Position numbers and translations under genes: made by a program. Shown here piece by piece: positions 1-54,142 of a stretch of DNA of 54,142 nt. The notes under the pieces were generated by a model, which saw nothing but the letters and a program-made list of their open reading frames with translations, searched no databases and had not been told where the DNA came from. The stretch is from NCBI GenBank assembly GCA_018812485.1, contig JAHJDO010000140.1:1-54142 (forward strand), read 5' to 3'. The stretch comes from a bacterium (GTDB taxonomy: Bacteria > JAHJDO01). Each line of letters opens with the position of its first letter. Position 1 is the stretch's first letter.

Positions 1-36
1 CCTTCTGTTCTCCTTCGTCATAACTGTCTCCTTTCT

Positions 37-67
37 ATGCCGATAGCATTATTACGGCTATCGGTAT
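37..67. repeat. Short inverted repeat (hairpin)
   Basis: Positions 37-46 (ATGCCGATAG) pair with 58-67 (CTATCGGTAT) through 10 positions with one G-T pair, leaving an 11-base loop. There is no T-run on either side, so it is not a clear terminator. Its arms share the core CCGAT with the terminator at 76-105. It could be a secondary structure in a transcript that reads through from either direction, or part of a repeat. No function is assigned. Confidence 0.45.
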
Positions 68-75
68 AATGGCAC

Positions 76-105
76 AAAAAAACACCGATGTCAACCACAT
101 CGGCG
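76..105 (-). terminator. Rho-independent terminator of the minus-strand unit
   Basis: Read on the minus strand, a 7-bp stem (97-103 with 85-91, CCGATGT/ACATCGG) with a 5-base loop is followed by TG and a run of seven T (plus-strand A-run at 76-82). It lies 16 bases after the stop of the isomerase remnant, so it ends the transcript of the regulator plus remnant. Confidence 0.8.
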
Positions 106-120
106 AGAAAACTTATTAGC

Positions 121-417
121 TTAACTTAACACGTATGGGGTCAGGGGGCCTTTGTAGCCGAGATTCTTTAAAGTTCTTACAACCTGCGGGAAATCAATTA
201 TACCATCACCCGGAGGAAGATGTTCTTCTTCTATGCCATGATTATCCGAGATATGCACATCGATTATTCTTTTACCGGAGAGTTTGATAACCTCTATAAG
301 GTTTTCTTTAATATTTGAATGGTTGGTATCTACGCAGATAGCCATACTGTTGCTTTTGAAGCTGTCGACAAACTCAATGATTTCGCGCGCAGTTGGATAC
401 TTATCCTGACTTTTGGA
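121..417 (-). pseudogene. Remnant of a sugar phosphate isomerase/epimerase (TIM-barrel, AP-endonuclease-2 family)
   Basis: The open frame encodes only the last third of a xylose-isomerase-like TIM barrel protein. Visible family motifs are 'AICVDTNHSN' (a metal-binding strand), 'VHISDNHG' and 'PGDGIID' with the downstream 'NLGYKGPLT'. The frame is closed at its 5' end by a TAA (418-420) only five bases after the stop of the upstream regulator, so the first two thirds of the barrel (about 170-180 residues in normal members) are missing. The C-terminus also ends abruptly after GPLT. An internal ATG at 345 could start a 74-residue peptide, but a partial barrel would not fold as an enzyme. Likely the leftover of a sugar-metabolism operon once controlled by the adjacent regulator. 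It still has its own terminator. Confidence 0.7.
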
Positions 418-424
418 TTAACTT

Positions 425-1519
425 TCATCGTATACCTCCAGTTTTCAGCTTTCTACATGATTTTCTTTTTACCAGCTCAGCCATAACGCTAATAGCTACG
501 GCATTTTCTTCTTTCCCTTCTATGATGTCGGTAAGTCTTGCTGCTGCAAGTTTTCCTATCTCTTCTTTTAGAACTCTCATTGTAGTCAGGGGAGGGTCGC
601 TGTATCTTGCAATCTCTATGTCGTCAAAACCGATTATGCTTATATCATCGGGAATCCTGAGGCCTTTTTCTCTGATAGCTCTCATAGCATTTATGGCAAT
701 AATATCATTTCCGGCAAAGATAGCTGTCGGTAACGGGGAAGTGCTTAGTATCTTTTTCATAGCCCGATATCCGCCGTCTGATATAAAATCAACCACTTTA
801 ACTATGGATTGGTCGTATTCAAGGCCAAGAGCGTCGATAACCAGCTTATATCCTCTAAACCTGCCTATATGAAGTGATTGGTCTTGTAGCTGTTGAAAAA
901 TGATTGCAATTCTGCGGTGTCCAAGTGACGCAAGATATTCAACTGCCATGTAGGCACTGTTTATGTTATCTGTCGAAATAGAATCTATCCCTTTAATAAT
1001 ATGAGTATCGATAATGACCATTGGAATAGTGAGCTTCTTTAATTTAAGGATGTATTTTGGCATTATATGTCCCATTACCAGTAGACCCTTAATTTCTTTC
1101 TCTAGGACAGGGCGGGGTATAAGAAGTTTTTTCTGGTCATCTTCACTGACGGAGAAACTTGCCAGATGAGTTCTCTGCTTTTTGAGCTGTCTCTGAATTC
1201 CATTGAAAACCTTTACCATAAACGGATCAGAAGGAATCTTTGCAAAAATTGTGCAGAATAAAAATCCGATATTGATAATTTCTTCGTCTCGAGCAGGTTC
1301 TGTTACAACTATTCCCTTACCCTGCCATGAAGTCAGCAGGCCTTGTCTGGATAATTTATCAGTGGTTTTTCTGACTGAGTTGTAAGATATTTTATATTTT
1401 TTGCTTAGTTCACGTACGGGAAGCAAAAAATCACCTGGCTTTAACAGACCCTTCTGTATCTGTTCCAGTAGATCCCTTTCCAGGCTGTCTGTAACCGAAC
1501 TGCTTTTGAGTATCACCAC
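425..1519 (-). CDS. GntR-headed, LacI-type sugar-sensing transcriptional regulator (AraR-like)
   Basis: The 364-residue protein has a GntR-type winged helix-turn-helix at about residues 10-75 (LPVRELSKKYKISYNSVRKT region, then GLLTSWQGKGIVV). Residues 80-355 are a periplasmic-binding-protein-like effector domain of the LacI/GalR group: 'NIGFLF', 'LGHRRIAIIF', 'PTAIFAGNDIIA', 'IPDDISIIGFDDI', 'PPLTTMRV'. This architecture is that of AraR-like repressors, which release operators on binding a sugar. The ligand cannot be told from sequence. It is the first gene of a minus-strand unit followed five bases later by a truncated sugar isomerase gene, consistent with a lost carbohydrate operon. It has a near-consensus promoter at 1575-1602 and a small palindrome at the predicted start, which might be an autoregulatory operator. 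Confidence 0.88.
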   Translation of the reverse strand: MVILKSSSVTDSLERDLLEQIQKGLLKPGDFLLPVRELSKKYKISYNSVRKTTDKLSRQGLLTSWQGKGIVVTEPARDEEIINIGFLFCTIFAKIPSDPFMVKVFNGIQRQLKKQRTHLASFSVSEDDQKKLLIPRPVLEKEIKGLLVMGHIMPKYILKLKKLTIPMVIIDTHIIKGIDSISTDNINSAYMAVEYLASLGHRRIAIIFQQLQDQSLHIGRFRGYKLVIDALGLEYDQSIVKVVDFISDGGYRAMKKILSTSPLPTAIFAGNDIIAINAMRAIREKGLRIPDDISIIGFDDIEIARYSDPPLTTMRVLKEEIGKLAAARLTDIIEGKEENAVAISVMAELVKRKSCRKLKTGGIR

Positions 1520-1574
1520 TGTATTTTGTCCTTATGAGATAGTCATTATTTAATCAGTATTGAATTACAATCGA

Positions 1575-1602
1575 ATTATAACATAGATAGAATTGATGTC
1601 AA
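1575..1602 (-). promoter_or_regulatory. Sigma-70-type promoter of the GntR/LacI regulator
   Basis: On the minus strand TTGACA (1602-1597) is separated by 16 bases from TATAAT (1580-1575). Both hexamers are perfect consensus. A palindrome ATTG-aatta-CAAT at 1559-1571 covers the expected transcription start and could bind the regulator itself (inference). Confidence 0.75.
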
Positions 1603-1717
1603 GAAAAATCTGTATATTTCAGGAGCATCCACAAAAAGTGGGCATTGAAATTCATAAGTAGCTTTAGTTGAGTAAGATGTGTGAATCAAGAAGTGAAACA
1701 ATAATTCTTTCAGATTC

Positions 1718-1745
1718 TTGTTATTATTATAAAAATCGGTATAAT
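1718..1745 (+). promoter_or_regulatory. Promoter of the tRNA-Arg/tRNA-Ser unit
   Basis: TTGTTA (1718-1723), 16-base spacer, TATAAT (1740-1745), located 19 bases before the mature 5' end of tRNA-Arg, which is a usual leader length for a tRNA transcript. Confidence 0.6.
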
Positions 1746-1764
1746 AAATCTATCAACTTAATAT

Positions 1765-1841
1765 GCGCCTGTAGCTCAGATGGATAGAGCGCTGGGTTGC
1801 GGACCCAAAGGTCGGAGGTTCAAATCCTCTCAGGCGTGCCA
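1765..1841 (+). tRNA. tRNA-Arg, anticodon GCG, CCA encoded
   Basis: Full cloverleaf: acceptor GCGCCTG/CAGGCGT with G1-U72 wobble, D stem GCTC/GAGC, anticodon arm CTGGG-TTGCGGA-CCCAA (C27-A43 mismatch), T arm GGAGG-TTCAAAT-CCTCT, discriminator G and encoded CCA. With U33 as the second loop base the anticodon reads GCG, for CGC and CGU. Bacteria usually read these with ACG modified to ICG, so the anticodon is notable. The tRNA identity itself is secure. Confidence 0.88.
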
Positions 1842-1873
1842 GAGTTCAGTAAACAGTCTAGATTTTTAGATCA

Positions 1874-1964
<91 letters not shown>

Positions 1965-1980
1965 TTTATCTCAGCTTCTT

Positions 1981-3834
1981 TCATTCACGGTGTCTTTTTC
2001 CAAGAAGTATAATATCTCGTAGCCCTTCGATGCTTTTAGCATGTAACCAGTCTTTGTCAAAGTTTGCATCTTGGGTAATTTGTGCAATTGCTGATAAAGC
2101 GCGCAGATGAAAATTCCTTTCATCACGTGTGCCAACTAATATGAATACAGCATAAACAGGAGTTGACGATTCTATAAAGTTAATGCCAGCTTCACATCTT
2201 ACTATAACCAGTTCGAATTTGTGCTTGCCGTCAATAATTATATGTGGAATTGCCAATCCTGGCTTTATTACTGTTGTTGAAGTTTTCTCCCGCGCAATTA
2301 AAGAATCGAGCACTTGCTTTGCGTCCATGTTTAATCTGCTAGCGAGTTTTTCTGCAATAATTGCGAAGAATTCTTTAAGTGTAGCTTGTTTTGTTATATC
2401 AATTACTTTGCATCTTTTTACTAATTCGTCAAATCTGTCTTCTATTATTTTGTCCCGTTCTTTTAGAACTTCGCGTAGCTCAGCTCCTAATGAATCACCT
2501 GCAATCTCTTTGGCAGTTATACGCTCAACAATATGTATTAAAGCGGACTTGCGCATGGATATCTTACGAACATAGATTCTATGCCATAGAATACAGGCAA
2601 GTATAAAGCTTCCCGTTCCAAGGATAGCTATAGTGCCCATCTCATATATTAGAAACCCATAACAGATGATTCCTGCTATTTGTAACCAGGGATACAATGG
2701 CGAGCGGAATGTTGGCTTGTAATTTAGGATTTTGCTTTCACGCATAACAATGCATGCTAGGAACGCAAATATAAATAATACGAGCTGCATGGTGGAGGCT
2801 ACTTTTACAAGATTTTCAAGATTTAGAAAAAGCATCACTATTATCATGAAAATTCCTGTAAATATTATAGAAAAGTGCGGTGTGTTAAATCGTTTGTTTA
2901 TATTTGCAAGAAATCCTGGCAGAAGCTGATCACGGCTCATTGCCATAGGAAAACGTGATGCAGCCAGTATACCCGCATTAGCAGTAGTAATAAAAGCAAG
3001 TATTGCAGCGATTGCCATAACCAAGCTGCCAATTTTACCAAATATCTTATATCCACCAGTTGATATTGGAGTCAGGGAATGCGCCAGTTCATGCTTGTCA
3101 AGCAAGCCCACTGTTACAAAAATTGCTAAACCATAAAGAAGCAGTACAACGCAAAATGCCAGTATCATTCCGTACGGGATGTTCTTTGTTGGATTTTTTA
3201 CCTCTTCTGCAACACTTGCAACCTTTGTCAATCCACAGAACGATATAAAGACCATACCGGCTGCTGCAAACAGCGCGTGCTTATCAGACAGCATGAAAGG
3301 AGTGTATCTATTGACATCAATAAACATTGTTCCGCGAGATATATATAGAATCAATAAACTGATAAGTAGAATTACAAAGAAAACCTGAAACCTTCCTGTG
3401 AATTTAACGCTTGTCAGGTTGAGAATTATAAAAAAAACACAGAATCCTATAGAAATGAGTTTAATCTGCCAATCTGTGATATTTGGATTGATCAATGTTG
3501 CAAATACACCAATGCCAACTAATGAGAACGCGCTTTTAAGACTGAGTGAAAACCAACTGGCGAATCCACCCATTGTGCCTGCCGCTGAGCCCATGCTTCG
3601 CTCAATAAAGAAGTAATCGCCGCCGGCTTTAGGCATAGCTGTAGTCAGCTCAGCCTCAGAAAATAACGCGGGTAGAATGAGTATGCCTGCCAGGATATAG
3701 ACAAGGATCACAGCCGGACCAACTTTAGCATAGATCAGTCCAGGAAGGATAAACAGTCCTGAACTAATCATTGCACCAGCAGCAATGCAAAATACATCAA
3801 TACCACCAAGCTGACGGACCAATCTATTATACAT
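1981..3834 (-). CDS. APC-superfamily amino acid permease fused to a PTS EIIA (type 2/Ntr-like) domain
   Basis: The 617-residue inner-membrane protein has two parts. Residues 1 to about 430 are an amino acid-polyamine-organocation transporter with about 12 hydrophobic segments and the family start 'GGIDVFCIAAGAMISSGLF' (unwound helix 1 with GAMIGSG-like motif). After a charged linker, residues about 470-612 are an EIIA domain of the fructose/nitrogen type. The block 'PGLAIPHIII' carries the expected phosphorylatable histidine, followed by 'FILVGTRDERNFHLRALSAIAQI'. A separate EIIA, HPr, EI and HPr kinase lie at 35175-39006, so phosphotransfer from those proteins could gate this transporter (inference). 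Substrate unknown. Monocistronic, minus strand, ending just after tRNA-Ser, which is on the opposite strand. Confidence 0.88.
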   Translation of the reverse strand: MYNRLVRQLGGIDVFCIAAGAMISSGLFILPGLIYAKVGPAVILVYILAGILILPALFSEAELTTAMPKAGGDYFFIERSMGSAAGTMGGFASWFSLSLKSAFSLVGIGVFATLINPNITDWQIKLISIGFCVFFIILNLTSVKFTGRFQVFFVILLISLLILYISRGTMFIDVNRYTPFMLSDKHALFAAAGMVFISFCGLTKVASVAEEVKNPTKNIPYGMILAFCVVLLLYGLAIFVTVGLLDKHELAHSLTPISTGGYKIFGKIGSLVMAIAAILAFITTANAGILAASRFPMAMSRDQLLPGFLANINKRFNTPHFSIIFTGIFMIIVMLFLNLENLVKVASTMQLVLFIFAFLACIVMRESKILNYKPTFRSPLYPWLQIAGIICYGFLIYEMGTIAILGTGSFILACILWHRIYVRKISMRKSALIHIVERITAKEIAGDSLGAELREVLKERDKIIEDRFDELVKRCKVIDITKQATLKEFFAIIAEKLASRLNMDAKQVLDSLIAREKTSTTVIKPGLAIPHIIIDGKHKFELVIVRCEAGINFIESSTPVYAVFILVGTRDERNFHLRALSAIAQITQDANFDKDWLHAKSIEGLRDIILLGKRHRE

Positions 3835-3998
3835 AATCCATTTCTTTTAGATTAACATTATTTACACCATATTATACTGCTAAATTTCATAATTGCGAGA
3901 ACTTTTAGAAAAACGCAAGATATTACAAATTAAGGCAATATAATTTGAGAAATATAGTTTATGTTAAAGATATACTCCCTCAAAAAGGAGTATTAACT

Positions 3999-5693
3999 AT
4001 GATGACAGATTTAAAAATTGCACAAGCTGCAAAACTTAAACCAATTCAGGAGATTGCCAAAAATATTGGTCTAAAAGATGATGAACTAGAATTGTATGGT
4101 AAGTACAAGGCAAAAATTATTCTTGAAGTCCAAGACAGGTTACATACACAATCAAATGGCAAGTATATTGATGTAACAGCCATTACTCCTACTCCTCTTG
4201 GTGAAGGGAAAACAGTTACAACTATTGGCCTGAGTATGGCACTCAACAGAATAGGCAAAAAGACAATTACTGCAATAAGACAGCCTTCAATGGGTCCCAC
4301 ATTTGGAATTAAAGGTGGCGCAGCAGGCGGAGGATATTCACAAGTTATACCTATGGAGGATTTCAATCTTCATCTTACAGGAGATATACACGCTGTAGGA
4401 GTAGCTCATAACCTTCTTGCAGCATTTATTGACAACTCTCTTCAGAAAAAGAATCCATTAAATATAGATCCATTTAGTATCACATGGCGCCGTGTTGTTG
4501 ATATCAGCGATAGAGCTCTGAGAAATATTGTAATAGGTCTGGGCGGCAAGATAGATGGAGTTCCTAGAGAAACCGGTTTTGATATAACTGTAGCTTCAGA
4601 AGTTATGGCAATCCTTGCTTTAACAACAGGCTTAAAAGATTTAAGAAAAAGGTTGGGCAAAATAGTAATTGGTTACACAAGAGATGAGGAGCCTGTAACA
4701 GCGGAAGATCTTAAATGCGCAGGCGCAATGACTGTTCTGATGAAGGACGCGATAAAGCCAACTTTAATGCAGACATTAGAGAATACGCCTGTGTTTGTGC
4801 ATGCAGGCCCATTTGCAAATATTGCACACGGCAATAGTTCTATACTGGCTGACAAAATAGGATTAAAACTTGCTGATTATGTAGTAACAGAGAGTGGATT
4901 TGGAGCAGATTGCGGAGCAGAAAAATTTCTTAACATCAAATGCCGTTATAGTAAACTAATTCCCGATGCGGCTGTAATAGTATGTACTGTCAGGGCACTT
5001 AAGATGCACAGCGGTGATTTTACGGTCGTTGCAGGAAAGCCGCTTGATGAGGGATTAATCAAAGAAAATCTGGATGCTATTGAGCGTGGAGCTTGTAATT
5101 TAGAGAAACATATTGAAAATATAAAATTGTTTGGAATCCCTGTAGTAGTTGCTGTAAATAGATTCACTACTGATACAGATAAAGAAATAGAGTTAATAAG
5201 AGGAATAGCTAAAGGGGCTGGCGCAGAAGATGCAGTTGAAAGTACTGTATGGGCTGAAGGAGGTAAGGGAGGAGAAGAACTTGCAAAGAAGGTTGTTGAA
5301 GTTGCAGAGAAACCCAGTAATTTTAAATTTCTATATGATTTAGAACAATCAATAGAAGAGAAGATGACTATCATTGCAAAAAAGATTTATGGAGCTGATG
5401 GGATAGATATTTCTCCTGTGGTTAGAAAGAAGATCCGTATGTATGAAAAAAATGGGCTTGATAAACTACCTATCTGTATGGCAAAGACACATCTTTCACT
5501 TTCTCATGATCCAAAATTAAAAGGAAGACCAAAAGGTTTCACAGTTCCAATAAAAGACATTAGGCTATCTGCAGGAGCAGGTTTTCTTTACCCTCTACTT
5601 GGAGACATGAGAACAATGCCAGGACTTCCGACTACCCCTGCTGGTACAAAGATAGATATTGATAGTACAGGCAAAACTGTTGGGTTGTTTTAA
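3999..5693 (+). CDS. fhs: Formate--tetrahydrofolate ligase
   Basis: ATP-dependent ligation of formate to tetrahydrofolate, giving 10-formyl-THF, in the cytoplasm. This is the entry step for one-carbon units and part of the methyl branch of the Wood-Ljungdahl pathway. The family signatures are clear: '[15 protein letters not shown]' (nucleotide loop), '[19 protein letters not shown]', 'HLTGDIHA', and the C-terminal '[13 protein letters not shown]'. From the ATG at 3999 the protein is 564 residues, the usual length (about 556-560). An upstream in-frame ATG at 3945 would add 18 residues unlike the family, while 3999 has AAAAGGAG (3983-3990) at good spacing. The ATG at 4002 is nearly as good. No other folate-pathway gene is next to it, so a role in acetogenesis as opposed to purine and formyl-Met supply cannot be decided. 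Confidence 0.96.
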
Positions 5694-5784
5694 TAATTTA
5701 AAAAAAAGGACTTGTATTTTTTTTAAACTTAATTAGAATTAGATAAGCGTTTGAAAAATTAACTTTGGAAGGAGGTGTAGAAGT

Positions 5785-6045
5785 ATGTGGAGTTTAATTG
5801 GGGGAATAGCTGCTATAGTCCTTGGAGCTCTGGGATTAAAAATATGGTGGTTGCTTTTTCTGAAAGGGCTTGCTGCTACTGTTCCGGCAATGTTGGTTCT
5901 TGGCGGTATAGCTGCCGTTGCTGCTGGCATCAGTTCTATTAAAGATGATATTGCGGCTAAAAAGGAAAAGGAGGAAGAGAAGGAAAAGCCAGCTGCTGAG
6001 GAAGTAAAACCAGAGGAGAAAAAGGAAGAAGAGAAAAGCGAATAA
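5785..6045 (+). CDS. Small two-span membrane protein with charged, Glu/Lys-rich tail
   Basis: An 86-residue protein. Residues 1-25 and 30-50 are hydrophobic and glycine/alanine-rich with a tryptophan pair (GLKIWWLLF), followed by 'GISSIKDDIAAKKE' and a strongly charged Glu/Lys/Pro tail of about 30 residues. Translation should be efficient: the Shine-Dalgarno sequence AAGGAGGTG (5769-5777) is a perfect nine-base match to the 16S tail. The layout (two spans, double Trp, short) recalls magnetosome MamI and other short stress or envelope membrane proteins, but I cannot assign it. It stands alone, with a terminator after it and htrA following. Confidence 0.7.
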   Translation: MWSLIGGIAAIVLGALGLKIWWLLFLKGLAATVPAMLVLGGIAAVAAGISSIKDDIAAKKEKEEEKEKPAAEEVKPEEKKEEEKSE

Positions 6046-6061
6046 AAAATTTTATATAGTT

Positions 6062-6107
6062 AAAGGGACAGAGTAAGCCACAGGACATGTGATTTATCTG
6101 TCCCTTT
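6062..6107 (+). terminator. Probable terminator after the small membrane protein gene
   Basis: AAAGGGACAG (6062-6071) and CTGTCCCTTT (6098-6107) form a perfect 10-bp stem with a 26-base loop, followed by a short T-rich stretch. The loop is long, so efficiency is uncertain. Confidence 0.55.
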
Positions 6108-6139
6108 TATTGATTGATGAAGATGAGGAGTAAAAGAGA

Positions 6140-7591
6140 ATGTCTAAATGTTTGAGGCTGATTTTTTTGTCATTGTTTCTTATAGCTATTGAATTCGCAT
6201 CAGGAGATTGCTATGCGCAAAACGAAGAAGAGAGCGAGCCGTCTCAGGCTTTTTCTCTTCAGAATACTTTTGCTGATGTAGCTGAGAAGGTAAAACCTGC
6301 AGTTGTACAGATAACTACTGAGAAAATTACAACACATACCTCAAGGTATTGGAATCCATTTGAAGATTTCTTCAGATCGCCGTCTGATGATTTTTTTGGA
6401 AGACGACAGCAGCAAAGACAGCCTCAAAAACAGTACAAGCATAAACAACAGGGACTTGGCTCAGGTTTTATATTCAGGGATGATGGATACATATTAACAA
6501 ATAATCATGTGATAAAAGATGTTGATAGCATAAAGGTTAAATTGCCAAAAATAGACAAAGAATACAAAGCTGAACTTGTTGGAAGTGACTCAAAAACTGA
6601 TATTGCCATAATAAAAATAATAACGGATAAGAAGCTCATTTCCCTTAAACTTGGAGATTCAGAGAAAATCAGAGTTGGGGAATGGGCAATTGCAGTGGGC
6701 AACCCTTTTGGTCTCGAGCAGACTGTTACAATTGGCGTAGTTAGTGCTAAAGGTAGACACGGTTTTGGGATTACACAATATGAAGATTTTATACAAACCG
6801 ATGCTTCAATAAACCAGGGAAATAGCGGAGGTCCCTTACTGAATATAAAGGGAGAAGTTATAGGCATTAATACGTTTATTCTTGCTCCATCCATGTCCCA
6901 GGGTATAGGCTTTGCCATACCAATCAATATGGCAAAGGATATAACCAGTCAGCTCATCAAAAAAGGCAAGGTAACAAGAGGATGGTTGGGAGTTATTATA
7001 CAGCCTGTAACTGATGAAATTATGGATGCTTTTGACCTATCGACTCGGAACGGCGCACTAATCAGCGATTTTACATCTGATGACAGCCCTGCAAAAAAAG
7101 CAGGTATAAAGCAGGGAGACGTCATAGTAGAATTTGATGGAAAAAAGATAAAGGATTCCTCAGATTTGCAAAGAATAGTTGCTCATACAGAAATAGGCAG
7201 AAAGATACCAATTACAGTTATAAGGGGAGGAAAAGAAAAAGATCTTCACATAATAATAGAAGAAATGCCTGAGGAATTAGGTGAGGCCTCGATCGTCTCT
7301 CAACCTGAAGAATCGTGGGTAGGATTAGATGTCCAAAACATCTCAGAAGATATTGCCTCAAGACTTGGAATAAAAGATACTGAAGGCGTTATTGTAACAG
7401 ATGTTTCTCCCGAAGGTGCAGCAGTAGGTGCTGGAATTAAAATAGGTGATATTATTAGAGAAATAAATGGGCAGAAAATACGTAATTTAGGTGACTATAA
7501 CACTGCTGTCAATAGCATCAAGGACAAAAGTTCTGCAGTATTTCTTGTAAGACGCGACAAATATTCAACATATGTGATTGTCAAACGTTGA
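6140..7591 (+). CDS. HtrA/DegP-family periplasmic serine protease
   Basis: Envelope quality-control protease/chaperone of 483 residues. A signal peptide occupies about residues 1-27 (hydrophobic 'LIFLSLFLIAIEFASG', cut near CYA-Q). The trypsin-like domain shows the triad: His in 'LTNNHVIKD' (about residue 122), Asp in 'KTDIAIIKI' (about 154) and Ser in 'NQGNSGGPLL' (about 229). Two PDZ domains follow (about 280-375, with 'GWLGVIIQPV', and 395-480, with 'WVGLDVQNI'). The Q/R-rich insertion between residues 70 and 105 ('SPSDDFFGRRQQQRQ' region) is the LA-loop region typical of DegP/DegQ. No CXXCH heme motifs are present, so it is not MamE-like. The final 60 bases, including the stop codon, are duplicated at 8774-8833 beyond the next gene. 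Confidence 0.95.
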   Translation: MSKCLRLIFLSLFLIAIEFASGDCYAQNEEESEPSQAFSLQNTFADVAEKVKPAVVQITTEKITTHTSRYWNPFEDFFRSPSDDFFGRRQQQRQPQKQYKHKQQGLGSGFIFRDDGYILTNNHVIKDVDSIKVKLPKIDKEYKAELVGSDSKTDIAIIKIITDKKLISLKLGDSEKIRVGEWAIAVGNPFGLEQTVTIGVVSAKGRHGFGITQYEDFIQTDASINQGNSGGPLLNIKGEVIGINTFILAPSMSQGIGFAIPINMAKDITSQLIKKGKVTRGWLGVIIQPVTDEIMDAFDLSTRNGALISDFTSDDSPAKKAGIKQGDVIVEFDGKKIKDSSDLQRIVAHTEIGRKIPITVIRGGKEKDLHIIIEEMPEELGEASIVSQPEESWVGLDVQNISEDIASRLGIKDTEGVIVTDVSPEGAAVGAGIKIGDIIREINGQKIRNLGDYNTAVNSIKDKSSAVFLVRRDKYSTYVIVKR

Positions 7592-7691
7592 TTATTAACA
7601 GCTTCTAACAAATCAGCCTAAAATTTTTTATAATTATAATTCATAATGCATCTGCGGAGAATAAGGCAGAGAAAACAAAGGAGGCATAATT

Positions 7692-8738
7692 ATGGCTAAC
7701 AGAAACTTTTCTATGGATGATTATTTCAACTGCAGGGCAGAAGAACGAATTCCAAAACTTACTTTTAAAGGCAGGACAAGGTCTGACTGGGAAAAATGGC
7801 GGAAGTTGTTTTATTCAAAAATGATTGAACTTTGTGGCGAATGGCCTGAACAAGTACCTCTTAAAGTGGATATAATTTACAGTGTTGATGAAGGAGATTT
7901 TATCAGGCAGAAAATAGTGATTGATACAGAAAAACATTTCAGTGTTCCTGTATATGTTCTTGTTCCAAAAAATAAGGACAGGGCGAGAAATGGTAAATTA
8001 CCAGCTATTCTGTGTCTGCACGGCCACGGCAAATTCGGGAAAGAGCCTGTGGCTGGTGTGACCAACAAGCGAAGGCCTGAAATGGAACATGATATAAAAT
8101 CATGTAATTACAATTACGGCATGCAGATGGCACAGCGAGGATACTTGACAATCTGTCCTGATTCAAGAGTATTCGGGGAATTATCAGATGGTGAAGATTC
8201 ATATATAGGTCGTGATGACTGTAATGTGCATTTTTTACGCGGTGTTCTAATGGGTATAAATCTGTTGACACTGAATATCTGGGATATGATGAAGTGCATT
8301 GATTATCTAGAGACACGCAGAGATGTTGACCCGCAGCGGATTGGTGCTATGGGCCTTTCCTGGGGTGGAACACGCACGACATGGATTTCCGCTCTAGACA
8401 AACGCATAAAAGCAGCGGATATTATTTGCTATATTGTCGAATTTAAAACTTTTGCCATAAGAGATGCGAATTTCTGCGGCTCACAGATGCTGCCTCATCT
8501 GTATGAATATGGTGATATAGCTGATATTGCCGGACTGATTGCACCGCGGCCGCTCCTGGTTGAAAACGGAACCTATGATCATGGATTTCCAATAGAGTCC
8601 TGCATAAAAGCGCACCAGCATTTGAAAAGAATATATCACGCTGCCGGAGCAACTGACAAACTGCACATAGATGTTTTTGCCGGCGGACATGAGTTTCACG
8701 GGCCGACTGCATTCAAGTTTTTTGATAAGTATCTATAG
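7692..8738 (+). CDS. Alpha/beta hydrolase (acetyl-esterase / dienelactone-hydrolase type)
   Basis: A 348-residue soluble protein without signal peptide. The alpha/beta-hydrolase core runs from about residue 85: 'LPAILCLHGHGKFG' (oxyanion loop), nucleophile elbow 'GLSWGG' (Ser about 225), a probable acid in 'NGTYDHGFP', and the catalytic His in 'GGHEFHG'. The N-terminal 80 residues are a cap or lead-in seen in the large acetyl xylan esterase-like relatives. The substrate is unknown; a carbohydrate or plant-phenolic ester is a reasonable guess. The start is set by AAAGGAGG (7677-7684) before ATG 7692. It sits between htrA and a duplicated copy of the htrA end, with somewhat richer GC than its neighbours, which suggests it arrived by insertion. 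Confidence 0.85.
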   Translation: MANRNFSMDDYFNCRAEERIPKLTFKGRTRSDWEKWRKLFYSKMIELCGEWPEQVPLKVDIIYSVDEGDFIRQKIVIDTEKHFSVPVYVLVPKNKDRARNGKLPAILCLHGHGKFGKEPVAGVTNKRRPEMEHDIKSCNYNYGMQMAQRGYLTICPDSRVFGELSDGEDSYIGRDDCNVHFLRGVLMGINLLTLNIWDMMKCIDYLETRRDVDPQRIGAMGLSWGGTRTTWISALDKRIKAADIICYIVEFKTFAIRDANFCGSQMLPHLYEYGDIADIAGLIAPRPLLVENGTYDHGFPIESCIKAHQHLKRIYHAAGATDKLHIDVFAGGHEFHGPTAFKFFDKYL

Positions 8739-8773
8739 AAATCCTGTTCTCTATGATGACCAGGGAGTTTGAG

Positions 8774-8833
8774 CTGCAGTATTTCTTGTAAGACGCGACA
8801 AATATTCAACATATGTAATTGTCAGATGTTGAT
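8774..8833 (+). repeat. 60-base duplication of the htrA 3' end
   Basis: Matches 7533-7592 at 57 of 60 positions (differences G to A, A to G and C to T near the end). The source includes the last 19 codons and stop of htrA. The copy has no start codon and encodes nothing. The two copies are direct repeats that bracket the esterase gene. Confidence 0.95.
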
Positions 8834-8851
8834 ATTCTTCTGCAATTATTC

Positions 8852-8880
8852 TTGACATGGCGCGTTGTAATTGATATGTT
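8852..8880 (+). promoter_or_regulatory. Sigma-70-type promoter of the EF-G gene
   Basis: TTGACA (8852-8857), 17-base spacer, TATGTT (8875-8880), 57 bases before the EF-G start codon. Confidence 0.7.
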
Positions 8881-8937
8881 TCCCCTCGATATGTGTCCTG
8901 ATTTAGGGTAACTTGCTTAATAGCATAGGAAGAAGTA

Positions 8938-11010
8938 ATGCAAATTGGAGATGTTAAAAAGATAAGAAATATCGGCATTATGGCTCATATTGATGCGGGT
9001 AAAACGACAACAACAGAAAGAATGCTGTTCTTTGCAGGCAGAATACATCGCATAGGCGAAGTTCATGACGGGGCTGCTACAAGGGACTGGATGGAACAGG
9101 AAAGAGAGAGGGGAATAACAATCACATCTGCAGCCACAACATGTATCTGGCGTAAGCATCATATTAATATCATTGACACTCCAGGGCATGTAGATTTCAC
9201 TGCAGAGGTAGAAAGAAGTCTAAGGGTTTTAGATGGTGCAGTAGCAATATTTTGCGCAGTTGGCGGTGTAGAGCCGCAAACTGAAACTGTATGGAGGCAG
9301 TCGGAAAAATATAAAATTCCCAAGATTGTCTTTATTAATAAAATGGATAGAATTGGAGCAGATTTTTTTGCCGTACTTGAGATGATAGACAAGAAACTTG
9401 GAGTTAACTATGTGCCAATTCAGTTGCCTATTGGAAAGGAAGATAATTTTCATGGCATTATAGATATTGTGGAAGAAAAGGCATTTTTCTTCAATCCGGA
9501 AGACGCTATGGAAGAGCCGAAAGAACGAGAAATTCCAGAAGACTATGTAAAGATGACGAAGAAATATAGAAATGAGCTAATAGAAAAACTTGCTGACACA
9601 GATGACAGTCTCATGAATAAATATATTGAAAATCAGCCCATTACAATAGAGGAAATTAAGAATTCTCTTAACAAAGCAACTGTAAAATCCGATATATTCC
9701 CTGTGCTGTGCGGCGCAGCTTTCAAGAATAAGGGAGTCAGGAGACTTATGGAAGCTGTTGTGGATTACCTGCCAAGTCCTGAAGATGCACCGCCTGTAGA
9801 AGTTATAGATAGTGATTCGGGAGAAAAGAGCTTGTTCAGTTTCGGAGAAAAAAAGGATTTATTGGGGCTCGCTTTTAAGATTGCTGTTGATCCTCATATT
9901 GGAAAACTTATTTATTGTAGAATATATTCGGGTTCAATAAAGCAAGGTGAATATGTTTTCAAGGCGGGGTCATCAAAGAAAGAAAGAATATCCCGTATTG
10001 TAAAGATGCACGCTAATAAAAAAGAAGCTGTGAATAGTCTCAGCGCAGGAGATATAGGAGCAATAATCGGGCCAATGAACATTACTACTGGAGATACAAT
10101 ATGTAAACAAAATTCTAATCTTTTTCTCGAGAACATAGAATTTCCAACACCTGTAATTTCAGTGGCAATTGAAGCAAAGAACAAGATTGAGCAAGAGAAA
10201 CTTTCGGATTCCATAAGAAAATTATCTAATGAGGACCCGACATTTAATTTCTTTTTTAATGAAGAGACATCCCAAACTATTCTTTCTGGCATGGGTGAAC
10301 TGCATCTTGAGATCCTGGTAGATAGATTAAAGAGGGAGTTTAATGTGTCTGCGAATGTAGGCAAGCCTAAAGTTGCTTTCAAGGAGACAATAACCAATAT
10401 GCAGGAAGAAAAGTACAAACATCAGAAGCAAACTGGTGGAAGAGGACAATTTGCAGAAGTACACATAGAACTAATTCCTGCAAAGAGAGGCGAAGGGTTT
10501 GAATTTATTAATGATATCAAGCAGGGGGCTATTCCAAGAGAATTTGTTCCTGCTGTTGAAAAGGGCTGTATTGAGGCAATGGAAGCAGGAATTTTTGCGG
10601 GATATCCTGTAATTGATGTAAAAGTAAGATTATTTGACGGAAGATTTCACGAAGTTGACTCTTCTGAAATAGCTTTTAAGGTAGCCGGGTACTATGCATT
10701 CAAAAGTGCGTTTATGAAGGCAGGTCCAAGGCTTGTTGAGCCGATTATGACAGTAGATATATCTACTCCGGAAGAGTATTTTGGTTCAATCACGTCTGAT
10801 ATAACATCAAGAAGAGGTAAGATAATCCTGATAGAAAAAAAGGCTAAGAGCCAGTTAATAAAGGCTGAGGTTCCGCTTATGGAGCTTTTCGGTTACGCTA
10901 CACAGCTGAGATCACTATCACAGGGACGAGCAACAGAGTCTATGCGGTTTGAAAGATATGACAAAGCTCCTCCGCATGTTGTCAGTAAAATAACAGAAGA
11001 CAGAGGGTAA
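8938..11010 (+). CDS. fusA: Translation elongation factor G
   Basis: Ribosomal translocase GTPase, 690 residues, full length. G1 '[15 protein letters not shown]', switch/G2 '[13 protein letters not shown]', G3 '[20 protein letters not shown]', G4 '[10 protein letters not shown]', then domains II-V with '[14 protein letters not shown]' and C-terminal '[15 protein letters not shown]'. It is not in a str operon here: the tuf gene at 53861 is 43 kb away and no rpsL or rpsG is nearby. It may therefore be the main EF-G displaced from the usual context or a second paralogue. The paralogue question needs the rest of the genome. Its own promoter is at 8852-8880. Convergent with the following gene, four bases apart. 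Confidence 0.93.
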
Positions 11011-11014
11011 CGTA

Positions 11015-12442
11015 CTAGATATTTGTAGACAAAGCTTCTCTTGTTCTAAATATTTCTTCAAATGCTCTAACCAGTTTCTTTTTATGTCTATAGTCATGAG
11101 CGTATATCCTGCAGAGGTAGACTCTGGAAGGCACAAATTCAAATAGTTCCTTTAACGTTTCTTTCTGGACCTTTCCAGACGCAAGCTCGTATAAGAAAAT
11201 CTGTTTGTCTCCCATAGCCATGGGATTATCAGGCATTGGGTCAAGGGCAGGAATATCTATGCGAAAATCTATCTTATCAGGAGAGAGGTTTTCCTTTATT
11301 TTCGCTTCTAATCTTTCGACATCTGAATAGAAGATATCTGCATAATTTTCTGTATCCTTTAATCTTTCAAATTTCTCATAAACCATTTTCCACTGCCTTT
11401 GTCTCATAAGAATCTTCTCCCATTCTCTGCCAAGCCGGCAGATACTTTGATTTGAGCTGTATTTCCATTTATCTACACTCGCAAACAATGACCATTCCGT
11501 AAGATATAAATAATCATTGAGATGATTTATAGGATTTTTATTTTCAAAGACTACTTTCATTGTTTCCTGGAATATATCCTTTAAACACAGGTCTATGGAC
11601 CTTGTAGCTCTGTGGTAATATACAGCAGAATAAAGACTCAATCTGGCATTAACAAAATTGAGCAGCGCTGTCTTCCCAGCTCCATGAAGCGTTAAACCTT
11701 TTGATGATATGAATGTATAGTGCAGAATGCGTTCAAGGTCAATAATGCCTCTGGAAAACCCTGTTATATATGAATCCCTTAATACATAGTCAAGATTATC
11801 TACAGTATATATTCCACTAAAAAGAGGTAGTAAGAACTTAAGCCACTTTGGGAAAGATGAGTGAGTTCTGTCTTTTTTAGGCTTTTCAATAAGAAAAGAT
11901 ATGTACAAAGGGTCAATAACCTCACCTTTAGCAAAATCTCCGGATGGACTTCTTTTGATCCTCCTTAATAATGAGGCTAGCTTTGCTTTTATTATTGCTT
12001 TTGATATTGTCTCATGGGAAACATTAAATTGTTTGAGATAATTGTCATCAAAAAAATGTCCGAATGGTCCATGTCCTATATCATGAAGCAGGCCTGCAAG
12101 TCTCATCAGCTCTTCTAGGTAATTACTTGACGGGCAATCCGGACAGACTTTTTTTATTGACGGATATAGATGCAGGGCAAATCTGCCTGCTACATGCATT
12201 GTTCCAAGTGAATGCTGAAATCTGCTGTGCTCAGCTGAAGGGAAAACCCAGAAAGCGCTTTGAAGCTGATGTATGCGTCTGAGCCGCTGTACCCACGGGT
12301 TATCAATAATATCACGTTCTGTAATCTCTGTCTTATCTTTCTCAGTTGGAGAAGTGAATTTAATGTAGTTATGTATAGGGTCGCTTATTAGATCTATGCC
12401 TGAATAAAAAGAATCGTTTTCACCTAACTCTTTTGTTTCCAT
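11015..12442 (-). CDS. HD-domain phosphohydrolase (SAMHD1/dNTPase-like superfamily)
   Basis: 475 residues. N-terminal 'DPIHNYIKFT' and 'VQRLRRIHQLQSA' are the start of the SAMHD1-like fold. The metal site is visible as His in 'HSRFQHSLGTMHVA', the HD pair in 'LAGLLHDIGHGPFGH', and a later Asp in 'DNLDYVLRDSYITG'. These are the H...HD...D residues of the family. Members include dNTP triphosphohydrolases and related nucleotide phosphohydrolases. The substrate of this group (YdhJ-like) is not settled. Cytosolic, single gene, opposite to EF-G. Confidence 0.88.
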   Translation of the reverse strand: METKELGENDSFYSGIDLISDPIHNYIKFTSPTEKDKTEITERDIIDNPWVQRLRRIHQLQSAFWVFPSAEHSRFQHSLGTMHVAGRFALHLYPSIKKVCPDCPSSNYLEELMRLAGLLHDIGHGPFGHFFDDNYLKQFNVSHETISKAIIKAKLASLLRRIKRSPSGDFAKGEVIDPLYISFLIEKPKKDRTHSSFPKWLKFLLPLFSGIYTVDNLDYVLRDSYITGFSRGIIDLERILHYTFISSKGLTLHGAGKTALLNFVNARLSLYSAVYYHRATRSIDLCLKDIFQETMKVVFENKNPINHLNDYLYLTEWSLFASVDKWKYSSNQSICRLGREWEKILMRQRQWKMVYEKFERLKDTENYADIFYSDVERLEAKIKENLSPDKIDFRIDIPALDPMPDNPMAMGDKQIFLYELASGKVQKETLKELFEFVPSRVYLCRIYAHDYRHKKKLVRAFEEIFRTREALSTNI

Positions 12443-12511
12443 TACCTGAGCCTCACATTTTATTGATAGTTACTCACCTATTAGTATACAAACATTCCTT
12501 TGTGTGTCAAT

Positions 12512-12529
12512 AATATCAGTTCTGATATT
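12512..12529. promoter_or_regulatory. Palindrome with repeated half-site in the divergent intergenic region
   Basis: AATATCAG-TT-CTGATATT is an 8-2-8 perfect palindrome, and TATCAGTTCTG is repeated directly at 12529-12539. It lies between the divergently transcribed HD protein (start 12442) and the sensor kinase (start 12643), where a regulator controlling either gene could bind. A TATAAT at 12616-12621 could be the kinase -10 box, though I see no well-spaced -35. Confidence 0.4.
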
Positions 12530-12642
12530 ATCAGTTCTGGAGATAACAATTCCTAATTTTCATGTGGATTTTTACCCCGTCAGATAAAATAATAGATTGT
12601 TTTGTAGTAATAAGTTATAATTAAGTTTCTAACGAGGTTTAA

Positions 12643-14838
12643 ATGAAAAGTAACCTGTCACATTCAACTCCCCGCTTTTTAATGATGGGGGTCTTACTGC
12701 TTGTTTGTATTGGGCTGGAATATTATTTCCATATGGTTCGCGGGATAAGCGTAGTTTACACACATCTATTCTATATTCCCATTGTTGTAGCTGCCTTGTG
12801 GTGGGGCTTAAAGGGCGGGCTTTCTGTAAGCTTGTTCTTAGGTTTAATACACACGATATCTGATATCCCTGGTATCCACGTAAGTGTTTTGACCAGGGCA
12901 TTGGCATTTGTTTCCATAGGTTTTGTAATAGGAATAGTGAGTGACAGGCGCAAGCAGACTGAGAAGAAAAAAGAAAGACTTTTGCAGGATATTAATGAGC
13001 GTGTAAAAGAACTTGATTGTTTTTATGGTTTTTCCGCCCTTGTCGAAAAAGCTGATATCTCGTTAGAGGGGATATTTCAAGGAATGGTTGAACTACTTCC
13101 TACTGCATGGCGATATCCTGATATTACCTGTGCAAAAATAGCTTTTGAAGATAAGGAGTTTAAAACAGAGGGCTTTAAAACGAGTAAATGGAAGCAGTCA
13201 GCCGATATTAAGGTGCATGGAGAAAGAGTGGGAATTATAGAAGTCTACTATTTGGAAGAAAAGCCTAAGACGTATGAAGGCCCTTTCTTGAAACAGGAAA
13301 GAAAGTTAATAGACTCAATTGCTGAGAGATTAGGGAGAATCACCGAGCGCAGGAAGGCGGAAGAGGAATTAAGAGTCAGCGAGCATAAATATAGAGTGCT
13401 CCTTGAGAATCTTCCTCAAAAGATATTCTACAAGGATAGAAATTCGGTTTATGTTTCTTGTAATGAAAACTATGCGCGGGATTTAAAGATTAAACCTGAT
13501 GCAATTGTCGGAAAGACCGACTTTGAGTTTTATCCTAAAGAGTTAGCGGGAAAATACAAGGCTGACGACGAAAGAATTGTGGAATCGGGAAAAATAGAGG
13601 AAATCGAAGAAAAATATATCCAAGAAGGAAAAGAGATGATTGTCCAAACAGTTAAGAAGCCCATTAAAGATGAACAAGGCAATGTCACAGGAATATTGGG
13701 CATTTTCCGCGACATCACCGAGCGCAAAAGGATGGAGGAGGAGCTAAGGAAAAACGAAGAGAAGTATAGAGACTTGTGGGAGAACGTAAATGACCTTATT
13801 CAGAGCGTTAAACCAGATGGTACGTTTGTATATGTTAACCGTGCCTGGCGAAAAACCCTTGGGTATAGTGAGAAAGAAATCCCATATCTCTCGTTGTTGG
13901 ATATCATTCATCCCGACAGTCATGCGCACTGTATGGAGATATTCAAGCGTTTGTTAGCTGGAGAAAAGGTTGAATACATTGAAGCTGCGTTCCTGACCAA
14001 GGATGGCAATACAATTATGGTCGAGGGAAGCGCAAACTGTCACTTCGTAGATGGCAAGCCTGTTGCTACACGCGCTATTTTCCGCGACATCAGCGAGCAC
14101 AAGAAGGCGGAGGAGAGGAAGGTGGAATTTCTTTCCAATGTATCCCACGCCTTAAGAACACCCTTGGCTTCGATTAAATCCTTTGTAGAGATTCTCCTAA
14201 AGTACAAAGATGTGAATCCGACCGAACAAAGTGAGTTTCTGACTGTAATTAATAATGAGACTGACCGTTTAACTCGCCTGATAAATCAACTTTTAGATTT
14301 AGACAAGATAGAACATGGTAAGTTAAAATGGAAATTTATGTCTTGTGATATCTCGAATATAGTTCAGAACGCAATTAGTGAGCTAGAGCCATTGATACAA
14401 GAAAAAAATATTGTAGTTAATATGAATCTTCCTTCTCAGGATTTGATTGTTAATGGAGATAAAGATAGATTAAATGAGGTGTTCATAAATCTAATAGGCA
14501 ATGCAATTAAATTTACTCTTAATAAGAGAGAGATTAGGATAACCGTTAAAAATAAAGGGAAAGTTGTCGAAGTCAGTATAGCTGATACAGGTATAGGAAT
14601 ACCCAAGAATGAGTTGACCAATATCTTTGAAAGGTTCAAGAGATTAGATAACTCCGTTAATAGAAAGCTAACAGGAACAGGTTTGGGCTTATACATATGC
14701 AAGCAAATTATAGAGAAGCATGAAGGCAAGATTTGGGCTGAGAGCCAGAAAGGTAAAGGCTCTAAATTTGTCTTTGTCTTACCAAAGTATAAATCTAAGT
14801 CAGCTAAAAAGAGAATCAAACCCAAGAGAGGTTCATAG
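12643..14838 (+). CDS. Membrane sensor histidine kinase with two PAS domains
   Basis: 731 residues. Residues 1-105 contain four hydrophobic spans (no large extracytoplasmic loop), then a coiled linker, a GAF-like region (about 120-235, 'FYGFSALVEKADISLEG'), and two PAS domains (about 245-365 with 'IFRDITERKRMEEE', and 365-490 with 'YVNRAWRKTLGYSE' and 'FRDISEHKKAEE'). HisKA is at about 495-560 with the phospho-acceptor in 'SNVSHALRTPLASI' (Ala where Glu is commoner). The HATPase domain has N-box 'LIGNAIKF', G1 'DTGIGIP' and G2 'GTGLGLYIC'. It probably senses a cytoplasmic or membrane signal such as redox or light-related small molecules, but the PAS ligands cannot be read. First gene of a long same-strand signalling block leading to the gas-vesicle operon. 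The cognate receiver is probably the next gene. Confidence 0.92.
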   Translation: MKSNLSHSTPRFLMMGVLLLVCIGLEYYFHMVRGISVVYTHLFYIPIVVAALWWGLKGGLSVSLFLGLIHTISDIPGIHVSVLTRALAFVSIGFVIGIVSDRRKQTEKKKERLLQDINERVKELDCFYGFSALVEKADISLEGIFQGMVELLPTAWRYPDITCAKIAFEDKEFKTEGFKTSKWKQSADIKVHGERVGIIEVYYLEEKPKTYEGPFLKQERKLIDSIAERLGRITERRKAEEELRVSEHKYRVLLENLPQKIFYKDRNSVYVSCNENYARDLKIKPDAIVGKTDFEFYPKELAGKYKADDERIVESGKIEEIEEKYIQEGKEMIVQTVKKPIKDEQGNVTGILGIFRDITERKRMEEELRKNEEKYRDLWENVNDLIQSVKPDGTFVYVNRAWRKTLGYSEKEIPYLSLLDIIHPDSHAHCMEIFKRLLAGEKVEYIEAAFLTKDGNTIMVEGSANCHFVDGKPVATRAIFRDISEHKKAEERKVEFLSNVSHALRTPLASIKSFVEILLKYKDVNPTEQSEFLTVINNETDRLTRLINQLLDLDKIEHGKLKWKFMSCDISNIVQNAISELEPLIQEKNIVVNMNLPSQDLIVNGDKDRLNEVFINLIGNAIKFTLNKREIRITVKNKGKVVEVSIADTGIGIPKNELTNIFERFKRLDNSVNRKLTGTGLGLYICKQIIEKHEGKIWAESQKGKGSKFVFVLPKYKSKSAKKRIKPKRGS

Positions 14839-14855
14839 AGTAATAGGAGAGATCT

Positions 14856-15221
14856 ATGGCTAAGAGAACAATCTTAGTAGTTGATGATGATCTTAGTATC
14901 ATTCAAGCAGTCTCTTTTGTTTTAAAAAAGGAAGGATATATAGTTACTACAGCTGTTGATGGAAAAGAAGCGCTTAAAAAAGCTAAAAAAGAATTGCCTC
15001 GGCTAATTATTCTTGATATCATGCTACCGAAAATAAATGGATTTGAGGTCTGTAAACGATTAAAAACTAATGCTCAAACCAGAAAAATTCGCACTATTAT
15101 GTTGACTGCTAGGAGTGAGGAAAAGGATAAAAGATTGGGTGAGAAATTAGGTGTGAATGCTTATATTACTAAGCCCTTTAATATTAACAAGTTACTTTCA
15201 GAGGTAAAAAAGGAGCTGTAG
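14856..15221 (+). CDS. Single-domain response regulator (receiver)
   Basis: A 121-residue CheY-like receiver without output domain: acidic pair 'VVDDDLS', phospho-acceptor Asp in 'LIILDIMLPK' (about residue 53), Thr in 'IMLTARS', Lys in 'ITKPFN'. It is 17 bases after the sensor kinase with AGGAGAG as ribosome site and is followed immediately (0 bases) by the next gene, so the three are co-transcribed. It likely relays phosphate rather than binding DNA. Confidence 0.92.
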   Translation: MAKRTILVVDDDLSIIQAVSFVLKKEGYIVTTAVDGKEALKKAKKELPRLIILDIMLPKINGFEVCKRLKTNAQTRKIRTIMLTARSEEKDKRLGEKLGVNAYITKPFNINKLLSEVKKEL

Positions 15222-15902
15222 ATGGCGAAAAATAAAATCTTAATAGTTGATGATGAGCCAAATATAACTAAGTCGCTTCAGGTTATTCTGCAAAAAGAGG
15301 GTTTTATTACCCGAGCTGTTTCTAGTGGTGAAGAAGCGATTGAGGAGGTAAAAAAAGACAGTCCTGATCTCATTCTGCTTGATTTGGTTCTGCCGGGCTT
15401 GGGTGGTATAGAGGCTTTAAAATATATCAAGACATTCGAACAAGAAGCAATTATTGTTATTATAACTGCCCATCCCAGCTTTGAATCAGCGGCTGAAGCG
15501 ATAAGATGCGGCGCTTATGATTATATTATTAAACCTTATGATATTGATGAGGTTCTATTTACAGTAAAGAGAGCTATAGAGAAAAAAGAGTTACAGAGAT
15601 CAATCGAAAAAATGAAAAAAGCAGCCTTGGTGGGGTACATGGGAGAGGCGATGTCTCATGAGATATTTAATCCTTTATCTATTGTTTCCGGCTCCGTCCA
15701 ACTTTTAATGAGCAGGATTAAAAAAGGCAAAAAGCTAACTCAAAAAGAATATGAAGATTTCTTTAAAAATATTACTAAAAATATAGAAAGGTGCGTAGAG
15801 ATTATAAATATTTTCAGGAAGTTCTATGCATCTATAGGCATTGAGATTAATCCTAGAAATTTAGAAGAAACGTTAAGGGAGATATTGGAAGGGAAGATAT
15901 AG
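15222..15902 (+). CDS. Receiver fused to an incomplete histidine-kinase domain
   Basis: 226 residues. Receiver at 1-120 (Asp in 'LILLDLVLPG', Lys in 'IIKPYD'), then a HisKA-like dimerisation segment with 'GEAMSHEIFNPLSIVSG', in which the His is in the right place. The ATP-binding domain that should follow is absent: the protein ends about 85 residues after the histidine. It could act as a phosphotransfer or dimerisation partner of another kinase, or be the 5' part of a broken gene. The fragments that follow favour decay. Confidence 0.8.
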   Translation: MAKNKILIVDDEPNITKSLQVILQKEGFITRAVSSGEEAIEEVKKDSPDLILLDLVLPGLGGIEALKYIKTFEQEAIIVIITAHPSFESAAEAIRCGAYDYIIKPYDIDEVLFTVKRAIEKKELQRSIEKMKKAALVGYMGEAMSHEIFNPLSIVSGSVQLLMSRIKKGKKLTQKEYEDFFKNITKNIERCVEIINIFRKFYASIGIEINPRNLEETLREILEGKI

Positions 15903-15904
15903 CT

Positions 15905-16204
15905 ATGGACAAAAAGATCGTAACTGAGCGTAAGAAGGCAGAGGAGGCAGTGCACAAAGGTGAAGAACACGTTAGAAATGTTATCGAAAATATTTTTAAA
16001 TTTGTGCCGGAGGGTTTATTGGTTTTTACAGATAAATTAAATTTATTCAAAAAGAATAAGGCTTTTCAGGATATTATTCAAAACTATTCGGGCAAACTAG
16101 ATTATACCAAAGAAAAATTAGAGGAAATAATTATTAAAGAGGTAAAAAAAAGAATAATGAACGGTGACCATACAGAAATCAGGATTTCTAAAAAACGAAG
16201 ATGA
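15905..16204 (+). CDS. Partial PAS-domain protein
   Basis: 99 residues: a charged helix ('VTERKKAEEAVHKG', normally the linker after one PAS domain) and the first half of a PAS-like module ('VPEGLLVFTDKLNLFKKN'). There is no output or kinase domain. Its TGA overlaps the ATG of the next gene (16201), so the two are translationally coupled. That may mean it serves as a sensory subunit for the RpoN-like protein, or that both are pieces of one larger ancestral gene. Function not assigned. Confidence 0.6.
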   Translation: MDKKIVTERKKAEEAVHKGEEHVRNVIENIFKFVPEGLLVFTDKLNLFKKNKAFQDIIQNYSGKLDYTKEKLEEIIIKEVKKRIMNGDHTEIRISKKRR

Positions 16205-16962
16205 CCAAGCAAAAAATAGCTAAGATAATCCTTTCTAAGGTATTGGAGATGCCCATAAATAAGTATCTCAAGTATATTAAAAAAACAGCAGAGGGATTAA
16301 TGGAGTCCTTTTCGCCTCATGGCTCTGATAAAAAAATATATGCCAAAGTAATGATTAAAGAAGATGCTCTATGTTTTGAGGTTTTAGATGAACGTCTGGA
16401 GAATATCTATCCCACCGAAAATTGTACTAAAGATAAAACAATCTGTTCATTGAAATGGGTCAACACCAGGAATAAATTTTCTTTTCATATTTTAAAAAGC
16501 CTGCTTGATTACCAAAACAAATATTGGTTTTCCGGCAAAGAGGCAGACTTAAAACCTTTAACCTTAAGACAGTTTTTGTCCTTATATCCATTTCAGTATC
16601 TTGAGCAAAGCCGGCTCTCAAGGTTAATTTCAAATTTAAAGGTTTTAAGTCCAAAAAATCACTCCATCAATCTTGGAAGCTTATTTGTATCAGAGAAAAA
16701 GTACCACTCATATCTCATCAAAGAAATAGTTAAAAATGCTGAAAATGCATTAAAGGATAAGAATATTCAATACCTATCGGCTCAAAAGGGAGTACACTTA
16801 TCCCTGAGAACGATATGTAATTGCAGAAATTTATTTAATATCCCCAGCTATAGAGAAAGAGAGACTTATTCCTATGAAAAGGATGTAACTTTTAGCAGCT
16901 ACATAATTTTCTCAAAAAAAACTTTAATAAAATTCCAGCTGAAGCAGGAGTTTATGAATTGA
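16201..16962 (+). CDS. RpoN (sigma-54)-like protein lacking the activator-interaction region
   Basis: 253 residues. The central and C-terminal parts resemble RpoN. 'QNKYWFSGKEADLKPLTLRQF' (about residues 102-122) matches the core-binding signature ending in LKPLTL. 'EQSRLSRLISNLKVLSP' followed by 'INLGSLFVSE' matches the helix-turn-helix block before the 'FF' segment. 'LSLRTICNCRNLFNIP' stands where the RpoN box (ARRTVAKYRE) belongs, keeping R-T-(V/I) and the later Arg but losing the rest. The glutamine-rich N-terminal region I needed for response to activators is absent. So it may bind core polymerase or promoters without being a normal sigma factor. It lies 5.4 kb upstream of a perfect sigma-54 promoter (gvpA) and 3.4 kb from an NtrC-type activator. 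Assignment rests on motif recognition only. Confidence 0.62.
   Translation: MTKQKIAKIILSKVLEMPINKYLKYIKKTAEGLMESFSPHGSDKKIYAKVMIKEDALCFEVLDERLENIYPTENCTKDKTICSLKWVNTRNKFSFHILKSLLDYQNKYWFSGKEADLKPLTLRQFLSLYPFQYLEQSRLSRLISNLKVLSPKNHSINLGSLFVSEKKYHSYLIKEIVKNAENALKDKNIQYLSAQKGVHLSLRTICNCRNLFNIPSYRERETYSYEKDVTFSSYIIFSKKTLIKFQLKQEFMN
16914..16920 (+). other. Slippery heptamer A_AAA_AAA in frame at the RpoN-like/GIY-YIG junction
   Basis: An eight-A run (16914-16921) is phased so that zero-frame codons are TCA AAA AAA ACT, giving the A_AAA_AAA slippery sequence of -1 frameshifting in bacteria. A -1 slip joins residue 240 of the RpoN-like protein to an open frame that encodes the missing start of the GIY-YIG domain ('NFNKIPAEAGVYELS'). 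Confidence 0.6.
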
Positions 16963-17222
16963 GCATTTCATCAAAAATTGATTACCCAAATAGCAGGAGT
17001 AATATTATATATATAGGCTCTTCGAAAAATTTGCGAAAGCGGATAGCGAACTACTCAGGTAATAAATTAAAAAATAAACATTTATATAAATTTATCAATA
17101 GCAATGATGCGTTTATGCGTTTTTGTTTAACTGACAATCACATTTTAGCCGAAAAAAAGCTTCTTAGAAACTTTAAGAACATTTATAGCGAATTGCCAAA
17201 GGCTAATAGTTTAGGAGGATAA
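16959..17222 (+). CDS. GIY-YIG nuclease-like domain (probably the 3' half of a longer protein)
   Basis: 87 residues from a TTG that overlaps the stop of the previous gene. The YIG part is clear ('IIYIGSSKNLRKRIANYS', then 'EKKLLRNF'), but the GIY part ('AGVYEL') lies just upstream in the same frame, before any start codon. A correct domain is made only if translation comes through from the RpoN-like gene by a -1 shift at the A8 run, giving a protein of about 340 residues. An AGGAG at 16946-16950 could instead start the short form, which would lack the GIY strand. The usual catalytic Arg of the family ('SKNLRKR') is present. Confidence 0.6.
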   Translation: MSISSKIDYPNSRSNIIYIGSSKNLRKRIANYSGNKLKNKHLYKFINSNDAFMRFCLTDNHILAEKKLLRNFKNIYSELPKANSLGG

Positions 17223-17224
17223 TT

Positions 17225-17764
17225 TTGAAAATGGATACAAAAGCAAAAGCAAAAGAAATAGAAGAACTTGTTCTGGAATTTGACATGGCAAGAATGTTTC
17301 TTGCAGAAGAAGAAGAAGAAGAAGAAGCCAGTATTGTCGTGTCACTTAAAGATATTACTGACCGTAAGAAGGCGGAGAAAGCATTGCAGGAGAACAAAGA
17401 ATTTAATAGAGTCCTGTTTGATTACAATCCTATTGAAACCATAGTTGTGGATAGAGAAGGAAGAATAATCGACTTTAATCTGGCAAAAAAGAACTCAGGG
17501 GATAGATTGCCCAATATTGGGGATGGGATGTACAAGGATTATGCAGCTCATTATGAGATTGACATGTATGCTGAATTGATGAAATGCATCAAAACAGGGA
17601 AGGGGAGAGAGTTCCATGAGCAAAAATACAAGAACAGGTTTCTATCTATAACAATAGCTCCCTTTCCCAAGGGGGCTATTATAACATCTCTAGACATCAC
17701 CGGGCACAAGGAGTGGACAGAAAAAGAGAAAAAAAAGAGCTATAGAATCGCAAAAGGCTTATGA
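17225..17764 (+). CDS. PAS-domain protein, 5' part of a sensor kinase split by a frameshift
   Basis: 179 residues (TTG start at 17225 six bases after GGAGG; ATG at 17231 is possible). Residues 1-55 are a charged helix with seven consecutive Glu from a GAA repeat (17306-17326) and 'VSLKDITDRKKAEKAL', which normally ends a PAS domain, so the 5' end also looks cut. Residues 60-165 are a PAS domain ('DYNPIETIVVDREGRIIDFN', 'ITIAPFPKGAIITSLDITGH'). In the A8 run at 17729-17736 the reading frame ends 9 codons later, whereas the +1 frame continues smoothly ('AIESQKAYEELQASKDEL') into the next gene's HisKA domain. One A fewer would restore a single PAS kinase. Confidence 0.75.
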   Translation: MKMDTKAKAKEIEELVLEFDMARMFLAEEEEEEEASIVVSLKDITDRKKAEKALQENKEFNRVLFDYNPIETIVVDREGRIIDFNLAKKNSGDRLPNIGDGMYKDYAAHYEIDMYAELMKCIKTGKGREFHEQKYKNRFLSITIAPFPKGAIITSLDITGHKEWTEKEKKKSYRIAKGL

Positions 17765-17789
17765 AGAACTGCAAGCCAGTAAGGATGAG

Positions 17790-19100
17790 TTGATTCGCTC
17801 CGAGAGACTCGCCTTTACCGGTCGCATAGCCGCAAATATTGCACATGAAATAAGAAATCCCCTGACCAATGTAGCTATGGCAGTCCAGCAACTTGCGAAA
17901 GCTATTAAGTCTGAAAATCCCATGTCTAAAAATATGGACATCATTAAAAGGAACACAGAAAGGATCAACTATTTAATTACTGAACTCCTAAACTGTGCCC
18001 GCCCGCCAAAACTTAATATACAGCCATGTAATATTCATAAGGTATTAGAAGATATTTTAGAGTCCAACAAGACTAAGATTAGTTCAAAAAAGATAAAGAT
18101 AATTAAAAGGTTTACCTCTGACACATTCATAATAAAGATTGATAAAGAACAAATGCAGCGTGCCTTCTTAAACATAGTCATCAACGCTATTGAAGCTATG
18201 CCCAGGAGAAGCAAATTGACCATTATTACAGAGCTTAAGGGAAACCTTTTTGAGGTGAAGATTCAAGATACAGGTAAAGGCATTCCTGAAGAAGATATTA
18301 TCAGGATATTTGACCCTTTCTTTAGCTCCAAGTCCGGGGGTGTAGGCTTAGGGCTAACTATATGTTATGGGATTATTGTGAGTCATGGCGGCACAATAGA
18401 GGTGGAGAGTAAACTAAAAAAAGGATCTGCTTTCACAATTTTCCTGCCTACTGTTACCCCCCCCCCAACAAGGGTGCGAAGACCCTGCGATGATAAAAAA
18501 ATGGAATTAAAATACGATATCAAAAGAGGCGCAGATATATATCGGGCAATTTATGGAGCTCGATTACAGAAATGGATTCTTGCGGGTAAGATAAAGCGAG
18601 GAGAAGTAATTGTCTGGCGAAGCGGTCTTTCAGGCTGGCGCAGAGCCGAAGAACTTGAGGAACTGGCGCCATTTTTTAAACAGTGGGAAAAAGAGCAATT
18701 AAGAAAAAAAAAGAGGATAGAAGAGCAAGTCCTCTTAAAGAAGAAGATAAAGAGTATTTTGATAGTAGACGATGAGAAGGATTTATGTTCGCTCCTGTCT
18801 GATGCCTTAACCCAGAAAAACTACAATGTATCGATTGCAAACACAAAAAGAGAAGCTATGGCTTGTCTTAAAAAGAAATCACCTGATTTAGTTCTGTTAG
18901 ACCTAAAACTACCTGATGGTGATGGAATAAAAATCCTTCCTAGGATCAAAAGGGTAAATCCAGAGACAGTAGTAATTGTAATTTCTGCCTATGGAAGCGA
19001 AGAAGCCAGACAAATGGCAAAAAAGGGAGGAGCTTTTACCTTTATAAACAAGCCATTTACTGAAGAAGATATATTGAGGAGTATAAAAGTACTCTCGTAA
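17790..19100 (+). CDS. Hybrid histidine kinase with a GYF_2-like domain before the receiver
   Basis: 436 residues from TTG 17790. HisKA 'NIAHEIRNPLTNVAMAV' (His about residue 25), HATPase with 'VINAIEAMP', 'DTGKGIPEEDIIRIFDPFF' and 'GVGLGLTICYG'. A proline spacer follows, coded over a run of ten C (18457-18466), then about 50 residues resembling GYF_2/DUF4339 ('QKWILAGKIKRGEVIVWRSG', then 'WRRAEELEELAPFF'). A receiver ends the protein ('ILIVDDEKDLCSLL', Asp in 'LVLLDLKLPDG', Lys in 'FINKPFTEED'). The sensory PAS half is encoded immediately upstream in another frame. It resembles the NtrB-type kinases that pair with sigma-54 activators, and the NtrC-type gene at 19570 is the natural partner. 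Confidence 0.88.
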   Translation: MIRSERLAFTGRIAANIAHEIRNPLTNVAMAVQQLAKAIKSENPMSKNMDIIKRNTERINYLITELLNCARPPKLNIQPCNIHKVLEDILESNKTKISSKKIKIIKRFTSDTFIIKIDKEQMQRAFLNIVINAIEAMPRRSKLTIITELKGNLFEVKIQDTGKGIPEEDIIRIFDPFFSSKSGGVGLGLTICYGIIVSHGGTIEVESKLKKGSAFTIFLPTVTPPPTRVRRPCDDKKMELKYDIKRGADIYRAIYGARLQKWILAGKIKRGEVIVWRSGLSGWRRAEELEELAPFFKQWEKEQLRKKKRIEEQVLLKKKIKSILIVDDEKDLCSLLSDALTQKNYNVSIANTKREAMACLKKKSPDLVLLDLKLPDGDGIKILPRIKRVNPETVVIVISAYGSEEARQMAKKGGAFTFINKPFTEEDILRSIKVLS

Positions 19101-19106
19101 GAAATG

Positions 19107-19147
19107 TAAAAATCAAAAATAAAAATGCAAAACGACAAATCAAAATT
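19107..19147 (+). repeat. Left A-rich arm of the four-helix-bundle cassette
   Basis: Consists of units like AAAATCAAAAATAAAAATGC and ACAAATCAAAATTTA. The reverse complement of 19500-19550 gives the matching series (TAAAAATCAAATATCAAAAT). The same AATCAAAA motif recurs four times inside the CDC48-type gene at 28799-28836. Confidence 0.6.
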
Positions 19148-19496
19148 TAAAAAGGAATTCAAAAGAAGATTATATAACTTCGCCCTGAAACTTATAGAAT
19201 TCATAGATAAATTACCAAAAGACAATGTTTCAAGAAGAATCGGAGATCAATTGTTGCGAAGTGGGACAAGCATTTTGGGGAATTATATTGAGGGACAGTC
19301 AGCCAGCAGTAAAAAAGATTTTACTAACTATTTTAATATTTCGTTGAAATCCACAAATGAGAGCAAATTGTGGGTTTCATTGCTTCGGGATACTAAGCGT
19401 GTTACGCCTGAGGAAGTTACTTGGTTTTTGCAGGAGTTAAAGGAAATTGGCAATATTTTTGGCACGAGCATTTTAACTCTTAAAAACAGGAAATGA
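19125..19496 (+). CDS. Four-helix bundle protein (S23 / 23S rRNA intervening-sequence family)
   Basis: 123 residues with the family pattern: 'FALKLIEFIDKLPKD', 'RRIGDQLLRSGTSILGNYIEG', 'DFTNYFNISLKSTNESKLWV', and a C-terminal helix. The fold is a left-handed up-down bundle that pentamerises. The biological role is unknown and such genes turn up as orphan cassettes in many phyla. No ribosome site is visible. Both sides carry A-rich motifs built on AAATCAAAAAT (upstream 19107-19147; inverse form downstream 19500-19550), a degenerate inverted repeat. It interrupts the kinase-activator pair and is probably unrelated to gas vesicles. Confidence 0.88.
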   Translation: MQNDKSKFKKEFKRRLYNFALKLIEFIDKLPKDNVSRRIGDQLLRSGTSILGNYIEGQSASSKKDFTNYFNISLKSTNESKLWVSLLRDTKRVTPEEVTWFLQELKEIGNIFGTSILTLKNRK

Positions 19497-19499
19497 TTT

Positions 19500-19550
19500 T
19501 GGATTTTAATATGTAATTTTGATATTTGATTTTTAATATTTAATTTTACT
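19500..19550 (-). repeat. Right T-rich arm of the four-helix-bundle cassette
   Basis: GGATTTTAATATGTAATTTT and following TTGATATTTGATTTTTAA. It is an imperfect inverted copy of 19107-19147 and lies just after the stop of the four-helix-bundle gene. Confidence 0.55.
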
Positions 19551-19569
19551 TAAATGGGGTTCTAACGAA

Positions 19570-20946
19570 GTGGAAACAATCCTAATAGTAGATGATGAGA
19601 AGGATTTACGTTTTAACCTTTCCAATATTTTGAAGGACGAAGGTTACAACGCAATCGCTGTGGGAGACGGAAGAAAAGCGCTTAATGCAGTTAAGAAAAA
19701 TTCTCCCAATTTGGTCCTGCTGGATATGAAGCTTCCTGGAATGGATGGGATGAAGATCTTAGAGAAGATGAGACTGATTGATAAGGATCTGATTATTATA
19801 ATGCTTACTGCTTATGGAAATCTAAATGGAGCGGTAAAAGCAATGAAATTAGGGGCATTTGACTATCTTGCCAAGCCTTTTGATAATGAAGAATTAATTC
19901 TTGTAATAAAAAGGGCTCTTCGGACCCAATATTTAACCAAGGAAGTAGAAACTCTAAAAAAACGGTTTGGTGAAAAAGTTACAGCAGAAGAGCTAATGGG
20001 AGAAAGCCCTCAAATAAAGCAAGTCTTAAAGCAGATTAAGATAATCGCTCCGACCAATATGACTGTGATACTTCAAGGCGAAAGCGGGACAGGTAAAGAA
20101 TTGATTGCCCAGATGATTCATCAAGAAAGCCCACGAAAAAATGGACATTTTGTTGCTATAGATTGCGGCGCAATTCCCGATACATTGGCTGAGAGTGAAC
20201 TATTCGGTCATGAAAAAGGGGCCTTTACAGGAGCTGATGCTCAAAAAGAAGGCAGGTTTGAAGAGGCTAATGGAGGAACTCTGTTTCTGGATGAGATTAC
20301 AAATCTCTCTTCTACCACGCAGAGAAAACTTCTCAGAGTGATACAGGAAAGAAGGCTTCAGCATATAGGCGGCAAGAGAAGTATAAAAGTTGACGTCAGA
20401 ATAATCGTGGCTACGAACATTAATCTCTCAGGTGCGGTAAGGCGGGGTAAATTTAGAGAGGACCTCTTCCATAGGTTAAATGAATTTCATATTTCACTTC
20501 CCCCGCTTCGGGAAAGAAAAGATGACATCCCCTATTTAGCCATGCGTTTTTTAAAGGAGGGGAATCAGGAATTAGATAAAAAAATAGAAAGATTCTCTTC
20601 TGATGTAATGAAATTACTTCTGGATTATCCCTGGCCGGGCAATGTTAGAGAATTAAAGAATGTAGTCAGAAAAGCAGTACTTCTATGTGATTCCAATCAT
20701 ATCAAACCAGAACACTTTCCATTAGATAATATTGCTTCCACTAAAAAGCCCGAATTTCAGCAGGATTTGGATAACGGAGTCTCCCTCAAAGAGATCACTA
20801 AAAAAGCGACAAGACAGATAGAAAAGGAAGCCATTGAGCAAGCACTGGCAAAAGCCGGTGGCAATAAAACTAAAACCGCCAAAATCCTCAAAATAGACCG
20901 CATGACCCTGTATTCTAAGATGAAAGAGCACGGGCTACACAGATGA
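19570..20946 (+). CDS. NtrC-family sigma-54-dependent response regulator
   Basis: 458 residues from GTG 19570. Receiver 1-120 (Asp in 'LVLLDMKLPG', Lys in 'LAKPFD'). AAA+ activator domain about 140-370 with Walker A 'GESGTGKELIAQ', the sigma-54-contact loop 'KGAFTGAD' and Walker B 'GGTLFLDEI', then 'WPGNVRELKNVV'. A Fis-type HTH closes the protein ('ALAKAGGNKTKTAKILKIDR'). It acts by binding enhancer sites and remodelling sigma-54 holoenzyme. The gas-vesicle operon 0.6 kb downstream has a canonical sigma-54 promoter, so it is the leading candidate regulator. The last four codons (GLHR and stop) lie in the inverted repeat of the next cassette. Confidence 0.96.
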   Translation: METILIVDDEKDLRFNLSNILKDEGYNAIAVGDGRKALNAVKKNSPNLVLLDMKLPGMDGMKILEKMRLIDKDLIIIMLTAYGNLNGAVKAMKLGAFDYLAKPFDNEELILVIKRALRTQYLTKEVETLKKRFGEKVTAEELMGESPQIKQVLKQIKIIAPTNMTVILQGESGTGKELIAQMIHQESPRKNGHFVAIDCGAIPDTLAESELFGHEKGAFTGADAQKEGRFEEANGGTLFLDEITNLSSTTQRKLLRVIQERRLQHIGGKRSIKVDVRIIVATNINLSGAVRRGKFREDLFHRLNEFHISLPPLRERKDDIPYLAMRFLKEGNQELDKKIERFSSDVMKLLLDYPWPGNVRELKNVVRKAVLLCDSNHIKPEHFPLDNIASTKKPEFQQDLDNGVSLKEITKKATRQIEKEAIEQALAKAGGNKTKTAKILKIDRMTLYSKMKEHGLHR

Positions 20947-20980
20947 GCACAGATAAAAAAATACGGATGAACACAGATGG
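20935..20980 (+). repeat. Left terminal inverted repeat of the GxxExxY cassette
   Basis: Begins CTACACAGAT-gagCACAGAT and continues to AACACAGATGG. It pairs with the reverse complement of 21347-21392, which begins CTACACAGATAATCACAGAT and contains AATACGCAGAT. It supplies the last codons and stop of the NtrC-type gene and the start of the GxxExxY gene. Confidence 0.8.
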
Positions 20981-21344
20981 ACTATACAAGGATTTGACCT
21001 ATAAGATAATAGGATGTTTGTATGAGGTGCATAGAGAATTGGGTAGCGTGCACAAAGAAATTGTTTATCACAAGGCAGTTGCTATAGAACTAAGTAATAA
21101 AAATATTCCGTTTACTGAAGAAAAATGCCTAGATGTGAAGTATAAAGATAAACGAGTTGGGGTATATAAGCCAGATTTTATAATAGATGATAAAGTTATT
21201 CTGGAGATTAAGGTAGTACCGCTTATAACAAAAGCCATATATGACCAAGTTTATTATTACGTCAAAGGAACTAAATACAAATTAGTCTTACTGGCGAATT
21301 TTGGTACCAGTAAACTGGGTATAAAGAGACGTATATACACTTGA
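20943..21344 (+). CDS. GxxExxY protein (PD-(D/E)XK-like fold)
   Basis: 133 residues from ATG 20943, or 125 from ATG 20967, which fits the family start better ('MNTDGLYKDLTYKIIGCLYE'). The name-giving motif appears as 'GSVHKEIVY', followed by the nuclease-like strands 'YKPDFIIDDKVILEIK' with the D...ExK pattern. Function is unknown. The family is widespread and typically sits between inverted repeats of the CACAGAT type, as here. Its start overlaps the stop of the activator gene by four bases. It separates that activator from the gvp promoter region and is probably a recent arrival. Confidence 0.88.
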   Translation: MSTDKKIRMNTDGLYKDLTYKIIGCLYEVHRELGSVHKEIVYHKAVAIELSNKNIPFTEEKCLDVKYKDKRVGVYKPDFIIDDKVILEIKVVPLITKAIYDQVYYYVKGTKYKLVLLANFGTSKLGIKRRIYT

Positions 21345-21346
21345 AA

Positions 21347-21392
21347 CACATCTGCGATAATCTGCGTATTCCATCTGTGATTATCTGTGTAG
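21347..21392 (-). repeat. Right terminal inverted repeat of the GxxExxY cassette
   Basis: Reads CATCTGCGATAATCTGCGTA and ends ATTATCTGTGTAG. It is the inverted partner of 20935-20980. Together they define a cassette of about 458 bases that contains only the GxxExxY gene. Confidence 0.8.
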
Positions 21393-21400
21393 AGTTTGCC

Positions 21401-21472
21401 CTACACTTCCCAAACGAACGCTGAAAGCTGTTGTAAAATAAATTCTACACAGATGTAGAAACAACTCTACGC
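21401..21472 (+). promoter_or_regulatory. Candidate enhancer sites upstream of the gvp sigma-54 promoter
   Basis: The 327-base gap between the GxxExxY gene and gvpA holds the right cassette repeat (to 21392), then a set of CTACA/TGTAG motifs: CTACAC at 21401, a perfect palindrome TTCTACA-caga-TGTAGAA at 21443-21460, and CTCTACG at 21465. The palindrome is centred about 130 bases upstream of the -24 element, a usual distance for NtrC-type activators. Caution: CTACACAGAT is also the tip of the cassette repeat, so part of this may be repeat debris. Confidence 0.45.
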
Positions 21473-21577
21473 TTTTGCTTTTAAATTTCCTCTCTTTTTA
21501 AGCTCCTCAGAATTCTTTCAAAAGATATTTAAAAAAAAGAAGATACGCAAGGGCCAAAATTTTTTCAATAGATACTT

Positions 21578-21593
21578 TGGCACGGAAGTTGCT
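21578..21593 (+). promoter_or_regulatory. Sigma-54 (-24/-12) promoter of the gas-vesicle operon
   Basis: TGGCACG (21578-21584), four bases, TTGCT (21589-21593). The GG and GC dinucleotides are exactly 12 bases apart, matching the sigma-54 consensus TGGCACG-N4-TTGCW at every defined position. Predicted start of transcription is near 21603-21605, about 67 bases before the gvpA ATG. Confidence 0.92.
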
Positions 21594-21607
21594 TCTATAC
21601 TTAAGTA

Positions 21608-21642
21608 ACAGAAAACAGAGCGCAGGTTTTTCTGCTTTCTGT
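21608..21642 (+). promoter_or_regulatory. Hairpin at the predicted 5' end of the gvpA mRNA
   Basis: ACAGAAAACAG (21608-21618) pairs with CTGCTTTCTGT (21632-21642) at 10 of 11 positions, with a 13-base loop. It begins within about five bases of the predicted transcription start, the arrangement that protects 5' ends of long-lived bacterial mRNAs. The ribosome site (21657-21664) is outside the stem. Confidence 0.6.
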
Positions 21643-21670
21643 GAATTTTAAACGAAGGGAGGTGGGAAAA

Positions 21671-21877
21671 ATGGCAGTAGAAAAAGCAATCGGTTCATCT
21701 AGTTTGGTTGAGGTTATTGACAGAATCCTTGACAAGGGTGTTGTGGTTGATGCATGGGTTAGAGTTTCTTTGGTCGGTATTGAAATACTGGCTGTTGAAG
21801 CAAGAGTCGTAGTCGCATCAGTCGAGACATACCTGAAGTATGCTGAGGCAATTGGTCTAACCGCAACAGCAGCTTAA
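21671..21877 (+). CDS. gvpA: Gas vesicle major structural protein GvpA
   Basis: 68 residues forming the ribbed protein shell of the gas vesicle. The sequence is close to the highly conserved family throughout: '[20 protein letters not shown]' followed by '[20 protein letters not shown]' and '[15 protein letters not shown]', that is the helix-strand-strand-helix unit. ATG 21671 is chosen over the upstream ATG at 21641 because it follows GGGAGGTGGG and gives the standard [11 protein letters not shown] start. First gene of the operon behind the sigma-54 promoter, and followed by a large stem-loop that probably sets its excess over later genes. Two more GvpA-family domains are at 32944 and 33517. 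Confidence 0.98.
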
Positions 21878-21890
21878 GGATAGTTAAGAG

Positions 21891-21960
21891 AAAGGATTCT
21901 TGCCGAGCCACCCTTGTGAACACAGTCTGTGTTGAAGCATGGTTCGCCAAGAGATTCCTT
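21891..21960 (+). terminator. Large intercistronic stem-loop after gvpA (partial terminator or mRNA stabiliser)
   Basis: Outer arms AAAGGATTCTTGCCGAGCCA (21891-21910) and TGGTTCGCCAAGAGATTCCTT (21940-21960) pair imperfectly over about 17 positions. The apex is closed by AACACA (21919-21924) with TGTGTT (21928-21933). There is no long T-run, so partial attenuation or protection of the gvpA message from 3' decay is more likely than full termination. Confidence 0.6.
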
Positions 21961-21994
21961 CTTCTCCCTAAAGCGAAAGAAAGAGGAAATGAAT

Positions 21995-22708
21995 ATGTCA
22001 GAAGCGCTAGATTTAAAGGATGTAGTGGAAGATGTTGTTTCTTCCTATGAGAAGAGAATCCAGAGTATAGGTTCTGTTTTTGATGTTGATACTGCTCGTC
22101 TAATTTTTGGCGACTCTCAAGGGTCTCTCATTCACACCAGAGAGGAAAGAGGGGAAATTAATACTCAGCTTCGGGACATCCTTGCCAGAAAAGAGCATCT
22201 CAGGAAAAAAGACTTTGACAAGATGATGCAGAGCACCTTGTCAGTTCAGGATCAACGGGAAAAAGAAGTAAGAGGTTTGTTAAATACTTATCTTAATGAA
22301 CAAAAAGAAATGGCTCAGGTTTTAAGGGAAAACTTAGAGAAGTTTAGAAATTCCCTTGCCAGAGGTGAAGTCGGAAGAGTCAAGGAATTCCAAGCAATAA
22401 TTAAAGAAGTCCTTTCAAAGCAGGAAAAGAGAAAAGAAGAGATTACTTCCAAACTGAAGGACTTTCAAAAAGAACAACAGGAAATGGCAAAAAAGCTCAA
22501 GGAGCTTTTAGCAAAAGGAAGGGAGCTTAGGATAAAGGATTTCAAATCAATGCTTAAGGAATTCAATGTTCAAAGAGATGAACGATTGGTGCTTCAGAAG
22601 AGCAGGAAACAAGAAGTGGCCAAAATGCTCAGTAGCTTTAGAGAAGAAAGACAAAGAGCAGTAAAAGAGGACACAAGTAAGAAACGGAAAATTAAAAAGG
22701 AGGAATAA
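21995..22708 (+). CDS. Coiled-coil gas-vesicle cluster protein
   Basis: 237 residues from ATG 21995, chosen because AGAGGA (21982-21987) is well spaced from it; ATG 21989 is too close. Nearly all helical and highly charged. Two related blocks, starting at 'REKEVRGLLNTYLNEQKEMA' and 'RKEEITSKLKDFQKEQQEMA', each continue into a 'VKEFQAIIKEVLS' / 'IKDFKSMLKEFNV' segment, so it arose by internal duplication. The first 30 residues ('LKDVVEDVVSSYEKRIQSIG') resemble the start of the next protein ('MRSMVDDIVVSHDSRSKAIG'), which makes the two paralogues. It probably binds the vesicle surface or acts in assembly. No standard gvp letter is given. Confidence 0.8.
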   Translation: MSEALDLKDVVEDVVSSYEKRIQSIGSVFDVDTARLIFGDSQGSLIHTREERGEINTQLRDILARKEHLRKKDFDKMMQSTLSVQDQREKEVRGLLNTYLNEQKEMAQVLRENLEKFRNSLARGEVGRVKEFQAIIKEVLSKQEKRKEEITSKLKDFQKEQQEMAKKLKELLAKGRELRIKDFKSMLKEFNVQRDERLVLQKSRKQEVAKMLSSFREERQRAVKEDTSKKRKIKKEE

Positions 22709-22710
22709 AG

Positions 22711-23631
22711 ATGGGAATAGCAGAGAGTATGAGGAGTATGGTAGATGATATCGTTGTATCTCATGATTCACGGTCAAAGGCAATTGGCAGTATAGTGTCT
22801 GATACACAAAACATTCTGGGTAGTGCCAGAAAAACTATGAAAAACTTTGCTGTCGATAGAAAAAAGATGAGTGCAGAACAGTCCAGAAATCTGGCTGATT
22901 TTGCAAAGGATTTGTCAAAGAGCACAGGAGATATGATTAATATATTCCATACTAATCGTAAAAAGATGAGTGCGGAACAGGCAAAGGGCTTAGCAGATTT
23001 TGTTAAGGGTATATCAAAGAACGTAGAGAAATTGCGACAGAATGCAAAAGATATGATTAAGGGGTTCCATAAAGACCGTAAACAGACGGGTGCAGAACAA
23101 GCAAGGAACTTAGCAGATTTTGCTGGCAGTCTGGCCGGGGATGTAGATTCAATGTTGATTGGTTTTGGGAAGGACCGCAGCAAGATGTCAAAGGAACTCA
23201 AGGACAAACTTGGCAAAGCAATAAAAGATATCAAAGTATCTGTTGGCGAGACAATCAAAGGTGCCAGAGAACTCGTAGGCGAATATAGTTCTGATATGGC
23301 AAAGGCGAAAGATGCCTGGGAGAGCATGTCTTCCACTTTGGCTAAGGCTAAAAAAAGTGGTGTTGCTCCCAAGATTGAAGTCAGAAAAAAGGTAACTACA
23401 GTTAAAGAAGCTGTGAAAGAAAAACCAAAAGCTGAACCTAAGGCTGTGCCTAAACCCAAAACACCGGAAGGCCAGATATTAGCGTTGCTTGAGGAGCATC
23501 CGCGGGGAAGAACCATGGTTCAGATGGGAGAGGAGATGGGTGTCCACTTTGCCAGCCTTCTTAATCCAATGAAAAAACTGCTTGAAAGCGGCAAAGTTAA
23601 TAAAATTGATAAGAAGTATCGTTTAGTCTAA
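22711..23631 (+). CDS. GvpC-like repeat protein with C-terminal winged-helix-like domain
   Basis: 306 residues. Residues about 40-170 hold four helical repeats built on 'F..DRKKMSAEQ..NLADF'. Counting from the leading Phe, the spacing is 33, 40 (33 plus one heptad) and 33 residues. GvpC, the outer strengthening protein of cyanobacterial vesicles, is built of 33-residue helical repeats, so this is a likely functional counterpart though the sequence is different. A Lys/Pro/Ala linker follows (about 230-250, 'KPKAEPKAVPKPKTP'), then about 55 residues ('ILALLEEHPRGRTMVQMGEE', 'LLESGKVNKIDKKYRLV') with a winged-helix pattern, possibly a protein- or DNA-binding tail. Two bases after the previous gene with AAGGAGG. 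A long reverse-strand open frame here is only a shadow of this biased sequence. Confidence 0.78.
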   Translation: MGIAESMRSMVDDIVVSHDSRSKAIGSIVSDTQNILGSARKTMKNFAVDRKKMSAEQSRNLADFAKDLSKSTGDMINIFHTNRKKMSAEQAKGLADFVKGISKNVEKLRQNAKDMIKGFHKDRKQTGAEQARNLADFAGSLAGDVDSMLIGFGKDRSKMSKELKDKLGKAIKDIKVSVGETIKGARELVGEYSSDMAKAKDAWESMSSTLAKAKKSGVAPKIEVRKKVTTVKEAVKEKPKAEPKAVPKPKTPEGQILALLEEHPRGRTMVQMGEEMGVHFASLLNPMKKLLESGKVNKIDKKYRLV

Positions 23632-23643
23632 GAGATTGTAACA

Positions 23644-23967
23644 GTGGCAAAATTAATAACTTGCGCTTTCTGTAAGGGTACAGGAAAAGATCCTTTTCGC
23701 CTGCTTTCCAAGCTAGCCGACTGCCAGGTATGCAGTGGTACTGGGAAGGTTAAGGTTGGTGAGCCTATAGTTGAATGTGCTTTTTGTAAAGGGAGCGGTG
23801 TTCATCCTCATAGTAGAGTTACCTGCTCTGCTTGTAAAGGGAGAGGTAGCGCTACGCATAAAGGGACTAAAGAAAAATGTCCCAATTGTGGCGGAACAGG
23901 ATATAAAATAGATGGAAATCTTCCATGTAGTGTTTGTGGAGGTAAGGGAGTCATTAGGAAAAATTAA
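23644..23967 (+). CDS. DnaJ-type zinc-finger protein with six CxxCxGxG motifs
   Basis: 107 residues from GTG 23644. It is almost entirely cysteine-rich repeats: 'CAFCKGTG', 'CQVCSGTG', 'CAFCKGSG', 'CSACKGRG', 'CPNCGGTG', 'CSVCGGKG'. DnaJ/Hsp40 carries four such motifs binding two zinc ions, so six suggest three sites. There is no J domain or substrate-binding domain in this protein. A J domain is present in the same operon at the end of a GvpF/L protein (29069-30073), so the two could together supply Hsp40 functions. It probably holds unfolded GvpA or accessory proteins (inference). Confidence 0.85.
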   Translation: MAKLITCAFCKGTGKDPFRLLSKLADCQVCSGTGKVKVGEPIVECAFCKGSGVHPHSRVTCSACKGRGSATHKGTKEKCPNCGGTGYKIDGNLPCSVCGGKGVIRKN

Positions 23968-23988
23968 AAAAGAGAAAGGTAAAGTAAA

Positions 23989-24903
23989 ATGATTGATGAG
24001 ATGACTACAGTAATTGAACCAAATCCTTTGCCGGATTTTGTGGAAACAAAGTATATAAAGGATATTACTGGCAGAGCCCTTTCCTATATTAAGGCTGGCT
24101 TTCCAGTTCATTTTCGAGGACCTTCAGGTACAGGAAAAACTACTCTTGCTATGCATGTGGCCAGTAAACTAGGCAGACCGGTAGTGATGATTCACGGGGA
24201 TGAGGAGTTTACAACCTCTGATTTAGTTGGTGGAGAACATGGCTACAGATTTAAAAAGGTTGTAGACCGCTTTATCTCAACTGTTTTAAAGACAGAAGAA
24301 GATATGGTAAAGTGCTGGGTGGATAACCGTCTAACAGTAGCCTGTAAATACGGGTTTAGTTTAATATATGATGAATTTACGCGTTCCAGGCCAGAAGCGA
24401 ATAATGTTCTTCTTTCCATTTTGCAGGAGAAAATGATGGATCTGCCAATTGGAAGAGGAGGGGAAGAACCGTATTTAAAAGTTGATCCCGATTTTACCGC
24501 TATTTTTACATCCAACCCTGAGGAATACGCAGGAGTTCACAGGAGTCAGGATGCGCTCAGGGACAGAATGATAACCATGGATTTGGACCACTTTGATTAT
24601 GATACAGAAATAGGTATTACCAGAGCAAAATCCAAACTCTCTAAAAAAGATTCCATGAGAATAGTTGATATTGTAAGAGGATTGAGGGAGTCCGGAAAGT
24701 GTGAATTTGCGCCTACTGTTCGTGGCTGTATCATGATTGCCAAAACTCTTAAGGTTCTAAAAATTTCTTCTTCTAATACAAATGGACATTTTAGCCAGAT
24801 GTGTCAGGACATACTTGCTTCTGAGACGAGCAGAGTCGGCTCAAAGACGAATCAGGACAGGGTAAAGGAGATAGTTAAGGGGTTAATTAAGAAATATAGT
24901 TAG
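23989..24903 (+). CDS. gvpN: Gas vesicle AAA+ ATPase GvpN
   Basis: 304 residues of the MoxR-like AAA+ group used in vesicle assembly. Walker A 'GPSGTGKTTLA' (about residue 45), the family segment 'GDEEFTTSDLVGGEHGYRF', Walker B 'SLIYDEFTRSRPEANNVLLS', sensor 1 'FTAIFTSNPEEYAGVH' and the Arg-containing 'DALRDRMITMDLDHFD'. All hallmark residues are intact and length is typical. GvpN is required for full growth of the gas vesicle in other systems. Confidence 0.97.
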   Translation: MIDEMTTVIEPNPLPDFVETKYIKDITGRALSYIKAGFPVHFRGPSGTGKTTLAMHVASKLGRPVVMIHGDEEFTTSDLVGGEHGYRFKKVVDRFISTVLKTEEDMVKCWVDNRLTVACKYGFSLIYDEFTRSRPEANNVLLSILQEKMMDLPIGRGGEEPYLKVDPDFTAIFTSNPEEYAGVHRSQDALRDRMITMDLDHFDYDTEIGITRAKSKLSKKDSMRIVDIVRGLRESGKCEFAPTVRGCIMIAKTLKVLKISSSNTNGHFSQMCQDILASETSRVGSKTNQDRVKEIVKGLIKKYS

Positions 24904-24934
24904 ATTTCTGAATAAGAGAGGAGGTGTATTAATA

Positions 24935-25237
24935 ATGATGACACAGCGCACTTTAAGTGTTAAGGCTATAAAAAGCTTACGTTCTGTAGGCGCCCGGTCT
25001 ATTCCAAAGAGCCAAAGGTCAAGCTCTCTAGAATTATATACGCTCGGAACAGTAAAGGATAGATTGGAGAAAGAAGCATTTGCGTTAGATAAGAGAAGAG
25101 ACACTGTTAAAAGACAATTGGATGATACAAAAAAGAGAATTAAAAAATTACAAAAAGAAGTATATCAGGAACAAGAGGTAAAGACTCATAAGTGTGTGCC
25201 TACTAAGCCTCTGAAAACTATGGCTATAAACTATTAA
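24935..25237 (+). CDS. Uncharacterised small basic protein of the gas-vesicle operon
   Basis: 100 residues (ATG 24935 or 24938, after GAGGAGGTG). The N-terminal half is basic and Ser-rich ('IKSLRSVGARSIPKSQRSSS'), then 'LELYTLGTVKDRLEKEAFAL' and a coiled-coil segment to about residue 85 ('RDTVKRQLDDTKKRIKKLQK'). I recognise no family. Its place between gvpN and gvpH suggests a structural or adaptor role. Confidence 0.7.
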   Translation: MMTQRTLSVKAIKSLRSVGARSIPKSQRSSSLELYTLGTVKDRLEKEAFALDKRRDTVKRQLDDTKKRIKKLQKEVYQEQEVKTHKCVPTKPLKTMAINY

Positions 25238-25275
25238 TAATTGCTGCCAAAGGCAGCTTTACTTAAGGGAAAAAA

Positions 25276-25806
25276 ATGGCTAAAGAAAAGAAAAAAGAAG
25301 AGGGTTTAGATATTGATTTTGGGATGGAGAAACTCGGTTTAGGGGGACTATTTAAGGGAATTGAGAAATTAGTTAATCTGGCAGCAGATTTAAAAGAAGC
25401 CGGAGGGGAGATTAAAAAAGAAGGCGAAATAGACCTGAGCCATCTTAAGAAAGGAATGAAGGGAGTATTTGGCTTTTCTGTAAAAAGCGCAGTGGGAGGA
25501 AAACCAACAGTTGAGACGTTCGGCCACAAAATTAAGAAGACCCCTGAAGGTCCCACGGTTGAAGAAGAGAGAGAGCCTATCGTAGATGTATTTGATGAAA
25601 AAGAAGAGATCCGAGTCTATGCTGAGATGCCAGGGGTAAATGACGAATCTATATCAGTCGATTTAAAAGGGGATATATTAGAAATAATGGCTGTAAGTAA
25701 GGATAGAAAATACCGCAAGGAAATTTTGCTTCCTGCTAAAGTTGAACCTAAAACTTTAGAGAGGAGTTTTAAAAACGGTATCTTAGAGATTAAGATGAAG
25801 AAGTGA
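25276..25806 (+). CDS. gvpH: Hsp20/alpha-crystallin-type gas vesicle protein (GvpH-like)
   Basis: 176 residues. The N-terminal 80 residues are Lys/Gly-rich with 'GMEKLGLGGLFKGIEKLV', a pattern usual in GvpH. Residues about 95-175 form the alpha-crystallin sandwich: 'PIVDVFDEKEEIRVYAEMPG', 'ISVDLKGDILEI', 'YRKEILLPAKVEP', 'FKNGILEIKMKK'. The last strand's 'NGILEI' is the small heat-shock signature. It probably keeps aggregation-prone Gvp proteins soluble. Confidence 0.9.
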   Translation: MAKEKKKEEGLDIDFGMEKLGLGGLFKGIEKLVNLAADLKEAGGEIKKEGEIDLSHLKKGMKGVFGFSVKSAVGGKPTVETFGHKIKKTPEGPTVEEEREPIVDVFDEKEEIRVYAEMPGVNDESISVDLKGDILEIMAVSKDRKYRKEILLPAKVEPKTLERSFKNGILEIKMKK

Positions 25807-25813
25807 ATGGATA

Positions 25814-26749
25814 ATGGCATTAACTGGATTAAGAGAAGATGCGTTAAAGCTGGTTTTATTTGGGGGAAAAGGTGGCGTAGGAAAGACAACCTGTGCAGTT
25901 AGCGCAGGTTTTTATTTAGCTAAAGATTTTAAGGCACTCCTAATTTCAACAGACCCTGCGCATTCGCTTTCTGATAGTTTAGAGCAGAAAATTGGCAGCA
26001 ACATAATAGAGGTGAAAGGAACAAAAAACTTGCGTGCTTTTGAAGTAAGCGCAGAAAAAGCTCTTTCCAGATTCAAAATAGAACATGAAGACCAGATAAA
26101 GAAGATTTTGGATACCTCTACCTATTTAGATGAGGAAGACATTGATTCCATCTTTGATTTGCCTATTCCCGGGATGGATGAGGTAATGGGGTTTAAGACA
26201 ATTGTTGATTTAATAGAGGAAGCGAAGTTTGACAAGTACATTGTAGATACTGCGCCTAGCGGTCATGCGATGAGACTTTTGACTTTGCCAGACCTGCTGG
26301 ATGACTGGGTCAAGGTTATGGCAAAGATGAGATGGAAGTATAGATATATGGTGGAAAGATTTGGCGGGAAGTATAATCCTGACGAAGGTGATGATTTCTT
26401 ATTAACTATGAAAAAGACCGTAAAGAAAATAGAAAATCTTCTTAGGGATCAAAAAAGGTGTGAATTTATAGCAGTTACCATTCCGGAAGATATGGCTATT
26501 TTGGAAACCGGGAGAATGATAAATAATTTGAACGACTATGGCATAAAAGTGAGGCAATTAGTAATAAATAATGTTGTAGAATCGCAGGATTGCGGATTTT
26601 GTAGAGAAAGAAGAAAAGGGCAGGAGAAACATATAAACCAAATAATGAAAAAGTTTGATGACTTAAAAATAACAATTGTCCCTCTGCAATCAAGAGAGGT
26701 CAAAGGCATAGATGCTTTGAATAATTTCAAGGAGGTGTTATTTCAATAA
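25814..26749 (+). CDS. Get3/ArsA-type ATPase of the gas-vesicle operon
   Basis: 311 residues. Deviant P-loop '[16 protein letters not shown]' (about 15-30), '[13 protein letters not shown]' switch I, A-loop '[18 protein letters not shown]', and a CxxC in '[13 protein letters not shown]', the zinc-coordinating pair that joins Get3 dimers. Relatives drive arsenite pumps or deliver hydrophobic tail-anchored proteins. No arsenic genes are near, and the neighbours (Hsp20 before, CDC48 after) point to handling hydrophobic Gvp proteins (inference). Its TAA overlaps the next gene's ATG by one base. The previous gene ends seven bases before its start. Confidence 0.9.
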
Positions 26750-28917
26750 TGGCAAAAAAGAACTCAGCTCTTACTCTAAAAGTAAAAGAAGCTCTTCCAA
26801 AGGATGCAGGAAGGGCTATCGCCAGGATTGACCCGGAAGATATGAAAACTCTTGGAATAGAAGTAGGCGAGGTTGTAGAGATTGACGGTAAAAGAAAAAC
26901 TCCTGTCAAAGCAATGCCATCTTACGCAGAAGATAGAGGGAAAAAGACCATTCAGATGGATGGGATATCCAGAGAGAATGCTCAAATCGGTTTAGATGAA
27001 AAAGTAAAAATTAGTAAAATTGACTATAAGGCTGCTAGCAAAATCACACTCTCTCCTCTAACCGCATCAAGCCTGCTTCAAAGAGACAAAGATACCAGAT
27101 ATATCGGCTCGCTTATGGAGGGGCTTCCTGTAACCAGCGGCGATAGGATTAGAGCTACGCTTTTTGGCTCAAGATCCTGCGATTTCAAGGTATTGGATAC
27201 TGTTCCTGACGGGGTGGTTTTAATAAACCAAACTACTTCAATAAAGATGGAGACAAAGGGGGTAGAAAAAGAGAGGTCAGCCAAAATTTCGTATGAAGAT
27301 ATTGGCGGGCTTGATAAGCCAATCCAAAGAATCAGGGAGATGATAGAGCTTCCTCTAAAATATCCTCAAGTATTTGAAAGATTAGGAATTGATCCGCCGA
27401 AAGGTGTTTTTCTTCATGGTCCTCCGGGTTGTGGGAAAACCTTAATCGCTCGGGCCGTGGCTAATGAGACAGATGCTTATTTTACCAGCATAAGCGGACC
27501 GGAAATTATGGGGAAGTTTTATGGGGAGAGCGAGGCTCGTCTCCGTTCCATATTTGAAGATGCTCAGGCACATGCACCTGCTATCATATTTTTGGATGAG
27601 ATTGAATCTATTGCTCCAAAAAGGGAAGATATGGGCGCTGAAAAACAGGTTGAGCGAAGAGTGGTAGCTCAGCTTCTGGCTCTAATGGATGGATTAGAAT
27701 CAAGGGGACACGTTGTTGTTATAGCTGCAACCAATTTACCTAATACAGTTGATCCGGCTTTGAGACGGCCAGGCCGTTTTGACAGAGAATTATCTATCCC
27801 TATTCCGGATAAAAATGGGCGATTAGAAATTTTACAGATACATACAAGAGGAATGCCTCTGGCAGAAGATGTGACTTTAGAGAAGTTAGCTGAGATTACT
27901 CATGGATTTGTGGGTGCGGATTTAGAATCATTAGCAAGAGAAGCAGCAATGTCAGCGTTAAGAAAGATTTTGCCTAAGATAGATTTTGAGTTAGCGGAGA
28001 TACCTTATGAGACTCTTTTAGAATTGCAGGTTACTATGGACAATTTTTTGGAGGCATTGAAGGAAATAGAGCCTTCTGCTATCCGCGAGGTGTTTGTTGA
28101 AGTTCCTGATGTAAAGTGGGATGAGATTGGTGGGTTAGATGAAATAAAGAAGACTTTAATTGAAGCAGTAGAATGGCCTCTTAAATACAGCAGATTATTT
28201 GAGCACGTCAAAACAGAGCCGCCTACAGGCATTTTGCTCTCCGGTTCTCCGGGCACAGGAAAGACTTTGGTAGCCAAAGCATTAGCTACTGAGAGCGGGG
28301 TTAATTTTATTTCTGTTAAAGGCCCTGAGATTATGAGTAAGTATGTGGGTGAGTCAGAACGCGCTGTCCGTGAGATCTTTAAAAAAGCAAGAATGGCTGC
28401 TCCGTGTATTTTGTTCCTGGATGAAATAGACAGTCTGGTTCCTAAACGCGGAAGCGCTGGAGGGGATTCACAGGTAACGGAGAGAGTAATCAGCCAATTT
28501 CTTACTGAACTTGGAGGGATAGAGAGATTAAAGGGCGTAGTAGTGATTGGTGCGACCAATAGATTAGATATGATAGACACCGCAATATCAAGGGCTGGAA
28601 GGTTTGATATCCATTTAAACTTTCCATTACCTGATAAAAAGACAAGACTCAGAATTTTTGAAATTCATGCTAAAAGCAAACCATTAGATAAAGATGTAAA
28701 TTTAGAAAAATTAGCAGATCAAACAGAAGAATATTCCGGGGCAGATATTGAAGCTATTTGCCGTCGCGCGTCTATGCTTGCTATAAGAGGATATATAGAA
28801 AATCAAAAATCAAAAATCAAAAATCAAAAATTAGAACTCAAGATATCAAAGAGCAATTTTGAAGAAGCTATTAGTCTATTAAAAGAACAGAAAAACGAAA
28901 TAAAAGGGGGTGATTAA
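26749..28917 (+). CDS. CDC48/p97-family double AAA+ ATPase
   Basis: 722 residues. A CDC48 N-terminal double-psi barrel (about 5-90, '[20 protein letters not shown]') and part of the second N subdomain ('[20 protein letters not shown]') are present. Two AAA domains follow: D1 with '[20 protein letters not shown]' and '[15 protein letters not shown]', D2 with '[20 protein letters not shown]' and '[15 protein letters not shown]', each with Arg-finger segments ('RRPGRFDRE', 'SRAGRFDIH'). D1 has Cys in place of Thr in Walker A. This unfoldase is typical of archaea and eukaryotes and is found in some bacterial gas-vesicle clusters. Near the C-terminus (28799-28836) an AATCAAAA repeat encodes '[10 protein letters not shown]', which looks inserted between the last lid helix segments. 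Confidence 0.95.
28799..28836 (+). repeat. Four tandem AATCAAAA-type units inside the CDC48 gene
   Basis: AAAATC-AAAAATC-AAAAATC-AAAAATC-AAAAATT, six to seven base units. They keep the reading frame and code for Asn/Gln/Lys/Ser/Ile-rich filler. The units match those flanking the four-helix-bundle cassette at 19107-19550. Confidence 0.7.
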
Positions 28918-28918
28918 A

Positions 28919-29053
28919 ATGGCAGGGATTATTGAGAAAATTAAAAACTTTTTTAGCAGCATGTGTATATGCAAAGTTAAGGAAGAAAAAGAAGAGCCTA
29001 AACTGCAACAGAAAGAGCCTAAGGTAGAGGAAAAACCTGAAGAACAAAAATAA
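28919..29053 (+). CDS. 44-residue amphipathic/charged peptide of the gas-vesicle operon
   Basis: Starts ATG 28919 just after GGGGGTG and ends TAA 29051-29053, in the short space between the CDC48 and the GvpF/L-J genes. Residues 1-18 form a probable amphipathic helix with two cysteines ('IIEKIKNFFSSMCICK'). The rest is Lys/Glu/Pro. Too short for a recognised family. The good ribosome site and tight fit argue it is real. Possibly a membrane- or vesicle-surface-associated peptide. Confidence 0.55.
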   Translation: MAGIIEKIKNFFSSMCICKVKEEKEEPKLQQKEPKVEEKPEEQK

Positions 29054-29068
29054 TAACCAAGGGGTAAA

Positions 29069-30073
29069 ATGGCTGAAATTGGAAAATATATTTATGGAAT
29101 CATAAATTCTAATACAAACTTCCGCCTTTTTATCTCGGGGGATAGCATACATACGATTCCTTCTCAGGATATCTCGGCTGTAGTAGGAGACTCTGAGATA
29201 ATCGATTACACTTGTATACCTAAGGGTGATGTGGCGAAGATGCTGGTCAGGCATCAAAAGGTTATTGAAGGCATTATGAGTTCAGGGCTTACAATTATTC
29301 CTATGAAATTAGGTACATTCGCTGTTGACGAAATTGAGGTCAAAGATATTTTGGATAGAGGCTATAATCTCATTAAGAAGACTATGGAGAAGACGGGCGA
29401 TAAAATAGAGATTGATATAGTCGCCACATGGAGTGATTTTCCTTCAATTCTTAAAGAGGTTGGGGAAGAGAGAGAAATCAAAGAGTTCAAAGAAAGGCTT
29501 TTAGCTAGTCCAAAAGAGATAACCATAACTGACCAGATGAAAGTAGGGCTTATGGTTAAGAAAGCATTGGATATAAGAAAAGAAAAATATGCTGAAAAGA
29601 TAAAGAATACACTGAAAACTCTAGGCAAGGATCTAAAGATACATGAACTCATGGACGATAATATGGTTGCTAATATAGCCTTTTTGATAAATAAAACCCG
29701 GCAAATAGAGTTTGATAAAAAGATAGAAGGCCTAAACACTGAATTTCATGATGAGTTAAATTTTAGATGCGTAGGGCCGCTTCCACCATATAGTTTCTAT
29801 ACACTTGAGATAAAAAAGATGCAATTTGGCGAGATTGATTGGGCAAAAAAGAAGTTGGGGTTAAATGATTTTGCGGATAAAGATGAAATTAAGAAAGCCT
29901 ATCGAAGAGTAGCCTCCTCTTCCCATCCTGATAGAAATCCGGATGCACCAGCTAAAATTTTTAATGATGTAAACAGGGCTAATAAAATACTTATTGACTA
30001 TTGTAAAGCTCGTGAACAAGCAGGCGAGGAAGAATTTAAAAAGAACGCAATATTGATCAAAGTGAGGGAGTAG
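29069..30073 (+). CDS. GvpF/L protein with C-terminal J domain
   Basis: 334 residues. Residues 1-250 are GvpF/GvpL ('GKYIYGIINS' start, 'MLVRHQKVIEGIMSSGLTII', 'PMKLGTF', closing 'RCVGPLPPYSFYTLEI'). Residues about 258-325 are a J domain: 'DWAKKKLGLNDFADKDEIKK', 'AYRRVASSSHPDRNPDA' with the HPD tripeptide that stimulates Hsp70 ATPase, then 'NDVNRANKILIDYCKA'. GvpF is thought to contact GvpA early in nucleation, so fusion to a J domain would recruit DnaK to nascent vesicles (inference). First of four GvpF/L paralogues in the operon. Confidence 0.93.
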   Translation: MAEIGKYIYGIINSNTNFRLFISGDSIHTIPSQDISAVVGDSEIIDYTCIPKGDVAKMLVRHQKVIEGIMSSGLTIIPMKLGTFAVDEIEVKDILDRGYNLIKKTMEKTGDKIEIDIVATWSDFPSILKEVGEEREIKEFKERLLASPKEITITDQMKVGLMVKKALDIRKEKYAEKIKNTLKTLGKDLKIHELMDDNMVANIAFLINKTRQIEFDKKIEGLNTEFHDELNFRCVGPLPPYSFYTLEIKKMQFGEIDWAKKKLGLNDFADKDEIKKAYRRVASSSHPDRNPDAPAKIFNDVNRANKILIDYCKAREQAGEEEFKKNAILIKVRE

Positions 30074-30080
30074 TAGGAAT

Positions 30081-30851
30081 ATGGAGAAAGAAGGGAAATA
30101 TATCTATTGTGTTGTTGCAACATCACAGGAGAGGAATTTTGGGCCAATAGGAATAGGCAGCAGGGGTGATGAAGTTTTAACTGTTGGCTATAATGACCTG
30201 AGCATGGTTGTAAGCAGTCATCCAATGACTAAATTTACTGTTAATCGCGAGAATATGCTGGCTCACGAGAAGATAATTGAAGAAGTGATGAAGGAATTTG
30301 ATAGCGTACTTCCAGTCAGGTTTGGCACTATTGCCTCTAATGCTGATGAGATAAGGAATCTTTTAGATAAAAGATATAGAGAATTTAAGAACGCATTAAG
30401 GGATATGGACCATAAAATAGAATTAGGCGTTAAAGGGATATGGAAAAATATGGAAATAATCTTTAAAGAGATTGTGCAGGAGAATAAAGAGATTAAGAAG
30501 GCAAAAGTGAAAATTCAAAACGGCGAAGGGAAAAAGAATATACAATCTAAGAGGGAGATTGGTAAAGAGGTTTTTGAAGCTCTGCAAAAGAAAAAAGAGA
30601 AAGAGGCAGAGAAGATAGTAGATGCTTTAAGGAGAACAGCCTTTGACCATAAACTTAATAGGACTATTACAGATGAGATGTTTATGAATGCAGCCTTTTT
30701 GGTAGATAAAGGGAGAGAGAAAGAATTTGATAATATAATGGATGATTTAAGTGAAGAATATAAGGATAGAGTAAAGTTTATGTATGCAGGCCCTTTACCT
30801 GTATTTAATTTTGTGAACATTGCCATTTATCCTGAGGAATGGGAAAAGTGA
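30081..30851 (+). CDS. Gas vesicle protein GvpF/GvpL, second copy
   Basis: 256 residues with the family pattern: 'GKYIYCVVATS', 'VVSSHPMTKFTV', 'MLAHEKIIEEVM', 'VLPVRFGTIASN' (the conserved 'PVRFGT'), a Lys-rich helical middle (about 135-165, 'KKAKVKIQNGEGKKNIQSKR') and the C-terminal 'VKFMYAGPLPVFNFVNIAI'. It starts eight bases after the J-domain copy and overlaps the next copy by 13 bases, so the three are translationally linked. Which copy corresponds to F or L elsewhere cannot be set from sequence alone. Confidence 0.93.
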   Translation: MEKEGKYIYCVVATSQERNFGPIGIGSRGDEVLTVGYNDLSMVVSSHPMTKFTVNRENMLAHEKIIEEVMKEFDSVLPVRFGTIASNADEIRNLLDKRYREFKNALRDMDHKIELGVKGIWKNMEIIFKEIVQENKEIKKAKVKIQNGEGKKNIQSKREIGKEVFEALQKKKEKEAEKIVDALRRTAFDHKLNRTITDEMFMNAAFLVDKGREKEFDNIMDDLSEEYKDRVKFMYAGPLPVFNFVNIAIYPEEWEK

Positions 30852-31603
30852 AAGAAGGTAAGTACATATATTGTGTAATAAAAGTTAATGAACCAAAAAC
30901 TTTCGGTTCGCTGGGAGTTGGCGGAAGAGGGGACGAACTGCATACTATTTGCTTTAATGATATAGCAGTTGTAGTGAGCAATTCTCCAATAATAAAATAC
31001 CCAGTGTCAAGGGAGAATACACTTGCTCATGAAAAGGCAATTGAGGAAGTAATGAAAAAGCATGTAGTTTTGCCGGTAAGATTTTGCACAATTGCTGAAG
31101 ACGAAAAGAAGGTAAAGAAGATTTTAGAAAGAGAGTATGATAAATTCAAAGATCTGTTGGACAAAATTAATAATAAAAAAGAGCTTGGGTTAAAAGCAAT
31201 ATTTAAAGAGGATGTTATTTATAAAGATATCTTGGAAAAACATGAAGACATAAGAAAGTTAAAGGAAGGGCTGGCTTCTAAACCCCCTGAAGCGACTCAT
31301 TACGAACGTATGGAAATAGGGAAAATGGTGGAAACTGCTCTGCAAAAAGAGAAAGAGATTTGCGAAAAGGATATTTTGAATACGCTTTCGCCTTTGGCAG
31401 TAGAGCATAAGACCAATAATACCTACGGTGAACGCATGATTATAAATGCGGCTTTTTTAGTGGAGAAAAGCAAAGAAACAGAATTTGATCAGAAGGTTCA
31501 GGAACTGGACGGGAAATATGGTAATAAAATAAAATTTAAGTATGTAGGAACCATACCGCCGTTTAATTTTGTCAATTTAGTAATTGAAACGGGAGAGTAT
31601 TAA
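30839..31603 (+). CDS. Gas vesicle protein GvpF/GvpL, third copy
   Basis: 254 residues, closely similar in plan to the copy before it ('GKYIYCVIKV', 'NTLAHEKAIEEVMKKHVVLP', 'VRFCTIAEDE', 'KFKYVGTIPPFNFVNLVIE'). Its ATG 30839 lies within the end of the previous gene, and its stop shares a base with the gvpG start at 31603. The Cys in 'VRFCTIA' replaces the usual Gly. Confidence 0.93.
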   Translation: MGKVKEGKYIYCVIKVNEPKTFGSLGVGGRGDELHTICFNDIAVVVSNSPIIKYPVSRENTLAHEKAIEEVMKKHVVLPVRFCTIAEDEKKVKKILEREYDKFKDLLDKINNKKELGLKAIFKEDVIYKDILEKHEDIRKLKEGLASKPPEATHYERMEIGKMVETALQKEKEICEKDILNTLSPLAVEHKTNNTYGERMIINAAFLVEKSKETEFDQKVQELDGKYGNKIKFKYVGTIPPFNFVNLVIETGEY

Positions 31604-31842
31604 TGTTTTTAATTGATGATATATTGCTTGCGCCATTGAAAGGGGTGGTTTGGCTTGGCAAGAAGATTAATGAGGTTATAGAGAAGGAAATCTCTGATGA
31701 AGGGCGGATAAAAGAGAAACTAATGGAATTACAAATGCGGTTTGAACTTGATGAAATAAACGATGAAGGATATAAGAAGCAGGAAGAAGAACTTTTAGCG
31801 CGATTGGACGCTATTAGAAAAGCAAAAGAAGAGGAGGTGTGA
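31603..31842 (+). CDS. gvpG: Gas vesicle protein GvpG
   Basis: 79 residues with the family start 'MFLIDDILLAPLKGVVWLGK' and a helical, charged C-terminal half with 'IKEKLMELQMRFELDEI'. GvpG is a small accessory that binds GvpF/L-type proteins in other systems. One-base overlap with the previous stop; its TGA lies in the Shine-Dalgarno region of gvpO. Confidence 0.93.
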   Translation: MFLIDDILLAPLKGVVWLGKKINEVIEKEISDEGRIKEKLMELQMRFELDEINDEGYKKQEEELLARLDAIRKAKEEEV

Positions 31843-31844
31843 AG

Positions 31845-32099
31845 ATGGCTAATATGGAAGAAGCTAAGAAAGCAGTTGCTGAGTTTTTGAGAAAGACCCT
31901 TAATGTCAAAGATATAAAGGTGATTAAGGTTGGAAAGAGTGAAAAAGGCTGGGAGACGGAAACAGAAGTATATGAAGAAAGTTCATTTATAAAGGCTCTT
32001 GGACTTCCAACAAGAGTAAAGGACCGGAATATCTATGAGGTTAAATTGGATGATAAATTAGAAGTCCAATCCTATGAATGCAAGAGTAAAGAAGAATAA
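31845..32099 (+). CDS. gvpO: Gas vesicle protein GvpO
   Basis: 84 residues from ATG 31845, chosen because GAGGAGGTG (31831-31839) is six bases before it; a GTG at 31839 would lie within that site. Family features: 'VIKVGKSEKGWETETEVYEE' (the GW.vevEv. core) and 'RNIYEVKLDDKLEVQSYECK'. A small accessory of unknown mechanism, kept in most gas-vesicle clusters. Confidence 0.88.
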   Translation: MANMEEAKKAVAEFLRKTLNVKDIKVIKVGKSEKGWETETEVYEESSFIKALGLPTRVKDRNIYEVKLDDKLEVQSYECKSKEE

Positions 32100-32120
32100 G
32101 AATAGGAACAGGATATAAGG

Positions 32121-32936
32121 ATGAAAGGATTATATCTCTATTGTATTAGAGAGAAAACCGAAGGTGTCATAGCTTTTTCTGCCAAAGGTATTGACGGGAA
32201 GGGAAAGGTTTTTACACTCCCTTATCGCGAATTAGAGGCAGTAGTGAGCAAAGTTTCTTTAGAAGAATTTGGGTCGAGTAAGATTCAGAAAAAGGCGCAG
32301 GAAGATCCAATCTGGATTAAAGAGAAAGCGCTTGCTCATGAAGAAGTTATAGAAAAATCTATGAGTAATAATAAAATTTTAGGTCTAATTCCGATGAGAT
32401 TCGGTATCATCTTTAAGAATAAAGCGAGATTAGAAGAAACCCTAGATAAAGACTATTCCAGAATTAAAGAGGTTTTAGAAAAAATTGGAGGGAAAGAGGA
32501 GTGGGGTGTAAAGGTATATCTGAAAGACAGGAAGAAATTCGAGCAGATGGTAAAGCAGAAAAATAAAACAATAAAAGAAAAAGAGAAAGAAATAGCAGCT
32601 TTAGATGAGGGTATGGCCTTTTTTATGGAAGAAGAATTAAAAGAGATTATTTCTAGAGAAGCAAAAAAAAACTTAGCGAACATTGCGGAAGTCTTTTTTA
32701 AGAGTTTAAAGAAGTACGCAGTAGAGTCGGTTGAAAATAAAATTTTGGGGAAAGAATTAACAGGAAGGCAGGAGCTTATGATCTTAAATGCAGCCTATTT
32801 AGTTGCTAAGGAGAAAATCAGCGATTTTAAGAAGGAGGCTGATAATTTAAATCAAGGAATGCAAACAAAGGGATTCTATCTTGAATCCACTGGTCCCTGG
32901 CCTGCTTATAATTTTACCAAGTTAGAGATTAAATAA
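32121..32936 (+). CDS. Gas vesicle protein GvpF/GvpL, fourth copy
   Basis: 271 residues, the most divergent of the four: 'LYLYCIREKTEGVIAFSAKG', 'ALAHEEVIEKSM', 'LIPMRFGIIFKN', a long Lys/Glu helix at about 145-180, and 'GFYLESTGPWPAYNFTKLEI'. The 'STGPWPAYNF' ending is the version common in GvpL. It is separated from the other three by gvpG and gvpO. Confidence 0.92.
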   Translation: MKGLYLYCIREKTEGVIAFSAKGIDGKGKVFTLPYRELEAVVSKVSLEEFGSSKIQKKAQEDPIWIKEKALAHEEVIEKSMSNNKILGLIPMRFGIIFKNKARLEETLDKDYSRIKEVLEKIGGKEEWGVKVYLKDRKKFEQMVKQKNKTIKEKEKEIAALDEGMAFFMEEELKEIISREAKKNLANIAEVFFKSLKKYAVESVENKILGKELTGRQELMILNAAYLVAKEKISDFKKEADNLNQGMQTKGFYLESTGPWPAYNFTKLEIK

Positions 32937-32943
32937 TAAGATT

Positions 32944-33498
32944 ATGGCTACTCTATTAAAGAGCACGGCTATTAAAAGAAGCAATGTAACTCTAGTAGAT
33001 GTCCTGGATAAAGTTTTAGAGAAAGGGGCAGTTATAAACGGAGATATTGTCATAAGGGTAGCCGATGTAGACCTTGTGTTTTTAGGTTTAAGACTTATTC
33101 TCACATCGGTTTCCAAGGCAGAGGAGCTTTCTGGCAAGAGTTTCAGCGACCGAGAGAAGGAAGCTACTCCGGAAGATATAGCGTATATGCAAAAATTGCA
33201 AAGAGAGATAAGAAGGGCCGAAGAAAACATTCCCAAACTAATTGATGTTAGTGATCCCAAAAAGACAGAGCAAGGCTTAGCCAAGTTGGTTTTAACCTTG
33301 GTTGAACTTATAAGAAGACTGATGGAGAAGGAGGCTTTTAGAAGAGTAAAGAGAGGCACGCTTTCCCCTACAGAAGTTCAAAAATTGGGATTAAGCCTTA
33401 AGGCGGTAAAGAAAAAGATAAAAGAGATTCAGGCAATCTTTGGTATTGAGGACGAAGAATTAAATTTAGATTTGGGTCCTTTAGGAAATTTAATGTGA
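32944..33498 (+). CDS. Fusion of a GvpA/J/M-family domain with GvpK
   Basis: 184 residues. Residues 1-65 are a GvpA-family unit of the J/M kind ('VTLVDVLDKVLEKGAVINGD', 'IVIRVADVDLVFLGLRLILT', 'SVSKAEEL'). After a linker, residues about 95-184 are GvpK: 'KTEQGLAKLVLTLVELIRRL', 'MEKEAFRRVKRGTLSPTEVQ', 'LNLDLGPLGNLM'. The two are usually separate adjacent genes. The junction lies within one clean reading frame, so it is a true fusion unless the assembly is wrong. It would tie a minor shell-like protein to GvpK in a fixed 1:1 ratio. Confidence 0.92.
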   Translation: MATLLKSTAIKRSNVTLVDVLDKVLEKGAVINGDIVIRVADVDLVFLGLRLILTSVSKAEELSGKSFSDREKEATPEDIAYMQKLQREIRRAEENIPKLIDVSDPKKTEQGLAKLVLTLVELIRRLMEKEAFRRVKRGTLSPTEVQKLGLSLKAVKKKIKEIQAIFGIEDEELNLDLGPLGNLM

Positions 33499-33516
33499 AA
33501 AAAGGAGGGATAAACG

Positions 33517-33822
33517 ATGGCTGAATCACGAGTAGGGAGTTCGCTTAACACTACCAATTTAGCTGACATCTTAGAGAGGGTTCTGGATAAAGGGATTGTT
33601 ATTGCCGGAGATATTAAGATTCAAATTGCTGATATTGACCTTCTTACCATCAAGATAAGACTTATGATTGCTTCAGTGGATAAGGCTAAGGAGATGGGGA
33701 TAAATTGGTGGGAGCAAGATTCTTATTTATCTACAAAAGCAAAGGATGCAGAAATCGAAAAGGAGAAAGCAGGATTGCAGAAGAGATTAGAGCAGTTGGA
33801 AAAAAAGATTAAAGTCAAATAG
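33517..33822 (+). CDS. gvpJ: Gas vesicle protein GvpJ (GvpA family minor protein)
   Basis: 101 residues. The N-terminal 65 residues match the GvpA/J/M core ('NLADILERVLDKGIVIAGDI', 'KIQIADIDLLTIKIRLMIAS', 'VDKAKEMGINWWEQD'), with a charged coiled-coil tail ('EKEKAGLQKRLEQLEKKIKV'). 'NWWE' after the second helix is typical of J rather than A. Probably caps or nucleates the shell. GAAAAAAGGAGGG precedes it. Confidence 0.9.
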   Translation: MAESRVGSSLNTTNLADILERVLDKGIVIAGDIKIQIADIDLLTIKIRLMIASVDKAKEMGINWWEQDSYLSTKAKDAEIEKEKAGLQKRLEQLEKKIKVK

Positions 33823-33840
33823 CAGAATCAGCATTTTATT

Positions 33841-34521
33841 ATGAAAACGTTAATTTATGTTCCAATTATACATATGAGTGCGGACTTAGGCAGTATTGCT
33901 AAGCAGGTAAATAAAAGAGGTATTGCAGATTTTGGAGAGGAATTCTGGAAGAAACACAGAGAGACTGTGTCCGGCTTCTGGGATTCAATTGTTAAATACT
34001 TCGCTAATTTAGAGGTTAAGGGTTTTAATATATACCAGGATGGCTTGGTAGCTGACGGAGAAGTTGGCCAAAAAATAGTAGAAGAAGGGGTTAAGTCTGG
34101 CAGTAAAAATTATGAAGTTATTGATGATTTATTAAAAAAAGGTGCAGTTTTGGTTCAAACGGAGAATTTCCCTCTGGTTAAAAAAGAAAGAGATCGTATT
34201 GTTGAAATTACCCAGGCTAAGACGATGACAATGAAGTTAATTGCTTATTTAATGTATAAGTTAACTAAAGATAGGCTTTTAAAGAAAAGAGATAATTATA
34301 TAACCAAGAGGATAGATGAAACCTTAGAACATAGTGGGGGAAAAGGCATTCTCTTTTTAGGTGCATACCACAACATAATACCTGAACTCGCCAAAAAAAT
34401 TCAGATAATTGAGGTAAAGGAAGCAAAAAAAGTAAGGGATTATCAAAGATTGCTTCTTTCATTCAGAAAAAATAAAGAAGAATTTGAAGAGTTAGCAAGG
34501 TATTTAATCTCACCAATATAA
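33841..34521 (+). CDS. Conserved protein of unknown function closing the gas-vesicle operon
   Basis: 226 residues, soluble. It begins 'MKTLIYVPIIHMSADLGSIA' and contains 'IYQDGLVADGEVGQKIVEEG', 'KKGAVLVQTENFPLV' and 'GGKGILFLGAYHNIIPEL'. I have an impression of similar uncharacterised proteins (VYVPIIHTEADMGS-like start, FIGAxH motif) in prokaryotes but no known activity. The conserved His, Asp, Glu and His residues suggest an enzyme or metal site. It follows gvpJ by 18 bases in the same direction and is the last gene before tRNA-Ala. The 177-base gap after it shows no clear terminator. Confidence 0.75.
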   Translation: MKTLIYVPIIHMSADLGSIAKQVNKRGIADFGEEFWKKHRETVSGFWDSIVKYFANLEVKGFNIYQDGLVADGEVGQKIVEEGVKSGSKNYEVIDDLLKKGAVLVQTENFPLVKKERDRIVEITQAKTMTMKLIAYLMYKLTKDRLLKKRDNYITKRIDETLEHSGGKGILFLGAYHNIIPELAKKIQIIEVKEAKKVRDYQRLLLSFRKNKEEFEELARYLISPI

Positions 34522-34698
34522 AAGAAGAACCCTTTACTGCTTTTTTCTCTTTCATAGTTAATCCCATAGACCATCTCCTGTTTTAATCTTTTCCCCGCCT
34601 TTATATCAGGAAGATAGTCTATAACCTAAATTTTTGTGTAGATTTTTACGTGAGGCAATGATACAATTCCCTGTTAACTAAAATCCGTGATACTATAA

Positions 34699-34771
<73 letters not shown>

Positions 34772-34801
34772 CAAACTTATTATAACTTTATGGGAGAATA
34801 T

Positions 34802-35158
34802 ATGGCAAAACACAAAGTTTTTAAAATACATGATAAATTACATGTTACTATAACAAGTAAACAAATAGAATTAACATCTAACCTTAGGGATTATATTCAG
34901 CAGAAAACTTCAAAATTAACAAAATACTTCTCTCATATATCTGACATACATATTATTATAAGTGAAGAAAAATATGGACACGTTATAGAAGTTAATGCAT
35001 TAACTAATGGAATAACAATGCCGGGCAGAGCAGAGCATACAGATGTTCATACAGCATTTGATAAAGCACTTGCTAAGGTCGAAAACCAAATCAGAAGATA
35101 TAAGGACAAAATCGTAACTCATACATCTAAGCAAGAAAAGACAGAGAGTAATTCCTGA
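34802..35158 (+). CDS. hpf: Ribosome hibernation promoting factor (short form)
   Basis: 118 residues from ATG 34802, preceded by GGGAGA; ATG 34790 is upstream of that site and less likely. The S30AE fold is clear: 'LHVTITSKQIELTSNLRDYI', 'KLTKYFSHISDIHIIISEEK', 'MPGRAEHTDVHTAFDKALAK', 'ENQIRRYKDKI'. The C-terminal dimerisation domain of long HPF is absent. In many Gram-negatives hpf lies between rpoN and ptsN. Here ptsN and hprK follow but rpoN is not upstream. Confidence 0.93.
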   Translation: MAKHKVFKIHDKLHVTITSKQIELTSNLRDYIQQKTSKLTKYFSHISDIHIIISEEKYGHVIEVNALTNGITMPGRAEHTDVHTAFDKALAKVENQIRRYKDKIVTHTSKQEKTESNS

Positions 35159-35174
35159 TAAAAAAGGATATAAG

Positions 35175-35642
35175 GTGAGACTTACTGATTTTATTAATGA
35201 AGATGCAGTTTGTATAGATTTAAAATCAAATGATAAAACAGCTGTGCTTTATGAGCTGGTTGATATTCTCCTGAAATCTGGAGGAATTAAAAATGGTAAT
35301 AGAGAAAAATTGTTTAACATTCTATGTGAGAGAGAGAAACTCGGCAGCACAGGAATTGCTACCGGAGCGGCTATCCCGCATGGAAAATCTGATTTGGTAA
35401 AAAGCATAACCATTGCTATTGGTATTTCTCCTAATGGAGTTGATTTTGATTCTATTGACGGGCAAAAGACATGTATATTCGCTCTTTTAATTGCGCCTCC
35501 TAGCTCTGCAGCTCCTCATTTAAGAGCACTGGCCAGAATAGCCCATCTTTTTAAAAATAAGACTTTCAGGCATGTTTTGATAAATGCTAAATCTCCAGAA
35601 GACGTAATAAGACTAATTGCAACAGAAGAGAAAACTCTTTGA
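35175..35642 (+). CDS. ptsN: PTS EIIA protein of the nitrogen/fructose type (PtsN-like)
   Basis: 155 residues from GTG 35175. The phosphorylation site is 'GAAIPHGKSDLV' (His about 71). Then comes 'CIFALLIAPPSSAAPHLRAL', with the second conserved His. There is no permease domain, so it acts as a regulator receiving phosphate from HPr. Order hpf-ptsN-hprK matches the classic nitrogen-PTS operon. Domain similar to the EIIA fused to the permease at 1981-3834. Confidence 0.92.
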   Translation: MRLTDFINEDAVCIDLKSNDKTAVLYELVDILLKSGGIKNGNREKLFNILCEREKLGSTGIATGAAIPHGKSDLVKSITIAIGISPNGVDFDSIDGQKTCIFALLIAPPSSAAPHLRALARIAHLFKNKTFRHVLINAKSPEDVIRLIATEEKTL

Positions 35643-35649
35643 GGGTCCA

Positions 35650-36201
35650 ATGATAAAAACAGCAGTTAAGACAGAAAAAAGAACAATGACTCATGGAGTT
35701 TTATTGGATGTGCATGGATCTGGTGTGCTAATTACAGGTAAAAGCGGTGTGGGAAAAAGTGAAGCAGCACTTGATCTGATTACAAGAGGACAGCGGTTGG
35801 TTGCAGATGACGTTGTTAATATTAAATTAGTCGCAGAGAAATTTCTGATGGGCTCCGGGTCTGAACTCACTAAACATAAGATGGAGATCAGAGGTCTGGG
35901 CATTATAGACATTTGCGCTATCTTTGGAATAGGAAGCATAAGAAATCGTAAAAGGATAGAATTGGTGATAAAACTTGAACACTGGGACAGCAGTAAGGAA
36001 TATGAAAGATTGGGGCTGGAAGAAAAAATACACTGTATATTGGGGATAGGCATTCCAATGATAATTATTCCTGTAAGGCCTGGACGTAATATTGCAACAA
36101 TTATTGAAGTTGCTACGAAAAACCACAGATTAAGAAGAATGGGTGCTTTTGCAGCAAAAGAGCTGGATGAAGAATTAATTAATATGTCGAAAAACAAATA
36201 G
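35650..36201 (+). CDS. hprK: HPr kinase/phosphorylase, catalytic domain only
   Basis: 183 residues from ATG 35650, placed after GAGGG and past the end of ptsN (an upstream start at 35617 would overlap and lacks a site). It has the P-loop 'ITGKSGVGKSEAALDLI', 'RLVADDVVNI', signature 'MEIRGLGIIDI' and C-terminal 'VRPGRNIATIIEVATKNHRL'. The N-terminal domain of about 130 residues found in Firmicutes HprK is missing, a shortened form also known in alpha-proteobacteria. It would phosphorylate HPr on Ser-46. Confidence 0.93.
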   Translation: MIKTAVKTEKRTMTHGVLLDVHGSGVLITGKSGVGKSEAALDLITRGQRLVADDVVNIKLVAEKFLMGSGSELTKHKMEIRGLGIIDICAIFGIGSIRNRKRIELVIKLEHWDSSKEYERLGLEEKIHCILGIGIPMIIIPVRPGRNIATIIEVATKNHRLRRMGAFAAKELDEELINMSKNK

Positions 36202-36224
36202 TAAACTAAGAGAGGAAAAGGTAT

Positions 36225-36986
36225 ATGCGTAAGCCGTTAATAGCTGGGAATTGGAAAATGAATAAAACTGTGAGCGAAGCAGTAGATTTTGCAAATAACT
36301 TAAAGTCAGCATTAAGAGACCTGCAATATGTTGAAATTGTTATATGTCCTGCTTTCGTTGCTTTAAGTGAAGTTAGTAAAATACTGGAAGGAAGCAGCGC
36401 AAAGTTAGGTGCTCAGAATATGTATATGCAGGAGAATGGCGCATATACAGGAGAAATATCGCCTCTAATGTTAAAGGAACTGGGTTGCAGGTATGTTATA
36501 ATAGGGCATTCTGAAAGGAGAGAATATTTTAAGGAAGATAATAAATTAATTAATGCTAAGATAAAGTTGGCCTTAAAATACCAATTGCGTCCAATTTTGT
36601 GCGTTGGCGAAACTCTCTCAGAATACCAAAACAATCAGACTATTGATATTGTAAAAACAGAAATTAGAGAGGGTTTAGCTGGTATAGATGAGGAGCAAAT
36701 GAGTCAGGTAGCTATTGCATATGAGCCGATTTGGGCTATTGGAACAGGGAAAACCGCTACTCCAGATGATGCTAATAGAGTTCATAAGATCATAAGAAAG
36801 ATTATATCAGAGATGTTTGATGCTAAAACTGGCGAAAAAACGAGAATACAGTATGGCGGCAGTGTAAAACCAGATAATATAGGCGCTTTGATGGAAAAAT
36901 CCGACATAGACGGGGCTTTAGTAGGTGGAGCAAGTTTGTCTGTGGAATCATTTATAAGAATAGTCAATTATGATAAAAAAGACTGA
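36225..36986 (+). CDS. tpiA: Triosephosphate isomerase
   Basis: 253 residues: 'RKPLIAGNWKMNKT' start with catalytic Asn/Lys, 'YVIIGHSERREYF' with catalytic His, 'VAIAYEPIWAIGTGKTATPD' with the catalytic Glu and loop 6, and 'YGGSVKPDN' plus 'DGALVGGASL' phosphate loop. Interconverts dihydroxyacetone phosphate and glyceraldehyde 3-phosphate in glycolysis. Its end overlaps the HPr start by 17 bases. Confidence 0.98.
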   Translation: MRKPLIAGNWKMNKTVSEAVDFANNLKSALRDLQYVEIVICPAFVALSEVSKILEGSSAKLGAQNMYMQENGAYTGEISPLMLKELGCRYVIIGHSERREYFKEDNKLINAKIKLALKYQLRPILCVGETLSEYQNNQTIDIVKTEIREGLAGIDEEQMSQVAIAYEPIWAIGTGKTATPDDANRVHKIIRKIISEMFDAKTGEKTRIQYGGSVKPDNIGALMEKSDIDGALVGGASLSVESFIRIVNYDKKD

Positions 36987-37251
36987 TATAAAAAAAACAG
37001 TTGTTATAGAAAACACGCTTGGTTTACATGCAAGACCAGCCGCCTTATTTGTTCAACTTGCTAATAAATTTCAATCGGAGATTTTTGTAGAGAAAAAAGA
37101 GCAAAAAGTAAATGGTAAAAGCATCATGGGAATAATGACATTGGCTGCTGGCAAAGGGCAAAAAATAACTATAACAGCAGACGGAAATGATGCTGAAAAA
37201 GCTGTAAAGGCCTTAGAAAAATTACTTAAAGATAAATTTGGAGAGGAGTAA
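36970..37251 (+). CDS. ptsH: Phosphocarrier protein HPr
   Basis: 93 residues. Active His in 'LGLHARPAALFVQLA', and the regulatory serine in 'VNGKSIMGIMTLAAGKG', which is the HprK target, so the pair hprK-ptsH is functional as a set. The start overlaps tpiA. Transfers phosphate from EI to EIIA proteins. Confidence 0.97.
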   Translation: MIKKTDIKKTVVIENTLGLHARPAALFVQLANKFQSEIFVEKKEQKVNGKSIMGIMTLAAGKGQKITITADGNDAEKAVKALEKLLKDKFGEE

Positions 37252-37257
37252 ACTAGA

Positions 37258-39006
37258 TTGTTGAATGGAATTCCTGTATCACCCGGCATAGTAATTGGTA
37301 AAGCTCTGTTATTGGACAGTCGAATATCTGCTGTGCCTAAGTATAAGATTAACAAGAATAGAATAGCAAAAGAAATAATCCGCTTTACAAGAGCGCTTAG
37401 CAAAGCTAAAAGGGAGCTTACAGAGATTCAGAGAAAGTTCGTTGCCAAGGTTGGAGAAACGCACGCTGCTATCTTTGATGCGCATCTGTTAATTCTAGAG
37501 GATTCATCACTAATAGAAAAAACCATAGAACAAGTAAGAAATGAACAGTTTAATGTGGAGTTTGTGTTTTCAAAGGTACTGGAGAAGGTAATTAAAAAGT
37601 TTTCTGATATTAATGATGAATACATGGGGGAACGTGTAGCTGATATAAACGACGTTGGCAGACGTGTTCTCAAAAATCTTTTAGTCAGGAAGCATATGGA
37701 TTTGTCTAATTTAAAAGAAAGGGTTGTGCTCGTAAGCCATGATCTTTCTCCATCAGACACTGCCCAAATGAATAAGAATAAAGTCATAGGCTTTGCGACT
37801 GAAATAGGCGGGCGAACTTCGCATACAGCAATCATGGCAAGAACGTTAGAAATCCCTGCTGTTGTAGGAGTAGAAAGCATTACTCAAAAAGTGATTACAG
37901 GGGACACTATTATTATAGATGGGGTTAAGGGAATAGTAATAGTAAATCCTTCTCCGTTTATTCTTGAGAAATATTTGAAGAAGCGGGCAGAAATTAAGTC
38001 ATTAGGAAGAAAGCTCTCAAGACTTAGATACGTACGCGCAGATACGCTTGATGGGCAGAAAATTTTGCTGGCGGCAAATATAGAATCACGAGACGAAGTC
38101 CATTCAATAATAACACATGGCGCAAACGGGATAGGACTTTATAGAACAGAATTTCTCTACTTAAAGAGAAATTCTATGCCTAGCGAAGAAGAGCAGTTTA
38201 ACGCTTATAGGTATGTTGCTCAAAAAATTAATCCGCAGAATGTGGTTATAAGAACTCTTGATCTGGGAGGAGATAAGTTTATATCAGAGTTAGGAATGCC
38301 AAAAGAAATGAATCCCCTTTTAGGTTTGAGGGCTATTAGATTTTGTTTGAAAAGGCCGGATATATTCAAGCCTCAGTTACGGGCTATTCTAAGAGCAAGC
38401 CATTACGGTAATGTGTCAATGATGTTCCCTATGATATCAGGATTGTCAGAACTAAGAGAGGCAAAAGTGCTTGTTGAGGGGGTAAAAAAGGAACTGGATA
38501 GGGAAAATCTTCCTTATGATAGGAATCTTAAGGTTGGCGCTATGATAGAGGTGCCTTCTGCGGCATTAATAGCTGATATATTGGCGAAGGAAGCAGATTT
38601 TTTTAGCATAGGAACTAATGACTTAATTCAGTATTCTTTTGCGCTAGACAGAGTTAACGAAAAAATCTCCTATCTCTATAGACCTAATCATCCGGCAGTT
38701 TATCGTTTGATCAAGATGATTATAGACGCTGCGAATAAGGCTGATATTCCTGTCACTATATGTGGAGAGATGGCAGGAGTGCCAGCATCTGTATTGGCCT
38801 TATTGGGATTGGGATTGTTTCGTTTCAGTATGGCCTCTGTAATAATTCCCGAAATTAAAAAACTTGTTCGCCATGTGAACACTAACGATGCAAAAAAAGT
38901 TGCTAAACATGTTCTCGAATTATCAACAGGCAAGGAAGCAGACAGGTATCTGAGATCCAAGGTTAAAAAGATTATCTCAAGGGCTGAAATTGAGATATAT
39001 GGCTAA
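37258..39006 (+). CDS. ptsI: PTS enzyme I (phosphoenolpyruvate-protein phosphotransferase)
   Basis: 582 residues from TTG 37258, after GGAGAGGAG (37240-37248); family members begin MLNGIPVSPGI in the same way. Phospho-His in 'GGRTSHTAIMARTLEIPAVV', PEP-binding 'NGIGLYRTEFLYL', 'RTLDLGGDKF' and 'FFSIGTNDLIQYSFALDR', catalytic Cys in 'VTICGEMAG'. First component of the phosphorelay EI-HPr-EIIA. No sugar EIIB or EIIC gene is in the window, so the chain appears regulatory here. Confidence 0.97.
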   Translation: MLNGIPVSPGIVIGKALLLDSRISAVPKYKINKNRIAKEIIRFTRALSKAKRELTEIQRKFVAKVGETHAAIFDAHLLILEDSSLIEKTIEQVRNEQFNVEFVFSKVLEKVIKKFSDINDEYMGERVADINDVGRRVLKNLLVRKHMDLSNLKERVVLVSHDLSPSDTAQMNKNKVIGFATEIGGRTSHTAIMARTLEIPAVVGVESITQKVITGDTIIIDGVKGIVIVNPSPFILEKYLKKRAEIKSLGRKLSRLRYVRADTLDGQKILLAANIESRDEVHSIITHGANGIGLYRTEFLYLKRNSMPSEEEQFNAYRYVAQKINPQNVVIRTLDLGGDKFISELGMPKEMNPLLGLRAIRFCLKRPDIFKPQLRAILRASHYGNVSMMFPMISGLSELREAKVLVEGVKKELDRENLPYDRNLKVGAMIEVPSAALIADILAKEADFFSIGTNDLIQYSFALDRVNEKISYLYRPNHPAVYRLIKMIIDAANKADIPVTICGEMAGVPASVLALLGLGLFRFSMASVIIPEIKKLVRHVNTNDAKKVAKHVLELSTGKEADRYLRSKVKKIISRAEIEIYG

Positions 39007-39031
39007 ATACTGATGAAAGGAGGAAATGTTC

Positions 39032-40087
39032 ATGGATGTTTTGGATAACTTAGAGTCGATAAAGAAAATAGATGTATCTAATATGTTTGATTTGATATTG
39101 AATTTTGACTCTCAGTGCGAGGAGGCTGTTTCTGCTGCCCGGTCTTGCGATATTCCTCGGGAATATTCACAGGTTGAGAAAATTATAGTCATAGGTATGG
39201 GTGGTTCAGCAATTGGAGGAGATATTTTATCAAAACTTCTCATAGATGAAATAAAAATTCCAGTATTTGTTAATCGCAATTATCATCTGCCTAATTTTGC
39301 AGATAAAAAAACTCTTGTATTTGCTACAAGTTATTCAGGTAATACTGAAGAGACACTTTCTTCTTACAATGATGCGAAGGGACGTGGTTGCAGAATAATT
39401 TGTGTAACAAGCGGGGGAAGACTGGCTGAGAATGCAGAGTCTGACAGTCTTCCACTCATAAAAATACCCGGTGGTCAACCTCCGAGAAGTGCGTTAGGAT
39501 ACATTTTTCTACCTGTGTTAATAGTTATGCAAAATCTAGGACTTACCACTAAGATGGAAGATATAAGTGAAGCTATAAGTATTTTAAAGAGGTTTAAAAC
39601 TGTGTGGGGAAATAAATTCTCTGATTCAAATCCGGCAAAAAAACTCGCAAAGACATTATACAATAAATTTCCTCTGATCTATTCTGTGGATGGCTGTCTT
39701 GGGCCAGTAGCCCTAAGATGGAAAACACAGCTGAATGAAAACAGTAAAATTCTGGCATACAATAATGTTTTCCCTGAGCTGGATCATAATGAAATAGTTG
39801 GCTGGGAAGGGCTGGATAATCTAACCAAGAGTATGTCAGTCATAATACTCAGAGATAAAGGTGATTTTGAGAGAAATTCAAAGCGTATTGTTATAACAAG
39901 TTCAATCATAAAAGACAAACCAAGTGAAATTACTGAAGTCTGGACAGAGGGTAATTCTGTATTAGCCAGAATGTTCTCACTTATTTATCTTGGAGATTTT
40001 GTGAGTTTTTATCTTGCAATATTGTATGGAGTTGATCCAACACCTGTTGAGAGGATAGAGATATTAAAGAAAAAACTAGTGGAATAG
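39032..40087 (+). CDS. Bifunctional phosphoglucose/phosphomannose isomerase (SIS domains)
   Basis: 351 residues from ATG 39032, eight bases after AAAGGAGG (the ATG at 39026 is too close). SIS-type sugar-binding segments: '[16 protein letters not shown]', '[16 protein letters not shown]', '[18 protein letters not shown]', and the second-domain '[13 protein letters not shown]' with the catalytic Glu/His. The archaeal/Aquifex-type enzyme interconverts glucose-6-P or mannose-6-P with fructose-6-P. It continues the carbon-metabolism genes of this operon. Confidence 0.9.
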
Positions 40088-40103
40088 CAAAAGGAGAAAT
40101 CAG

Positions 40104-41267
40104 ATGGTAACAAAGAATAACAACAACTATTTATTTACATCAGAGTCTGTAACTGAAGGACACCCTGATAAGATGGCGGACCAAATATCTGACAGTGTTT
40201 TAGATGTTATTATGGAGAATGACCCAAATGGAAGAGTTGCATGTGAGACACTTGTAACCACAGGCATCGTATATATTGCCGGAGAGATTACAACTTCGTG
40301 CTATGTGGATATTCCTACAATTGCAAGAAAGACTATTAGAGAGATTGGCTATACTAATGCTTCTTATGGATTTGATTACGAAACATGCGGGGTTCTTACT
40401 GCTATACAATCTCAGTCTCCAGACATTGCTCTTGGTGTTGATCCAGGTGGTGCAGGAGACCAGGGTATGATGTTTGGTTATGCGACTGAGGAGACAAAGG
40501 AACTTATGCCCTTGCCAATCATGCTTGCTCATAAACTTTGCAGAAGACTGGCTAAGATAAGAAAAGAAAAAGTATTAGATTACTTAAGGCCTGATGGAAA
40601 GTCGCAGGTAACAGCTGAATATGCAGATGGAAAACCATGCCGTATAGAAGCAATAGTAGTCTCAGCACAACATGACGGCGATATTGATATGAACATCTTA
40701 AAGGATGATATAAAAGAACATGTGATAAGACCTGTCATTCCTTCTAATCTGATGGATAGCAAAACCAAGATTTTTATAAATCCAACGGGTCGCTTTGAGA
40801 TAGGTGGACCACATGGAGATACTGGTTTGACAGGGAGAAAGATCATAGTTGATACATACGGCGGTGTAGGCAGTCACGGCGGAGGCTGCTTTTCTGGTAA
40901 AGATTGCACCAAAGTTGATCGGTCTGCATCTTATTTTGCCCGCTATCTTGCAAAGAATATAGTAGCAGCTGGTTTAACGTCTGAATGTGAGATTCAGCTG
41001 GCATACGCAATTGGGGTACCTGAACCAGTTTCAGTTATGGTAAATACATTCAATAAAGGCAAGATAGCCAAAGATAAAATTAAAAAGCTTCTTATTGATA
41101 ATTTTGATATGAGCCCGAAAGGAATAATTAATCATCTAAAACTTCGCAGGCCAATCTATAGAAAAACTGCCTGCTATGGTCATTTTGGTAGAGAAGAAAA
41201 TACCTTTACATGGGAAAAGACAGATAAAGCAGATTTTCTTAGAAAAAAAGCTGGACTGTACTCGTAA
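40104..41267 (+). CDS. metK: S-adenosylmethionine synthetase
   Basis: 387 residues, complete: '[20 protein letters not shown]' (ATP and metal), '[20 protein letters not shown]', '[20 protein letters not shown]', '[20 protein letters not shown]', with the flexible loop. Makes SAM from Met and ATP. AAGGAG precedes it; 16 bases from the previous gene, too little for a SAM riboswitch. Pairs with ahcY downstream in the methyl cycle. Confidence 0.98.
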
Positions 41268-41278
41268 TTAATATATAG

Positions 41279-42547
<1,269 letters not shown>

Positions 42548-42549
42548 CT

Positions 42550-45500
42550 TTACACCTCCCAGCATACATCTTTAAAATTGCAGTTTTCGCATTTTGTTTT
42601 ATCGTATTCTGGTAATTTCTCAAATTCAAGATTGTGAATTTGTTGCCATACATCAATAATGAGCTTCTTCATATCTTCTGCCATTTTATCAGTTATTGTA
42701 AGCTCGAGTGTTTTATATTCACCTTCTTCTATATCGTATTTTTTTACTGTTCTTTTTGAGGGCTCAATAAATTCAAGTTTGCATGATGCAACTTTATAAG
42801 GCTCGGGCTGATTTTCCAGTATTAGCTTATATGCTATTAGCTGGTGAAGGTATTCGTCGCAGTCTTTATTAAGAGGGTCATTGTTGTCTGTAATACTTTT
42901 TATATGTCTATATGCATCTCCTGTTTTGTAATCAATAACGCACACATTTCTATTGCTTCCAACGGTATCTATTCTGTCAAACCTCCCTGAAAAAGGGATA
43001 TTCTCATTTATAAATATTCCAAGGCTTTTCTCTATGAATAAAACGCACGCAGGGCTTTCAGCCTTCTTCTGATACCAGTTTCTGAGCTCCTCAACTTTCC
43101 CAAGGCAGCCTTGTTCTATCCTTTGTCCCGGGGACATATTTTTCAGACAGGTCTTAAAAACATTCTCAAAAAAACTAAATCCGGGGAGACTTCGTCTCGA
43201 GAGACTTTGTCTCTTTTTATATACTTCATAGGTTTTGCTCAATGCTTTGTGTACACATGTCCCAAATAGCAGGCTTTCAGTTAATTCACTTGGAATCATT
43301 AACAGGTTATTGTAGAGAAAATATCTCTTGCATTTTACATAGTTATTTACATTTGTTGGATTTAGGGTTATGGATTTTACGTAGTCTTTGAGAATTTCCT
43401 CTGTTTGCAAAAAGGGCGGACGTTCCTTAACTGTATCTATAGAAAATCTAAGAACATCTTCTTCAGGTATAAGGCATGTTTGAGGCTCAATATCCATGTT
43501 TTTAAGGAACATGCTGGGAATGTCTTTTTCCAGAGGGGCAGCAGTAAAAAATAGATTCGCTTTAGCTCTTGTACACGCTACATAGAATAGTCTTATTTCA
43601 TCGTATACATGGAGTTTCTTCATCGCTTCCAAGGAACATACACTTTCAGGTATTTGAAGAATAGTTTGCGGAATAGGTATTAGGTCTGTAATTAGTTTTT
43701 TAGGCCATTTTTTATCATGAATACAAAAAGGAATAAAAACAGTATGAAATTCAGTTCCTTTCCCACTGTGAGCTGTTAATACCCTGACCCCTTTTTGATG
43801 AGAACTTGCAAGTATACCTTGAATTCCTATGCCGTAAGATTGCTGTAAATTGATATTTTCCACTAAATCAGTAATCGTTATTGTAGGATTAGTAGTTACC
43901 TGTTCCTTTACGTACTCAATAAAAGAAGAGATTGCTCTTAAATCTCTTACTTTTAATATCTGGTCTGTTTCGTATTGCGCTAATATAAACTCCAGCATTC
44001 CGGAATCCTTTATATACTGAAGTATTAGCTGATGAACCGGACGCGTGCTGGAATCCTTAATAAGTCTTTGAACTGCCCATGAGAATTTATGTAACTTTAG
44101 AGGTTTTTTAAGAGCAAGCCGTTTTGCCATTTCAAGCTGATGCGTTTCGTGCGATGTTATTTCTTCAAGAAGAGTAATTGGTTTATTCTCATTAATATTT
44201 TTCCTCTTTTTTAAGCTTACATAACTCAGCAATGCCGTCATATCACTTATGTCTATTCCAAAATAATCTGAAGCAAGTAATTCGAATATATACCTATCTG
44301 CATGCTCAGGATTATGTGAATTTACTGCAAGGTTTAGAGCTGAAAGCAGCTGCCTGACGCGCAGATGGGAGCTTATATCCTCTTTGCCATCTGTTACATA
44401 TGGAATTCCTGTTTGCAGGAATGCATCAATAATAGGCAATATGTCTTTTCTTGTTCTAAGGAGTATAGCTATATCGCTGTATGGATCATCACCGGGTATA
44501 AGCTTCTCTCTAACAAGCCGTTTAATTTCCTCTACAATAAAAGATATCTCTTCTCTAATGGAACCAAACCTCAGGGACTTTATTATTTTATGTTCAAAAT
44601 TCTTATGTGGGACTAAAAATTTCTGTGATATTCTCTTATGCGAAGGGATTCCTTCTATGAGTTTTCTCGATATATTGAGTATTTCAGGAGTTGAGCGGTA
44701 GTTTTCTGTAAGAATCATTTGTGTGAGATTCTTAAATCTGTCTTTTATTGTCTTAAAATTTGCAATAGATGCGCCTTGAAATCTGTATATTGACTGGTCA
44801 TCATCTCCAACCACGCATAGATTAGTTTTCTTGGGATTAATAAGACTTAGAAGCAGTTTGATCTGAGCTTTGTTTGTATCCTGAAACTCGTCCACCATAA
44901 TATAGCTAAATTTTTCCCTGTACTTTTTGCCAAGATTCTTGTCATGATTCAGAATATGAGTTGCCATTATTATCATATCATCAAAATCATATCTTCCCCG
45001 CTCATCAAGAATATGCTTTCCTCCTGAATCCTTGAGTTCTTCATACATTCGGTAGACCTTCCCAAACTGGTGAAGTTTCGGGATATGTTTTTCCTGAATA
45101 ATCTCTCCATCACTAGAGATATTACTCAGACATTGGGAAAAATCCGAAGGTGTGATACCTTCCCTTTTTAAGATATTTATGTTTTTAACAATCTCCTTTT
45201 CATAATGATAAGGCGCTCTGAAGGGTCTTATTTCTGAGATGTTATCTAAATTGTCCAGAATGTATCTTATAAGTTTGATTCTCTCTGTATCGTGCAGTTC
45301 TATTTTTTCTCCAAAGGCTTCAGATACTTCCTCTGATTCAGTAATGATAGAATTTGCAAGACTGTGATATGTCTCAACTTCTACAAAGTAACCATCCATT
45401 CCAATAATTTCAACAATCCTTTCCCTGATAGTTCCGCTAGCAGCATTGGTAAAGCTCAGGATAAGGATATTTGACGGAGAAACATTGTGATTTTTTAGTA

Positions 45501-45633
45501 TATTTGCTGTTCTTACAGAAAGCACCTGAGTTTTCCCGGTGCCCGGTCCGGCCAGTACAACAACATGTTCTTCAATATTATCAACAACTGCTTTTTGTTT
45601 ATCATTTAGCTGGTTATAATAGTTGCTGTACAT
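42550..45633 (-). CDS. UvrD/Rep-family helicase with C-terminal PD-(D/E)XK nuclease (AddA/RecB-like)
   Basis: 1027 residues. Helicase motifs I 'VVLAGPGTGKTQVLSVRT', II 'YIMVDEFQDTNKAQ', III 'GDDDQSIYRFQGASIANF', V 'VRVLTAHSGKGTEFHTVFIP' and VI 'FYVACTRAKANLFF'. The last 230 residues hold a nuclease core 'CVIDYKTGDAYRH' and cysteines in 'VKCKRYFLYN' and 'CENCNFKDVCW', the spacing of a 4Fe-4S-staple nuclease as in AddB and Cas4. It probably processes DNA ends for recombination repair, or phage defence. It stands alone on the minus strand between metabolism genes and the restriction system. Confidence 0.93.
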   Translation of the reverse strand: MYSNYYNQLNDKQKAVVDNIEEHVVVLAGPGTGKTQVLSVRTANILKNHNVSPSNILILSFTNAASGTIRERIVEIIGMDGYFVEVETYHSLANSIITESEEVSEAFGEKIELHDTERIKLIRYILDNLDNISEIRPFRAPYHYEKEIVKNINILKREGITPSDFSQCLSNISSDGEIIQEKHIPKLHQFGKVYRMYEELKDSGGKHILDERGRYDFDDMIIMATHILNHDKNLGKKYREKFSYIMVDEFQDTNKAQIKLLLSLINPKKTNLCVVGDDDQSIYRFQGASIANFKTIKDRFKNLTQMILTENYRSTPEILNISRKLIEGIPSHKRISQKFLVPHKNFEHKIIKSLRFGSIREEISFIVEEIKRLVREKLIPGDDPYSDIAILLRTRKDILPIIDAFLQTGIPYVTDGKEDISSHLRVRQLLSALNLAVNSHNPEHADRYIFELLASDYFGIDISDMTALLSYVSLKKRKNINENKPITLLEEITSHETHQLEMAKRLALKKPLKLHKFSWAVQRLIKDSSTRPVHQLILQYIKDSGMLEFILAQYETDQILKVRDLRAISSFIEYVKEQVTTNPTITITDLVENINLQQSYGIGIQGILASSHQKGVRVLTAHSGKGTEFHTVFIPFCIHDKKWPKKLITDLIPIPQTILQIPESVCSLEAMKKLHVYDEIRLFYVACTRAKANLFFTAAPLEKDIPSMFLKNMDIEPQTCLIPEEDVLRFSIDTVKERPPFLQTEEILKDYVKSITLNPTNVNNYVKCKRYFLYNNLLMIPSELTESLLFGTCVHKALSKTYEVYKKRQSLSRRSLPGFSFFENVFKTCLKNMSPGQRIEQGCLGKVEELRNWYQKKAESPACVLFIEKSLGIFINENIPFSGRFDRIDTVGSNRNVCVIDYKTGDAYRHIKSITDNNDPLNKDCDEYLHQLIAYKLILENQPEPYKVASCKLEFIEPSKRTVKKYDIEEGEYKTLELTITDKMAEDMKKLIIDVWQQIHNLEFEKLPEYDKTKCENCNFKDVCWEV

Positions 45634-45688
45634 GATTTAATATATTAGCATAAAACTAAGGCGCAATAAAGAAAGTCAGTTTATATCT

Positions 45689-45721
45689 GTCATTGCGAAG
45701 GATAAATCCTGAAGCAATCTC
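45689..45721 (+). repeat. Left inverted repeat bordering the restriction-modification cassette
   Basis: GTCATTGCGAAGGATAAATC...GCAATCTC. Its ends, GTCATTGCGA and GCAATCTC, are the inverse of the ends of 50638-50671 (GAGATTGC...CGCAATGAC). The motif is a dispersed repeat known from many bacteria as intergenic palindromes. Confidence 0.75.
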
Positions 45722-45746
45722 ATCTTTTTGAATTTTTATATTGTAG

Positions 45747-45772
45747 GGGCGGGGCTTGCCTCCGCCCTTTTT
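45747..45772 (+). terminator. GC-rich hairpin with T-run in the repeat region
   Basis: GGGCGG (45747-45752) pairs with CCGCCC (45762-45767) followed by TTTTTT. Formally a plus-strand terminator, but no plus-strand gene reads into it, so it is more likely part of the repeat region or insulates mod from readthrough. The 205 bases from the helicase start to mod otherwise hold a possible mod -10 box, TATAAT at 45798-45803. Confidence 0.5.
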
Positions 45773-45838
45773 TCTTTATGGTTTTGGGAGTTTGGGGTAT
45801 AATAAGAAATTGTAGGATTTCAGAAGGAGAATAGTTAA

Positions 45839-47785
45839 ATGAACAATCAAGCTTTTAAAAATAATTTATACAGACTGTTAAAAAAAGATTCTCGACTTTG
45901 GGATGATGAAAAAAAGGAACTCAACGAAACTCTTTTGAAAGATTTGATTGATAAGTTGGATGAAAAACTTATTGAATTACTGCTTAGCGATAAAGAAACA
46001 AAAGGAAAATTCTTCATCAAAATCAAAGATGTTTTTGTTTTGAAGCAAAATGATTTGAAATTTTTTATTGATGAAAACAAGCTGGACAATTCTTATACGC
46101 AATACCAAAATAAAATTGGGCTACGGGTTGGGAATAAACTATTAAGCGAGCGGGACGAGGTTGTTTTGAATTGGCCTTTTAAGGATTGTGTTTTGGAAGG
46201 CGGGATGACGAAAGAGGATCAAAAAAGAAATGAAATCTTTTTTAATGAGGTTTTGGCCAAAGATGAAATTGACCGGCTTTATGATTCCAAAGCGCTGGTT
46301 AATTGGAAAAGATATACCGCTAAAGGCAAGAAAAAAGTAAAAGAACTGAAAAGAGATAAGGACGGGACTATTCGAGAAAACCTGATTATTAAAGGCAATA
46401 ATTTGCTTGCCTTGCATAGCTTGAAAGAGCAGTTTGCCGGAAAAGTAAAGTTGATTTATATTGATCCGCCGTATAATACTTCTACTTCTGCAAATACTTT
46501 TGCATACAATAATACATTTAATCATTCTTCTTGGCTTGCTTTTATGAAAAATAGAATAGAGATAGCGAGAGAGTTATTAACAGATGATGGTTTGTTTGTT
46601 ACAGCAATAGATCATTATGAAATGTTTTATTTGGGTGTTTTAGCAGATGAGATATTTGGACGTGATAACAGACTCGGAGTTATTGCCGCAGTTCATAATC
46701 CGGGTGGTCGTCAAGACGATAAATTTTTTCCAACAGCACATGAGAATATTTTGTTTTATGCAAAAAATATAAACAATGCAAATATATATACGTTGGGTTT
46801 ATCTGAAGAGAAGTTAAAACAATTTAAACTTCAAGATAAATATGGAAAATATAAGTTGAGGGGCTTTAGAAGGAGTGGTAATAATTCTAACAGAGAAGAT
46901 GGACAAGGACTTTATTATGCAATATATTTTAATCCCAAGAAAAATGATATTTCACTCGATAGAACAAATGGATTTGTAGAAATTTTGCCCATTGACGATA
47001 GAGGGGTGGAAAAATGTTGGAGATGGGGCAGAGACACATTTCTTAAAAAGATGGATAAATACATAGAAATTAAAAAAGTTGGGGATAAGTTTGATATATA
47101 TGTAAAAGAAAGAGAATGTGACTACACGGGAGAAAAAGCAAAAACTATATGGACAAACACTAAATACACAGGTCAAACAGGCACTAATTCATTAAAAATA
47201 TTATTTGGTAAAAAAATATTTACATATCCAAAATCACCTTACATGATGAAAGATATTTTAAAAATCACCACGAAAGAAAACGATATCATTTTAGATTATC
47301 ATGCAGGTTCTGGAACAACAGCTCATGCAGTTTTAGAATTAAACAAAGAAGATGGAGGAAATCGAAAATTTATTTTAGTAGAACAGATGAACTATATCAA
47401 TACTGTTACTTGTCCAAGGGTGCAAAAAGTAATGCAAAAAGAAAATATAGATGATTCTTTTCTTTATGTTGAATTGGCGAAATGGAATGAAGAAGCCAAA
47501 GAAAAAATATTAAAAGCGAAAAGTTTGGGTGAATTGGAAAAAATGTTTGACGAACTCTATGAGAGATATTTTCTTAATTACAATGTAGAAACTAAAAAAT
47601 TTAAGGAAAAAATTCTCAAAGAAGAAGAATTTAAAAGGATTGGTTTAAATAAACAGAAAAAACTTTTTGTGGAGATGCTGGATATGAATCAAATGTATGT
47701 GAATTTCAGCGAGCGAGCGGACAAAAAGTATAAACTCTCGAAAGAAGACATTGCTTTAAGCGAAAAATTTTATAATTCCAAATAA
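45839..47785 (+). CDS. Type III restriction-modification: DNA adenine methyltransferase (Mod)
   Basis: 648 residues. Motif IV 'IYIDPPYNTSTSANTFAYNN' shows a beta-class N6-adenine methyltransferase. The SAM-binding FxGxG-like motif comes near the C-terminus ('IILDYHAGSGTTAHAVLELN'), the beta-class order. The 200-residue middle (about 300-460) between the motifs is the target-recognition region and sets specificity. AGAAGGAG before ATG 45839. Two bases separate it from the Res gene. The pair is bracketed by inverted repeats and its codon choices differ from the flanking genes, consistent with transfer. Confidence 0.95.
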   Translation: MNNQAFKNNLYRLLKKDSRLWDDEKKELNETLLKDLIDKLDEKLIELLLSDKETKGKFFIKIKDVFVLKQNDLKFFIDENKLDNSYTQYQNKIGLRVGNKLLSERDEVVLNWPFKDCVLEGGMTKEDQKRNEIFFNEVLAKDEIDRLYDSKALVNWKRYTAKGKKKVKELKRDKDGTIRENLIIKGNNLLALHSLKEQFAGKVKLIYIDPPYNTSTSANTFAYNNTFNHSSWLAFMKNRIEIARELLTDDGLFVTAIDHYEMFYLGVLADEIFGRDNRLGVIAAVHNPGGRQDDKFFPTAHENILFYAKNINNANIYTLGLSEEKLKQFKLQDKYGKYKLRGFRRSGNNSNREDGQGLYYAIYFNPKKNDISLDRTNGFVEILPIDDRGVEKCWRWGRDTFLKKMDKYIEIKKVGDKFDIYVKERECDYTGEKAKTIWTNTKYTGQTGTNSLKILFGKKIFTYPKSPYMMKDILKITTKENDIILDYHAGSGTTAHAVLELNKEDGGNRKFILVEQMNYINTVTCPRVQKVMQKENIDDSFLYVELAKWNEEAKEKILKAKSLGELEKMFDELYERYFLNYNVETKKFKEKILKEEEFKRIGLNKQKKLFVEMLDMNQMYVNFSERADKKYKLSKEDIALSEKFYNSK

Positions 47786-47786
47786 T

Positions 47787-50570
47787 ATGTATGATTTAAG
47801 CAAAGATTTATCCGGCATGGTCAAAGAAAAAGCTTTTGACTATGGCATTAGCAAGCCGGAAATTCCTGTTTTTATTGCGGAAAATATTCGGCATAATTTG
47901 TGGAAGTGGCAAAAAGAAGCGCTGGAAAATTTTTTGACTCAAGAAAAGATCAAAGAAAAAGAAAATAATTTTGAGCCGACGCATTTAATGTTTAATATGG
48001 CGACTGGCACCGGCAAGACTATGCTGATGGCGGCTTTGATTTTGTATTATTACAAAAAGGGCTATAAGCATTTTATTTTCTTTGTTAATCAAAATAATAT
48101 CGTTGATAAAACGGAAAATAATTTTATCAATAAAAATCATACAAAATATCTCTTTCGCCAAAACATTGTGATTGACGATAAAACTATCAACATTCGCAAA
48201 GTAGAAACTTTTGATGATACGGATGATATTCAAATTAAATTTACTTCAATTCATAAACTACACAATGCGGTTTATTTGACAAAAGAAAATTCAGTTACGC
48301 TTGAAAATTTACAAAAAAAGGATTTAGTAATGATCGGCGATGAAGCGCACCATCTCAACGCTTCAACAATAAAAAACGGACAAATAGAAATGGATCTGCC
48401 AACCGAATTAAAAGAAAACGCTAGCGGAAAAGATGTTGAAAAAAGTTGGGAAAACACAGTACGCAATAAAATTTTAAGAAAGGGCAAGGACAAACAAGAA
48501 ACAGAAAACAAAAATGTTTTACTAGAATTTACCGCGACCATACCAAAAAATGCCGATGTTATAGAAAAATATCGCGCTAAAACTATTTATAAGTTTAAGC
48601 TGGCGGATTTTCTTAGGGCTGGCTATACCAAAGAAATAAACCTTGTTTCCACTTCGTTAAAAAAGAAAGAAAAAAATTTACTCGCTTTGCTTTTTAATTG
48701 GTATCGCCATCAAATCGCGCTTAAAAATAATATTGCCAATTTCAAGCCAGTAATACTTTTTAGAAGTAAATTTATTGAAGAATCAAAAGCGGATTACGAA
48801 AAATTTTTAACTATCATTGGCGATTTAAAATCGGCTGATTTTGATTTTCTAAAAAATATTGAAAGTAGCATAAAGCAAGATGATGCCAGTTCGACTAGGG
48901 TATATGAGCAAGGCAAAAGTCGAGTACGACAAATGTTGGGATTTATCAAAAAAGAAAAAATCAATATTCGGGAAATAGTGAACTATATCAAGGACGAATT
49001 CACTGAAAGAAATTGTATTATCACAAACTCGGAAGATAAAAAAGCAAAAGGGCAAAGAGGTGGCGAAAAGACAACAAATGAGCAAAATGATTTGTTAAAT
49101 AATTTGGAAGATAAAAATAATCATATTCGTGCGATTTTTACCGTTAAACGATTAACGGAAGGATGGGATGTGTTAAATCTTTTTGACATTGTGAGGCTTT
49201 ACAAAGGGCGTGATGAAGCGCATGACAAACAAAGCAAAAAAAGAAAAGCAGGTGAAGCGACTGTGCAGGAAATACAGCTAATCGGGCGAGGTGTGCGATA
49301 TTTTCCTTTTGCCTATAACGAACATGAGAAAAATAAAAGAAAGTTCGATAATAATTTAGAAAATCCGCTTAGGGTATTGGAAGAATTTTATTATCACAGC
49401 GATGACGACAATCGTTATCTTGATGAATTAAAAAGAGAACTTAAAAAGAGAGGATTTATCCAAGATAATCGAGAGATAAAAAAATTTGCGTTGAAAGATA
49501 AATTTAAGAAAACTGATTTTTTCAAAGAAATAAAAGTCTGGAAAAACGAGCAAATAGACAACCCCGAAAAAAGAAAAAAGAATTTAAAAGATCTTAAAGA
49601 AGACCCTTTGTTTAATCCATTTAAGTATGAGATAAAAGAATTTGCAATAAAAGAACAGCAAGTTCTTTTAGATAAAGAAGAAGATGAGATTCTTTCGGAA
49701 AGCGTGAAAAAGGACAGTAAAATAATAAGCAAAAAATTCAAAGATTTTGAAAGGCATATCGTTGCAAAGGCAATTAATAAAAAAGCGACAAAAGACTTGT
49801 CTCTTTTGCGCTTTGATAATTTACAGAATGAATTGAGTATCAATAGCATTAACGAGCTTGCGGATAATTTTATTGGCAATTTTAAGATTAATATAATCAC
49901 CTCAAAAAATAATTTTGATGATATTAGCAACGAAGAAAAACTGGATTTATTGTTGGAATTTTTTGATGAATTCACAAGAAAGCTTAAAGAAATTGCAAAA
50001 CCTTACATTGGAACTAATTTTAAAGCATTAACCTTTGAACAGCTATTTGGCGAGCCAAAAGAAAAATATATAAATACGGAAAAATATGATAAAAATTATG
50101 AAAACGAAGTATTAAAAAATAAATGGTATGTTCTGGATGGCTTTGTCGGAACAAGTGAAGAAATTGGATTATTTGAATTTTTAAAAGATAGAATCGGTAA
50201 TTTGGATGAAAAATATAATGAGGTTTATTTGCTCCGAAACGAAGAATTATATAAAATTTATGACTTTGAGCAAGGACGCGGGTTTGAGCCGGACTTTTTG
50301 CTATTTCTGAAAGGCAAAAAAGGCAATTTATATTATCAAATTTTTATTGAGCCAAAGGGCGGTCAATTTGCTGACAAAGAAGGCGAATTTAAAGAGAGTA
50401 AAGAAGGATGGAAAGAAGAATTTTTGCAACAGATTACTGATAAATATGGAAATGGGGATTTATTGAAAGCGGAAAATAAAGATTATAAATTGATCGGGTT
50501 GCCATTGTTTAATAAAAAAAATGAATATGATTTTGAAGAAGCTTTTAATAGGATGGTTTTGAAGAATTGA
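47787..50570 (+). CDS. Type III restriction-modification: ATP-dependent restriction subunit (Res)
   Basis: 927 residues. SF2 translocase: Walker A 'FNMATGTGKTMLMAALILYY', DEAH-type 'VMIGDEAHHLNAST', 'LLEFTATIPKN', and motif VI 'EIQLIGRGVRYFPF'. The C-terminal nuclease has 'FEPDFLLFLKG...IFIEPKGGQ', the PD...ExK pattern. All required motifs are intact, so with Mod it makes an active type III endonuclease that cuts unmethylated foreign DNA after translocating along it. The DNA target cannot be predicted. Confidence 0.95.
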   Translation: MYDLSKDLSGMVKEKAFDYGISKPEIPVFIAENIRHNLWKWQKEALENFLTQEKIKEKENNFEPTHLMFNMATGTGKTMLMAALILYYYKKGYKHFIFFVNQNNIVDKTENNFINKNHTKYLFRQNIVIDDKTINIRKVETFDDTDDIQIKFTSIHKLHNAVYLTKENSVTLENLQKKDLVMIGDEAHHLNASTIKNGQIEMDLPTELKENASGKDVEKSWENTVRNKILRKGKDKQETENKNVLLEFTATIPKNADVIEKYRAKTIYKFKLADFLRAGYTKEINLVSTSLKKKEKNLLALLFNWYRHQIALKNNIANFKPVILFRSKFIEESKADYEKFLTIIGDLKSADFDFLKNIESSIKQDDASSTRVYEQGKSRVRQMLGFIKKEKINIREIVNYIKDEFTERNCIITNSEDKKAKGQRGGEKTTNEQNDLLNNLEDKNNHIRAIFTVKRLTEGWDVLNLFDIVRLYKGRDEAHDKQSKKRKAGEATVQEIQLIGRGVRYFPFAYNEHEKNKRKFDNNLENPLRVLEEFYYHSDDDNRYLDELKRELKKRGFIQDNREIKKFALKDKFKKTDFFKEIKVWKNEQIDNPEKRKKNLKDLKEDPLFNPFKYEIKEFAIKEQQVLLDKEEDEILSESVKKDSKIISKKFKDFERHIVAKAINKKATKDLSLLRFDNLQNELSINSINELADNFIGNFKINIITSKNNFDDISNEEKLDLLLEFFDEFTRKLKEIAKPYIGTNFKALTFEQLFGEPKEKYINTEKYDKNYENEVLKNKWYVLDGFVGTSEEIGLFEFLKDRIGNLDEKYNEVYLLRNEELYKIYDFEQGRGFEPDFLLFLKGKKGNLYYQIFIEPKGGQFADKEGEFKESKEGWKEEFLQQITDKYGNGDLLKAENKDYKLIGLPLFNKKNEYDFEEAFNRMVLKN

Positions 50571-50637
50571 GAGAAGCTAAATGTCCAGCTCAAACCTTAA
50601 TCACTGGATTCCCCGATTAAATCGCAGAATGACAGGC

Positions 50638-50671
50638 GAGATTGCCACGTCGCTATGCTTCTCGCAATGAC
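50638..50671 (+). repeat. Right inverted repeat bordering the restriction-modification cassette
   Basis: GAGATTGCCACGTCGCTATG...CTCGCAATGAC. Inverted relative to 45689-45721. Lies between the Res stop and rodA. The sequence before it (GATTCCCCGATTAAATCGCA) looks like more of the same intergenic repeat. Confidence 0.75.
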
Positions 50672-50690
50672 GGACTTGGGTGAATAGTAT

Positions 50691-51776
50691 ATGATTGATA
50701 GAAGATTGCTGGAAAATTTTGACTTCATTTTGTTTTTTACAACGATTATATTATGTCTGGCGGGCATAATATTTATCAAAAGCGCTACCAGTGCACTGGA
50801 AATTGACTACGCAAAAAGGCAGCTTTTATACTTTTCTATTGGATTAGTCGGGCTGATAATTGCAGTAATGTTTAATTATTCTAAGATAGCTAAGCATACA
50901 ATACTAATTTATGTGTTGTCTATTTTGTTATTAATGATGGTTTTTCTTATAGGCAAAGGCATAGGTGGGGCAAAAAGGTGGATCTCTCTTGGTATAGTAA
51001 GTTTTCAGCCGTCGGAATTATTTAAAATTACATCTATCTTAATGATAGCGTATTATTTGGATAAGACGGGTAAGGGAGTAAGTAGTTCTAAAAAATTAAG
51101 TTACGTTTTTTTAATTATGGTTTTACCAGTTTTACTTATTATTGTTCAACCGGATCTTGGTACCGCAATCTCTCTAATTTTTATTATCTTTGCTGTTGTA
51201 TTCGTCTCGGAAGGAAGCATTCGGAATATGTTGATTGTAATTGGAATAAGTCTTGCTAGTTGTCCGTTTTTATGGAGATTTTTAAGAACATATCAGAAGA
51301 AAAGACTGCTGGTTTTCATGAATCCAGATGTAGATCCTTTAGGTGCTGGTTATGCTATAATTCAATCAAAGATAGCTGTTGGAGCCGGTGGATTATTTGG
51401 ATATGGATGGAAAAGAGGTTACCAGACGCACCTTAACTTCATACCGGAACATCACACGGATTTTATCTTCTCAACAATAGCCGAGGAATGGGGATTTATA
51501 GGAGCATGCGCATTGTTGTTACTTTATGCTGTTCTCCTTTGGCGTATGTTTAGTATAGCAAGCCTGGTAAGAGATAAATTGGGCTTACTTATAATTGTTG
51601 GGGTAATTTCTCTTTTTGGGGTACAGGTTTTTATCAACATAGGAATGGCAATAGGGATAATGCCTATCACAGGGCTTACACTGCCGTTTTTGAGTTATGG
51701 AGGCTCATCCTTAATTGTAAATATGTGTTTAATAGGGTTAGTGCTTAATATAGGAATGAGGAGGTTTAGAATCTAA
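50691..51776 (+). CDS. rodA: Rod-shape SEDS glycosyltransferase RodA (FtsW/SpoVE family)
   Basis: 361 residues, about 10 membrane spans. SEDS motifs 'RWISLGIVSFQPSELFKI', 'VQPDLGTAISL', 'GAGYAIIQSKIAVGAGGLFG', 'IPEHHTDFIFSTIAEEWGF' and 'TGLTLPFLSYGGSSLI'. Polymerises lipid II glycan strands with a class B PBP during side-wall growth. 'HLNFIPEHHTDFIFS' favours RodA over FtsW. No mreB or pbp2 gene is adjacent in the window. It follows the cassette repeat directly. Confidence 0.93.
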   Translation: MIDRRLLENFDFILFFTTIILCLAGIIFIKSATSALEIDYAKRQLLYFSIGLVGLIIAVMFNYSKIAKHTILIYVLSILLLMMVFLIGKGIGGAKRWISLGIVSFQPSELFKITSILMIAYYLDKTGKGVSSSKKLSYVFLIMVLPVLLIIVQPDLGTAISLIFIIFAVVFVSEGSIRNMLIVIGISLASCPFLWRFLRTYQKKRLLVFMNPDVDPLGAGYAIIQSKIAVGAGGLFGYGWKRGYQTHLNFIPEHHTDFIFSTIAEEWGFIGACALLLLYAVLLWRMFSIASLVRDKLGLLIIVGVISLFGVQVFINIGMAIGIMPITGLTLPFLSYGGSSLIVNMCLIGLVLNIGMRRFRI

Positions 51777-51778
51777 AT

Positions 51779-52156
51779 ATGAATGTTATAGGAGTTGGGG
51801 TAGATCTAGTTGAGGTAAATAGAATTGAAACCGCTATTAGAAGATTTGGAGATAGATTCCTGAAGAAAATATACACAGACATGGAAATAAAATACTGCAA
51901 TACAGGAAAAGTAGCCTGCCAGCATTTTGCGGGGAAGTTTGCAGCAAAGGAAGCGGTATACAAAACATTAAATATTGATTGTGTTGTAAAATGGACAGAG
52001 ATAGAAGTTAAAAATTTAGAACAAGGTCGTCCGTATGTAGTTCTTCATGGTAAAGTAAAGAAAATTGCTAAAGAAAAGAATATTTCAAGCATTTTGGTAA
52101 GCATTTCTCATATAAAGACTCGCGCAGTAGCTTCTGCAGTGGCTCTGAGTGTTTAA
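51779..52156 (+). CDS. acpS: Holo-[acyl-carrier-protein] synthase
   Basis: 125 residues: 'IGVGVDLVEVNRIETAIRRF' with the metal-binding Asp, 'HFAGKFAAKEAVYKTLN' with the catalytic Glu/Lys, and 'ILVSISHIKTRAVASAVAL'. Transfers phosphopantetheine from CoA to ACP, switching on fatty-acid synthesis. Starts two bases after rodA and its end overlaps lnt by eight bases. Confidence 0.96.
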   Translation: MNVIGVGVDLVEVNRIETAIRRFGDRFLKKIYTDMEIKYCNTGKVACQHFAGKFAAKEAVYKTLNIDCVVKWTEIEVKNLEQGRPYVVLHGKVKKIAKEKNISSILVSISHIKTRAVASAVALSV

Positions 52157-53717
52157 AATATCGGAATATAAAAATCTCTCCTTGTCTTTTATTTCAGGAA
52201 TACTGCTTGCAATTTCCTTTCCCAAAATTGATTTTGAATATGGTGCATGGATAGCTCTAGTTCCACTATTCCTGATTTTAGTAAATGTTGATTCAAAAAA
52301 AGCTTTCACTTTCTCCTATGTAACAGGGGTAGTTTTTTTTGCATCCACAATTTATTGGATATCCTTTGTCAGCACATTAGGCACGGTGCTGCTTGTTTTA
52401 TATCTTAGTCTTTACATAGCTGTATTTGGAGTTCTTACAAACTGTCTTTTTAGGAAGCTCAAATTTCCGCTAGCATTTATTGCTCCTCCTGTCTGGATAT
52501 TGCTCGAATTCGCAAGAGCACATCTTCTCACAGGCTTTCCATGGGCATTATTAGGCTATTCTCAGTATAAACAGATTACACTTATTCAGAGTGCATCTTT
52601 TATTAGTGTTTATGGCATATCATGTTTGATTGTTTTAATTAATGCCTCAATTGCCGACGTATGGTTGTTTTTTAAGAATAGAAGGGGAGACTGGAGGTTC
52701 TTAATATGTCCAGTATTATCAGTTATTGCTGTTATCGTTTTTTTTATTTATGGCAATATCAGTATAAGGACAGAAAAGAGAGAAAGTGTTGAAGAGAGTA
52801 TTAAGGTTGGAATTGTTCAGCCAAACATAATGCAAGAAGAAAAAGCAGAAGATAATTATAGCTCAAGAGAGAGAGTTCTAAATGTTCATCTAAATCTGAG
52901 TGAGAAACTTCTAAAATTTAAACCTGATATTATTATTTGGCCTGAAACTGCGCTAACATATGTAGATAAGTACGATGAGAAATTAATTACTAAACTCAAG
53001 AATTTTGCAAAGCATAATAATTTACATCTTCTAACAGGTGTTTGTTACAGGTCGCTCTCAACAAGTAAATTCTATAATAGTGTGTTTCTTTTTGCTCCGA
53101 ATAGCGCAATAAGACAACGCTATGATAAAATACATCTCGTGCCGTTTGGTGAATATATTCCCATTAAGAACCTTTTCCCATTTTTGAGCAAAGTGGTTCC
53201 CATAGGGGATTTTGATCGTGGGAAAGAGTACACAGTGTTGAATTTTTACAGAAAAGGTAAACTAGATTCAGATCGAAAAATTAAGTTTGCTTGTACAATC
53301 TGTTTTGAAAATATATTTTCAGACTTTACTCGGCAATTTGTAAGAAATGGCGCACAGTTTCTGGTTAATGTTACAAATGACAGCTGGTTTGGTAACTCCA
53401 AAGCTCCATATCAGCATATGTCAATGTCTGTATTTAGAGCTGTAGAAAATCGTATACCAGTGATTTTCAATGCAAATACAGGTGTTTCTTGCTTTATTGA
53501 TAAATACGGGAGAATAAGTAATAGAGTAAACAATAGCAAAGGCGATATCTTTATTGCAGGAACTGGTTTTGCTAATGTGTCTTTTAATAATAAGAAAACT
53601 TTTTATACAAAGTATGGAAATCTATTCGTGATATTTAACATAATTTGGCTGATAATATTGACAGGTATTTATATATTTGTTAGAATCGCCCCTCATCCTA
53701 GTCTTTTGCCCACATAG
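52149..53717 (+). CDS. lnt: Apolipoprotein N-acyltransferase
   Basis: 522 residues from GTG 52149, which overlaps the acpS stop. About six to seven N-terminal spans ('ISFVSTLGTVLLVLYLSLYI', 'GFPWALLGYSQYKQITLIQS'), then the nitrilase domain with the triad Glu in 'IIWPETALTY', Lys in 'RYDKIHLVPFGEYIP' and Cys in 'ACTICFENIF', and a last membrane span. Adds the third acyl chain to lipoproteins, so the cell has an outer membrane. The stop codon and last two codons lie within the tRNA-Thr gene. Confidence 0.95.
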   Translation: MFKISEYKNLSLSFISGILLAISFPKIDFEYGAWIALVPLFLILVNVDSKKAFTFSYVTGVVFFASTIYWISFVSTLGTVLLVLYLSLYIAVFGVLTNCLFRKLKFPLAFIAPPVWILLEFARAHLLTGFPWALLGYSQYKQITLIQSASFISVYGISCLIVLINASIADVWLFFKNRRGDWRFLICPVLSVIAVIVFFIYGNISIRTEKRESVEESIKVGIVQPNIMQEEKAEDNYSSRERVLNVHLNLSEKLLKFKPDIIIWPETALTYVDKYDEKLITKLKNFAKHNNLHLLTGVCYRSLSTSKFYNSVFLFAPNSAIRQRYDKIHLVPFGEYIPIKNLFPFLSKVVPIGDFDRGKEYTVLNFYRKGKLDSDRKIKFACTICFENIFSDFTRQFVRNGAQFLVNVTNDSWFGNSKAPYQHMSMSVFRAVENRIPVIFNANTGVSCFIDKYGRISNRVNNSKGDIFIAGTGFANVSFNNKKTFYTKYGNLFVIFNIIWLIILTGIYIFVRIAPHPSLLPT

Positions 53718-53780
53718 CTCAGTTGGCAGAGCACATGCATGGTAAGCATGAGGTCATCGGTTCAATTCCGATTGTGGGCT
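53708..53780 (+). tRNA. tRNA-Thr, anticodon GGT, CCA not encoded
   Basis: Acceptor GCCCACA/TGTGGGC, D arm GCTC/GAGC, anticodon arm CATGC-ATGGTAA-GCATG giving GGT (codons ACC, ACU), T arm ATCGG-TTCAATT-CCGAT, discriminator T. The next bases are CTG, so CCA is not encoded. Its first ten bases overlap the end of lnt. Placement just before tuf matches the thrT-tufB order of enterobacteria. Confidence 0.94.
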
Positions 53781-53796
53781 CTGTCAAAAAAAGGAC

Positions 53797-53824
53797 TTGC
53801 AAGAGAAAAAGGATATGATATAAT
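53797..53824 (+). promoter_or_regulatory. tuf: Sigma-70-type promoter of tuf
   Basis: TTGCAA (53797-53802), 16-base spacer, TATAAT (53819-53824), 36 bases before the tuf ATG. It sits directly after tRNA-Thr. Confidence 0.75.
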
Positions 53825-53860
53825 CCGTGGACTTATTTAAAAGCAGGAGGAAATAGAGAG

Positions 53861-54142
53861 ATGGCGAAGGAGAAGTTTGAGAGAACGAAGCCGCATATAA
53901 ATGTAGGGACAATAGGGCATGTAGATCACGGGAAGACAACATTAACATCAGCAATAACAAAGATATTAAGCAAGAAGGGATTAGCAACAGCAAAGGAATT
54001 CGATGAGATAGATAATGCGCCTGAGGAGCAAGAGAGAGGAGTAACGATAAATGTACATCATGCAGAATATGAGACAGAGAATAGGCACTATGCGCATGTA
54101 GATTGTCCAGGGCATGCAGATTATATAAAGAATATGATAACA
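53861..54142 (+). CDS. tuf: Elongation factor Tu, N-terminal part (runs off the window)
   Basis: 94 residues of EF-Tu visible: '[20 protein letters not shown]' with the P-loop, switch I '[20 protein letters not shown]', and switch II '[16 protein letters not shown]'. Carries aminoacyl-tRNA to the ribosome. AGCAGGAGG upstream is a good ribosome site. The remaining three quarters lie beyond the right edge. Codons such as AGA and ATA are frequent, so this highly expressed gene prefers them in this organism. Confidence 0.97.

Follow-up and report, generated by a model that had tools for sequence, protein, structure and literature searches.

Why would an operon for gas vesicles carry so many genes for handling proteins? 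The window analysed here is a stretch of 54,142 nucleotides, and positions 21,671-34,521 hold a single run of 19 closely spaced genes, all on the same strand. The run contains gvpA, gvpN, gvpG, gvpO, gvpJ, a gvpA/J-K fusion, and four gvpF/L genes, together with an Hsp20, a Get3, a CDC48, a zinc-finger protein, and a J domain. In profile searches with Pfam and NCBIfam, most of these parts score well above the curated cut-offs. The core gas-vesicle genes are as follows.

21671-21877, + strand: gvpA, main shell protein, 68 aa (NCBIfam PRK09371, 130.7 bits; cut-off 100)
23989-24903, + strand: gvpN, AAA+ ATPase (TIGR02640, 338 bits; cut-off 266.8)
30081-30851, + strand: GvpF/L paralogue 2 (PF06386, 216 bits)
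30839-31603, + strand: GvpF/L paralogue 3 (PF06386, 229 bits)
31603-31842, + strand: gvpG (PF05120, 70 bits)
31839-32099, + strand: gvpO-like (PF05800, 24.3 bits, just below the Pfam cut-off of 25)
32121-32936, + strand: GvpF/L paralogue 4, GvpL-like (PF06386, 192.5 bits)
32944-33498, + strand: GvpA/J-GvpK fusion in one ORF (PF00741, 51 bits, and PF05121, 103 bits)
33517-33822, + strand: gvpJ (PF00741, 65 bits)

The four GvpF/L proteins score 165-229 bits against PF06386. An earlier note on this DNA had listed gvpA, gvpJ, the A/J-K fusion, four GvpF/L, gvpG, gvpN, and the chaperone modules, and all of these are present by their profile scores; the gene that it called gvpO is only gvpO-like. 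The canonical GvpA, accompanied by GvpN, F/L, G, J, and K, identifies a gas-vesicle gene cluster. The operon is a complete-looking set for gas-filled buoyancy vesicles, as far as can be judged from genes. (An assembly artefact was also considered and rejected: another genome of the genus has a larger version, flanked by the same genes.)

Could the locus produce a gvp-derived protein compartment other than a buoyancy organelle? In a close relative (L007), PH/GRAM-like domains and further additions are fused to GvpA, and several related MAGs are titled as groundwater or sediment, where floating is of uncertain use. Nevertheless, we find this barely credible, given the 130.7-bit match of GvpA to the canonical shell model and the presence of the usual N, F/L, G, J, and K.

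Several features around the start of the run may bear on its control.

17790-19100, + strand: histidine kinase that also carries a receiver domain; candidate partner of the NtrC-type protein (PF00512, PF02518, PF00072)
19570-20946, + strand: NtrC-type sigma-54 activator, candidate regulator (PF00158, 236 bits, with receiver and Fis HTH domains)
21578-21593, + strand: sigma-54 -24/-12 promoter site TGGCACGGAAGTTGCT; gvpA starts 78 bp downstream
21888-21972 (approximate limits), + strand: stable RNA hairpin 3' of gvpA (folding z-score −2.9), a candidate processing or attenuation point

The promoter site is the only zero-mismatch sigma-54 match in the 54 kb window, which bears out the proposal of a sigma-54 promoter ahead of the operon. 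It is not peculiar to the source genome: sigma-54 sites above 10 bits lie upstream of gvpA in 39% of the relatives, as compared to 2.5% of control gene starts (P = 5e-13, Mann-Whitney test). The NtrC-type activator had been described as adjacent, and its gene is indeed nearby, but a GxxExxY gene (20943-21344) intervenes before gvpA. RpoN is encoded elsewhere in the genome. With a -24/-12 site, an NtrC-type activator, and rpoN in the genome, the operon is predicted to be sigma-54-dependent.

Three of the protein-handling genes follow one another in the middle of the run.

25276-25806, + strand: Hsp20-type chaperone in the gvpH position (PF00011, 30.5 bits)
25814-26749, + strand: single-domain Get3/TRC40 ATPase with CxxC, 311 aa (TIGR00345, 263 bits; cut-off 135)
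26749-28917, + strand: CDC48/p97-type double-ring AAA+ unfoldase with CDC48 N domain (TIGR01243, 928 bits; cut-off 802.65)

The Hsp20 domain of the first is clear, but its identification as GvpH is less so, as it does not match the curated GvpH model (18.9 bits versus a cut-off of 22); its best NCBIfam match, to archaeal Hsp20, scores 135 bits and narrowly misses the cut-off of 140. The second combines a GKGGVGKT P-loop with CxxC in a single-domain protein, as expected for Get3/TRC40, and archaeal Get3 is among its top solved-structure matches. Among its relatives, the P-loop lysine and glycines are 100% conserved and the CxxC cysteines are 88% and 98% conserved. The third pairs a CDC48 N domain with two intact AAA rings, like archaeal VAT and eukaryotic p97, and among solved structures it is closest in sequence to a VCP-like ATPase (5g4f). 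Its Walker and arginine-finger residues are about 100% conserved in relatives, and the D1 pore loop KFYGESE is 93-100% conserved. Overall, the catalytic motifs of CDC48, Get3, and GvpN are intact.

The other two modules resemble the halves of a DnaJ/Hsp40 co-chaperone.

23644-23967, + strand: DnaJ-type zinc-finger protein without a J domain, six CxxCxGxG motifs (PF00684, 45 bits)
29069-30073, + strand: GvpF with C-terminal J domain and HPD motif, first of the four GvpF/L genes (PF06386, 165 bits, and PF00226, 43.4 bits)

As in DnaJ/Hsp40 proteins, there is a J domain with HPD and a CxxCxGxG zinc finger, but here the two domains are on separate proteins, the J domain is fused to GvpF, and the zinc finger has six motifs instead of four. 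All six are kept in most relatives. HPD is retained in 49 of 50 J-GvpFs and supplies 3 of the 17 invariant columns in their alignment (A4), where the mean identity is 39%. The predicted model of J-GvpF (pLDDT 92.7) matches both GvpF (6l5d) and J domains. J-GvpF thus appears to be a J-domain protein, with a predicted J fold and HPD, and is a putative Hsp70 co-chaperone. J domains recruit Hsp70, and no DnaK gene was found within the run; the only full DnaK gene of the genome stands outside of the operon (G000:C33). So, the J domain would need to plug into the host Hsp70, and the earlier suggestion of a self-contained assembly line is not supported.

Are these genes conserved with the operon? As relatives, we took loci anchored on GvpN and ranked by similarity to the operon's GvpN, so the fractions below are valid for this clade and not for all gas-vesicle bacteria. 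Among the 48 whose downstream flank of gvpN is 9 kb or longer, 31 carry Hsp20, Get3, CDC48, and J-GvpF, often in the same order, and 22 carry the zinc finger too. The combination is not special to the source genome, and this type of cluster recurs across many phyla. (Get3 and J-GvpF are each absent from about a fifth of the relatives.) CDC48 is present in 39 of the 40 genomes with relatives, and 40 of its 42 copies are within the gvpN locus. In the own phylum of the source organism, an uncultured bacterium (5 genomes, one genus), CDC48 and Get3 are found only in the two genomes that bear gvp genes, with one copy of each, inside the operon. The same linkage is seen in Omnitrophota (CDC48 in 8 of 384 genomes, GvpN in 9, both in 7, P = 1e-12) and Elusimicrobiota (5, 6, and 5 of 341 genomes, P = 2e-10). 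The one apparent exception (L106) has a J-GvpF on the same contig, so all of the CDC48s found in these 725 genomes are linked to gas vesicles. This linkage of CDC48 and GvpN leads us to reject the idea that the chaperone set are chance neighbors and supports the view that CDC48, Get3, and J-GvpF are conserved with the operon.

Another possibility is that the chaperones are a general stress module with many clients that was co-transferred with gvp genes, so that the association would be ecological. Haloarchaea do have Hsp20-CDC48 gene pairs without adjoining gvp genes. (The gas-vesicle CDC48s mostly form one group that is separate from haloarchaeal and rhizobial CDC48.) We consider such a module quite unlikely because CDC48 is found only with gvp genes in Omnitrophota and Elusimicrobiota, because CDC48 and Get3 co-diverge with GvpN (Mantel r of 0.80-0.87 between the distance matrices of the three proteins), and because a J domain with a near-invariant HPD is covalently fused to GvpF. 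Our best reading is a horizontally spread gas-vesicle cluster type with dedicated proteostasis.

We propose that the operon probably makes gas vesicles and also supplies proteostasis factors dedicated to their hydrophobic shell protein. GvpF is a chaperone-like, GvpA-binding assembly factor (PMC9501494, PMC11445434). J-GvpF would hand GvpA to the host DnaK, with the J-less zinc-finger protein completing a split Hsp40. Hydrophobic subunits would be shielded by Get3 and Hsp20, GvpN would drive elongation, and CDC48 would extract misassembled GvpA/J from aggregates or dead-end ribs and return it. We infer this relay from one sigma-54 site, a co-directional run of 19 genes, intact motifs, linkage, and parallel divergence across phyla; the order of its steps is conjecture. 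The description of an assembly operon rich in protein-handling modules holds up on its parts, its sigma-54 site, and the conserved linkage of CDC48, Get3, and J-GvpF.

Alternatively, CDC48, Get3, and the J and zinc-finger proteins might serve turnover rather than assembly, taking vesicles apart and clearing aggregates once cells need to sink. CDC48 (p97/VAT) is classically an extractor or segregase, its aromatic pore-loop residues are conserved here, and the genomic linkage fits dismantling equally well. This seems unlikely because the chaperone genes are mid-run behind gvpA, and would be made together with the shell genes, and because the J domain sits on an assembly factor, GvpF (PMC11445434).

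How much of this is new? Individual parts are known from gas-vesicle clusters, as the earlier note recognized. In the accessible text of the Serratia sp. ATCC 39006 work, sigma-54/NtrC control of gvpA has already been shown (a sigma-54 promoter before gvpA1 and an NtrC-type activator, GvrA), and the cluster likewise holds three GvpF, GvpH, GvpN, GvpG, and GvpK; in contrast to our operon, it comprises two operons, and CDC48, Get3, and a J domain are not described there (PMC4982088). Hsp20 and ArsA-family ATPases were reported in 2010 in clusters with gvpN/F/L/G/J/K from several phyla, and an energizing role was proposed (Castillo and Saier, PMC2963123). However, that ArsA is a two-domain protein of about 600 aa, while ours is of the single-domain Get3 type, and the accessible text does not mention CDC48, a J domain, or the zinc-finger protein. 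Three further papers (PMC2405808, PMC8382752, PMC7325909), searched for cluster descriptions, add nothing on CDC48 or J domains, and we found no description of the CDC48/J-GvpF/zinc-finger set in gas-vesicle clusters in the open-access PMC literature. A RefSeq-annotated gvp cluster on Methylosinus sp. C49 plasmid pMSC49b (NZ_AP022334.1) shares a sigma-54 regulator, GvpH, the gvpA/J-K fusion, a U226 relative (see below), and a CDC48 family ATPase, but the last is on a long branch, and Get3, J-GvpF, and the zinc finger were not detected.

CDC48, Get3, and J-GvpF were not seen in the Halobacterium, Octadecabacter, and Spartinivicinus clusters that we examined, and, according to the accessible text, the gene set described for vesicle formation in Serratia lacks them (PMC4982088), so they are not generally essential. 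For a broader claim, we judge the balance to be even: that this is a widespread, horizontally transferred operon class that couples shell assembly to proteostasis, with GvpF as an Hsp70 co-chaperone via its J domain, a six-motif zinc-finger partner, a Get3 carrier, a vesicle-only CDC48 disaggregase, and U226 as a new family of unmatched fold. Unlike VAT or p97, the operon-type CDC48 occurs, in the two surveyed phyla, at gas-vesicle loci alone, which would explain its sporadic presence there.

This cluster type gives a handle on how cells keep aggregation-prone GvpA soluble until it is incorporated into ribs. The HPD tripeptide on one protein can probe the involvement of Hsp70, and the presence of CDC48 and Get3 suggests that ATP drives further steps besides that of GvpN. 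When gas-vesicle clusters were cloned in E. coli, vesicles could be detected for only a minority of them (PMC10344784), and the operon offers the ultrasound-reporter field a candidate set of chaperones.

The run also includes five genes that the earlier note omitted.

21989-22708, + strand: first of two helical coiled-coil repeat proteins occupying the gvpC position, putatively GvpC-like, charged, 58-residue period
22711-23631, + strand: second helical coiled-coil repeat protein occupying the gvpC position, 33/40/73-residue periods (z 6-8), similar ORF in most relatives
24935-25237, + strand: cc3, small coiled-coil protein, recurs beside gvpN in many relatives
28919-29053, + strand: 44-aa gene, amphipathic N terminus and charged tail, with similar ORFs in the corresponding position in L006, L014, L022, L025, and L034
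33841-34521, + strand: U226, 226-aa conserved gas-vesicle-linked protein family, last gene of the run

Repeat proteins in gvpA-gvpN intervals have periods of 33, 40, 51, 58, or 65 residues. Neither of the two here matched the GvpC models of Pfam and NCBIfam; repeat period and position suggest kinship with GvpC. By eye, the C terminus of the second looks like a winged helix. For U226, Pfam and NCBIfam searches gave no match, and neither did a PDB fold search with its AF2 model (pLDDT 92) at E ≤ 0.001. Its residues H11, H39, QDG66-68, and E108 are invariant. The resolved Omnitrophota copies of U226 adjoin gvp genes.

Nineteen genes form a single rightward run in the window, from gvpA (21671) to the gene for U226, a 226-aa product (end 34521), and the intergenic gaps are under 40 bp or overlapping except for 111 bp 3' of gvpA. 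Curated models matched GvpA, GvpN, four GvpF/L, GvpG, GvpJ, and a GvpA/J-GvpK fusion, as well as Hsp20, Get3, CDC48, and a DnaJ-type zinc finger; the J domain sits on the first GvpF as a fusion (J-GvpF). Given this same-strand run and the named parts, we agree with the earlier note that one operon combines shell, assembly, and protein-handling genes. Its names gvpO and GvpH fared less well: the Hsp20 domain is present, but GvpO and GvpH score under their curated cut-offs.

Features in and around the operon (forward-strand coordinates)
19570-20946: NtrC-type gene
21578-21593: sigma-54 site
21888-21972: hairpin
28919-29053: 44-aa gene
29069-30073: J-GvpF (C-terminal J domain)
33841-34521: U226 gene

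The 44-aa gene, whose product has an amphipathic start, fills the 152 bp that seemed empty between CDC48 and J-GvpF, and similar ORFs lie at the equivalent position in 5 other loci. By folding, the interval after gvpA contains a stable hairpin (z −2.9), which might decouple the gvpA mRNA level from the remaining operon.

A sigma-54 promoter with a nearby NtrC-type activator had also been proposed, and the evidence favors it. The sigma-54 site, TGGCACGGAAGTTGCT, is exact and is the sole zero-mismatch match in the window; an NtrC-type gene and a histidine kinase gene lie upstream of the operon; and rpoN is present in the source genome. Of the relatives (loci found through similarity to the window's GvpN), 39% have a site scoring above 10 bits ahead of gvpA, versus 2.5% of control gene starts. 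Such control is already known in Serratia (PMC4982088).

Upstream of the regulators, an ORF (16201-16962) encodes a sigma-54 DNA-binding domain alone (PF04552, 38.5 bits); full rpoN is elsewhere, and a clear homologue of the ORF was not found in related loci. Of two small genes beside the regulators, one (19125-19496) encodes a 23S rRNA intervening-sequence protein (PF05635) and the other (20943-21344) a GxxExxY protein; both families often occur as scattered inserts.

Scanning GTDB species genomes with the window's GvpN gave at least 80 gvpN loci in many phyla. (Matches were ranked by similarity, so fractions describe the clade near this GvpN.) Among the matches listed, GvpN identity reached 86% in MAGs labelled as other phyla, although some labels may be wrong. 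Among listed loci whose sequence extends 9 kb or more past gvpN (n = 48), Hsp20 was present in 46, CDC48 in 43, Get3 and J-GvpF in 38 each, and the zinc finger in 32. CDC48, Get3, and J-GvpF occurred jointly with Hsp20 in 31 of these 48. Gene order is almost unaltered in, for example, loci from Phycisphaerales (L023), Elusimicrobia (L027), Ignavibacteriales (L029), and Omnitrophota (L034). CDC48, Get3, and J-GvpF were not found in the comparison clusters of Halobacterium, Octadecabacter, and Spartinivicinus. Some genomes, namely G157 (L108) and G030 (L117, L118), have a second gvpN on the same contig or a second gvp cluster on another contig.

CDC48 and Get3 are linked to gas-vesicle genes. 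Among the 5 genomes of the window's genus, they occur only in the two gvp-bearing ones, in single copy inside the operon. CDC48 is in 39/40 genomes with relatives, and 40/42 copies lie within the gvpN locus. In Omnitrophota, 8/384 genomes have CDC48, 9/384 GvpN, and 7/384 both (the eighth CDC48 is on a 4.9-kb contig with J-GvpF); in Elusimicrobiota, the counts are 5/341, 6/341, and 5/341, always sharing one contig. Pairwise distances of GvpN, CDC48, and Get3 correlate (r 0.80-0.87). In a quick tree, gas-vesicle CDC48s cluster separately from haloarchaeal and rhizobial ones, except for a long-branched Methylosinus CDC48, which is placed with the outgroup, and two second copies away from gvpN, which fall among the gas-vesicle CDC48s. 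On haloarchaeal plasmids (L097, L098), an Hsp20 gene lies immediately 5' of CDC48 with no gvp genes alongside; this pair is a possible ancestor of the operon's Hsp20 and CDC48.

Functional motifs are retained. The HPD tripeptide is present in 49/50 J-GvpF and invariant across a 38-sequence alignment (mean column identity 39%). The structural model of J-GvpF (pLDDT 92.7) matches both crystallized GvpF (6l5d, 4qsg) and known J domains. CDC48 keeps its Walker, arginine-finger, and aromatic pore-loop residues, and Get3 its P-loop and CxxC. Whereas DnaJ has four CxxCxGxG motifs, most operon-type zinc-finger proteins have six.

GvpF is reportedly the primary partner of GvpA and its likely chaperone (PMC9501494; PMC11445434). 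We propose a relay in which the J domain on GvpF would bring Hsp70 to the nascent shell subunit, Get3 and Hsp20 would shield subunits, and CDC48 would extract misplaced ones. A DnaK gene is absent from the operon and present elsewhere in the genome. Parts of the cluster were already known: besides sigma-54 control, a 2010 study reported Hsp20 and ArsA from gvp clusters, with two-domain ArsA proteins linked to vesicles (PMC2963123), and CDC48 is visible in the RefSeq annotation of a Methylosinus gvp cluster. For the set of CDC48, J-GvpF, and zinc finger, we found no description in the open-access literature.

In Halobacterium, gvpC lies between gvpA and gvpN; here, two charged helical repeat proteins hold that place. 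Their repeat periods (33, 40, 51, 58, and 65 residues) resemble the 32-40 residues of GvpC, but they match no curated model and are candidate GvpC homologs.

U226 had no match in Pfam or NCBIfam, and its confident model (pLDDT 92, pTM 0.87) had no fold match in the PDB at E ≤ 0.001. H11, H39, QDG66-68, E108, and E116 are invariant. It occurs in 16/384 Omnitrophota and adjoins gvp genes in all examined cases with sufficient contig (excluding two copies starting at contig edges and those in genomes G367, G182, and G054), including genomes where GvpN was not found.

Finally, the second genome of the genus (G003) has an enlarged cluster at the same chromosomal place (L006:8872 to L007:7766), with three DnaJ-type zinc-finger proteins, a second Hsp20, a separate GvpK, and two small genes, one of them matching winged-helix-like. 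It also encodes a GvpA with a zinc-ribbon-like tail, another GvpA fused to PH/GRAM/Vps36-like domains, and a PH-like protein ending in an Hsp20-like part.
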